40,154 bases of DNA, taken from a virus. The notes under the pieces are model-generated. The model saw only the letters and a list, made by a program, of their open reading frames with translations, had not been told where the DNA came from and did no database searches. The stretch's first letter is position 1; every line of letters begins with the position of its first letter. A program made the position numbers and the translations under genes. The stretch is from positions 1 through 40,154 of the IMG/VR virus record IMGVR_UViG_3300035661_000151; one strand, written 5' to 3'. Shown in pieces: positions 1-40,154 of this stretch.

Positions 1-76
1 GGGGCCACGAGGAATTCACGAAAACGGCATCACCCGCCTCCGAGCGTCGTGGCGCCGCGACGCGAGAATTCGCGCC

Positions 77-214
77 TCAGACGAGGATCGGGTCAGGAGG
101 TCTGGTGTCTTGCTCGCGCACGCACACCGCCATCGCGCCGCACTTCGGGCACGCCATGTCGCTCTGCGGATCGTGCGCGCAGAACGGCGGGATCCAGGTC
201 GTCGTGTCAGTCAC
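77..214 (-). CDS. Small Cys-rich (zinc-ribbon-like) protein
   Basis: A 45-residue protein starting at GTG 214 and overlapping the end of the upstream gene by eight bases. It has a CPKCG pair typical of zinc ribbons and another Cys two-thirds of the way upstream (PPFCAHD), plus one in VCVRE, so a single metal site is plausible. It is the last recognisable gene of the leftward operon before the window edge. No family is recognised and no function is proposed. The tight overlap with the gene before it is the main reason to believe it is translated. An ATG inside the frame would give an even shorter product. Confidence 0.5.
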   Translation of the reverse strand: MTDTTTWIPPFCAHDPQSDMACPKCGAMAVCVREQDTRPPDPILV

Positions 215-830
215 GTGGCACCTCCGCGCGCACGAACTTACCGGCCTCGTCGAGGCGGTACGGCACGTGCGGCTCGATGCCCCCCTCACCGACGCAAGCG
301 ACCGAGCGTCGGCACTTCCCGCGCGAGCCGTCCCACCAGAGGATCGAGATCGTCCCGCCCTCGCCGGCCGTCGCGGTGCCTCTGTCGCCGGCCGTCGCGG
401 TGCCGTAGTTGGCCGCCGAGATCGTCGCCCCCACGCACTTCGTGTCAGCGGGCGCGCGCGCGAGGAGGTACTCGGTCGCGCTCTTCTGGTCGCCGCAGTG
501 CACCACGACGCCAGCGGGGGACTTCACCTTGCCGCCGTCGAGCGCGATGACCTGCGACTTCGGGACCTCGACGACGAGCCACTTCGCGTCCGGCGCCCAC
601 GAGAGCAGCTGGCCGTTACCCTCGCCCCAAAGCAGGCCGTGGAGCCCGTGCCCGCACACCGGCGACGGATCCCAGTCGGGAGCCTTCACGGGGCCGCTCG
701 CCGGCCACAGGAAACCGCCATGCGCGGTCATGTCCGCCGCGCACGTGCGGAGCACGAGGGCCATCTCGACCGACGCGACCGACGCGACCGCCGAGGGCTT
801 CGCGCGCTTCGTCGTCGTCTTCTTCTTCAT
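207..830 (-). CDS. Phage protein of unknown function, DUF7666-like
   Basis: A 207-residue protein with a clear start: ATG 830 is preceded by GGAGGG at good spacing. A lysine-rich N-terminus (MKKKTTTKR) is followed by a compact domain with scattered Cys residues and a C-terminal stretch in which GTATAG occurs twice in tandem, then a W-W-D-G segment (ILWWDG). Proteins with such Gly-Thr-Ala repeats and a CxHGLH-like segment (CGHGLHGLL) are common, uncharacterised phage accessory proteins. I recall this as resembling DUF7666 but cannot confirm it. It is the first gene after a possible promoter, so it may be transcribed apart from the genes upstream of it. Function unknown. Confidence 0.65.
   Translation of the reverse strand: MKKKTTTKRAKPSAVASVASVEMALVLRTCAADMTAHGGFLWPASGPVKAPDWDPSPVCGHGLHGLLWGEGNGQLLSWAPDAKWLVVEVPKSQVIALDGGKVKSPAGVVVHCGDQKSATEYLLARAPADTKCVGATISAANYGTATAGDRGTATAGEGGTISILWWDGSRGKCRRSVACVGEGGIEPHVPYRLDEAGKFVRAEVPRD
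361..404. repeat. Short in-frame tandem repeat (24-bp period)
   Basis: A 20-bp sequence at 361-380 recurs exactly at 385-404. The 24-bp period gives an 8-residue repeat (GTATAG plus two residues) in the 207-830 protein. It keeps the frame, so copy-number change would lengthen or shorten the protein without breaking it. Confidence 0.8.
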
Positions 831-901
831 TCGCGAACCCTCCGTTTACGCTGTCAAAAACAGCATAAGCGCAACGTATTTTCTGCGCGGAACGCCTGCC
901 A
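831..901 (-). promoter_or_regulatory. Possible promoter/operator upstream of 207-830
   Basis: This 71-bp gap is visibly more AT-rich than its surroundings. It holds a perfect short palindrome at 850-864 (GCTGT, five bases, ACAGC), a TTGACA hexamer overlapping it on the minus strand, and a TATGCT-like hexamer further upstream. No pair of hexamers has ideal spacing, so the exact promoter is unsure. The palindrome could be an operator. The CTGT-N5-ACAG form differs from the enterobacterial LexA box, which has N8. Confidence 0.4.
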
Positions 902-1585
902 TTAGCCGCTCCGCGACACCGTGAGAGAAAACGACCCTGCGACGCTGCGCACGAGACCGCGCGCTCGCAGTCGCGCAACGGCCTTCGCCACGGACTCCGA
1001 GCTGTCCGGCGAGAGCAGCTCGACGAGTTCCGCGGGCGTGGCGTCGTCGGCCTCGAGAGCTCGCAGGATGCGGCGATCCCACGTGCCTGGAGTCGCCTCC
1101 GCGCCAGTGAAGTGCCTGGCGCTGAGCTTCGGTGCGCGCCTCTTCCCGTCGCCGAGAAGTGAGGCAAGCTTCGCGAGCGCAGCGTCCTCGACGAACCTGA
1201 CGCCGGCCGACGAGAGGCCGAGCGCCGCTCCCACTTCGTGGATAGACGCGCCGTCGGGGAATGCGGCAACGAACTCGGCGACCGTCCAGCCGCAGGGCAG
1301 GCACACACGGCAGTCGCCGCCGTGCTCGCATTCGGGCATCTCCATCGCCGCGAGGGCGCGCCTGCGATGCGAGTCGTAGCGCTTGGCGTCCTGGTCGGCG
1401 TTCCGAGACGGGCACTCGCCGCAGAGCCGCGACGGGTGGACGTCGAGCCCGGCGCGCCAGTAGTCCGGTTTCGGCAGCCGGTGGCCGCACTCCAGCACCT
1501 CGCTCCCATCGGGGAGCGTTTCGACGACGCGACGCCTGGACCCTCGCCGCTGCGGGCGACGGGAAGGCCTCGTGCACGCGTTCAC
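902..1585 (-). CDS. Cys-rich protein with sigma-region-4-like helix-turn-helix
   Basis: A 227-residue protein starting at GTG 1585, inside a GTGA overlap with the upstream gene, and ending in TAA. The N-terminal half has several Cys/His pairs (ECGHRL, LCGECP, PECEHGGDC, CLPC) that suggest zinc binding. The middle (SIHEVGAALGLSSAGVRFVE, about residues 115-135) resembles the DNA-binding helix-turn-helix of sigma-factor region 4. The C-terminal part looks like a winged helix (LVELLSPDSSESVAKAVARL). Together these suggest a DNA-binding regulator. Its place at the end of the integration operon would fit a transcription activator, but that is inference. Confidence 0.6.
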   Translation of the reverse strand: MNACTRPSRRPQRRGSRRRVVETLPDGSEVLECGHRLPKPDYWRAGLDVHPSRLCGECPSRNADQDAKRYDSHRRRALAAMEMPECEHGGDCRVCLPCGWTVAEFVAAFPDGASIHEVGAALGLSSAGVRFVEDAALAKLASLLGDGKRRAPKLSARHFTGAEATPGTWDRRILRALEADDATPAELVELLSPDSSESVAKAVARLRARGLVRSVAGSFSLTVSRSG

Positions 1586-2901
1586 GCTGCACCTCCGGTC
1601 CGTGACCCGTCCGACGCCCGCGGACGCGCAGGCGGGGCGAACAGCGCGCCTCCCGTGGCCGGCCCAGCGGGCGCCCTGAACCGCACGACCCGCTCGTCGC
1701 GGTCTCGCCGCCGGCGGTCGGCGGTCTCCGCTTCGAGTCGCGCCATCTCAGCCAGCTCGTGATCCACGTCGGTGCGGGCGTCGGGGTCGCGGGGGCCGAA
1801 CTTCGAGCTGCCGCGAGCCGAGGCGAGCTGGTCAGGCCGCGCGTGGAGGCGCTTGTAGGCGGCGACGACGACGGCCGGCACGGAGTGCAAGCGCTTCCCG
1901 CCGGCGAGCTCCGTCTGGACCTGCACGCACGCCAGCCGTGCGACCTCGGGGGCGCTCTCGGTCGCGCCCTCGGGCGTCGCAGCGTCGAGCAGCTCGGCGA
2001 GGGCATCGGCGCCGCCGCACCGGTCGGCGAGGGAGCCGAAGCGCGTGAGCGCCTCGGCGATGCGCTCTCGGTCCGAGCCTCGCTCAACCCGCCCGCTCGC
2101 CGGCTCCGGTGTAGGTGCGAAGCGCCCCCCCTGAATCGAATTGCTGGCGTGCTTCTCTTCTCTTCTCTTCTCTTCTGAGTCTTCTCTAGGGTTGTGACCC
2201 GGGTGTGACCCTACCGTGTGTAGGGAGTGACTCGGGCCGTGATTCCGACCGTGATCCTGGTGTGACCCGGGTTCGCGCCCGGTCAGTTCGTTCATGTACT
2301 CGGCCAGCGCACCTTCCGGGCGGAACCACTCCCCGCGGACTCGCAGGTGCGCGAAGCGCTCGTGCAGCGACGCCTCCAGGGCGGCGCCGCCGGAGATCGT
2401 GGCGAGGATGTCGATCCGCGTCCGAAGCTCGCCCGACAGGTGCCGCACTCGGTCCACGACGCTGTTGGAGAACCCGATCTTGATGAGCCCATCCGACTCT
2501 CGTCGGACGAAGTACACGTGCTCGCCGCCCTGCTCAGTCCGGCGCTTGTCGCGCGCGCGCATCTGCCGCTCGGCAGCCGTGAGATCCTCGCCGCTGTTGA
2601 ACTTTGCCCACGCGGCGATGCGAAGCTCTCGCCGCCCCGGTTCGGTGGCGACGATGATCATCGGCTCGTCGTCGCATTCCGATACGGTCAGGTCGGTCAT
2701 CGCCCGCGCGACTTCCGACCGGTCTCCGCCGATCAAGTCGTGTACGGCGTCGACGACCTCCCCTCGCGCAGGAAGCTTTACGACGCCGCGGCGCGCGCGC
2801 GCCTGGAGGCACAGCTCGCAGTAGATGAACCGCGTGGCCCGCGAGAGCCCGCGCTTCTCCCCCTGCGTCAGCTCACGCTGGAACTTGATCCAATCGCCCA
2901 T
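1582..2901 (-). CDS. Replication-initiator-like protein with T5orf172/GIY-YIG domain
   Basis: A 439-residue protein if started at ATG 2901 (GAGGAG just upstream); ATG 2931 would add ten residues and overlap the previous gene. The first 110 residues (WIKFQRELTQGEKRGLS onward) resemble the N-terminal domains of phage replication/primosomal proteins. Next comes a T5orf172/Mug113-type domain of the GIY-YIG superfamily: VYFVRRESDGLIKIGFS, then RVRHLS, LHERF and GEWFRP. A charged His/Arg/Glu linker follows, then a C-terminal region of unknown fold with an Arg/Asp-rich tail. The linker is coded by a pentanucleotide repeat. The GIY-YIG domain may cut DNA or may be degenerate; its target is unknown. 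Confidence 0.65.
   Translation of the reverse strand: MGDWIKFQRELTQGEKRGLSRATRFIYCELCLQARARRGVVKLPARGEVVDAVHDLIGGDRSEVARAMTDLTVSECDDEPMIIVATEPGRRELRIAAWAKFNSGEDLTAAERQMRARDKRRTEQGGEHVYFVRRESDGLIKIGFSNSVVDRVRHLSGELRTRIDILATISGGAALEASLHERFAHLRVRGEWFRPEGALAEYMNELTGREPGSHQDHGRNHGPSHSLHTVGSHPGHNPREDSEEKRREEKHASNSIQGGRFAPTPEPASGRVERGSDRERIAEALTRFGSLADRCGGADALAELLDAATPEGATESAPEVARLACVQVQTELAGGKRLHSVPAVVVAAYKRLHARPDQLASARGSSKFGPRDPDARTDVDHELAEMARLEAETADRRRRDRDERVVRFRAPAGPATGGALFAPPARPRASDGSRTGGAA
2153..2176. repeat. Pentanucleotide repeat (TTCTC)4.8 inside a gene
   Basis: Nearly five direct copies of TTCTC (GAGAA on the coding strand), coding the EEKRREEK linker of the 1582-2901 protein. A gain or loss of one unit would shift the frame. 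Confidence 0.85.
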
Positions 2902-2920
2902 GGGCTCCTCGTTGTCGTGG

Positions 2921-3154
2921 TCAGGCAGCATTGGCCAGCGCGCGCACGCGCTCCGGTCTGGTGGCGTCGAGCGCGGCGTAGAGCCGGCGCACGGTTCGGG
3001 GACTCGCGCCGAGCGAGGCGGCGACGATGCGCGTCGGGGGGCGCGCCGTGCCGAAGCGAGCGCGCAGGCATTCGACGACGGCGGCGGCTAGTGGCCCGCC
3101 GAGGCGAGCGGCGGCGATCCACGTCGTGAGCTCGGACGTCGCGAGGCACGCCAT
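2921..3154 (-). CDS. Small helix-turn-helix protein
   Basis: A 77-residue protein; ATG 3154 overlaps the stop of the gene before it. The C-terminal half (TRIVAASLGASPRTVRRLYA) reads as a classic helix-turn-helix, with the turn at LGAS and recognition helix RTVRRLYAAL. The N-terminal half is helical and Ala-rich. It is likely a small DNA-binding protein of the integration operon. Whether it regulates transcription or helps replication of the neighbouring initiator-like gene cannot be told from sequence alone. Confidence 0.6.
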   Translation of the reverse strand: MACLATSELTTWIAAARLGGPLAAAVVECLRARFGTARPPTRIVAASLGASPRTVRRLYAALDATRPERVRALANAA

Positions 3155-3918
3155 CACGCGACCTCGAGGTCCGGCGTCGGCTCGGTCGCAGCGAGCACCT
3201 CGTCGAGCGAGCTCGCGACCCGGCGAGCCTCGGCGCGCAGCCGCTCGACGGCCTCGCGCTCGTTCGGCATGTAGAGGCGCATGACGTGCGCGACGGCCTC
3301 GCCGAGGCGAGGGCCGCAGTACTCGTCGATCCGGACGCCCGACTTCGCCTCGAAAGCCTCGACGCTCGCCCGCAGGGCCAGCGAACGGCGGACCGTGCCG
3401 TCACGCTCGGCCGACACCTGGGCGATTCCGAGGCGCTTCCCCTCTTCGACTCCCTCGGCGCGCGCGGCCGCGAGCACGGCCTCGGCCGGGGACTGCGCCT
3501 GCGCGACGCGCAGCATCGCGGCCAGGAACGAGCGCGTGACCTGCTGCGGTTCGAGCTTCGGCGCGTCGACCTTCGCGACGAACTTCATCCCCTTCGCAAC
3601 CAGGAGTCCCCACGTCGGGGGCAGCTCGCCTCGCTGCACGATGTCCTCGTCCGACACGACGACCCACCAGCGATCGCAGAAGCGGGCGAGCGCTTCGGCC
3701 TTCGCGGGCTGTTTCAGTTCGCGCAGCCAGTCGCGTCGGTCGACCTTGACCTCGAAGCCGTGGAGCTCGAGCCCGCGCGAGGGCCAGAGCGACATGGCGA
3801 TCGCGTCGGCTCGGCGCGTGGCGCGGCCGCCGGTGGCGTCGCCGACGTCGGTGAAGAGCGCGTACTCGGGCGGCGCGAAGCGCGCGCGCAGCCGGGTGAT
3901 GACCTCGGCGGCGTTCAC
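3154..3918 (-). CDS. PD-(D/E)XK nuclease-like protein (MmcB-like N-terminus)
   Basis: A 254-residue protein starting at GTG 3918 in a GTGA overlap with the integrase stop. The N-terminal 110 residues carry the features of MmcB-like/PD-(D/E)XK phage proteins: an acidic residue in RRADAIAM, the core GFEVKVDRRDWLREL (E-x-K), and CDRWWVVV, which is common in this group. The C-terminal half is helical and charged, probably a coiled coil or DNA-contact region. It may nick or process DNA during integration or replication. The catalytic assignment rests on pattern only. It is translationally coupled to int. Confidence 0.6.
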   Translation of the reverse strand: MNAAEVITRLRARFAPPEYALFTDVGDATGGRATRRADAIAMSLWPSRGLELHGFEVKVDRRDWLRELKQPAKAEALARFCDRWWVVVSDEDIVQRGELPPTWGLLVAKGMKFVAKVDAPKLEPQQVTRSFLAAMLRVAQAQSPAEAVLAAARAEGVEEGKRLGIAQVSAERDGTVRRSLALRASVEAFEAKSGVRIDEYCGPRLGEAVAHVMRLYMPNEREAVERLRAEARRVASSLDEVLAATEPTPDLEVA

Positions 3919-5447
3919 GCGTCCCCCTCGCCGAGCGACTCGGCAGCGGCCGTCTCGGCCAGCACGTCCATCGCGTGGGCGATGGCGTTCGGGTCGCCGG
4001 TCAACGCGGCGTCGACGGCAGCCGCAGCGGCGCGCCCGAGGGGCGTGGAGGCGAGCTTGGCGAGCGTCGAGCGAGATTCTGGACACTCTCGCAGGTTCGC
4101 GGAATCAGACGTAGCGGGGCGTAGGCTTTCCGGCCGTTGACTTTCCGTTTCGCTGCGCGAATCTACGTCAAGTTCCGTTTTCGCTGGGTTCGATTCCCAT
4201 GCGTTTCCGCCACCGTCGCCCGCGTTTTCCTGCGCGGATCGATTCGTGTCCGTTTCGGTGTCCACTGCCGTGGCAGCGGAATCGCCCTCGATGAGGCATG
4301 CCGGGAGCGGCGGGAAGACCTGATCGTACACCCTCCGCACGAGGGCGGCGCCGTCGGTGTACTGCTTCGTCTGCTCGACGGCGTGGTGGCCGGCGCGGGC
4401 CATCATCGTCAGGGCCGGGTCTCCCCGCACAGCCATCCAGGTGATGCCCGTCGTGCGCAGGTCGTGCAGGGTCATCCACTCGCGCGTGCGAGTCATCGTG
4501 TGCAGCTCGGCGCGGCGCACGCCCGAGATCCACAGGTCGCCGCGGAGGATGGCCGCGAGGTGGTGCGGGTCGCCGAGCTGGCCGACGAGCCGCCCGTCCT
4601 CGCCCGCCTCGCGCACGAGCACGCGAAGCAGCGGAAGGATCTCCGGCTCCGCCTCGACGGGGAACCGCGCGACGCCCGCCTTGGGCGCCTTGGTCGCGTC
4701 GCCGCCGGCCTCGCGGTCCATCGCGCGCTGCACAGTCACGATGCCGCGCACGGTGTCGACGTCCTCGGTGATGATGGCCTCGAGCTCCCCGGGGCGGAGG
4801 TAGAGGTAGATCCCGAGCGCGTAGGCGCGACGCCGGCGCAGCGGCACCAGACCGCACCGCGAGAGCTGCAGGAACTCGGCGGGGAACAGGTGGACCTTCT
4901 GCGTGCGTTTGCCGCGCGTCGGCCCCTCGACGCCCTTCGCGGGGTTGTCCTCGCGGTCGCGCGCGCGCAGCTCGAGCACCTTCCCCTTCGTGGCGTCGGA
5001 GAACATCTTGGTGACGGTCCCCCAGATGTTCGTCGCCGACTTCCACTTGAGGGTCTCGTCGTCGACCGCGGCGTCGAGCCGCTGAACGATCTGTTCGAGG
5101 TCGCCGGCCGTGACGTCGCGCATGCGCTTGCGCCCAATGACGGGGAGGATCCGCGCGTCGAGGTGCGAACGGCACGACTCCCACGAGGTCTGCCCCTTCG
5201 CCCGCTTCGCCTCGATCCAGCGCTCCGACCAGTCCGCGACCGTCTCGATCTTCTTCTCGCCCGTCGCGAGCCACGCGTCGTAGGCCAGGCGCTGGATGAC
5301 GGCGGACTCTTTCTTCGCGTCGACCTTCTGCGACTTCGACCGGAACTGCTCGAGCGGCACCAGCTTCTCCGGCTCGCCGGGCAGCATGACCCGAGCGCAC
5401 CACCGTCCACCGCGGTAGCGGACTGCCCCTGCTCCACGCGGGGGCAT
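3915..5447 (-). CDS. int: Tyrosine-family integrase
   Basis: A 510-residue tyrosine recombinase that would integrate and excise the phage genome. Visible catalytic residues are R218 (YLRPGE), a possible Lys at 256, H328 and R331 (HDLR), H354 (AGHH) and the nucleophile Y363 (TKQYTD). An N-terminal arm/core-binding region with a SAM-like fold (residues about 60-150) precedes them. After Y363 there is an unusual tail of about 145 residues, low in complexity and polar, that spans a tRNA T-arm-like sequence (4185-4199). This matches Myxococcus phage Mx8, where attP lies within the integrase gene, so integration would replace the C-terminal tail in the prophage. ATG 5447 overlaps the stop of the small gene upstream by one base. 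Confidence 0.9.
   Translation of the reverse strand: MPPRGAGAVRYRGGRWCARVMLPGEPEKLVPLEQFRSKSQKVDAKKESAVIQRLAYDAWLATGEKKIETVADWSERWIEAKRAKGQTSWESCRSHLDARILPVIGRKRMRDVTAGDLEQIVQRLDAAVDDETLKWKSATNIWGTVTKMFSDATKGKVLELRARDREDNPAKGVEGPTRGKRTQKVHLFPAEFLQLSRCGLVPLRRRRAYALGIYLYLRPGELEAIITEDVDTVRGIVTVQRAMDREAGGDATKAPKAGVARFPVEAEPEILPLLRVLVREAGEDGRLVGQLGDPHHLAAILRGDLWISGVRRAELHTMTRTREWMTLHDLRTTGITWMAVRGDPALTMMARAGHHAVEQTKQYTDGAALVRRVYDQVFPPLPACLIEGDSAATAVDTETDTNRSAQENAGDGGGNAWESNPAKTELDVDSRSETESQRPESLRPATSDSANLRECPESRSTLAKLASTPLGRAAAAAVDAALTGDPNAIAHAMDVLAETAAAESLGEGDA
4143..4257. other. attP: Candidate attP: tRNA T-arm-like core with arm-like repeats
   Basis: On the plus strand, 4185-4199 reads TGGGTTCGATTCCCA, a T-stem/T-loop with the TTCGA loop of tRNA genes. 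It is not a whole tRNA, as no matching acceptor or anticodon arm lies upstream. Copies of TCCGTTT at about 4145, 4174 and 4250 surround it and could be integrase arm sites. The site lies within the int coding region (about codons 417-421), so attP would be internal to int as in Mx8. The target would be the 3' end of a host tRNA gene. Core limits are unknown. Confidence 0.5.
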
Positions 5448-5800
5448 CAGCTGGCCCTCCGCAGGCCAAGGGCAGCCAGCTGGCGATCGCGGCGCTGCTC
5501 GTCCGTCTCGGCGGCGGCGTGCTTCCGCGACTGCCGGGGGCGCGCTGCATCCCAGGACTCGAACGCCGCGACGCTGCACGAGTAGCCGCGCGGGGCCTTC
5601 CGCAGCGGGGGGCGCCGCGCATCGGAGTCGGCGAGCCGGCCGCGATCATCCCAGGCGCGCTTCGACCAGCCTGGGGGGAGGTGCAGCGCGCGCGGGTCGG
5701 ACGTGTACGGGGCGACAGGTGCGCCCGTTGCGGACGCGATGCGCGCGAGCACGCGCTCGGCCACGGCGTCTGCAATCTCGTTGATCAGGTCGGACTTCAC
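5447..5800 (-). CDS. Small protein upstream of int, possibly excisionase-like
   Basis: A 117-residue basic protein starting at GTG 5800 within a GTGA overlap, and ending one base into the int start codon. The first 20 residues form an amphipathic helix (LINEIADAVAERVLARI). The middle (LRKAPRGYSCSVAAFESW) resembles winged-helix DNA-binding proteins, and the C-terminus is Arg/Glu-rich. Its position directly before int, with coupling, fits a recombination directionality factor, but no family signature is clear. It could equally be a structural DNA-binding protein. Confidence 0.5.
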   Translation of the reverse strand: MKSDLINEIADAVAERVLARIASATGAPVAPYTSDPRALHLPPGWSKRAWDDRGRLADSDARRPPLRKAPRGYSCSVAAFESWDAARPRQSRKHAAAETDEQRRDRQLAALGLRRAS

Positions 5801-6057
5801 GCGGCCTCCAGTCCCCACACGGTCACCACCGTCCAAACCCAGCGGATCTCGTCGAGCCTCGTGACGAGCACGACGTTCAGTCCAGGCACGCGCCACAACC
5901 ACGCGCCGTCGCGCGTCCGAGTACGCCACTCGCGGCGTGCCTCTCGCAGCACCTGGGAGATCGCGAGCTGCGCGTCGTCGCGCGAGACCTCGCCTCCGAG
6001 GCGTTCGCGGTACCTGTCGATCGCATGCGCGGTCAGCCTGAACGTCGCCGTGGCCAT
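5797..6057 (-). CDS. Small protein with HAIDRYRERL motif, unknown
   Basis: An 86-residue protein; ATG 6057 is preceded by GGAGG. It starts with a beta strand and the motif LTAHAIDRYRERL, seen in many small uncharacterised phage and toxin-like proteins. It ends in an all-beta Trp-rich segment (WVWTVVTVWG). The shape (helix, then three or four strands) recalls RelE/DUF4258-type folds, but I see no catalytic set. It sits after a strong hairpin (6076-6100), so its expression may be separately controlled. Function unknown. Confidence 0.55.
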   Translation of the reverse strand: MATATFRLTAHAIDRYRERLGGEVSRDDAQLAISQVLREARREWRTRTRDGAWLWRVPGLNVVLVTRLDEIRWVWTVVTVWGLEAA

Positions 6058-6075
6058 CGAAACCTCCACGCCCGA

Positions 6076-6100
6076 CGCCGGGGGCTCGCAACCCCCGGCG
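6076..6100 (-). terminator. Strong hairpin in the leftward operon
   Basis: A perfect 9-bp stem (CGCCGGGGG with CCCCCGGCG) around a 7-base loop lies between the stop of 6115-6309 and the ribosome-binding site of 5797-6057. There is no T-run on either side, so it may be a weak terminator, an RNA-processing site or a translational attenuator. Confidence 0.5.
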
Positions 6101-6114
6101 CCGAGCATCCAGGA

Positions 6115-6309
6115 TCACGCGAGCGCGTAGACCGCCGTGCGCTTGATGCCGTCCATCCGCGCGATGCCGGCGTCGCGCAGGTGCGCGAGCGCGGTGCGCG
6201 CGCTCTCGATGCTCAGGCCCGTCTTCTCGGCGATGGCCGAGATCGGCTGCCCCTTCTTGCCCAGGGACTTCTTCACGGCGTTCACGTTCTTCTCGGTCGA
6301 CTTCTTCAT
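6115..6309 (-). CDS. Small winged-helix protein
   Basis: A 64-residue protein. ATG 6309 is chosen because GGAGGA sits four bases upstream; a GTG at 6333 overlapping the helicase stop would add eight residues. A Lys-rich N-terminus (MKKSTEKNVNAVKKSLGKKG) precedes a winged helix-turn-helix: ISAIAEKTGLSIESARTALA, then a wing ending in AVYALA. It resembles small MarR/ArsR-like or accessory phage DNA-binding domains. It may regulate the leftward operon or help the helicase encoded just before it. Confidence 0.6.
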   Translation of the reverse strand: MKKSTEKNVNAVKKSLGKKGQPISAIAEKTGLSIESARTALAHLRDAGIARMDGIKRTAVYALA

Positions 6310-6329
6310 TCGGTCCTCCGTCGTCAGGA

Positions 6330-7970
6330 TCACGCGCCCACGTGGGCGCCGAACACCGCCGCCCGCTGCTCTTCCGAGAGGGGTCGCCAGCTGTTCGCTT
6401 GGATCGCGTCGAGCAGGCGCTTCGCCTGCTCGAACGTGACGTTCGTGGCCTCCTTCGCGCGCGACAGGACGCGCGCTTGCTTGAACGTGCAGAGCCCATG
6501 CGCTCGACGCGCGTCGAGCGCCGCGACGAGCCTCGCCGCCATCGGGCGCGTGAGCCCCTCCGTCTCGATGTCCGCGCGCTGCAGCGCGCCGAGCTGCGCG
6601 TACGTGGGCGCGGGGCCGGGCTCGGCGGCGAGATCGACGCCGAGGACTCGAGCGGCGTGCGCGGCCTTCTTCGTCAGCACGGCGGGCGGGTCAGGCTGCG
6701 GCGCGGGCTCCGGCAGCGCGGCGAAGGGGTCGACCTCGCGCGTCTGGAATCGCGCCGACGCGACGAGCCCGAGCTCGCGCGCACGCTCGGCCTCGAGGGC
6801 GCGAGCGAGTACGCGGTCGACCTCGCCGCCCTCGTCCTCGAGGATCTTCCGCGCGCGCGCCTGCACGCTGTCGGAGTAGCCGCCGCCGAGGACGTCGACC
6901 GACGAGACGAGCTTGAGGTTCGCCGAGACGCCCACGAAGTCGAGGACGTGGCAATCCGTCTTGCCCGGGGAGAGACGCAGGCCGCGCCCGACGCACTGCG
7001 TGTAGAGCGCGCGGGAGCGGGTCGGCCGCGCCATCGCGACGCCGGCGATGGACGGGAGGTCGACGCCCTCGGTCACGAGGTTGCAGTTGCACAGGAACTG
7101 GACGCGGCCAGCGGTGAATGCCTCGAACGCAGCCTGGCGCTCTTCCGTCGTCGACTCGCCCGAGAGCGCTACCGCGGCGCCAGCGCGGTGGCGGTTGAAG
7201 ATGACGGCGAGCGAGCGCGCCTGCAACACCGACGCGGTGAAGACCACCGTCGGCCGGTCGCCCATGCGCTCGATGGTCGGCGTCGCGATCGCGTGCAGGA
7301 TGCTCTCCTGCTCCATGAGCGCGGCGAGCTCTTCGTCGTCGATGTCGTCGCCCGCGGCGCGCATCGAGGCGATCGCGTCGAGCCCCTCGACGGCGACGAA
7401 CTCCTGGCGAATGGGCGAGAGGTACTGCTCGCGGATGCCGCGGCGGATGTCGTAGACGTACGCGCAGGTGTCGAACACGAGGCCCATCGCACGCTTGTCG
7501 CCGCGGTCGGGTGTCGCCGTGACGCCGAGCACCTTGGCGCTCGCGAAGTGCGCGATGACGTCGCGGTACGACTGCGAGACGGCGTGGTGCGCCTCGTCGA
7601 CGACGATGAGCGCGAAGGCGTCGCGGTCGTAGCGTGCGAGCCGGCGCGGCTGCGAGATGCTCTGCACCGACGCGACGACGCACGGGGGGGCGAACATCCG
7701 GCCGTCGGCGCGCTGCTCGGCCATCTCGATCTCGCAGGGGAGGCATGTGTTCGCGGCGACCTCGCGGGCGAGCTGCCGCACGAGGTCGCCACGATGGGCG
7801 AGCACCAACGAGCGCCCGCGCGCCTGCGTCCAGTGGCGCGAGATGCGCTCCGAAAAAACGCGCGTTTTCCCGCAGCCGGTCGCCATCACGAGTAACGTCG
7901 AGCGCGTGCGCTTGTGCTCGGCAGCGATCGCTGCATCGGCCTCAACTTGATACGGGCGAAGTGGGCGCAT
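6330..7970 (-). CDS. SF2 DEAD/DEAH-box helicase
   Basis: A 546-residue superfamily 2 helicase of the ResIII/UvrB-like type. The Walker A motif GCGKT is at 32-36, motif II VVDEAHH near residue 125, motif III GVTATP, a C-terminal RecA domain with NLVTEGVDLP, and motif VI QCVGRGLR. A C-terminal extension of about 150 residues has helical repeats and a Lys-rich segment of unknown role. Start ATG 7970 is the first in-frame Met before the PYQVEA Q-motif region. It is the first gene downstream of the leftward promoter 8092-8120, so it is probably repressed in the lysogen. Its likely role is DNA or replication-fork remodelling. Confidence 0.85.
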   Translation of the reverse strand: MRPLRPYQVEADAAIAAEHKRTRSTLLVMATGCGKTRVFSERISRHWTQARGRSLVLAHRGDLVRQLAREVAANTCLPCEIEMAEQRADGRMFAPPCVVASVQSISQPRRLARYDRDAFALIVVDEAHHAVSQSYRDVIAHFASAKVLGVTATPDRGDKRAMGLVFDTCAYVYDIRRGIREQYLSPIRQEFVAVEGLDAIASMRAAGDDIDDEELAALMEQESILHAIATPTIERMGDRPTVVFTASVLQARSLAVIFNRHRAGAAVALSGESTTEERQAAFEAFTAGRVQFLCNCNLVTEGVDLPSIAGVAMARPTRSRALYTQCVGRGLRLSPGKTDCHVLDFVGVSANLKLVSSVDVLGGGYSDSVQARARKILEDEGGEVDRVLARALEAERARELGLVASARFQTREVDPFAALPEPAPQPDPPAVLTKKAAHAARVLGVDLAAEPGPAPTYAQLGALQRADIETEGLTRPMAARLVAALDARRAHGLCTFKQARVLSRAKEATNVTFEQAKRLLDAIQANSWRPLSEEQRAAVFGAHVGA

Positions 7971-8091
7971 GGTGGGACTTTCGCGAGGTCGCACCGAACT
8001 GTGTTCAGTCGACCGTTCACCCCTGCTCGCCCGAGCCGCCGTTGCGCGGCGCATCGCGCGTGGTCAGGCTTTCGAGCAGCTATGCTGAGCA

Positions 8092-8120
8092 CCGGTAGCA
8101 ATGCGGATAGCGATGGTCAA
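8092..8120 (-). promoter_or_regulatory. Leftward promoter with embedded operator
   Basis: On the minus strand TTGACC (8120-8115) and TACCGG (8097-8092) are 17 bp apart. The spacer contains the operator-like GCAATGCGGATAGC (8098-8111 on the plus strand), a near match to the site in the rightward promoter at 9872-9885. It would drive the helicase-to-integrase operon. Confidence 0.6.
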
Positions 8121-8126
8121 CCGAAA

Positions 8127-8140
8127 ACTATCGGCATTGC
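8127..8140. promoter_or_regulatory. Second operator-like site
   Basis: Read on the minus strand this is GCAATGCCGATAGT, the same pattern as 8098-8111 in inverted orientation, with the two facing each other 15 bp apart. It could allow cooperative repressor binding upstream of the repressor gene and control of its own expression. Confidence 0.5.
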
Positions 8141-8162
8141 TCTTGCTCGCGCGCGTAGCCTT

Positions 8163-8678
8163 GTGGACGTGGCCAGGTCCTCGAAGACGCTCCCAGACGA
8201 GCAGCGGAAGGCAGCTCAGAAGTTCCTGCGCGAGGCGCTTGCGCGCGACTTCAAGAACAACCAGACAGTCGCCGCCAGGAAGCTCGACGTCTCCCAGACC
8301 GCCATTTCCGACGTGCTCGCCGACAAGCGCGGCATGGGACCGAAGCTGCTCTTTGCGCTACGAGCCCACACCGGCGCGACCATCGAGCAGATTCTTGGGG
8401 CGGAAGCTGTGCCGCCGGCCCACGTCCGCGCTCCTGACGATCGCTACCCTGCTCGCGCTGCGGCCATCGAAGCGGCGCGCAAGCTCGGAGTTGCCGAAGA
8501 CGTGCTCGCGGAAGTCGCGTCGGTCAAGCTCAAGTCGGAGGTCGACCCTGGGCTCTCACATTGGGCGAGGGAGATCGAGTTCCGCGCCGAGCGGCGGGAG
8601 TCCGACCGCGCGCAGCCGGCGTCCGAGCCGTCGACCGAAGGCGCATTGGATCGTAGGAAGAGGCGAAAGGGAGCGTGA
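8163..8678 (+). CDS. Repressor-like XRE/helix-turn-helix protein
   Basis: A 171-residue protein from GTG 8163, or 198 residues from ATG 8082. I prefer 8163 because the codons before it have many A/T third positions, unlike the rest, and because the operators would otherwise lie inside the gene. The helix-turn-helix is clear: QTVAARKLDVSQTAISDVLA (helix, LDVS turn, recognition helix), followed by GMGPKLLFALRAHTG. The C-terminal half is charged and probably mediates dimerisation. It sits between two promoters sharing one operator pattern and is followed by an ImmA-like peptidase, so it is the best candidate for the phage repressor. Confidence 0.7.
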   Translation: MDVARSSKTLPDEQRKAAQKFLREALARDFKNNQTVAARKLDVSQTAISDVLADKRGMGPKLLFALRAHTGATIEQILGAEAVPPAHVRAPDDRYPARAAAIEAARKLGVAEDVLAEVASVKLKSEVDPGLSHWAREIEFRAERRESDRAQPASEPSTEGALDRRKRRKGA

Positions 8679-8738
8679 CGGACAATCTCTGTCCGACGGC
8701 CCGATGCGGCCCGAGTCCAGGCCTGCGACGAGTCGGGC

Positions 8739-9344
8739 GTGGACATCTGTTGGGACATCGAGTGGAACGCGAGCCACCTTCATCGTCGCGTTGGGTCCGA
8801 CCCCGCGAACCCGTGGCCCGTCAACACCATCGCGCGCCGGCTGCTCGGCGACGACTGCATCCAGCCGGCGCGGCCCGGCGCGTGCCCTAGCTTCGCCGTC
8901 GAGGGGGGCAAGCCCACCATCCGCGTGCCGCGCTGCGCGTCGGTCGAGCGGCTCAACTTCCTCGTCGCGCACGAGGTGTCCGAGTGGTTCCTCGAGGACG
9001 CGCACCTCGAATGGACCGAGCTGGTAGCTGACCGGCTCGCCGCCGCCATCCTCATGCCTCGGCCGGCGTTCCTCGCCGTCTATCGCGAGGCGGGGCTCGA
9101 CCTGCGAGAGATCGCGCAGACCTTCGGCGTCACCGAAACGTGCGCTGCGCTCCGGTTCGGCGAGGTCACGATGACGCCCGTCGCGATGCTCTCCCCCGAC
9201 ATGCTGCGGTTCCGCGGCCTCGAATGGGGGTGGCCCGGCGAACGCGCGCTGCGCGGCATGCTGCGCGACCAGCTGGCGATCCCCGAGGTTCAGCGGGTCG
9301 AGGTCCGCGACGAGCGGCGACGGACGCTGCTCGTCGCTGCGTAG
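8739..9344 (+). CDS. ImmA/IrrE-like zinc metallopeptidase
   Basis: A 201-residue protein, start GTG 8739 (weakly supported, with no strong ribosome-binding site seen). The core VAHEVSEWFL carries the HExxE-type zinc motif and ELVADRLAAAILMP the second conserved segment of ImmA/IrrE (COG2856) peptidases. The C-terminal part (MTPVAMLSPDML) is a family-typical beta region. ImmA-type enzymes cleave a partner repressor to induce the element, and the gene lies directly after the repressor-like gene. It ends in a genuine TAG stop: reading through would run on antisense to the next gene, so TAG is a terminator here, unlike in the late operon. Confidence 0.8.
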   Translation: MDICWDIEWNASHLHRRVGSDPANPWPVNTIARRLLGDDCIQPARPGACPSFAVEGGKPTIRVPRCASVERLNFLVAHEVSEWFLEDAHLEWTELVADRLAAAILMPRPAFLAVYREAGLDLREIAQTFGVTETCAALRFGEVTMTPVAMLSPDMLRFRGLEWGWPGERALRGMLRDQLAIPEVQRVEVRDERRRTLLVAA

Positions 9345-9353
9345 CCACAAGGG

Positions 9354-9815
9354 CTACCGCTCCCACCCTACAACGATGCCGTCCTCAAGCACGACGCGCA
9401 GCGCGAACTGCCTGGTCGCCCCCACGCGCCCATACTTGAACGTCAGCCTCGTCGTGCGCTTCATCACTTTCTCGTCGAACTCTTCGGGGTTGCCGAGGGA
9501 GGCAAGGAGCATCTCCTGAGTCGCGCCCTGCCATATTTCCTTGGCCTCGATGCGGCGCGTCACGTCGTCGCCGAAGCGCTGAACGAGCGCGTTGTGCCGG
9601 TCGACGGCCGCCTTCGCCGACCCCTTTGCGCTCGCGGCCGCGTTCGCGATGAGCGCGGCTGCTCCGAGCGCCGCGACCACAGTGACCACGGCGACCGCCC
9701 CCCGCGCGCCGATCTTCAGCGCCAGCTCTGTGAACGCCCACCCGGCGAATCCGAGCGCCGCCGACGCGACGACAAACACCCCAAGGTAGCTCGACCCGCT
9801 GGACGCCTTCGCCAT
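9354..9815 (-). CDS. Membrane protein with small C-terminal beta domain
   Basis: A 153-residue protein from ATG 9815; an upstream ATG at 9875 would overlap the promoter. Two hydrophobic segments (LGVFVVASAALGFAGWAF and VAVVTVVAALGAAALI) anchor it in the inner membrane. A charged helix and a C-terminal domain follow: MLLASLGNPEEFDE, then LTFKYG, FALRVVLEDGIVVGWE. That domain is recurrent in phage and plasmid membrane proteins of unknown role. It is convergent with the ImmA-like gene, ten bases away, and stops with TAG. Expression opposite to the lytic promoter suggests lysogenic expression, perhaps superinfection exclusion (speculative). Confidence 0.65.
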   Translation of the reverse strand: MAKASSGSSYLGVFVVASAALGFAGWAFTELALKIGARGAVAVVTVVAALGAAALIANAAASAKGSAKAAVDRHNALVQRFGDDVTRRIEAKEIWQGATQEMLLASLGNPEEFDEKVMKRTTRLTFKYGRVGATRQFALRVVLEDGIVVGWER

Positions 9816-9862
9816 CAGGCGAAGGTAGCGAAGGCCTCCATCGCTTTGGTTGTAGCTCGGGC

Positions 9863-9891
9863 TTGACCATCGCAATGCGGATTGCTATCAC
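9863..9891 (+). promoter_or_regulatory. Rightward early promoter with embedded operator
   Basis: TTGACC (9863-9868) and TATCAC (9886-9891) are exactly 17 bp apart, a good sigma-70-type promoter. The spacer holds GCAATGCGGATTGC (9872-9885), a palindrome of GCAAT-N4-ATTGC. It is oriented toward the early operon beginning at 10108. Confidence 0.7.
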
Positions 9892-9913
9892 TCTTCCCTG
9901 TCGCCGCCGGGTG

Positions 9914-9941
9914 GGTTCACCAGGCAGCCGGCGAGTGAACC
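9914..9941 (+). promoter_or_regulatory. Leader hairpin of the early operon
   Basis: GGTTCAC (9914-9920) pairs perfectly with GTGAACC (9935-9941) around a 14-base GC-rich loop, shortly after the predicted transcription start. The rest of the leader to 10107 holds no gene I can support. The hairpin could attenuate, stabilise or regulate the early transcript. Confidence 0.45.
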
Positions 9942-10107
9942 GACCGCAGGGACCCCACGGGGAATCGCTGCAACCAGTCGGTGCCGGCGCAAGCGACAGC
10001 ACGGAGTGAGAGCGCCATCTGCCAGGTGGCGCGCGCGGCGAGCCGGGTAGCACCCGTATCCGCGACTGGACGGCCAAGGCGCTGGGGAGCGCTGAAAGCG
10101 AGGATTC

Positions 10108-10512
10108 ATGGACGCGACCACGTGCCGCGATGGGCGGCGCATGCCCGAAGACCATGCGATCGTCATCATGACGACGCTGGCGGGGTACTACGAGACCTGG
10201 AACGGAGGGCTCGTCGGCATCCAGGCGACCGACTTCGCCGGGATGATCAACGCGGAGATCGACGCCGAGGACGCCATCGCGTCGCTCGAGACCGACGATA
10301 GCGAGGCCGCCGCGGCGCTCGCGTGCTGGGCCGCCGCCAAGCTCTCCTCCGACCAGCTGCTCGACGCGTACCGCGACAGGTACGGCGCGCTCGTGAACTG
10401 GCCGCCGACTGCGACGGATGCGGTCGCCTGTGCGAGTAAACGCGTGCGCGCCGCTCAGCGGCACATCGTCCGCGTCGTGCGCGAGCGACTCGAGCTCGCC
10501 GAGGCGGCGTGA
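10108..10512 (+). CDS. First early-operon protein, unknown
   Basis: A 134-residue acidic protein with ATG 10108 preceded by AGGA. It has a Gly/Tyr-rich stretch near the start (TLAGYYETWNGGLVG), then mostly alpha-helical, Ala-rich sequence and a basic C-terminal helix (ASKRVRAAQRHIVRVVRERL). No family is recognised. As the first gene after the rightward promoter it would be among the earliest lytic products, a position often held by regulators or host-takeover proteins, but nothing in the sequence says which. Confidence 0.6.
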   Translation: MDATTCRDGRRMPEDHAIVIMTTLAGYYETWNGGLVGIQATDFAGMINAEIDAEDAIASLETDDSEAAAALACWAAAKLSSDQLLDAYRDRYGALVNWPPTATDAVACASKRVRAAQRHIVRVVRERLELAEAA

Positions 10513-10766
10513 TGGCTCAGCGGACCAGCCGAGGCTACGTGACGGCGCCCGAGTGCGAGACCTGCGGCCGCGAGCGGTCGTGCGACGAGTGCGGCAACAC
10601 CGAGCACCTCTCGGAGTTCGTCAACGCCGACCTCTGCGCCGACTGCGCACGCGCCGCCCGCATCGCGGCCCTTGCCGCGCGCGTCGACGCCAAGCTCTCT
10701 CCGCCCGCGCCGGTGCTCCCGCGGCTCTCCCGCACGACGCTTCGCCCGCACGGGGTGACCGCGTGA
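10512..10766 (+). CDS. Small zinc-finger-like protein
   Basis: An 84-residue protein; ATG 10512 overlaps the previous stop. Its first half has three Cys pairs: CETCG, CDECG and CADC, with a Leu/Asp spacer, enough for one or two zinc knuckles. The second half is Pro/Arg-rich with no clear fold. Small Cys4 proteins like this are common in phage early operons and may bind nucleic acid or protein. The function is unknown. Confidence 0.6.
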   Translation: MAQRTSRGYVTAPECETCGRERSCDECGNTEHLSEFVNADLCADCARAARIAALAARVDAKLSPPAPVLPRLSRTTLRPHGVTA

Positions 10767-10963
10767 TCGCCGTCGAGGTGCTCGTCGCGACGCTGGTCGC
10801 TCGCGGCCGCCAAGCCGAGGCGTGCGAGGTCCGCGTCGCGAACGCGCAGGGCGGCCGACTCCTGCGATCGTTCCTGTCCGACCTGGAGATGCGCGAGGCC
10901 GACCGCGCGGGCGGCGTCCGCACCGCGATCGAGCTCGTGCGCATGGAGGTCCGCGATGCGTGA
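10763..10963 (+). CDS. Small helical early protein, unknown
   Basis: A 66-residue protein starting at GTG 10763 within a GTGA overlap with the gene before it and ending inside the start of the gene after it. It is mainly helical with an amphipathic N-terminus (IAVEVLVATLVARGRQ) and an acidic-basic mixed middle. No motif is recognised. Translation is supported by coupling on both sides. Confidence 0.5.
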   Translation: MIAVEVLVATLVARGRQAEACEVRVANAQGGRLLRSFLSDLEMREADRAGGVRTAIELVRMEVRDA

Positions 10964-11111
10964 CCTCGCCCTCGCCGACATCGGCGGCCGCCTCGCAGTC
11001 GTCCGCCGCGACGGCCTCTATCTCGCCACCTGCTCGCTCGCATGCGGCGTGGGCCTGACTCCCTCTTCCGCGCTCGCCGACATGTGCGCGCGCACCCGGA
11101 GCTTCCGATGA
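10956..11111 (+). CDS. Very small early protein
   Basis: A 51-residue frame from ATG 10956, overlapping the upstream stop by eight bases and ending in an ATGA overlap with the ATPase start at 11108. The sequence (MRDLALADIGGRLAVVRRDG, then LATCSLACGVG) has no recognised domain. It fills the only slot between two coupled genes, so it is probably translated, and it would deliver ribosomes to the ATPase gene. Confidence 0.5.
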   Translation: MRDLALADIGGRLAVVRRDGLYLATCSLACGVGLTPSSALADMCARTRSFR

Positions 11112-12652
11112 ACACGAACACGAACATGAACGGCCTACGGATTCACGAGGTCGAGATCCGGGACTTCCGCTGCATCTCCCACGCGCACGTCGACGTGAGC
11201 GAGGGCGGCGTCCTCGTCGAGGGGCCGAACGGCAAGGGGAAGACGTCGTTCCTCGGCGCCGTGATGGCGACGCTCATGGGGCGCGGCATCTCCGCCGACG
11301 CCGTGAAGGTCGGCGCCGACCGCGCGGAGATCCGCGTCGACCTCGGCGACGTGACTGTGCGCCGAGTGATCCCCCGCGACGGCACCCCCCGCGTCATCGT
11401 GCGACGCGCCGACGGGAGCGACGTCGCGAAGCCGGCCGCGTACCTCGCCGAGCTCCTCGGCGGCGGCTCGCTCGATCCGCTCGACATCTACCTCGCGTCG
11501 CCGAAGGAGCGGAAGCGGAAGATCCTCGCCGCGGTCCCGGCGCGGGTCACCGTCGAGCAGCTGCGGAAGTGGGTGCCCACGCTCCCCGACGACTTCCCCA
11601 CCGACGGCCACGCGCTGGAGGTACTCGAGCAGCTGCACGAAGTCGCCTACAAGCAGCGCGCCGACGCCAACGCCTCGGCGAAGCAGCTCCGCGCCGCCGC
11701 CGTCCTCGCGGCGCGCGTGTCGGCCGAGGCGCAGGTCCCGCCGGGCGCTCAGCCCGTCGCCGACGCCGAGGCTTCCGAGCGCGCGGCGTCCCGATCTCTG
11801 GCGCAGCTCGAGATGCAGGCCGACGCGGCGACGCGAGCGAGCGCGAAGGCCGAGGAAGGGTGGCGGACGGTCGCCTCGCAGCGCGAGGAGGCGAAGCGGC
11901 TCCGCGCGGCGGCCGTGCCGTCCGGCCAGGCGGCGGTCGCGCGCGCCGACGCCGACCGACTCGCGGCGGAGCGAGACGAGATCGTCGCGAAGCTCCGCGA
12001 CCTCGAGGCCAAGCTCTCGGCTGCGGTGCGGCATGCCGAGTCGACGGCTGCCCAGGTCGCGAGCGCACGCGCCGACCATGCGCGCGCCGCGCAGCTCGAC
12101 GCGTCGGCCGACGCGCTCGAACAGGCGCTCTCCGCGTCGTCGTTCGCGCCGGTCCCCGAGGGCGACATCGCTCGCGCCCGCGCCGACGTCGAGGCGGCGC
12201 TGCACGTGCTCGGCGAGGCCCGCGCTGCGGAGCGCGCCCGCAAGCTCGTTGAGGAAGCCGCCCAGGCCAACGAGCGAGCGAAGGGCGCCGAGACCGAGGC
12301 CGACCGACTCGACCGGATCGTGTGCGCGCTGCGCGACGACGCCCCCACCTCGATCTTGACCGAGGCCAATGCGATCCGCGGGCTCCGCATCGCCGGGGAC
12401 GACGTGTACCTCGACAACGTGAACATCGCGACGCGCAGCGGCGCCGAGCAGCTCACCTTCGCCGTCGAGATCGCCAAGCGGGCGCACACAGGCTCCGCAC
12501 GGCTGCTCGTCGTCGACGGGCTCGAGCGGCTCGACCCGGAGCAGCTCGAACGGTTCCTGCGCTCGGCGACGAGCGGCGGTTGGCAGGTGCTCGGGTCGCG
12601 CGTCGGCCCCGGCGAGTCGGTGAAGTTCCAGGCGATCGAAGGGGAGGTCTGA
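11108..12652 (+). CDS. RecF/SMC-like coiled-coil ATPase
   Basis: A 514-residue ABC/SMC-type ATPase. ATG 11108 is favoured by the ATGA overlap and a Thr/Asn lead-in. The N-terminus (LRIHEVEIRDFRCISHAHVD) is the typical RecF/Rad50 opening, followed by Walker A GPNGKGKTS at 39-47. A long Ala/Glu/Arg-rich coiled coil occupies about residues 180-430. The C-terminal lobe has a Walker B-like LLVVDGLERL. It resembles phage recombination ATPases of the Gp46/SbcC group, which load or power DNA end processing. It precedes the Erf and RecB-like genes, so a joint role in recombination-dependent replication is likely. Confidence 0.8.
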   Translation: MNTNTNMNGLRIHEVEIRDFRCISHAHVDVSEGGVLVEGPNGKGKTSFLGAVMATLMGRGISADAVKVGADRAEIRVDLGDVTVRRVIPRDGTPRVIVRRADGSDVAKPAAYLAELLGGGSLDPLDIYLASPKERKRKILAAVPARVTVEQLRKWVPTLPDDFPTDGHALEVLEQLHEVAYKQRADANASAKQLRAAAVLAARVSAEAQVPPGAQPVADAEASERAASRSLAQLEMQADAATRASAKAEEGWRTVASQREEAKRLRAAAVPSGQAAVARADADRLAAERDEIVAKLRDLEAKLSAAVRHAESTAAQVASARADHARAAQLDASADALEQALSASSFAPVPEGDIARARADVEAALHVLGEARAAERARKLVEEAAQANERAKGAETEADRLDRIVCALRDDAPTSILTEANAIRGLRIAGDDVYLDNVNIATRSGAEQLTFAVEIAKRAHTGSARLLVVDGLERLDPEQLERFLRSATSGGWQVLGSRVGPGESVKFQAIEGEV

Positions 12653-12653
12653 G

Positions 12654-13430
12654 ATGGACAACGAGTCGAACCAGGCCGGCAAGGCGTTCGCGACGGCCCT
12701 CGTGAAGGTTCAGGCGACGCTCGGCGGCGCCCGCAAGGTGGCCTTCAACCCCATGCACAAAAAGTCGTACGCGGACCTCGCGTCCGTGTGGGACGCGTGC
12801 CGCGAGCCGCTGACGGCCAACGGGTTCGCGGTGGTGCAGGAGGTCAGCTTCGATTCGCCGTGCGTGAAGGTGACGACGCGCCTCATGCACGCGAGCGGCG
12901 AGCAGCTCGCGTCGACGCTCTCGATGCCGGCCGGCGTCATGGAGAAGGGCGGCGCGCTCGGCGATCGCGTGACGCCGCAGAGCATCGGTAGCGCCATCAC
13001 CTACGCCCGCCGCTACGCGCTCGCGGCGATGGTCGGCGTGGCGCCCGTCGAGGACGACGACGACGGCGAGCGCGCGATGGGACGCGGGGGCGACGGCTAC
13101 GACCAGACGCGCCAGAGCTATCAGGAGCCGCGCCGCGAGGAGCCCAGGCAGTACACCTCGACCGTCGTTCAACCGCCCAAGACGCAGGGCGACCCCGCGC
13201 TGCTGGCGATCCTCAAGTCGGCGGCGTCGAAAGAGATTCGGCCCGGCGACATGGGTATGGCCAATACCTGGTGGGAGGCCCAGTACGACGCGCTCGCCAA
13301 GCTCTCGTCTGACGAGCGCAAGGCGCTCGAGGGGCACATCGCTGGCATCTGCCAGGCTGCGGACCGGACGCAGCCGGCCGCCGCGCCGAGCAACGGCAAC
13401 GGCGCCGCGCGCCGGGAGATGCGCCTGTGA
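12654..13430 (+). CDS. erf: Erf-family single-strand annealing protein
   Basis: A 258-residue ERF-type recombinase; ATG 12654 has GGGAGG upstream. The core is diagnostic: HKKSYADLASVWDACREPL, NGFAVVQ, then PQSIGSAITYARRYAL and an acidic stretch VEDDDDGE. The second half is a flexible Gln/Arg linker and a helical C-terminal segment (KLSSDERKALEGHIAG). Erf proteins anneal complementary single strands and circularise phage DNA. It sits with an ATPase before it and a nuclease after it, the usual exonuclease/annealase layout. Confidence 0.85.
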   Translation: MDNESNQAGKAFATALVKVQATLGGARKVAFNPMHKKSYADLASVWDACREPLTANGFAVVQEVSFDSPCVKVTTRLMHASGEQLASTLSMPAGVMEKGGALGDRVTPQSIGSAITYARRYALAAMVGVAPVEDDDDGERAMGRGGDGYDQTRQSYQEPRREEPRQYTSTVVQPPKTQGDPALLAILKSAASKEIRPGDMGMANTWWEAQYDALAKLSSDERKALEGHIAGICQAADRTQPAAAPSNGNGAARREMRL

Positions 13431-14308
13431 GCGCCGCGGGGTTCCGCTTCTCGGCGTCGTCGGTGCGCGAGTACCTGACCTGCCCGAAGCGCGCGGCCTT
13501 CCGCTACGTCGACCGCCGCCGGACGCCGATGGTCGCGCGCATGGCGCTCGGCCGCGTCGGTCATGCGGTCGCCGAGCTCGGCCCGCGCCGCATCCTCGCG
13601 GGGTTGCCACTGCCGACTAGCGAGGAGATCCGCGACGTCGCCGAGAGCTTTGCCGCGGGCATCAAGCCCGAAGTCGCGTGGGCGAAGGACGAGACCGAAG
13701 ACCGAGAGCTTCTGGGCGCGCGCGGCGCCGCCATCGGTGAGGCGTACCTGCGCGATGTCGTGCCGCTCCTGTCGCTGGTCTCCGTTGAGGACCCGTTCGA
13801 CGAGACCATCGAGGGCGTGACCGTGCGCGGACGGGTCGACGTGGTTGAGACCATCGGAGTGCGCGAAACGAAGACGAAGATGCGCGCGGGGAGCGCGTGG
13901 GGAGAGCCCGCGGAGCGACTGCAGCTCGGCATGTACGCGATCGTCTGGCAGCCGGAGTTGAAGGTGCCACTCGAGGGAACGATCGACACGCTCGTGCTGT
14001 CGGAGACGAAGGCGCGCGGGCGCGAGGTGCGGCACCTTCCCGTCTACCTGCCCGCCGAGGAGCTCGCCGCCGAGGCCGAAGCTGCGCGCGCCGCGGTGCG
14101 CTTCATCGCGGCGGCGTCCGAGCGCGGCGACTACCCGCGCAACCCGACGGCGTGCTCGACGTGGGGCGAGCCCTGCCCGTTCCTCGCCGAGTGCATGCCG
14201 GGGCGCGCGAGCGCGGTCGAGCGCGCCGAGGCAGCGAAGGCCGAGGCTGCGGCCGCGAAGCCCGCCAAGCCCGCGGCGAAGGCGGCGAAGTCCGTGATGG
14301 TGCTGTGA
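13427..14308 (+). CDS. RecB/Cas4-like PD-(D/E)XK nuclease, Fe-S type
   Basis: A 293-residue protein from GTG 13427 in a GTGA overlap with erf. It starts SASSVREYLTCPKRAAFRY, as RecB/Cas4-like nucleases do. The catalytic core is GRVDVVE, then RETKTK (E-x-K), then QLGMYA. One Cys near the start (C19) plus C243, C250 and C256 (CSTWGEPCPFLAEC) match the four-Cys 4Fe-4S pattern of AddB/Cas4 enzymes. A Lys/Ala-rich tail follows. It probably resects DNA ends for the Erf annealing protein. No cas1/cas2 or repeat array is present, so a CRISPR role is not supported. Confidence 0.8.
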   Translation: MSAAGFRFSASSVREYLTCPKRAAFRYVDRRRTPMVARMALGRVGHAVAELGPRRILAGLPLPTSEEIRDVAESFAAGIKPEVAWAKDETEDRELLGARGAAIGEAYLRDVVPLLSLVSVEDPFDETIEGVTVRGRVDVVETIGVRETKTKMRAGSAWGEPAERLQLGMYAIVWQPELKVPLEGTIDTLVLSETKARGREVRHLPVYLPAEELAAEAEAARAAVRFIAAASERGDYPRNPTACSTWGEPCPFLAECMPGRASAVERAEAAKAEAAAAKPAKPAAKAAKSVMVL

Positions 14309-14562
14309 TGCGCAGCTTCTTCCTCGTCTGGCGCGAGTGGAATGAGCGTTCGCCGGCCGCTGGCTGCAACGAGCCGAAGTTCCGACACGAGACGTACGCC
14401 ACCGCGAAGCGCGAGGCCGAACGTCTCGCGCGCAAGAACCCGGGCGCGCGCTTCTTCGTCGTGAAGACGTTGAGCGTCGTCGAGAAGCCGCACCGGCCCA
14501 TCACGACCGAGCTGCATGACCCCGAATGGGTGCCGGACACCATCCCGGCGCCGTCGATCTGA
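14308..14562 (+). CDS. Small protein between nuclease and SSB, unknown
   Basis: An 84-residue protein whose ATG 14308 shares a base with the upstream stop. It begins RSFFLVWREW and contains an alternating basic helix (YATAKREAEREARL-type, with AKREAERLARKNPG), then FFVVKTL. The pattern strand, helix, strand is typical of small phage proteins that hitch to replication operons. The Pro/Ile C-terminus has no known motif. No family is recognised. Confidence 0.55.
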   Translation: MRSFFLVWREWNERSPAAGCNEPKFRHETYATAKREAERLARKNPGARFFVVKTLSVVEKPHRPITTELHDPEWVPDTIPAPSI

Positions 14563-14575
14563 GAGGAGTAGGGCG

Positions 14576-15121
14576 ATGGCCGATGGGCTGAACCAGGTTA
14601 ATCTGATCGGGAACCTCGGGGCGGACCCCGAGCTGCGCTTCGGGCAGGGGAGCGGGTCCGCCGTGCTCCGCATGCGGATGGCCATCAACGGCCGCTACAA
14701 GAGCGGCGAGGAGTGGAAGGAGACCGTCGAGTGGGTGAGCGTCGTCGTCTTTGGCGCGCGCGCCGAGGGGCTCCAGAAGATCCTCGCGAAGGGCGACCGC
14801 GTGGGCATCGTCGGGCGACTCCAGACGCGCAGCTACGAAAAGGACGGCGAGAAGCGCTACTCGACGGAAGTCGTCGCGAGCGAGGTCATCCTGTGCGGCG
14901 GCGGTGCGCGCGAGGACAGCTCGCAGTTCGGCCCGCCGCGGGGGCGCGAGGGTGGCCGAGATGGTGGCCGTGACAGCGGGCGCGAGCAGCGCCGGCCGCC
15001 CCCCGCGCAGGACCGCCCGAACTTCGGGCGCCCGCCCGCACAGGCGCCGCAGTCGACGCAGGCCGATGACGGTCGCGGCTACCCGCCGAACTGGGACGAC
15101 ACCGACGACATCCCGTACTGA
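14576..15121 (+). CDS. ssb: Single-stranded DNA-binding protein
   Basis: A 181-residue SSB; ATG 14576 follows GAGAGGAG. The OB fold is clear: LNQVNLIGNLGADPELRF, then VSVVVFG, VGIVGRLQTRSYE and STEVVASEVIL. A Gly/Arg/Gln-rich linker follows and the protein ends in the acidic tip DDTDDIPY, close to the DDDIPF consensus by which SSB recruits partners. It protects single strands during replication and recombination and fits with the neighbouring annealase, ATPase and clamp genes. Confidence 0.95.
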   Translation: MADGLNQVNLIGNLGADPELRFGQGSGSAVLRMRMAINGRYKSGEEWKETVEWVSVVVFGARAEGLQKILAKGDRVGIVGRLQTRSYEKDGEKRYSTEVVASEVILCGGGAREDSSQFGPPRGREGGRDGGRDSGREQRRPPPAQDRPNFGRPPAQAPQSTQADDGRGYPPNWDDTDDIPY

Positions 15122-15491
15122 CCGCCCGCTCCTCGCGGGGCGCAGCGGCGCGCTCGACCCCGGCTCCGCCCACGGGAACCGTGAGTCTCCCCAGGTCGAC
15201 GCGCCACTGGGCCTCGCGAGGAGAGAAACAGAATGCCGAGTATCCGCGGACCCCCGTCCGAGCTGGCGAGCTGAAACGCTCTCGCCTGCGAGTGGGCCAG
15301 AAGCCCGTGTGCGCGTGCAACCCTTCGGAGACTGACCGCCATGCGTCCCGCGCCGTAATGGGCGCTCCAGACGACACCCGCGCGGCTGACGGCCGCTCCT
15401 GACGACCAATAGCGATGGCTCGGAAGACGACTGCGCCAGCAGCGCAGGCAGCTCGAGGCTGCGCGACCGCCCCCACGACACGGAGGAACAC
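15122..15491 (+). other. 370-bp gap between ssb and the clamp operon
   Basis: No supportable gene. It contains a possible hairpin GGCGAG with CTCGCC around a ten-base loop (near 15264-15290), a sequence ATAGCGATGG at about 15409 that also occurs at the leftward operator, and short open frames with no ribosome-binding site. I searched it by eye for a tRNA with a CTA anticodon and found none. It may hold a promoter or small RNA. Confidence 0.5.
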
Positions 15492-15683
15492 ATGGACAAT
15501 GAGCTGCGCGCCGCCGTGCGCGAGTACCTGGCTGCCGTCGACGGCGACTGCTGCGCCGACAAGGCGGAGTTCGCGACCGAGGACCCGCGCTTCACCTACG
15601 CACGCAAGAGGATCGAGACCGCCCGCGACCGCATGCGCGAGGCCCTGAGCGCGGCGACCGCCGCAGAGAGGATGGTTGCGTGA
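15492..15683 (+). CDS. Small helical protein before the clamp gene
   Basis: A 63-residue protein; ATG 15492 is preceded by GGAGGAAC. It is acidic at the N-terminus with two neighbouring Cys (DGDCCADK) and otherwise helical (YARKRIETARDRMREALS). It ends in a TGATG overlap with the clamp start. No family is recognised. A role with the clamp or its loading is possible only by position. Confidence 0.6.
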   Translation: MDNELRAAVREYLAAVDGDCCADKAEFATEDPRFTYARKRIETARDRMREALSAATAAERMVA

Positions 15684-16813
15684 TGGACCTCGTGATCCCC
15701 AAGGCCAAGCTCGTCGACCTCGCCGAGAGCGCCGTGAGCTGCGTCAGCCCGAAGTCGTCGACCTCGCAGCTCCGCATGGCGCGCGTCGAGCTGCGCGGCT
15801 CGGAGCTGAGCGTCGTCGGCACGGACCTCATGCGCACGATCGAGGCGCGCGCGAACTGCGACGCGCGCCAGATGGGCGCCGTGCTCGTCGACGCGAAGCG
15901 CCTGCTCGAATGCGCCCGCGCGCTCCCGGCCGCGCCGGTCCGCATCGTCGCCGACGCCAAGGCGCTCACGCTCTCCGCCGAGAAGCGCAAGTTCTCGCTC
16001 GAGACCGTGCGCGTCGAGGACTACCCGCACGTCGAGGCGTGGCCGGAGCGCGCGAAGACGTGGACGATGCCGTCGGAGGCCCTCCGCCGCCTGGTGAAGC
16101 GCGCGCAGCATGCGGCCTCGACGGACACGACGCGCCCGCACCTGAACTGCGTGGCGCTCGAGGAGCACGCGTTCAAGCGGAGCGGCAAGCTGTCCGGCAA
16201 GGTCGGCTCGCGCGCGAGCGCGACGGACGGGTATCGCCTCGCCGCCGTCCACGGGCCGGAGCGCTGGGGCGGTCCGAAGGCGCTGGTCCCCGAAGCGGCG
16301 GTCTCCCTCCTGCTCTCGCTTGCCGATCGCGGCGACACCGTGGAGTTCGCGTCCGTGTCCGATTCCGCGATGCACGCGCGGTGCGGCGACCGCTCCATCC
16401 GGATCGCCGTCTACGACGCTCAGCAGCCGCCGATCGAGCAGGTGATTCCGAGCCAGTCCGCGCACTGCGTCACGGTCGAGCGGTCCGTGCTCCGCAACGC
16501 GATCGCGGCGATCTCTCGTGCCTCGTCGGCCGCGACCGGCTCGATCGTGCTGACCTTCTCCGCAGGCCACATCCGCGTCGAGGCCGCGAGCAACGATTCG
16601 GGCGGCGTCGGCGGCGACGACGAGGTGGCGTGCGAGGGCGGCCCCGGCGAGCCCGTGAAGATCGGCATGAACGCGAAGTACTTGCTCGACCCGCTCGACG
16701 CCTTCGACTGCGAGACCGTCGCTGTCGACTTCGGTGGCGAGCTCGACCCCGTGGTGTTCCGAGACCCTGACCTGATCGACGACGTGTTGATCGGAATGCC
16801 GATGAGGATCTGA
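15683..16813 (+). CDS. DnaN-like DNA polymerase sliding clamp
   Basis: A 376-residue protein with the three-domain layout of the beta clamp. Supporting segments include VSPKSSTSQLRMARVELRG, VVGTDLMRTIEAR, YRLAAVHGPE and the C-terminal domain KIGMNAKYLLDPLDAFDC, then ending VLIGMPMRI where DnaN normally has the final MPMR/L segment. It would form a ring that holds a polymerase or partner on DNA. No phage polymerase is in the window, so it may work with the host enzyme, compete with the host clamp, or recruit phage proteins. A clamp is uncommon in a temperate phage of this size. Confidence 0.8.
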   Translation: MDLVIPKAKLVDLAESAVSCVSPKSSTSQLRMARVELRGSELSVVGTDLMRTIEARANCDARQMGAVLVDAKRLLECARALPAAPVRIVADAKALTLSAEKRKFSLETVRVEDYPHVEAWPERAKTWTMPSEALRRLVKRAQHAASTDTTRPHLNCVALEEHAFKRSGKLSGKVGSRASATDGYRLAAVHGPERWGGPKALVPEAAVSLLLSLADRGDTVEFASVSDSAMHARCGDRSIRIAVYDAQQPPIEQVIPSQSAHCVTVERSVLRNAIAAISRASSAATGSIVLTFSAGHIRVEAASNDSGGVGGDDEVACEGGPGEPVKIGMNAKYLLDPLDAFDCETVAVDFGGELDPVVFRDPDLIDDVLIGMPMRI

Positions 16814-16815
16814 AC

Positions 16816-18489
16816 ATGGGAGCCTGCTCACCCAAGGAATACACCGACTTCGTGCGGAGCAAGCTGCGCACGGAGGTGCCGAGCGGACTCGCGCGCGTGC
16901 CCGAGCTCAACGAGCGGCTGTTCCCGTTCCAGCGTGACGTGGTGGCGTGGGCGCTCCAGCGCGGGCGCGCCGCCATCTTCGCGGACTGCGGGCTCGGCAA
17001 GACGGCCATGCAGCTCGAATGGGCGCAGCGCGTCGTCGAGCACACGGGCGGGCGCGTGCTCATCCTCGCGCCGCTAGCTGTCGCGCCGCAGACGTGCCGC
17101 GAGGGCCAGAAGTTCGGCATCGAGGTGCGGTACGCACACAAGCAGTCCGAGGTCCGCGACGGCATCACCATCGCGAACTACGAACGGCTCGACCGGTTCG
17201 ACGTCGAGACGTTCGCCGGCGTGGTGCTCGACGAGTCCAGCATCCTCAAGGCCTTCGTCGGCAAGACGAAACGCGCGCTGGTCGAGCGGTGCCAGCGCGT
17301 GCCGTACCGGCTCGCGTGCACGGCGACGCCTGCGCCCAACGATCACATGGAGCTTGGCAACCACAGCGAGTTCCTCGGCCTCTTGCAAGGCAACGAGATG
17401 CTGGGCCGCTGGTTCATCAACGACACGTCGAGCTTCGGCAGCTACCGCCTCAAGGGGCACGCGGTCGTTCCATTCTGGGATTGGGTCTCGTTGTGGGCGA
17501 TGATGGTCGGCAAGCCCTCGGACATCGGGCACGACGACGCCGGCTACGACATGCCGGAGCTGCACGTGTTCCCTCACGTCGTCGACGTCGACGTGACCAC
17601 GGACCGCGGCGGTGCGCTGTTCCGGATCCCCGGGATGAGCGCGACGAAGGTGCACGAGGAGAAGCGGCGGACCGTCGATGACCGCGCGCGGCGCGTCGCC
17701 GAGCTGGTCGCCGCGGAGCCCGACGAGTCGTGGATCGTCTGGTGCGACACGGACTACGAGGCCGACGCGCTCACGAAGGCGATGCCCGGCGCCGTCGAGG
17801 TGCGCGGCTCGCACAAGGTCGAGGCGAAGGAGCGCGCGGCACTCGACTTCGTGGACGGGAAGATTCGCACGCTCGTGAGCAAGCCGCGGATCTTCGGGTG
17901 GGGGATGAACTGGCAGCACTGCGCGCGCGTCGCCTTCGTCGGCGCGACGTACAGCTACGAGTCATTCTACCAGGCCATCCGGCGCACGTGGCGGTTCGGC
18001 CAGACGCGGCCCGTGCACGCGCACGTGATGGTCGCGACGACGGAGATGGACGTGTGGAACGCGATGCTCTCGAAGCAGCGCGAGCACGTCGAGATGCAGG
18101 CGCAGATGTTCGCGGCCGCGCGCCGCGCGCAGTCGAGGCGTGACGGTGGGCGTTCGGAAGCGGTCCCAGCACCCCGCAATGGCCCCCTCCGCGCGCGCCG
18201 AGCGGGGCAGGCCCCTGGTGTCGTTCAGCCTAACGACGGAGGCGCTGGAGGCCATCGCCGAGGCCGACGGGACGCGGCGCAGCGCCGTCGTCGTGCGGCT
18301 CGCCATCGAGGAGCGCGCGCGCCGCGGCATCTGAACGACGAAACCCCCGAAGCCTCGCGGCTCCGGGGGTCGTCTGCGTTCACTCGCCTTCGGGGGTATC
18401 GGGTCCGTCGCGCAGACGCTTCACCTCGCCCTCCAGCGTGGTCACGCGGGTGCCGAGCACGGCCTGGTCCCGCCGCACCTCGTCGATGA
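16816..18489 (+). CDS. SNF2-like SF2 helicase, 3' end uncertain
   Basis: A 557-codon frame. Residues 1-440 form a phage SNF2-type helicase: Walker A DCGLGKT at 57-63, motif II as LDESSILK, motif III CTATPAPND, and motif VI YQAIRRTWRFGQ. After about residue 435 the frame becomes an Arg/Ala-rich tail that runs through a second gene (18140-18334), the hairpin at 18343-18370 and into the antisense gene 18380-18628. That tail is probably not real coding. The true end is more likely near 18140, implying a frameshift, an assembly indel or a programmed event there. It may remodel replication forks. Confidence 0.7.
   Translation: MGACSPKEYTDFVRSKLRTEVPSGLARVPELNERLFPFQRDVVAWALQRGRAAIFADCGLGKTAMQLEWAQRVVEHTGGRVLILAPLAVAPQTCREGQKFGIEVRYAHKQSEVRDGITIANYERLDRFDVETFAGVVLDESSILKAFVGKTKRALVERCQRVPYRLACTATPAPNDHMELGNHSEFLGLLQGNEMLGRWFINDTSSFGSYRLKGHAVVPFWDWVSLWAMMVGKPSDIGHDDAGYDMPELHVFPHVVDVDVTTDRGGALFRIPGMSATKVHEEKRRTVDDRARRVAELVAAEPDESWIVWCDTDYEADALTKAMPGAVEVRGSHKVEAKERAALDFVDGKIRTLVSKPRIFGWGMNWQHCARVAFVGATYSYESFYQAIRRTWRFGQTRPVHAHVMVATTEMDVWNAMLSKQREHVEMQAQMFAAARRAQSRRDGGRSEAVPAPRNGPLRARRAGQAPGVVQPNDGGAGGHRRGRRDAAQRRRRAARHRGARAPRHLNDETPEASRLRGSSAFTRLRGYRVRRADASPRPPAWSRGCRARPGPAAPRR
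18140..18334 (+). CDS. Small ribbon-helix-helix-like protein
   Basis: A 64-residue protein starting at GTG 18140. The pattern SFSLTTEALEAIAEADG, followed by TRRSAVVVRLAIEE, is a ribbon-helix-helix: a short strand (PLVSFSL) and two helices. It lies wholly within the 3' extension of the helicase frame and stops just before the terminator hairpin, as expected for the last gene of the early operon. It could be a transcription regulator for the early or late switch. The domain is better supported than the helicase tail it overlaps. Confidence 0.65.
   Translation: MTVGVRKRSQHPAMAPSARAERGRPLVSFSLTTEALEAIAEADGTRRSAVVVRLAIEERARRGI
18343..18370. terminator. Terminator hairpin between convergent operons
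   Basis: ACCCCCGAAGCC and GGCTCCGGGGGT form a 12-bp stem with one mismatch and a TCGC loop. It lies between the end of the rightward early operon and the end of the leftward late operon and can act in both directions. There is no clear T-run. Confidence 0.75.
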
Positions 18490-18628
18490 TCCCCAGCTTG
18501 GTTTCGAGCTTGTCGATCCGGCCGACCGTGACGTCGAGCTTCTCGGTCGCCTTGCTCATCTGCATCGAGGCGCGGATCACGAGGCCGATCGCTGCGAGCA
18601 GCGCGGCGTTGTCGAGGCTGACGTTCAC
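18380..18628 (-). CDS. Small membrane-anchored coiled-coil protein (lysis region)
   Basis: An 82-residue protein from GTG 18628 in a GTGA overlap with the lysozyme stop. A short hydrophobic N-terminus (AALLAAIGLVIRASM) is followed by a regular coiled coil (KLDVTVGRIDKLETKLG and VTTLEGEVKRLRDG). TM plus coiled coil is typical of small lysis-cassette proteins such as holin- or spanin-like partners, and it sits right after the GH25 enzyme at the end of the late operon. No TAG inside. The class is inferred. Confidence 0.6.
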   Translation of the reverse strand: MNVSLDNAALLAAIGLVIRASMQMSKATEKLDVTVGRIDKLETKLGIIDEVRRDQAVLGTRVTTLEGEVKRLRDGPDTPEGE

Positions 18629-19557
18629 GCCGCACCTCCGGCCGCGAGCTACAACGGAGCCACTATCGACTCGGCTCGGGGCATCTCGGGGACGGCCGGC
18701 GCGAGCGCCGTCACGACCGCATCGATCGTTGCGTCGTCGAGCTGCCCCGTCGCGGCGAGCCCCTGCGTGGCCTGCCAGGCGCGCAGGCAGCGCTCCGTCT
18801 GCGGTCCCCACCGGCCGTCCGGCGACGCGCCGACGAGCCGTTGGATGGTCGCGAGCGGGGGCGCGGTGGGGAGCGGGTGCGGCTCGCCGACCTTCGACCT
18901 CTCGACGAACAGCTCGACGTCGCGATCGTCGACGTCGCCGTCGCCGTCCTCGTCCTTCGCGAAGACGTCGCGATCGATGTCGGTCCGGCACCCCGCGACC
19001 CGCTCGCCGCCGTCGCCCGAGTACTGCCAGGCGGCGAAGCGGCCGGCCCACTGCGAGGGGACGAGCGGGCGCGCCGCGCTCGTGTAGTGCGCCGTCCACA
19101 GCTCGCGCTTCGCGAGCGGCGAGTCGGCCGGCCACTTCACGGAGTCGGTGAACCCCTTGCCGGTGTAGATGACGCACTCGCGCCCGGTGACGTGCTCGAC
19201 GAAGCGGACCCAACGGACCGCGGCGCCGTGCTCGTCGCGCCCGTGCACCTCCCAGTCGAGCACCGGCGGAAGGTCGTCATCCGTGGGCACGTACGCGCGG
19301 CAGAAGGCGCGCGCCTGCGCCTCTACGTCGCCGCTCGGGTAGACGACGCCGTAGGCGCCGAAGCGGAGCCCTGCTGCACGCGCGCCCGCGCGGTACTCGT
19401 TGAAGCGCGAGTCATGGGTCTCGCCGTTCACCGCGCGCGCAATGACGCCGACGATTCGGCGCCCGTCGGGCGAGCGCCACGCGGCGAGCGCGGCGAAGTC
19501 GACCTCTCCCTACAGGGACGAGACGTCGACGAACAGCAGGCCTGCAGGGGTACTCAT
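18625..19557 (-). CDS. GH25 lysozyme with peptidoglycan-binding domain, two recoded TAGs
   Basis: A 310-residue endolysin if TAG is read as sense at codons 16 (19510-19512) and 303 (18649-18651). ATG 19557 has GAGGA upstream. The start reads LLFVDVSSL-TAG-GEVDF; in GH25 enzymes this is the conserved DVSxxQG segment, so the TAG sits on the invariant Gln. The catalytic pair is D101/E103 (VLDWEV), and a family-typical WQYSGDG and DIDRDVF follow. A peptidoglycan-binding domain (IQRLVGASPDGRWGPQTE) ends the protein. The final TGA overlaps the next gene's GTG, which only works if the second TAG is read through. The enzyme hydrolyses murein to release progeny. Confidence 0.9.
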
Positions 19558-19567
19558 TCGGGTCCTC

Positions 19568-20440
19568 TCAGATCGCGTCGACGCGCATCATCATGTCGGG
19601 CTGGTTCTTGTCCGGGAACGTCTTCACGGTGCCGTCGGGGAAGGCCACGCGGACGTGCAGGTAGTAGGTCCCGACGGCGAGCGACTGCACCTCGTCGTCG
19701 AGCCACTAGTGACGCCACCATCCCTCGCTCGGCGTCAGGGGGGAGAGCGTCAGCGCGCCTGTCGCGCCGTGCTGGTGCCGCCACAGGAGCACGGCCGATG
19801 CCTCGACGCACGGCACGCCTCCGTCATTGTCGCGCACCTGCACGTCGAGCGCGGGCGCGTTGTCGCCCTGATAGATCGCGTAGGTCGACACGGGCACACC
19901 TCGAAGATAGAGCGCCACAGCTCGGCGCGGGGTGACGAGAGCGAGCGAGCGCTGCGATGGTTCGGCGACAAGCGCGCTGCGGCGGTGAACGGCGACGGAG
20001 CCCGCGCGCGCAGGCGCAGCGGCGAGAAGTGCGCTTCGACGCCAGAGCGCGATCGCGATCGTGTAGGGGGGCTCGCCTCCTCGCGGGTCGAACCCGATCG
20101 CGGTGATCGACGAGAAGTCCCCGCCGCCCGCGCCGGTGATGACGAGTCGAGCCACGCCAGCGCCGACGAGCGGCGAGAGCGATCCAGCGCCCACGCCGAC
20201 GAACGCGAACGCGCCGGCACCCGAAGCGACGAGCGGCGAGACGGCCCCGCCGCCCGAGGCGACGAACGTCTCCGTGCCGAGCCCGAAGCCGACCAGCGAC
20301 GAGAGCGAGCCCACTCCGCTGGCGACGAACGCGAGCTCGCCCGCGCCCGTCGCGGTCAGCGAAGAGATCGAGCCGACGCCCGACGCGAGGTAGACGGTCG
20401 GCGCGGTCTATTGAACGATCGAAACGAAGGCGCCGAGCAC
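19568..20440 (-). CDS. Gly-rich virion protein with BppU-like C-terminus, two recoded TAGs
   Basis: A 290-residue protein, GTG 20440 preceded by GGAGGTGC, with TAG at codon 11 (20408-20410, after Gln) and codon 245 (19706-19708). Residues about 20-110 repeat GVGSxSSL-like Gly/Ser/Val units, probably a beta-rich fibre stalk. Residues about 180-290 resemble the N-terminal domain of BppU-type baseplate proteins: YAIYQGDNAPALDVQVRD and, on the far side of the second TAG, GTYYLHVRVAFPDGTVKTFP. That this known domain spans the TAG is good evidence that it is sense. Likely a fibre or receptor-binding accessory. Confidence 0.7.
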
Positions 20441-20511
20441 GCTGCACCTCCGCGTGCGAGGTCAGAGAAGATCGCGGGCGCCCGCGAGACTGCGAGCGCC
20501 CGCGTGCCGGT

Positions 20512-21126
20512 TCAGACCGGGACCTCTTCCCAGCAGGCCGACATGATGACGAGCGGCGAGGTGCCGGCCGCCGCGATGCCGGCCATGCACAGCACGGCGC
20601 CCGGAGCGATGATGATCTCCCCCTGCACGTCGTCGACGAGCGGGGCGCTGATCGACGCAGTGGTCGCGAGGAAGGCGCCGAGGACGTACGCGGGGCGGAG
20701 GATGGTCGGCAGCGTGATCGTCGCGCCGTTCCACGCGAGCCCGACGCCGGTGGACGCGTTGCCGATCACGGCATTGCGGACGGCGAGCGCGGTGCCTCCG
20801 GTGTACCCGGAGACGCCGCCCGCGTAGACGATCGAGCCGCCGCCGAGGGTGCCGCTGACGTAGCCGAGCGACGTGCGCATCAGGACGAGGTTCTTGCCGC
20901 TGCCGGCGGGGTTGGCCAGGCAGAACGTGGGCGTCGTGGAGAGCGCGGTGCCGGGCGCGACGCCGGTGGGGAGGTTCGACGCCATGAAGAGGCCGCCGCG
21001 GTAGGCCGGCTCGTAGAATCGACCGTGCGAGTCGCTGATGGCGACCGTTCCGTCCTTGAGCAACCGCGGGGGCTGCTGCACGCCATCCTGGAGAGCCTAG
21101 GGGCCGACGCGACCTTCAATTTGCAT
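20512..21126 (-). CDS. Virion structural protein, recoded TAG at codon 10
   Basis: A 204-residue protein; ATG 21126 has GGAG seven bases upstream. TAG at 21097-21099 is codon 10 (GRVGP-TAG-ALQDG). The body is beta-rich and Gly/Ala/Thr-rich (GTALSTTPTFCLANPAGSG, YVSGTLGGGSIVYAGG), a composition common in head-fibre or decoration proteins of tailed phages. The C-terminus (IIIAPGAVLCMAGIAAAGT) is apolar and ends in WEEVPV. A start after the TAG is possible in principle, but the best ribosome-binding site is at the ATG before it. Confidence 0.65.
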
Positions 21127-21142
21127 GTTAATTCTCCGATTG

Positions 21143-22051
21143 TCAGGTGTTCACGGTGGTGGTCGTGACTGCCATTGCAGCGCCGGCCGGGAGCATGTGC
21201 GCGAGCGTCGCGCTGATGTATGAGAGCAAGACCACGACTTCCTCGAGAAGCTTTCGTGCGTCCTCGTCGTACGTGCGCACGCTCGTCGCGCCGTTGCGCA
21301 GCTGAACGCCTACAGGCCGTACGAGGCCTCGTTCGTCGACGCCGGCGACCGCGACAGGCGCGGCCTTCTGCTCGGCGCCAGAGGCCTCGCGGCCGACGAC
21401 GCCAGAGTTCGGCGACAGCGAGACGACGAGCGCGGGGTCTGCCGCTGCGGCCGCTACGCTCGCAGCCTTCACCGCAGCAGCGTTCGTGCCGTCGGTGATT
21501 CGATGGTAGATGCCGCGCGCAGCCGCGTCGCCCGTTGGCATCGCGTTCGTGCCGTCGGTGACGGTGACGAATCCGCGTCGCGCAGCCGCATCCATCGTCG
21601 GCATCGCGAACGCGCCATCCGCGTCGGTGATTCGCACCGCGGTCCACGTTGGCAGCGTGTTCGCGCCCGCGGGCCGGACTACGATGCCGGTGGCGTTCGC
21701 GCTCGCAGCGCGAGCTACGGTGTCGGGGCACGCCTGCGCGTTGCCCTGGTCGACGAGCGACTCGACCGCGATGCGCGTCAGTTCCCAGGCCTCGCGCAGA
21801 GACGGGTCGACGATGTTGACTGCGAGCGCGTTGCGCCCGTTGATGTGCTCGACGTCGATCGCGCGTCCGTCATTGTCGCCGTCGGCGATGACGACGGGAA
21901 GCGGGTTCGTCATCGTGACGGGGCCGCCGTCGACGCCGGCCGGCCCGGTGTAGAGCTTCGACGCGGGGATCTTGATGCCGCCGCCGACGTCCTCCGCGCG
22001 CGCGGTGTCCCCGCCACCTACCGCGGGATTCAGCTGGATGTTGTCGGCCAC
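21143..22051 (-). CDS. Virion structural protein with repeated TDGTNA-type motifs
   Basis: A 302-residue protein without TAG. It has a series of related units ITDADGAFAMPTMDAAA, VTDGTNAMPTGDAAARG and ITDGTNAAAVKAA, then PALVVSLSPNSG, a combination widespread in phage tail/fibre structural proteins. An N-terminal segment with NPLPVVIADGDNDG and a helical C-terminus with a weak hydrophobic stretch (LLEEVVVLLSYISATLAHML) flank it. It lies within the fibre and lysis-proximal cluster. Its exact place in the virion is unknown. Confidence 0.65.
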   Translation of the reverse strand: MADNIQLNPAVGGGDTARAEDVGGGIKIPASKLYTGPAGVDGGPVTMTNPLPVVIADGDNDGRAIDVEHINGRNALAVNIVDPSLREAWELTRIAVESLVDQGNAQACPDTVARAASANATGIVVRPAGANTLPTWTAVRITDADGAFAMPTMDAAARRGFVTVTDGTNAMPTGDAAARGIYHRITDGTNAAAVKAASVAAAAADPALVVSLSPNSGVVGREASGAEQKAAPVAVAGVDERGLVRPVGVQLRNGATSVRTYDEDARKLLEEVVVLLSYISATLAHMLPAGAAMAVTTTTVNT

Positions 22052-22063
22052 GTCAGCCTCCGA

Positions 22064-22468
22064 TCACGCGGGGAAGGTCTCGCTGTAGGAGCCGACCGCG
22101 GCGATCGCGCCCATGACGAACGTCGTCGCGCCGAAGTTGAGATTGCATCCGCTCGCGCCCGCAGACCCGTCGAGAATCGGCGTGTGGTCCGCCTTCGTCA
22201 GCCGGTACCATGCGGGGTCCCCCGTCGCGAGGATCGCCGCGCTGCCGATGCCGCCGACGGTGATGCTCGCGACGCCGCCGGCCGCCGCCGCGAACGGCGT
22301 GGCAGAGAGCGGGAGGCGCACGAGCATGGTCTACGTCGTGACCGCGGAGTCGGCGTCGTTGGGCTGGTCCCCGTCGTAGACGTCGACGAACCCGCTCGCC
22401 GCATCCGCGAGGATCATGTCGAGCCCCGCGTCGCGGTACCGGACCGCGAGCTTGCTGTTCAGGCTCAC
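22064..22468 (-). CDS. Small structural protein, recoded TAG at codon 46
   Basis: A 134-residue protein from GTG 22468, which overlaps the previous gene's TGA. The N-terminal half ends DSAVTT-TAG-TMLVRLPLS (TAG 22331-22333), and the remaining 88 residues (GGVASITVGGIGSAAILATG, then WYRLTKADHTPILDGSAG) look like a compact beta domain. The half after the TAG has no plausible start of its own upstream of the conserved region apart from an internal Met. Such proteins sit in fibre clusters of Mu-like phages. Function unknown. Confidence 0.6.
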
Positions 22469-22668
22469 GGCATCGCCTCGATTTGCTACAGGGCGAGCTC
22501 GGTCGGGCTCGGCAGCGGCATCGCGGCCTCGACGGCGGCGGCGACGGAGCCCGAGAGCTTCCCCTCGCGGTACGCGCCCGTCACGAGGTCGGCGATCTCC
22601 GGGAACAGCTTGAACGCAGCGCCCAGGATGAGCGAGCCCACCTCGACGATCTTGCCGGCGTCAGCCAT
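22465..22668 (-). CDS. Small protein with recoded TAG seven codons from its end
   Basis: A 67-residue protein from ATG 22668, overlapping the previous stop. It is mostly helical and apolar (IVEVGSLILGAAFKLFPEIA). TAG at codon 61 (22486-22488) is followed by QIEAMP and a TGA that overlaps the start of the next gene. If TAG were a stop the product would be complete except for six residues, but the next gene's start would lose its translational coupling. This is one of the clearest cases where TAG decides coupling rather than protein content. Confidence 0.65.
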
Positions 22669-23422
22669 CGATCCCTCCGTCCGTACGCACGCACGTCCCG
22701 AGCTGGTTCGCCGCGACCTGCGCCATGAAGCTGGTGGCGAAGTCCACGGTCGTGGGGATCTTCGCGCCGAACGCGCGCGCCCCGTCGATCTGCGCGAGCA
22801 GCGCGTTCTTCGTGTCGAGCATCGCGCACGCCGGCGCGCCCGCGCTCCCATCGATCCACGCGTCGACCGCGTAGCCGGCCGTGACCAGCTCGGCGCGCGT
22901 CTTCACGTATGCGTCGTCGCAGGCGTGCGCGATGGCCTCGCCCTTCGCCTTGTCGCCCGCTCGAGCGGTCGCGAGCGCGACGTCGGCGCACAGCTCGTCG
23001 ACAATGCGAGACGCGCCGGCGGCCGTCACGATGGACGTGCCGACGTCGCGCTAGACCGTCTGCGCCGACGGGAGCGACGAGCACGAGGCCAGCGCCGCGG
23101 GGAGCGCGAGCGCCACGACTGCGAGCGCTGCGCTCGCGAGCCCGAGGAAGCGTGCGAGCGCGCGCTTCGCGAGATCCTGCGCCGCCGGCGGGAGCATCGC
23201 CTCGGCGATCCGCAGGATGCCCTGGAGGATCTTCGGCGCGTCGAATCCGAGACCGCGCGCGACCTCGATCGTGCCGGCGAGCGCCGGGTGCTTGCCCTTG
23301 TACGCGGCCCACCACGCCGAGCCCGCGATGCGGAGGGAGATCGAGACGACCGCGACCAGGACGTATGCGGTCATGTACGGGTGCGCCGCGATGAACGCGC
23401 GCGCGGAGTCGAAAATCTGCAT
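22661..23422 (-). CDS. Membrane protein with recoded TAG after a lipobox-like segment
   Basis: A 253-residue product if TAG at codon 124 (23051-23053) is read. Residues 1-123 contain a first hydrophobic helix (YVLVAVVSISLRIAG, about 20-34) and a second one ending LALPAALASCSS, with C114 in a lipobox-like setting. After the TAG come 129 soluble residues (TSIVTAAGASRIVDELCAD, KTRAELVTAGYAV, with several Cys). Termination at TAG would leave a 123-residue two-helix protein of holin-like size; readthrough adds a soluble domain. Its nearness to the lysozyme suggests envelope or lysis function, but no family is recognised. Confidence 0.6.
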
Positions 23423-23430
23423 GGTGGTCC

Positions 23431-24387
23431 TCACGAGTAGAAGTCTGCGCCGTCGGTCACAACGAGCGCGCGCGAGCCGTTGGCGACGGTCGTCGTCGCG
23501 CCAGTCGCTCCCTTCACGATGACCGAGAAGGCGCCCGTGCACGCGTTAATGATGTGCCACGCGCGGCCGGGGGTGAGCGGCAGCACGAGGTTGCGGTTCG
23601 CCGTGATCGCGCCGGTCAGACGCAGCACGTACTTGTCCGTCACCACCGACGCAGGCGTCTGGTTCGCGTCGGCCATGGCGATGACCGCGAAGCCGGGCGG
23701 CCCCCACGAGCCGTCTCCGTGGAACGACTTGTACGCCTCGCCAGGCAGGCTCACGAGGCCGTAGCCGCCGATCGTCGCCGGGAAGTAGGTTCCCGTCGCG
23801 CAAATCGACTAGTCGTCTCCGATGTTCACCGCAGTGACCGCCGCCCCCACGGGGAGCGCGACTTGCGCGCCGCCACGGTCGAGTACTACTGCGTTCGTCG
23901 TGAAGTTCTTCGCCGTCCAGATGTGGCCGTCCGGGACCGCGATCCCGTCGAGGAGGACCGTGACGTCCCCGAGCGTCGACCCGTAGAAGTAGATGGAATC
24001 CGCATTGGCTTCGGCCTCCGTCGGCGCGATCTCGTCGTTGGCGCCAGAGAGGTCGATACGGGCCTCCCGCCGTGCGGATGAGATCGAACGGAACGCCGAG
24101 CCCGTCGAGTACACGAGCGAGCTCGTGCCGTGCGCGACGATCGCCCCGGCGCCGGTGGCCCCCTGCACGGTGATGCTGAACCCGCCCGTTGTCTGGTTCA
24201 GGACGATCCACCCGCCGTCCTTGAACGGGAGCTACAACGCGCGCGGGGCCGTCAGCGTGCCGGTCAGGACGAGGACCTGCGCCTTCGCCTCGGCGTCGCT
24301 CGCGACCGTCGGGAGCGACGTGTCGCCGATGGTGACCGTCGCGCGACCGCCGAACCGGAACGCCTCACCAAGCCATTCGAAGGACAT
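23431..24387 (-). CDS. Tail-fibre-like protein with duplicated domain, two recoded TAGs
   Basis: A 318-residue protein from ATG 24387 with TAG at codons 52 (24232-24234) and 193 (23809-23811). It contains the same beta unit twice, near residues 40-105 and 255-318: TGTLTAPRAL-TAG-LPF, then TTGGFSITVQGATGAG; and TGAITANRNLVLPL, then CTGAFSVIVKGATGA. Such LTGxxTAxRxLxxP units are common in tail fibres and baseplate-attached proteins. The first TAG falls inside the duplicated unit, so the unit only folds if it is sense. The second lies between the two copies. Confidence 0.7.
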
Positions 24388-24399
24388 GCATGCTCGCTT

Positions 24400-25173
24400 T
24401 CAGGGCCGGATGGCCATCGCGCGGAGGGAGAGCACCTGCGCGCTCGACGACGTGCCGTTGTCCTGCGCCTTGCTCTGCACCTTGATCCCGTACGTTCCGC
24501 CGGCGCCGACGGTGCGCTGAAAGATGATGGTCGGGAACGCCGCCACCAGCACGTCGGAGACCTGCGGGCCGAGCGCCGCGCCTTCGGTGACGGCGGAGTA
24601 GGCGCCGCCATTCTCCGAGACGAGGAGCTGCACGACGCTATTGTTTTTCAGCGCGCACCCGAGCTGCACGAAGCACTCGACGCGCACGATGTCGTACTAC
24701 TGCAGCCCGGGGATCGAGATCGCCGCGCCCGAGATGTCTCCGTAGGTGCTCGACGTCGTGGTGCGCGTGGCGACGGACGCCACCGACGTCGCGGCCACGA
24801 TTCGGTTGACCGGCGCGTAGTTCGCGAGGATGTGGACCCAGCGCCCGCCGCCGACCGTCGGCGCAACGATCCACGGAAGCGTCTCGGTCGCGCTCGACCC
24901 GGAGTCGTAGCGATAGAGCCCAACGCCCGGGACGAGCCGCAAGTCCTTCGTCGCGAGCCCAGCGACGGAGATGGCCTTGAGCGCCGTGACGTCTGCGGCC
25001 TCCCGCAGGAGCTTCACGCCGAGCGACTCGGCGAGCGCCTGCAGGTACGCGGTGCGGTCCGCGAGCGTCTGGAATGGCGTCTACACGCTCGCGGCGGTGC
25101 GCGCGTCGCCGCCGGCGGGGACCACGACGGGGCCGGCGAAACTTGCGGAGCTGTCGATCAGAGTCGTAGGCAT
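24400..25173 (-). CDS. Tail-fibre-like protein, two recoded TAGs
   Basis: A 257-residue protein from ATG 25173 with TAG at codons 31 (25081-25083) and 159 (24697-24699). Three open pieces in one frame join into a fibre-like protein: an N-terminal segment, a central YRYDSGSSATETLPWIVAP region typical of fibre/baseplate connectors, then IPGLQ-TAG-YDIVRVECFVQ leading into a beta-rich C-terminus (KVQSKAQDNGTSSSAQVLSL). The second TAG is flanked by CAG. It follows the gpI-like gene, where fibre genes are expected. Confidence 0.7.
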
Positions 25174-25176
25174 CGG

Positions 25177-25827
25177 TCACACTCCCAGGTAGGCGACGGT
25201 CGCGCCCCACGTGCCGGCTTCGTCCCACGAGCCGTCCGGGTAGTCCCAGAGCTCGCCGGACAGGATGACGATCAAGCTGGCGCAAACGGAGTGCGCCGCC
25301 TTCCACTTGCGGATCAGGCGCTGGAGGAACAGCACCGTCTCGGTCGGTTCGAGGTCGGTCCAGAGCCCGCCGTCACCCCACGTGCCGGGGTCGCTCCAGA
25401 GGTCCGGCATCGAGAAGCCGTTCGGCAGCCCGACGATGACCCAAAATCGCCACCAGTCCGCGCCCGCGCGCGCATCGGCGGCCCAGTCCGAGTCCTCGAG
25501 GACGACGGCCGTCGACGCGCCGGCCTCGGTCAGCGCGGCCTGCAGTCCCGCCTTCGTCGCCCCGCGGAGGTACGCGGCGAACGCGCGCCGGAGCCGCTCG
25601 CGGAATGACACGTCGGACTCGCCGGGGATTCGCTCGAGCTTCCGGTCCGCGGCGTGCGCCGCGAGCGCGTCCTCGGGCGCGAACGCCACCCAGCGAGCCG
25701 CGACAGCCTGCGTCGCAGCCTCGGCGAGCGCGTTCGCGACGGTGGCGACGATGCTGCTCCAGCGCCGCCCCCACTTCCGCGACAGGTAGCGCTGGTGCGC
25801 GCGGACGGCGAAGTCGAGGTAGCTCAC
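25177..25827 (-). CDS. Baseplate/tail protein, P2 gpI/Mu gp48-like
   Basis: A 216-residue protein from GTG 25827 in a GTGA overlap with the J-like gene. The order J-like then I-like is the standard contractile-tail baseplate pair. The helical N-terminal half (ATVANALAEAATQAVAARW, then IPGESDVSFRERLRRAF) and the Trp/Gly/Asp-rich C-terminal half (DPGTWGDGGLWTD, then GELWDYPDGSW) fit gpI-type proteins that connect baseplate to fibres. No TAG. The family call rests on position plus these features. Confidence 0.7.
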   Translation of the reverse strand: MSYLDFAVRAHQRYLSRKWGRRWSSIVATVANALAEAATQAVAARWVAFAPEDALAAHAADRKLERIPGESDVSFRERLRRAFAAYLRGATKAGLQAALTEAGASTAVVLEDSDWAADARAGADWWRFWVIVGLPNGFSMPDLWSDPGTWGDGGLWTDLEPTETVLFLQRLIRKWKAAHSVCASLIVILSGELWDYPDGSWDEAGTWGATVAYLGV

Positions 25828-26942
25828 GCGGTCACCCACGACAGCGAGTTGACGAAGGTCGCCATCTCGCCGGTGCCGAGCACCACGTTTGCCGCTGGTG
25901 TCGCCAGCGAGACGTCGAGCACGCCCTGTACCTCCATGATGAGTTGCACGAGCTTCGACAGGATGACGGTGGACCCGAGGTCGAGCGACGCCGTATACGC
26001 GGTCAGCGCGGACGTCAGCGCTGCCTGCGCGGAGGCGAGCCGCGCGGCTTCAACCGTCACAGTGCCGGTCAGCGTCACGGTGTGGTTGACGGCCGGCGAG
26101 ATGTGCAGCGTCACGCACAGGGGGCGCTTCGCGTTAGACTCGAACGCCGTCGAGACAGCCGTCGAGACCGAGCCGTCGACTGGGCCGCTCGGCCCCGCGA
26201 GGTACGCGGTGACGTGCCCGCCGCTCGGCGTGGCCTCGTAGACCTGCACCCGCGTCGCCTGCGTCGTGAAAGCGCGCGCCCAGAAACGGTAGTAGCCCGC
26301 CATAGCGCCCGGGCTCAGCGCGTCCCACCGGTCGCCGCAGCGCTGCGACAGGCTCTCGTCGCTCTCGTCGTCGGTGCCCTGCGTCGTGATCCACGCGAGG
26401 CCCGGAGCCGCCGAGATCGAGACGCCAGGGAGCGGCGTCGACAGCGACGTGATGGCCTCGCCGCCGACGTTGTACGCGAAGCCAGGCGACTCGGCCTTCC
26501 ACGCGAGCGTGAGCGACGTCGGGCTCCCGACGCTGCCCGCGGCGAGCGTCCCGCTCGTCGTGTTGCGGTAGTAGAGCCCGTTCGTCGACTGCGCGACGAG
26601 CTGCCCGGCCGAAACCGTGTAGGGCGTCGCCGAGACGTTCGTCAGCGTGGCGTCGCCGACCGTGAACGTCGCGAGGTTCCGCTCGACGCTGTAGAAATCG
26701 GACGCGTGGAGGGTGAGCCAGCCGCCCTTCGCGAGCGTGCGGAAACCGCTCGCGGCGATGTTCTAGATGGTGATCGACGCGTCGGCGATGACCTTCGCGA
26801 AGGCCCCAACGAGCGTGCGCGGGCCGCTCGTCGAGTGCCAGCTCGTGACCGGGAAGCCGGCCGTCGATAGCAGGTCGAGGATCGTCTACGTCACGCCCGC
26901 CGTGGTGAGCGGCGTCAGGAGCGACGAGAGGGAGATGGCCAC
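25824..26942 (-). CDS. Baseplate J-like protein, two recoded TAGs
   Basis: A 372-residue baseplate wedge protein (Mu gp47/P2 J family) from GTG 26942, with TAG at codons 19 (26886-26888) and 60 (26763-26765). Family features are ATFTVGDATLTNVS, the stretch DDESDESLSQRCGDRWDALS, and VEAARLASAQAAL leading to the domain that ends VLGTGEMATFVN. The first 60 residues, which hold both TAGs, include the helical opening expected for this family. The stop overlaps the next gene's GTG, so the frame is firmly placed at its 3' end. Confidence 0.85.
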
Positions 26943-26949
26943 GCGTACC

Positions 26950-27351
26950 TCACGTGATGGTGATGGCCTCGACGCTGAGCTACGTCGCGGCGAGCACGAG
27001 CTTGAAGGCGCCGGCGCCGGTCTGCCCGACGACGGAGACCGTGAGCGACGCGCCGGAGAAGGCCACCGTCACGTCGACGGACAGGACGCGCTCGTCTTTG
27101 AGGCACTCGCCCTGCACGCCGTTCTGGATGGCGAGCAGCGCCGAGCTGTCAATGTCCGCGTTCAGCCAGCGCCGCAGGTCGTAGCCGGCCTCGGGATCCC
27201 AGTCGAGATCCTTGCGGCCGATCTCGAATCGGCGGGCGAGCGCCTGCGCGACGACGACGGGGCCAGCGAGGGTGCCGAAGTACGGGTCGAGGTCGAGCTC
27301 GCCGTCCTCGTTCAGCTTGTAGAAATCCCAGTCGGTGCCGAGGTCGGTCAC
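26950..27351 (-). CDS. Baseplate wedge gp25/gpW-like protein (Mu gp46 type), recoded TAG
   Basis: A 133-residue protein from GTG 27351, which overlaps the previous stop. The core (LDLDPYFGTLAGPVVVAQAL, then RRFEIGRKDLDWDPEAGYDL and LRRWLN) fits the small gp25/gpW-like wedge proteins of contractile tails. TAG at codon 124 (26980-26982) leaves nine further residues (LSVEAITIT) before TGA. Termination at TAG would remove only a short beta tail. It lies directly upstream of the J-like gene, its usual partner. Confidence 0.75.
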
Positions 27352-27863
27352 GATGCCCTCACGACGGTCCCGAGCGCGGCCCACGCCGACGGCGATTCGG
27401 TGACCAGCAGGAGCGCGTTCACGGGCGCCGTGGACCCGCCGCCGCCGGGGAGCCCCCCGCCGACGCGCGCGCCGAGCTCGCCTCCGAGCGAGGCGGCGTT
27501 GCCCGCGTAGGTATACCCGTGCACCCCGCCGGCGCTTGCGAGCCCGGAGAGCTGCGCGACCAGCGACTGCGCGGGACCGAGCAGCGCGCCGAGGCTCGCG
27601 AGGTCTGCCGCGAGCGACACGCGCGCGGCAGCGTCTGCGGCGGGGAGCGCCGCCAGCGCGGTCGCGATGTTGGTGATCGCCGAGTTGAGCGCGGCGACCA
27701 TCGCCGCCAGGTTCGGAGGCGCGAAGGGGATCGTGAGCTGCGTCGTGATGCTCGACGCCTTCGCGAGCTGCGGCGCAACGAGCGCGTTGAGCTGCGCGAG
27801 CGACGTCGAGACGAGCGGCACCGCCTGCGCGACGCTGTGCCCACCGAGGTAGGTCGTGCTCAC
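27348..27863 (-). CDS. Baseplate-region protein, Ala/Leu-rich, unknown
   Basis: A 171-residue protein with GTGA overlaps at both ends. It is almost entirely helical and rich in Ala and Leu (LVAPQLAKASSITTQLT, then NLAAMVAALNSAITNIATAL), with a Gly-rich C-terminal part (GGGLPGGGGS). This could be a long helical bundle or a trimeric connector. It sits between the spike-like and gp25-like genes of the baseplate cluster. No family is recognised. No TAG. Confidence 0.6.
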   Translation of the reverse strand: MSTTYLGGHSVAQAVPLVSTSLAQLNALVAPQLAKASSITTQLTIPFAPPNLAAMVAALNSAITNIATALAALPAADAAARVSLAADLASLGALLGPAQSLVAQLSGLASAGGVHGYTYAGNAASLGGELGARVGGGLPGGGGSTAPVNALLLVTESPSAWAALGTVVRAS

Positions 27864-28348
27864 GCGAACGCCTCGTTGCTGCCGCTCGCGGCCTGCGCGA
27901 CGCCCGTAAACGGTCCGGCGGCCGACGTGGCTACCGTGAACGTGAAGAAGTCGCCCACGCGCATGATGCCGCGGCCCGCGGACTTGCCGAGGTAGACGGC
28001 CGGCGCGTCGAGCGTGACCTTCGTGTCCGCCGTGACCTTGAGCTCGGCGAGCGAGCTGGGGTCGAAGAGCGTCGCCCGCGGAGCGTCGGGCTCGCCCCGC
28101 GCGAAGTCGATGAGGACGCGCGCGCCTTCGCGCACCTTCACGGAGACGCCGGGCAGCCCCACGACGGGGACGCCGGTCATCGCGGGAAGCCGCTCGTTGC
28201 CGTCGGCGTCGAGGTCGGGCCGCAGCTCGAGTGTCCCGTCCGCCGCCTGCCCGACGACGGTGGCGGGCCACGGCGTGCGGTAGAGGAGCAGCGCGTCGAC
28301 GAGACGGCGCACGAACGATTCGAGCTTCCCGCGGAGTCCGTCAGCCAT
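27860..28348 (-). CDS. Baseplate spike gpV/gp45-like protein
   Basis: A 162-residue protein from ATG 28348. The OB-like N-terminal part is visible: WPATVVGQAADGTLELRPD, then GVPVVGLPGVSVKVREGARV and LIDFARGEPDAPRAT, the pattern of gpV/Mu gp45 spike proteins. A beta tail (TKVTLDAPAVYLGKS) follows and the C-terminus is Ala/Gly-rich. It would form the membrane-piercing spike under the tail tube. No TAG. The GTG of the next gene overlaps its stop. Confidence 0.75.
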   Translation of the reverse strand: MADGLRGKLESFVRRLVDALLLYRTPWPATVVGQAADGTLELRPDLDADGNERLPAMTGVPVVGLPGVSVKVREGARVLIDFARGEPDAPRATLFDPSSLAELKVTADTKVTLDAPAVYLGKSAGRGIMRVGDFFTFTVATSAAGPFTGVAQAASGSNEAFA

Positions 28349-28421
28349 TCGAGGCCTCGCGAAGGTGTGCGCGGCGAGCGTCGGCGCGCGATCGACGTCG
28401 GCGTGTTCGCCGGTCGCCCAT
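28341..28421 (-). CDS. Possible very small basic peptide
   Basis: A 26-residue frame from ATG 28421 (MGDRRTRRRRSRADARRAHL) whose TGA overlaps the start of the spike gene. It is strongly basic. The overlap is suggestive but there is no clear ribosome-binding site, and the frame stays open upstream without a good start, so it may be only an intergenic by-product. Confidence 0.3.
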   Translation of the reverse strand: MGDRRTRRRRSRADARRAHLREASNG

Positions 28422-28482
28422 CGTCGCGCCCTTGCAGTGGAGCAGCGCGGTCAGCGCCTCGTGCGAGCGCGGGCGCGGAGGC

Positions 28483-29139
28483 TCACGCCTGGTCATACCA
28501 GGCCTCGGTTCGCACGCGCCCCTCGCCGAAGCTGTGCACTACGTACGTCAGCCGGCGACCGAATGCGACGACGCCGGCCGTGATGGTCGGATCCTGCGAG
28601 GAGAGCAGCAACCGCCCGCGCGCGGTGTCGTCGTCGAGGACGGTCGCGTCGTACGTCTTCGTCGGCCAGGCGTTCACGCCGAGCCAGACGAGGCCGTCGG
28701 CCGTCATGCGCCAGGTGACGCCGGCGCGGCGAGCCATCGCCTCGACGGTCTACGACGCCTCCCCGCGCGCGCGCGCCCACTGCGCGAGGCGCATCGAGAG
28801 GGCCGCGGGGTCCGTCGTCGTGGCCAGCTGCTCGCCGACGGCGCTGAGCGCGTCCGAGAGCACGATGCGCGCGGGCACGTCGCGGTACCACGCGGGGACG
28901 ATGACGGTGCCAATCCCGCCCGCGCCCCCGACGACGCGAAGCCGTACGCGGTCCGCGAAGGAACCGGTGCGGAACGCGGTCCCGGCGAGCACGAGCGCGC
29001 CGTCGGCGACGGAGATGGACACGCGCCCCGTTGGCGCGGCGTCCGCCTCGACGGCGAGGTCGGCGTGCCAGACGCCGGAGAAGGGGCGCACGATGCTCCC
29101 CTCGTAGACGCGCGCGCCGTTCACGGTGACGAAGCTCAT
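28483..29139 (-). CDS. Baseplate hub-like protein, recoded TAG at codon 130
   Basis: A 218-residue protein; ATG 29139 sits in an ATGA overlap with the gene before it. Residues 1-129 open with a beta barrel (SFVTVNGARVYEGSIVRP, then GRVSISVADGALVLAG), and the 88 residues beyond the TAG (28750-28752) continue the frame: VEAMARRAGVTWRMTADG, then LLLSSQDPTITAG and YVVHSFGEG. Gene order, between the tail protein and the spike, matches Mu gp43/gp44-type hub proteins. Both halves together give a normal length; either alone would be a fragment. Confidence 0.65.
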
Positions 29140-29732
29140 CGCTTTGGAGCCGGCGGGCCGAACGCGCTCGGGGGAAGCGGCTCGCCCGGAAAGACGAGCG
29201 GCGGCGGGAGCTGCGGTGCGCCCTTCGCGTCGCTCGTTGCCGGCGCGGCGGCCGGCTGGATGATCTGCCCGAGGTCCGCGAGCGAGCCCTTCTCCTGCGG
29301 GATGAGCTTCCGCGGGGGGAAGTACTCAAGGCAGTCGAGCGAGTAGTACGCCACCTCGTCCTCGCCCGTCTTCGGGATCGAGATGCTCTCGACGTAGAGC
29401 CGCTTGAGCTCGTGCACGACGAGCATCGGGTGCGAGACGTCGACGGGGACCGGGCGCTTCCCCGTCTGCCGCGGCTGGATGATCGCGCGGAAGCTCTGGT
29501 AGCGCGCCCACTGGTTGCGGGTCCAGAGCTTCATCGCGATCTTGACGGGCGCCGCCTGGTAGCCCTGGAACTGAATCGCCGCGCCGCTGGCACCGGGGCC
29601 GCTGAGCACGTCGAACTTGTTCCCAAGCTTGGCATCCACGTCCACGACGATGCCGGGCACCTGTTGCCCGCCGACCCAGAGGACATCGTAGAGGACGGGA
29701 TCGTCGCGCCAGTGGGGGACGTTCAGCGGCAT
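29136..29732 (-). CDS. Tail/baseplate protein after tape measure
   Basis: A 198-residue protein from ATG 29732. The first 150 residues are mixed alpha/beta (VLWVGGQQVPGIVVDVDAK, then FQGYQAAPVKIAMKLWTRNQ) with a charged ELKRLYVESISIPKTG segment. A Pro-rich C-terminus (LPPPLVFPGEPLPPSAFGPP) is probably flexible. The position directly after the tape measure matches the Mu gpN-like/initiator slot. No TAG. The stop overlaps the next start. Confidence 0.6.
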   Translation of the reverse strand: MPLNVPHWRDDPVLYDVLWVGGQQVPGIVVDVDAKLGNKFDVLSGPGASGAAIQFQGYQAAPVKIAMKLWTRNQWARYQSFRAIIQPRQTGKRPVPVDVSHPMLVVHELKRLYVESISIPKTGEDEVAYYSLDCLEYFPPRKLIPQEKGSLADLGQIIQPAAAPATSDAKGAPQLPPPLVFPGEPLPPSAFGPPAPKR

Positions 29733-29736
29733 GCGT

Positions 29737-31683
29737 TCATCGCGCCATCGCGGCGCCCCCCTCGATGTTTAGCTGCTCGACGAGCGAGTCCATCGCGCGC
29801 CGCACCGCGGCCTCGATGTCCTCCTTCGTGAGCTTCCCCGTGTCGCCGCCCTGGATGGTGACGGTGACCTGCGGCGACTCGACGCGAACCGAGCGCGCGC
29901 CCGCACCCTGCGCCCCGCGGGCGAGCCCGCCGAGCGTCACGCCCGGGGCCTGCACGAGGTCGCGCATGGCCGCCTGCGGTTCGTCGGCGTTGTCGGTGAT
30001 GCCGCGCGAGAGCCCGGCCACGACGTTCATGCCGACGTCCATCATCACGCGGGACGGGCTCTTGATCTTGAGCTTGTCCTTGATGGCCTACGGCAGCTTG
30101 TCGGCGAGGTTCTCCGTGTTGCCGATCAGCGTGTCCCACGCGTCGGCGATGCCCTTACCGATGCCTGCCACGAAGTCCTTGCCGAGCTGCAGCGCCTTCT
30201 TCCCGAGGCCGCCGATCCACGTCAGGAAGGCGCCGATGTTCTCGACCACCCACTTCACGGCCTGGTAGATGCCGACGGCGAGCCCGACGACGAACGCGAC
30301 GATCGCCGCGATGGCCGCGCCGACGACGGCCGCCATGGACAGGAAGGGAGCCGCCATCACGAGCCAGGCCGTCTTGATGTACTCGAAGTGGCTGCTGATC
30401 CACTTCGCGCACACCCTCACGACCTCGACGAGGCCGTAGATGACCATGGCGATCGCGCCGAAGCCGTAGACGAAGATTCCGACGACGTAGCCGAGCGCCT
30501 TGCCGATGACCTTGAATGCGTCGCCGAGGGTGAGCACGCCGCCGGAGCCGCCGCCGAACTCCTGCATGACCTCCTTGAGCGGCCCGAGGATTTCGCCGAG
30601 CCCCTCGCCGAAGCCTCCGACGAGCCCGGTCGTGACCTGCGCGATTCCCTTCGCGAGGTCGGCGAAGGCGCTGACGAACTTCGTGATGTTCTCCGGCGTC
30701 GCGGCCCCCTTGAGCCACGTGCCGAAGTCCTTCGCCATGCCGCTGAACGTCGCCCGCAGCGCCTTCCCCTCCGGGGTGGACGCGTCGAGCACGCGGTTCA
30801 TCGTCTTGAGCGCGTCGACCAGCGGGCCTACTTCGATGTCCTCGAAGAGCTTCCGCGCGCTGCTCTTGAGCCGCGTGATCTACGCCTCGGGCGAGTCGGC
30901 ACCCGCGAGCGCCGATGCACCGATGCCGGCGCCCTTGTTCATCTTCGCGTTGATGGCGTTGAAGATCGCCTTCTGGCCGGTCATCGAGCGGACGATTCCG
31001 CCGTCGATCATCGCACGGGCCTGGCGCTCGTTGAGCTTCTCCAAGCCCTTGATGTTCTTCGCGACGTCCATGAGCGTCGGCCCGCCGGCGTCCGCGATGG
31101 CGTCGAGCATGCCCGTCGTGAGCTTGCCCTCGCGCGTCATCTCGACGAGCGCGTTGGTGACGGCCTCGATGGACTGGGACGCGTTCGGCATGTTGCGCGC
31201 GGCGACGTCGAACGCGCCAGCGAGCGCGACCTTCGTCGAGGCGACGTCGAACCCGGCGCGCCGGAGCTTCGTGTACGCGTCGAGCACCGACGAGTCATCG
31301 AACCCGGTGCGCGACGCGTAGTCCTCGATCATCGTGTACGCCGACTGTGCCGCCTTCTTCGATCCCTCGATGGCCTCGAGCGAGGCGACCGTGTTCCGCT
31401 TGAACGCGACCGAATCGAGCACGTACTTCCCGCCGACCGCGAGCAGACCTGCGCCGGCGACCGCCATCCCCGCCGCCGACGCCGCGACCTTCGCGAGCGC
31501 CTTGCCGACGGCGTTGACGGGCTCGCGCGCCTTCTTCGCGGACTCGGCGAGATGCTTGAAGCCGTCCGTCTTCTGGAGCTTCTTGAGCTCGCCGTCGATG
31601 TTCTTGAACTCCTTGCGGATCTTCGCTCCGGGCGCGGTCACCTTGTCGACCATCTCGAAGAACCACTGGAGCTTCTCGGACAC
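29737..31683 (-). CDS. Tail tape-measure protein, two recoded TAGs
   Basis: A 648-residue tape measure from GTG 31683, with TAG at codons 268 (30880-30882) and 532 (30088-30090). The N-terminal part is helical (AGAKIRKEFKNIDGELKKL-like) and the middle has apolar helices (YVVGIFVYGFGAIAMVIYG; AAFLSMAAVVGAAIAAIVAF-like) as tape measures do. After the second TAG comes AIKDKLKIKSPSRVMMD, the well-known K-SPSRV motif near the tape-measure C-terminus. The three open pieces share one frame with no start signal at the joints. Its length sets the tail length. Confidence 0.85.
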
Positions 31684-31686
31684 GGG

Positions 31687-31839
31687 TCACCCCTTCATGA
31701 AGCCGCGAATGAGCGCGTAGAACTCCGCCTCCAGCATCGCGCCGACGCGGGCGTCGCGCCCTCGCTCCCCCGACCGGTAGGCCATGAGGCACGAGGACGC
31801 GATGCCGAGATCGTCGTGCGACGCGTGGAAGCGGCTCAC
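31687..31839 (-). CDS. Small second chaperone-type ORF
   Basis: A 50-residue frame from GTG 31839, in a GTGA overlap with the previous gene and ending a few bases before the tape measure. It is helical (DDLGIASSCLMAYRSGERG, then AEFYALIRGFMKG). A small ORF in this slot is usual for the second half of a frameshifted tail-assembly chaperone pair. It is in the -1 frame, and an AAAAC run lies just before the overlap, so a -1 slip could fuse it to the first ORF. Confidence 0.55.
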   Translation of the reverse strand: MSRFHASHDDLGIASSCLMAYRSGERGRDARVGAMLEAEFYALIRGFMKG

Positions 31840-32159
31840 AGTTTTACGGCTTCGCCCGCGTTCTTCCCACCCGCGATGGGCAGGATCTCCTCGACGATGG
31901 CGAGGGGGAGCCCCGGGCGCTTCGCGAAGATCTCGGTCAGTCGATCCTGGCTCGGGTGCACGATGCAGTCGCGGGCGAGCCGGCGCGCAGCGCTCGGCAT
32001 CTCCTTCGGCGAGTCCGCCACCTTGCCGGTGAAGCGCTCGTACTCGTCCTCGCTCGGCATCTTGAACGCGAAGTCGTAGCCGCCCACGGAGAGCGTCCAG
32101 ACCTCGGAGTGCTTGCTGCGCAGCGCCTCGACCACGGAATCTTCGATCGCCATCTTCAT
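31836..32159 (-). CDS. Tail-assembly chaperone-like protein
   Basis: A 107-residue protein from ATG 32159, between tail tube and tape measure where chaperones are found in Mu-like and other long-tailed phages. The sequence is helical and acidic (EDSVVEALRSKHSEVWTLS, FAFKMPSEDEYERFTG, then ARDCIVHPSQDRLTEIF). No TAG. Chaperones hold the tape measure during tail assembly and are not in the finished virion. The assignment is by place, composition and the overlapping small ORF. Confidence 0.6.
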   Translation of the reverse strand: MKMAIEDSVVEALRSKHSEVWTLSVGGYDFAFKMPSEDEYERFTGKVADSPKEMPSAARRLARDCIVHPSQDRLTEIFAKRPGLPLAIVEEILPIAGGKNAGEAVKL

Positions 32160-32163
32160 CGCC

Positions 32164-32628
32164 TCACTTGAGCATGAACGTCACGGGGTCGAGGCCGTTG
32201 CGCTCGACCCGCATCACGCTGAGCGTGTACTTGACCGTCGCGGGCTCCTCGCCCTGCGCGGCCGTCGGCTCCTCCTCCTCGATGCGGCACGCGACCATGA
32301 CGTCGGTCGTCACGGGCTGGTCCGGCTCGGAGAAGGACACGACGATGTTGAACTCCTACTCCATGTAGCCGATGGTCCCGCCACGCGTGAGCTTCGCGAT
32401 GAACGAGTCGGCCTCGGAGCGATAGAGCTCGAGCGAGCCCTCCGCGTCGTACTTGCCGCGCGTGCGGCCGACGGCGTTGGCGGGGGTGCCCCAGACCTTC
32501 GCCCCCTTGAGGGAGTGCTTGTACGTCACGGCCTTGACGCCGAGGATCTTCTCGCCGTCGACGCCGAGACGAATGGACGTCCAGTCGTGCCGGACGCCAT
32601 TGACCTTGGGATAGGGAACGGTCGCCAT
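32164..32628 (-). CDS. Tail tube protein, recoded TAG at codon 91
   Basis: A 154-residue inner tube protein from ATG 32628. The N-terminal half (YPKVNGVRHDWTSIRLGVDG, VTYKHSLKGAKVWGTP, then YDAEGSLELYRSEADSF) fits contractile-tail tube proteins, and GTIGYME-TAG-EFNIVVSF runs on as a beta strand into VTTDVMVACRIEEEEP. The TAG is at 32356-32358. Only the read-through product has the typical tube length and the C-terminal strands needed for the hexamer. It follows the sheath gene. Confidence 0.85.
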
Positions 32629-32643
32629 GTGCGGTTGCCTCCG

Positions 32644-34035
32644 TCACGCCGTCGGCGTGAAGCCGAGCTCGAAGGAGATCGCCTCGGCGTAGCCCTTGGG
32701 GATCATCCGGAACTTCCCGCCGAGCGAGCGGGTCGACTGCACGTTGACGGTCCGCGAGGCCGTGGCGGAGATGCCGCCCGACACGTGGCCGCTCATCGCC
32801 GCGCGCAGGTCCTTCACGAGGTCGTCGTCGATGACCTTCGCCTGCACCTCCTGAAGGGTGCCGTCGGCGTTCAGGTCGAGGTCCTTGTTCAGCCAGCGCA
32901 GCTCGGCGTTGCGGCCGACCTTCGAGGCGCGGTCGATCACGCGGCAGTTCTGGTGCGACGCGTAGTCGCTGCCGGTCGCGGCCATCGTGTTGCCGCGGGT
33001 GATCCAGAAGCCCTGCGCGCCGGGGAGCACGCGCAGCGTGACGAAGCGCGCGGCGTCGAGCGTCGTGACCTCGGCCTCGGTCAGGTAGAGCGCCTTGACC
33101 CTCGTGTTGAGCGCGCCCTGCGCGACCTCGCCCGGGTGCGTGTGGATCGGCAGCGTCGCGACCCGGCCGCAGTACGTCGCGCCGATCGGCCGCTTCATGA
33201 TGAGCTTCGTCAGCGGCGACTGCACGTCGTGGAAGCCGGCGCCGACGAGGACGAGCGAGCTGACGAAGTTCGCGAAGGCCGTGGCGAGCGCGCCTGCGGC
33301 CACGTCCGGCGCGTCGACGAACGCGCGGGCGTAGAAGTACCGCGCTACGCGCGCCACCATGATGGCGTCGACGGCGGAGGCGATGGCGTTGCACGCAGTG
33401 GCCTTCGCGGCAGCGTCCGCGCCCTGCGGCACGCCGGCGACGTGGAGGATGCCCCACTCGCGGTTGTCCGCGATGATGGCGGCGCCGGCCGTGTTCAGGT
33501 TCGTCGTCGAGAAGTAGGGCTCCTGGCAGTCGAGCGAGAAGGTGTCGCCGGCGACGTAGGTCCCCACCGCGAACGCGAGCGTGACGTTCGTGTTCGGCAC
33601 GAGGTAGGTCGCGGCCGTCGCGATGGGCGCACCGTAGGTGTTGCCGCCGTCCGTCGAGAGGACGAACGCCGAAGTCCCGACGGCGCCCCCCGTCGTGATG
33701 GTGCCGCGGATGCGGTGCGAGTCGTTCGGCGCGCCAGTGGCCGTCACGGTCGGACCGGTGCCCGTCTGCGTCACCGATCCGGCGACTCCGGCGACGTCGC
33801 TCGTCACGCGCGTGAAGTAAACCGCGCCGTCTTCCGCGAGGTGGATCGCGGCCGTCTCGACGCCGGGGCCGTAGCCGCACGTCGAGCGCAGCACGTCGGG
33901 ATCGGTGAAGAGCTGCGGGGTGTTCACCGGCCCCGCGGAGCACACGCCCGCGACGTGGTTGATCGTGTCGGACTAGGTGGGGAGCGTGCGGAGCGCGCCG
34001 TCGGTGCGCGTGAGCGTCGCGAAGGGCAGGGTCAT
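32644..34035 (-). CDS. Tail sheath protein (DUF2586-like), recoded TAG at codon 21
   Basis: A 463-residue contractile sheath from ATG 34035, with TAG at 33973-33975 after LRTLPT. Features are FTDPDVLRSTCGYGPGVET, a beta-rich inserted domain (RIRGTITTGGAVGTSAFVLS), and the helical/beta C-terminal region ARFVTLRVLPGAQGFWITRG leading to GKFRMIPKGYAEAISFELGF, which resembles DUF2586-type sheaths. The next Met after the TAG is far into the fold, so starting downstream of the TAG would cut the N-terminal arm that links sheath subunits. Its presence defines a myovirus. Confidence 0.8.
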
Positions 34036-34050
34036 CGAGGGATCCTCTCG

Positions 34051-34563
34051 TCAGCGATTCGGCACGACGAGCGTGCCGTCGCCGTCCGTTTCGCCGCTGG
34101 TGTCGAAGGTGGCGGTGGTCGCCTGCGCCGTCAGCGTGGTGTCGTCGGCGAAGGTGGGGGTCGTGAGGTCGCTCGAGACGAGCGGCACCCGAATCGTGAC
34201 GGGCTGCGAGCAGACGTAGCCGAGCGACGTGACCGTCGACTGCGACCACGTGGCGGAGCCGAGCTTGTAGTTCGCCGAGACGGCCTTGCGTAGCCCGGTG
34301 ATGAGCACCTAGCGGAGCTGCCACGCCTGGTCGAAGTCGACCCCCCAGCAGTGCGCGACGAGCGTCACGTGCGCGTCGTGGAGGCTCACGGGGTTGCCCC
34401 CGGGAGCGCTCGGCGACGTCATATCGTCGTTCGCTGGCACGACGACGATTCGCGGCGGCACGTCGTTGTCGGTGATGTGGTCCTGTCCGAGGAGGAGCAG
34501 CACCTGCGTGCCGACGATGTTCGCCTGCACGGCCGCAAGGATGTCGGTGATGGGCGTCGGCAC
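34051..34563 (-). CDS. Tail terminator-like protein (Mu gp37 position), recoded TAG at codon 85
   Basis: A 170-residue protein from GTG 34563. The first half (PITDILAAVQANIVGTQVLL, PRIVVVPANDD) has the shape of tail terminator/completion proteins. TAG at 34309-34311 follows WQLR, and the second half (LITGLRKAVSANYKLGSATW, then QPVTIRVPLVSSDL) directly continues the same fold and frame up to TGA. Split, neither half would be a complete domain, and the second has no ribosome-binding site. Position between gpG and the sheath fits. Confidence 0.75.
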
Positions 34564-34564
34564 G

Positions 34565-35134
34565 TCAGACCTTCCAGAGCTTCTTCCAGGCGACGTCTGC
34601 GACCTTGCGCATCGCCTCGGCCCAGATGCGGCCCCACGAGTCCTCGGGCACCATCATGCGCTTGCGGAGCGTGACCGACTTGGCGAAGGCCCAGTCGTAG
34701 ATTGCCGCCCCCTTCGCGCTCTTGACCTTGCCGCTCTTCAGCGTGCGCTGGCCGATGGTGAACCCGACGGCCTTGCCGCCGTTCTTCTTCCACGCGAGCA
34801 CCTTGCCTGGCTTGGCCTTGATGGTCAGGCCCTCCTGGTGCGAGCGCGCGTAGATCTTCGACGTGCCGACGACGAAGCCGGCGTCCGTCGGCTCGGACGT
34901 GAAGCTGTTGCCGAGCATGCCGCTCTTGCGGAGCGGCTTCGGGCTCGACCACTCCGTGTGCTCCCACGGGACGCCGTAGGGGTCGCGCGACTGTCGGAAG
35001 CCGAGCTGCACCTGCGTCCGCGCTTCGCGCGCGAACTGCTTGTGCAGGACGTTCTTCATCCACTCGCCGCTGGCGACTCCGCCGATGCGGTCGACGAGCT
35101 TGCCGAGCTTCGCGAAGTCGCCCGTGATGCCCAC
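34565..35134 (-). CDS. Virion morphogenesis protein, Mu gpG-like
   Basis: A 189-residue protein from GTG 35134, without TAG. It shows the pattern of the phage virion morphogenesis family (PF05069): ARTQVQLGFRQSRDPYGVPW, then KPLRKSGMLGNSFTSEPT, FVVGTSKIYARSHQEG and a helical Lys/Trp-rich end. In Mu, gpG acts in head/tail joining or tail completion. It follows the gp36-like gene here. No unusual features. Confidence 0.8.
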   Translation of the reverse strand: MGITGDFAKLGKLVDRIGGVASGEWMKNVLHKQFAREARTQVQLGFRQSRDPYGVPWEHTEWSSPKPLRKSGMLGNSFTSEPTDAGFVVGTSKIYARSHQEGLTIKAKPGKVLAWKKNGGKAVGFTIGQRTLKSGKVKSAKGAAIYDWAFAKSVTLRKRMMVPEDSWGRIWAEAMRKVADVAWKKLWKV

Positions 35135-35135
35135 G

Positions 35136-35531
35136 TCACCACCCGCGCAGCCGGCCGCTCGAGACGCGCGGACCGGCCTCGCGGAGGGCCGGAGTCGCGT
35201 CGACGATGGTCGGCACGATGTCGCCTCGCGACACCTTTTCGAGCCACCTCACGGCGTCGTCGTAGCGCTGTCGGAGCACGACGTCGCCTGGCGCGTCCGG
35301 ATTGAACCCTCGCACGCTGAGCACCGTCCATGATGCGACGGCGGCGACCGCCATGCGCAGGTCGCTCCCCCAGCTGGCGAGGGGGAGCTTGAAGCGGGCG
35401 GCGAGGTAGCCGTCGGCGAACTCGGACGCAGCGAGGAGCTGCGCGTCGAGGTCCGCCGACAGCGTGCCAGCCGTCGCCTACGCGCGCAGGCCGAGCCGAG
35501 CCAGATCAGCCTGCGTCGCGTACTGCGTCAT
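35136..35531 (-). CDS. DUF1320 (Mu gp36-like) protein, recoded TAG at codon 18
   Basis: A 131-residue DUF1320 protein from ATG 35531. It opens TQYATQADLARLGLRA, then TAG (35478-35480), then ATAGTLSADLDAQLLAASEF, DGYLAARFKLPL and VRWLEKVSRGDI. The opening MTQYATQADL and the later DGYLA/ARF segment are both hallmarks of the family and lie on opposite sides of the TAG, so the codon must be sense. The length matches the family's roughly 130-140 residues. The role is a head-tail connector component. Confidence 0.85.
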
Positions 35532-35535
35532 CGCG

Positions 35536-35913
35536 TCACCGCTTCTTCTTCGGGTCCTCGCTCGGCGCGGCCTTCGCCTCGTCGAGCGCCTTGGCGTGCG
35601 CGGCCTTGAGCTCCGCGACCTCGGCGACGTGCGCGGCCTTCGCCTCGTCGAGCGCCTTGGCGTGCGCGGCCTTGAGCTCCGCGACCTCGAACTGGAGCTT
35701 GGCGATCTGCTCCTCGAGCGTCGGCGGATCGCGGTCGATGTCCTCGTGCCCGGGCAGGTCCTCGACGTCGAGGAATGCGTCGGAACGCAGCTCCTCGTGC
35801 TCCGACGGGGAGACCTCGACACGCGACCATCGGTCGGCGTGCCAGGTCTGCCCCGCGCGGAACCGGGACTGCCCGGTGCGCGTCTTCACGCGCACCTTGA
35901 GCAGCTCGGCCAT
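35536..35913 (-). CDS. Mu gp35/HI1506-like protein with 22-residue tandem repeat
   Basis: A 125-residue protein from ATG 35913, placed after the capsid gene as in Mu-like prophages. The N-terminal half (RTGQSRFRAGQTWHADRWSR, then EHEELRSDAFLDVED) resembles the FluMu gp35/HI1506 domain. The C-terminal half is a coiled coil in which AELKAAHAKALDEAKAA occurs twice in tandem, and a Lys/Asp tail ends it. No TAG. The role may be capsid accessory or stabilisation. Confidence 0.7.
   Translation of the reverse strand: MAELLKVRVKTRTGQSRFRAGQTWHADRWSRVEVSPSEHEELRSDAFLDVEDLPGHEDIDRDPPTLEEQIAKLQFEVAELKAAHAKALDEAKAAHVAEVAELKAAHAKALDEAKAAPSEDPKKKR
35565..35689. repeat. Perfect 59-bp tandem repeat, 66-bp period
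   Basis: Positions 35565-35623 recur exactly at 35631-35689. The 66-bp period is in frame and codes a 22-residue coiled-coil repeat in the gp35-like protein. Exact identity suggests a recent duplication or ongoing repeat exchange. Confidence 0.9.
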
Positions 35914-35915
35914 CG

Positions 35916-36854
35916 TCACGCCTTCGCCTTCGCCGCGAGGAACCAGAGGCCGTAGCCGAAGGCCCCGCGCGCGTCCGCCGCGTACACGAACTTCTTCCGG
36001 CGCCAGACGGGCTCGTCGCTCGGCTGGGTCAGCTGGATGAACTTCGGCTCCTGACGGAGCTGGAACAGGAACGGCATCATCGAGCCGCGGCTGTTGTCGA
36101 CGAGGTACCAGGCGCCCGCCTCGGCGGCGAGCTCGGGGACCACGACGTAGTTGAACAGCGAGCGGATCGTGTTGTCGTTTGCGCCGACCTGCGTCTGCCC
36201 GCCCCAGGTCGCCGGAGCGATCGAGGTGCCGTTGCAGATCTGCATCGCGGCCTGCTCGTTCGACGGGTCGACGATCAGGAGGCGCGGGTTGATGCCGAAC
36301 GGCGTGCCGTCCTCCCCCTTCCAGCCCATCATCTGCGCGCGCAGATACATGGCGTTGTCGGGGGTGAGCGCCTTGCCGCTCGACCAGTAGTTCTGCTGCG
36401 TCCCGAGGGACGGCTTGTACTTGTCGATCGGGTGCGCGGCGTCGAAGAAGTTCTGGCCGTCGTAGCAGAGCGAGGCCTGCCCGTTGATCATGACGGTTGC
36501 GAGCTGGCTGTCCGGCCATTTCGCGGCCGCGCGCCCCATGTCCTCGACGAGCGGGTTGTAGACGCCGTACTCGTCGTCGAGGATGTCGTTCCGATCGACC
36601 TCCTGCGTCAGCTCGTAGTCGTCGTTGACGAGGGTGTAGCTGTACGAGCTGATCGCGTTGATCGTCCGCTCGGACACCCACTTCCGGAGCTGCGCGACGC
36701 GCGCCATCCAAGCGTAGGTCGCCTGGCGGGTGGAGCTCGGGCGCTTCATCGCGACCTTGTTCCACCAGATGTCCGCCGTCTGGCGGTAACCCTGCTAGAA
36801 GCTCAGGTCGAAGCTGTTGAAGAGGAACTTGAGGTTGCTCGGGGTGATCTGCAT
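35916..36854 (-). CDS. Major capsid protein, Mu gpT-like, recoded TAG at codon 20
   Basis: A 312-residue gpT-family capsid protein from ATG 36854. The opening MQITPSNLKFLFNSFDLSF is followed by TAG (36795-36797), then QGYRQTADIWWNKVAM, matching the conserved gpT start (Mu: a Phe-Gln-Gly segment, then NKIAM). Later family features: TRQATYAWMARVAQLRKWV, ERTINAISSYSYTL, CYDGQNFFDAAHPID and GYGLWFLAAKAKA. The conserved N-terminal region spans the TAG, so TAG must be decoded to make the shell. Gln fits the residue found at this place in relatives. Confidence 0.9.
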
Positions 36855-36866
36855 GGTCGCCTCTCG

Positions 36867-37580
36867 TCAGCCGACGATCAGGTAGTTGACGGTGGAGACG
36901 TCCGTCGCGACCGTCGCGCCGGCGTTGTCGACGGCGGTCACGATGAACGCGCCGGTGCCCGGGGCGCCGACGGTGAGGCCCGCGTCGGGGACCTTGTACT
37001 TGACGCCCTGGGTGCCGCCGCTCGGCGTGTTCGGCTGGAGGAAGATCTTCGACGCCGAGGTGATGGTCACGCCGGTGTTGATCGTCTTGGTGCCCGCGAC
37101 GAGCGTCAGGGTGCCGGTCTGGATGAGCGGCGCCGAGGAGCGCGCGTCGATGCCGATGCCAACCTGCACGACCACGCCGTCGGTGTCGACCTGCACGACG
37201 CGACCCGCGACGGAGCGGGTGCCGCCGCCGTGCGTCTTCGCGACGGTCTGGTCGTCGACGATGTAGCAGAGCTGCCCGACGTCGGCCTGCGCGATCGCGT
37301 CGGTCGACGAGCTGTTGACGAACTTGAACGCGCCCTGGCGGATGCGCGCCGAGATGGCGCCGTTGACCGCGCTCGCGCTGTTGTCGGCCGTCTCCTCGAA
37401 GACGCCGAGGGCGGTGAGGTTCAGCGCCGCGGTGCCGGGCGCGGCGTAGCCGCTCGCGTTCGCGACGGCGAGCCCGCCGAGGTACCCCTTCGTGGAGGCG
37501 GCGACGGGGACGTAGAGGAGGTTCGGGACCGCCTAGTCGCCGAACTTCTCGATCTTCTTTTCCTGGGCCAGCGCGGTCAT
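36867..37580 (-). CDS. Capsid cement-like (DUF2190/Gp24) protein, recoded TAG at codon 16
   Basis: A 237-residue protein from ATG 37580. TAG (37533-37535) follows KKIEKFGD and is followed by AVPNLLYVPVAASTKGYLGG. The next domain (LNLTALGVFEETADNSASAV, then DVGQLCYIVDDQTVAKT) is typical of DUF2190/Gp24-like structural cement. The C-terminus adds an immunoglobulin-like part (LTLVAGTKTINTGVTITS, then FIVTAVDNAGATVATD). It lies between protease and gpT capsid genes, the usual place for a decoration protein. Confidence 0.75.
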
Positions 37581-37581
37581 G

Positions 37582-38751
37582 TCAGACCTCCCCCTCGTCG
37601 TAGCGGATTTCGTTGTTGGCGACCTTCGCGAACGCCTCCGGGTCGTGACCCGCGAGCTTCGCGATCTTGCGCACCTCGGCGCTGAGCGAGGCGACGGCGG
37701 TGGTGCCGGTCCCCTCGGGCTCGCGCACGCCGCCGCCGGCGATCTTCGGCATCGCGTCGACGAAGCCGCGCAGCTCGTCGATCGAGCGGTGGCCCATCTT
37801 CGAGAGCCGCTCGATCATCTTGGCGTTCGCGGGGGCGACCTTGCCGGCGCGGATGGCGCCCTTCACGAGCGTGGTGACCTCGCTCGAGCGCGTCTTCGAC
37901 TCGAGGCGGGCGAGGCGCTGCGAGAGCGACTCCGAGGCGCTCGCGGCCTCGACGCTGGCGCGCACGACGCCGACGAGTTCGTCCGCGGTCGCCCGCGGCT
38001 TGCCGGTCAGGCCGCGCAGGCGCGCGAGCAGCGAAGTGGACGCGCCGCCGGCGGGCGGCTCCTCGGCGGCGAGCGCGGCCGCCTTGGCGAGCTTCGAGGC
38101 CTTCGCGGCCTTGAACGCGGCGACCGCCGCCTTGAGCTCGTCGTCGCTCAGGTCTTCGTCGCCGTCGCCGTCGCTCGGCGCGGTCGGGTCCGCCCCCTCG
38201 TCGCCGTCGGGCTCGTCGGCGAGCTTCTCGTCGGCCTCCATGGACTTGGTGGGGTCTTCGGCGAGCTGCTCGTTCTTGTCGTCGTCGGCCATGCGGGTAC
38301 CTCGTGAAGCCGCGACGAGCGGCTGCATGTTCCTGGTAGCGGGGATGTTCGTGAGGGCGATGTTCACCAGCGAGGTGATGCGCCCCGTCTTCTTCTCGAA
38401 GGCGAACGTGGGGCTGAAGTACAGCCACTCCTTCGCCGCGAGATGCGCGGCCGCGCGCGGCGTCCATCGGACGTCGGTGGCCCACAGTCCGTCCGAGCGA
38501 AGCTCGAGCTGGCAGGAGCCGGCGGAGATGCCAGCCGTGGGGTCGCGCTCGGGGTCCGTCGCCGCGTGCGCGTAGTCGAAGGTGACGCGGTTGCCGTACC
38601 TCTTCCACGCGCCGATCACGGAGCGCGCGGCCTTCTCGTCGAAGAGGAAGTCGCCCTTCTCCGTGTCGACCTTGCCGAGGCGCCAGATGCGGAACGCCTT
38701 CGGCGGGCCGGTCGGGAGCTGCTAGGCGAGCGATGCGCGCGCGGCGGTCAT
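37582..38751 (-). CDS. Head maturation protease/scaffold, Mu gpI-like, recoded TAG at codon 10
   Basis: A 389-residue protein from ATG 38751, which lies in an ATGA overlap with the gpF stop and so fixes the start. TAG at 38722-38724 is codon 10 (ASLA-TAG-QLPTGPPKAFRIW). The protease part has FRIWRLGKVDTEKG, FDYAHA (catalytic-His region), DGLWATDVRWTP and LYFSPTFAFEKKTG, followed by an acidic linker and a helical scaffold tail (LAKAAALAAEEPP). Mu gpI likewise joins protease and scaffold. An alternative GTG start after the TAG would remove the conserved opening strands. Confidence 0.85.
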
Positions 38752-39563
38752 GCGGTTTTCCTCGGAGGGATCTTGTAGCCGGGCGGTCGGTTCCGCGGCT
38801 CGATGGTCTTCGGCTCGTCGTCGACTTCGCGGGCGGGCGTGCTCGTCACGGTCGGCGGGGCCGGCGCAGGCGTCGGCTTCGGCGCCGCGTCGAGCTTTCG
38901 CTGGAGCTGCTTGCGCAGGTCCTCGTGATAGCGGTCGAAGTCGGGCGACCACTCGTGCTCGGTCGGCGGCGCGCCGAAGCCCTTCGCGGGGTCCGAGCGC
39001 GGAGCCTTCTCGGTCACTCCGTGCTCTTTGGCCTGCTCCTCGGTCAGCGCGATGACGGTCGACCTGCACGCGTGGTGCAGCGGCGGCTGGTGGTCTTTCC
39101 ACCACGGGTCATCGGCCGGGAGCGTGACGCCGTTGCACCTCGCGCAGATGGGCGAGGTGCGCGAGTCCATGATGGTGTCGAACATCCATACGGGCCGCAC
39201 GGCGAGCGTGTCCGGCTCGGTCGCCTGCTTGAAGCGGCCGGCCGCGTAGGCGCTCTGCACGTTCGTCCGGAAGATGGTCTCGATGCGCCACGCGGGGTTC
39301 GCGACGGAGCCGGCCCACGCGCCTTGCAGCTTCTCGCCGACGGCCTTCTTGAAGTCCTCCAGCGTCGTGCCGACGTCGACGGCGGAGTCGACCGCCTTGC
39401 GCACGTCGTGGAGGACGTCAGCCTGCGCGACCGCCGCCACCGTGAACGCTCGCCGACGCGCCTCAGCCGAGAGCTTTTCCCATTCGGGCTTCGTCATCTC
39501 GACGCGGCCCGCGACCCACGCGACAGCCTCGGCGAACTTCAGCGGATCGGGTAGGACGGGCAT
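38748..39563 (-). CDS. Head morphogenesis protein, Mu gpF-like
   Basis: A 271-residue protein from ATG 39563 without TAG. It fits the gpF/minor head protein family (PF04233): LQGAWAGSVANPAWRIETIF, RTNVQSAYAAGRF, then MDSRTSPICARCNGV and HHACRSTVI, with two CxxC-like sites that may bind metal. The Pro/Lys-rich C-terminus is flexible. gpF associates with the portal and starts head assembly. Its ATGA overlap with the protease supports coupled expression. Confidence 0.85.
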   Translation of the reverse strand: MPVLPDPLKFAEAVAWVAGRVEMTKPEWEKLSAEARRRAFTVAAVAQADVLHDVRKAVDSAVDVGTTLEDFKKAVGEKLQGAWAGSVANPAWRIETIFRTNVQSAYAAGRFKQATEPDTLAVRPVWMFDTIMDSRTSPICARCNGVTLPADDPWWKDHQPPLHHACRSTVIALTEEQAKEHGVTEKAPRSDPAKGFGAPPTEHEWSPDFDRYHEDLRKQLQRKLDAAPKPTPAPAPPTVTSTPAREVDDEPKTIEPRNRPPGYKIPPRKTA

Positions 39564-39566
39564 GGG

Positions 39567-40022
39567 TTAAGCTAGTCCGGCCCCGACGATGCGCGGCCCG
39601 CTCGGCGGCGCGGCCTCGGCGTCGGTGTCGAGTCGCATGCGCCACGCGGCCGGCCACGCGGCGAGCGTCTCGGCGGAGTCGACGGCGCCGATCGTGCCGT
39701 CCGCGGCGACGGGCCAGTACCCCTCCAGCACGCCCGCCGCGGCGAGCGGTTCGGCGAGCATCGCGAGGAGCGGCGCAACCTCGCCGCGCTCGATGGCGGG
39801 CACGTACGCGATCCAGACCGCGCGGGCGTCGCCGATCATCGCCACGCGCTGGATCACGACGAAGCGCGCATCGGCCCCGTCGCGGTACTCCCACGCGGGG
39901 CAGCTGCCGATCTCGAGCTCGAAGCGATCCGACCAGACGCGCACGTCGCCAAGCATCTCGGGGAGCGGCGGCGTGCCATCGGCCATCGCCGCGCCGATGA
40001 CGACGTGTGCAGCGGCGATCAC
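39567..40022 (-). CDS. Late-operon protein upstream of gpF, unknown
   Basis: A 151-residue protein. GTG 40022 is chosen because it forms a GTGA overlap with the partial gene upstream; an in-frame GTG at 40031 is also possible. It is acidic with several Trp (RVWSDRFELEIGSCPAWEYR, then AAWPAAWRMRLDTDAEA) and ends in TAA, the only late gene not ending in TGA. No family is recognised. It lies where portal or portal-accessory genes end in Mu-like phages. Confidence 0.5.
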   Translation of the reverse strand: MIAAAHVVIGAAMADGTPPLPEMLGDVRVWSDRFELEIGSCPAWEYRDGADARFVVIQRVAMIGDARAVWIAYVPAIERGEVAPLLAMLAEPLAAAGVLEGYWPVAADGTIGAVDSAETLAAWPAAWRMRLDTDAEAAPPSGPRIVGAGLA

Positions 40023-40154
40023 TGCGCCCACCCCGGGCGGCAGCCCTGCGCGTATGTCGCGATGCGCTCGACGCGCGACGAGCAGACCGAAGACGCGTTG
40101 TATCCAAGCAGGTCGAGGGCGCCCGAGACAGGGAGCGCGGCGGGGGGGGGGGCC
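40019..40154 (-). CDS. C-terminal fragment of a gene running off the window
   Basis: About 45 residues are readable (ending IATYAQGCRPGWAQ), with the start beyond the window edge. The outermost codons are a run of Pro/Ala from the G/C homopolymer at the edge, which may be an assembly artefact. Too short to identify; a portal or portal-adjacent protein would be expected here from gene order. Confidence 0.4.
   Translation of the reverse strand, partial: APPPAALPVSGALDLLGYNASSVCSSRVERIATYAQGCRPGWAQ

Follow-up and report, generated by a model that had tools for sequence, protein, structure and literature searches.

The question raised by this locus is what the codon TAG means in a gene that it interrupts and yet does not seem to end. 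The window analyzed here (the whole 40,154-nucleotide stretch, positions 1 to 40,154 of IMG/VR virus record IMGVR_UViG_3300035661_000151) encodes a GH25 endolysin of 310 codons, and an earlier note had reported a TAG within it, in the context DVSSL-TAG-GEVDF. The TAG is real and lies on the minus strand, which the note had not specified: positions 19510-19512 read CTA on the plus strand and TAG on the minus strand, and the product reads MSTPAGLLFVDVSSL-X-GEVDF, X being TAG codon 16. In the alignment to profile PF01183 that the note had proposed, with TAG entered as X, the protein scored 79 bits (cut-off 27), residues 9-182 matching positions 1-175 of the 180-position profile. A PG_binding_1 domain lies toward the C-terminus (residues 244-279), the protein also matches PHROG endolysins, and the catalytic acids are kept in the motifs D-V-S, D-W-E and D-x-D, with D10, D100, E102 and D194 invariant in an alignment of GH25 sequences. 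The endolysin thus shares with the GH25 lysozymes of PF01183 the whole domain, the catalytic D, D-x-E and D, and the position of the glutamine, but it writes that glutamine as TAG and has L for W/Y/H before the site and F for W after it. An AlphaFold model of the lysozyme built without an alignment gave a pLDDT of 42 and was set aside. Searches of cultured phages with DNA and with the lysozyme protein gave no match. The features discussed below are collected in Table 1.

Table 1 Features of the window that bear on the meaning of TAG.
Feature	Coordinates	Strand	Remarks
Integrase	3915..5387	-	No TAG
HTH-type repressor-like gene (weak), immunity region	8163..8678	+	Below Pfam cut-off
ImmA/IrrE-like (Peptidase_M78) gene	8739..9344	+	Ends in TAG, true stop
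Convergent gene, 9 bases from 8739-9344	9354..9815	-	Ends in TAG, true stop
Replication/recombination module (Erf, exonuclease, SSB, clamp, helicase)	10108..18489	+	No in-frame TAG, no TAG stop
Late operon (head, tail, baseplate, fibre, lysis)	18625..39563	-	25 in-frame TAGs; gene ends TGA/TAA only
GH25 endolysin, 310 aa	18625..19557	-	GH25 domain, acidic linker, PG_binding_1 domain
Endolysin TAG codon 16	19510..19512	-	At conserved Gln of DVSxxQG
Endolysin second TAG, codon 303	18649..18651	-	Near C-terminus
Baseplate J protein, TAG codon 19	26886..26888	-	Gene 25824-26942
Baseplate J protein, second TAG, codon 60	26763-26765	-	
Tape measure protein, TAG codon 268	30880..30882	-	Gene 29737-31683
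Tail sheath, TAG codon 21	33973..33975	-	Gene 32644-34035
Neck-region gene, TAG codon 85	34309..34311	-	Gene 34051-34563
Major capsid protein (Mu-like gpT), TAG codon 20	36795..36797	-	Gene 35916-36854
Head gene, TAG codon 16	37533..37535	-	Gene 36867-37580
Head maturation protease, TAG codon 10	38722..38724	-	Gene 37582-38751

The earlier note had called the glutamine at this site invariant. It is strongly conserved rather than invariant: among 50 bacterial GH25 domains taken from genomes of the phylum to which the closest host MAG (metagenome-assembled genome) belongs the column held Q in 45, N in three and D in two, and it was Q in all 12 of a varied set of phage GH25 endolysins. By eye, from printed alignments, the residue is Q in PDB structure 1jfx and K in 4kru. 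With the window protein left out of its training set, a GH25 HMM gave Q as the best residue at the TAG site, 2.4 bits over N and 3.8 bits over X. The column favors Q over N by 3.3 nats, or about 28-fold, which is the widest glutamine margin among the TAG columns, so that the note was right to single out this site; as evidence standing alone it is too weak. A single column of a divergent family member cannot assign a codon, and although the site supports glutamine, it is the pooled columns of the late genes that carry the assignment.

To call the late genes we used a codon-usage gene finder in which TAG was left neutral. This gave 30 minus-strand genes between 18625 and 40022, 19 of which contain the 25 in-frame TAGs, whereas 29 genes end in TGA, one in TAA and none in TAG. 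The 25 TAGs fall within 7006 late codons versus none in about 5500 early codons (Fisher p = 5e-7). Opening TAG raised the gene-finder score of the late genes from 2741 to 3068 and lowered that of the early genes from 1844 to 1766; neither score gained from opening TGA or TAA. The codon score remained positive after all 25 late TAGs.

The residue was then read from the TAG columns together: a profile was made from homologues at each column, and the log odds of all 20 residues were summed over the columns; sense codons put through the same procedure served as the control. Over 17 columns Q, at 8.8, came out 11.4 nats ahead of the second-ranked residue, A, at -2.6; without the lysozyme the scores were 5.8 and -0.5, and the lead was 6.3 nats. 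The 17-column set is an extension, with closer relatives, of a smaller earlier homologue set of 16 columns, in which Q was ahead by 10.0 nats. In the controls, sense codons with at least eight columns were read correctly in 41 of 41 cases, CAG samples of equal size were called Q in 99% of draws, and for non-Gln codons at that sample size the rate of Q calls was 0.5% or less. The signal is uneven: at several TAG columns glutamine is not the favored residue, the lead is carried by the GH25 site together with capsid codon 20, baseplate 19, neck gene 85 and tape measure 268, and dropping the three best glutamine sites, a deliberately one-sided test, erases the lead. At tape measure 268 all three closest relatives have CAG, at neck gene 85 all three have CAG or CAA, and at capsid 20, where glutamine is the commonest residue across the homologues, two of the three (the two closest prophages) have CAG or CAA. 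Taking these comparisons together, TAG in the late genes almost certainly means glutamine.

It is very unlikely that TAG is a sense codon in the late genes but specifies another residue (Ser, Ala, Arg, Asn, Tyr or pyrrolysine). Alanine is favored at baseplate codon 60 and glutamate at codon 31 of gene 24400-25173, and asparagine is present in the GH25 and capsid columns. In the pooled test, however, alanine trailed glutamine by the 11.4 nats given above, arginine by 12.5, glutamate and serine by about 13, and asparagine by 17.6, and in the 16-column set tyrosine and tryptophan were more than 30 nats behind. Moreover, CAG to TAG is a single transition.

The glutamine reading put forward in the earlier note is supported for the late genes but does not extend to the whole genome, as two genes of the immunity region stop at TAG. 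Past the TAG of gene 8739-9344 the codon score falls from +0.30 to -0.18 per codon, and readthrough of either this gene or its convergent neighbor 9354-9815 would run antisense across the partner. A candidate early gene, 8739-9866, with an in-frame TAG was rejected, since by the codon scores it stops at that TAG (9342-9344). Across both stops runs the short inverted repeat TAGCC-ACAAG-GGCTA. Because these two immunity-region genes end in TAG, the meaning of TAG appears to switch between modules, against a uniform code; its role as a true stop rests on the two genes.

The nearest relatives of the window phage are two distinct prophages of this phage group (L083 and L084) found in one deltaproteobacterial MAG, NC_groundwater_361 (71% GC), with capsid proteins 57-60% identical to that of the window. 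Other relatives are an IMG/VR contig (capsid 57%), Myxococcus phage Mx4 (capsid 36%; GC 70.1%, PMC8530038) and G383, another genome from the family of NC_groundwater_361 (sheath 47%, baseplate 49%). One search of genome contigs with the sheath as query and one of viral contigs with the baseplate as query found no relative. The window phage has the features of an Mx4-like Mu-head myophage in the shared order (Mu gpT capsid, Mu protease, gp36, contractile sheath, baseplate J), and Mx4 and the NC_groundwater_361 prophages share with it the Mu-like head, contractile tail and gene order. They differ from it in that their aligned late genes lack in-frame TAG; indeed, no in-frame TAG was seen in the homologous late genes of any relative found. 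Unlike the late genes of the window phage, those of Mx4 use TAG as a normal stop (11 of 28 genes), as do six of 67 late genes in the prophage relatives. Window gene 22064-22468 has its closest match (71%, L277:8581-8754) at the edge of G383 contig C481, and owing to this position a single sequence represents the recoded column (codon 46) there. As judged from the homologous late genes, which are free of in-frame TAG, the recoding is private to the window phage among the relatives found, and it is probably recent.

Could the host itself read TAG as glutamine, the phage merely following a cellular code? A host code would be consistent with the outcome of the tRNA searches: no credible suppressor tRNA came up in the 40 kb window, whether with ARAGORN (normal or relaxed thresholds), with Rfam models or with a custom scan for CTA anticodon arms, nor was one found in the phage regions of the relatives. 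We consider a host code very unlikely, however, given that two immunity-region genes end in TAG, that early genes lack in-frame TAG, and that relatives in the likely host lineage have no in-frame TAGs and end some of their late genes in TAG. The phage record is itself incomplete. It lacks terminase and portal, and in G383 (contig C103) about 11 kb, including portal and terminase, lie between the homologue of 39567-40022 and the integrase homologue; if the order is the same, roughly 7 kb of phage would be missing here. The record ends in a run of G just upstream of 39567-40022, and so this gene, which matches part of a 418-aa ORF in G383 (53%), looks to be cut by the contig end. No overlapping viral contigs were found with exact patterns from both ends of the record.

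Still less probable is programmed low-level readthrough of ordinary stops with no change of code. The TAGs are often close to gene starts, nine of 25 lying within the first 25 codons versus 2.7 expected (p = 8e-4), an enrichment noticed post hoc and dependent on the start calls. The starts of the capsid, sheath, adaptor and baseplate genes are backed by relatives that align from residue 1-4, and the TAGs close to gene starts include endolysin codon 16, protease codon 10 and, in the genes just named, capsid codon 20, sheath codon 21, adaptor codon 18 and baseplate codon 19. Nevertheless, the 25 sites stand in varied nucleotide contexts, capsid and sheath are required in many copies, and TAG ends no late gene. 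It is extremely unlikely that the late genes are in decay or that their TAGs come from sequencing error, as might be feared of a metagenomic record without a cultured phage. TAG alone is affected, the coding signal goes on downstream, and an independent contig from a second metagenome (L082, 3300035180), which covers 17116-22554 with three mismatches in 5439 bases and none at a TAG, has the same bases, so that the endolysin TAG is not an assembly error and the argument from error is in the main refuted.

The integrase points to a temperate phage, and the record very probably represents a temperate, contractile-tailed, Mu-head phage of 70.6% GC in which late-gene TAG is read as glutamine. We infer that a glutamine-charged tRNA with anticodon CUA would be made, or become effective, late in infection; its gene might lie in the missing part of the phage or in the host. 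Late in infection this tRNA would read through the TAGs, such that capsid, tail and lysis proteins would not be completed early or in the lysogen. Terminated at codon 16, the endolysin would be a 15-residue peptide lacking the catalytic domain.

Recoding of TAG to glutamine (code 15) is established in phages, glutamine having been proved by mass spectra in two crAss-like phages (PMC9523058), and code 15 phages include crAss-like phages, phAss-1 and others (PMC9523058, PMC10607447, PMC11210395). Holding back late genes is a proposed role of recoding (work cited in PMC11210395). The window phage resembles these phages in using TAG as glutamine in structural and lytic genes, in its standard-code early genes and in the proposed late switch. 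It differs in its GC content (70.6% versus 44.5% for phAss-1), in having about one or two TAGs per late gene together with an integrase, and in its relatives, which are in deltaproteobacteria, whereas most reports of code 15 phages come from Firmicutes and Bacteroidetes of the gut (PMC9523058). No suppressor tRNA was found in the 40 kb, although among predicted code 15 phages just 52% have one (PMC11210395). Code 15 recoding is thus a known phage trick, found here in an unusual lineage and GC class.

For gene annotation the consequence is direct, as standard gene calling breaks the 19 TAG-containing late genes, the endolysin among them. That a temperate phage of 70% GC recodes when its nearest relatives do not suggests new origins of recoding elsewhere, and its unrecoded prophage relatives offer a before-and-after comparison. 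The idea of a code switch can be tested directly here, since immunity genes stop at TAG and late genes would read it as glutamine. Tentatively, and as one possibility that we would not favor outright, this may be a recently recoded temperate phage of a GC-rich deltaproteobacterial (myxobacterial-type) lineage, in which TAG locks near the starts of many virion and lysis genes, together with TAG stops kept in immunity genes, would let a single tRNA act as master switch between lysogeny and the making of virions.
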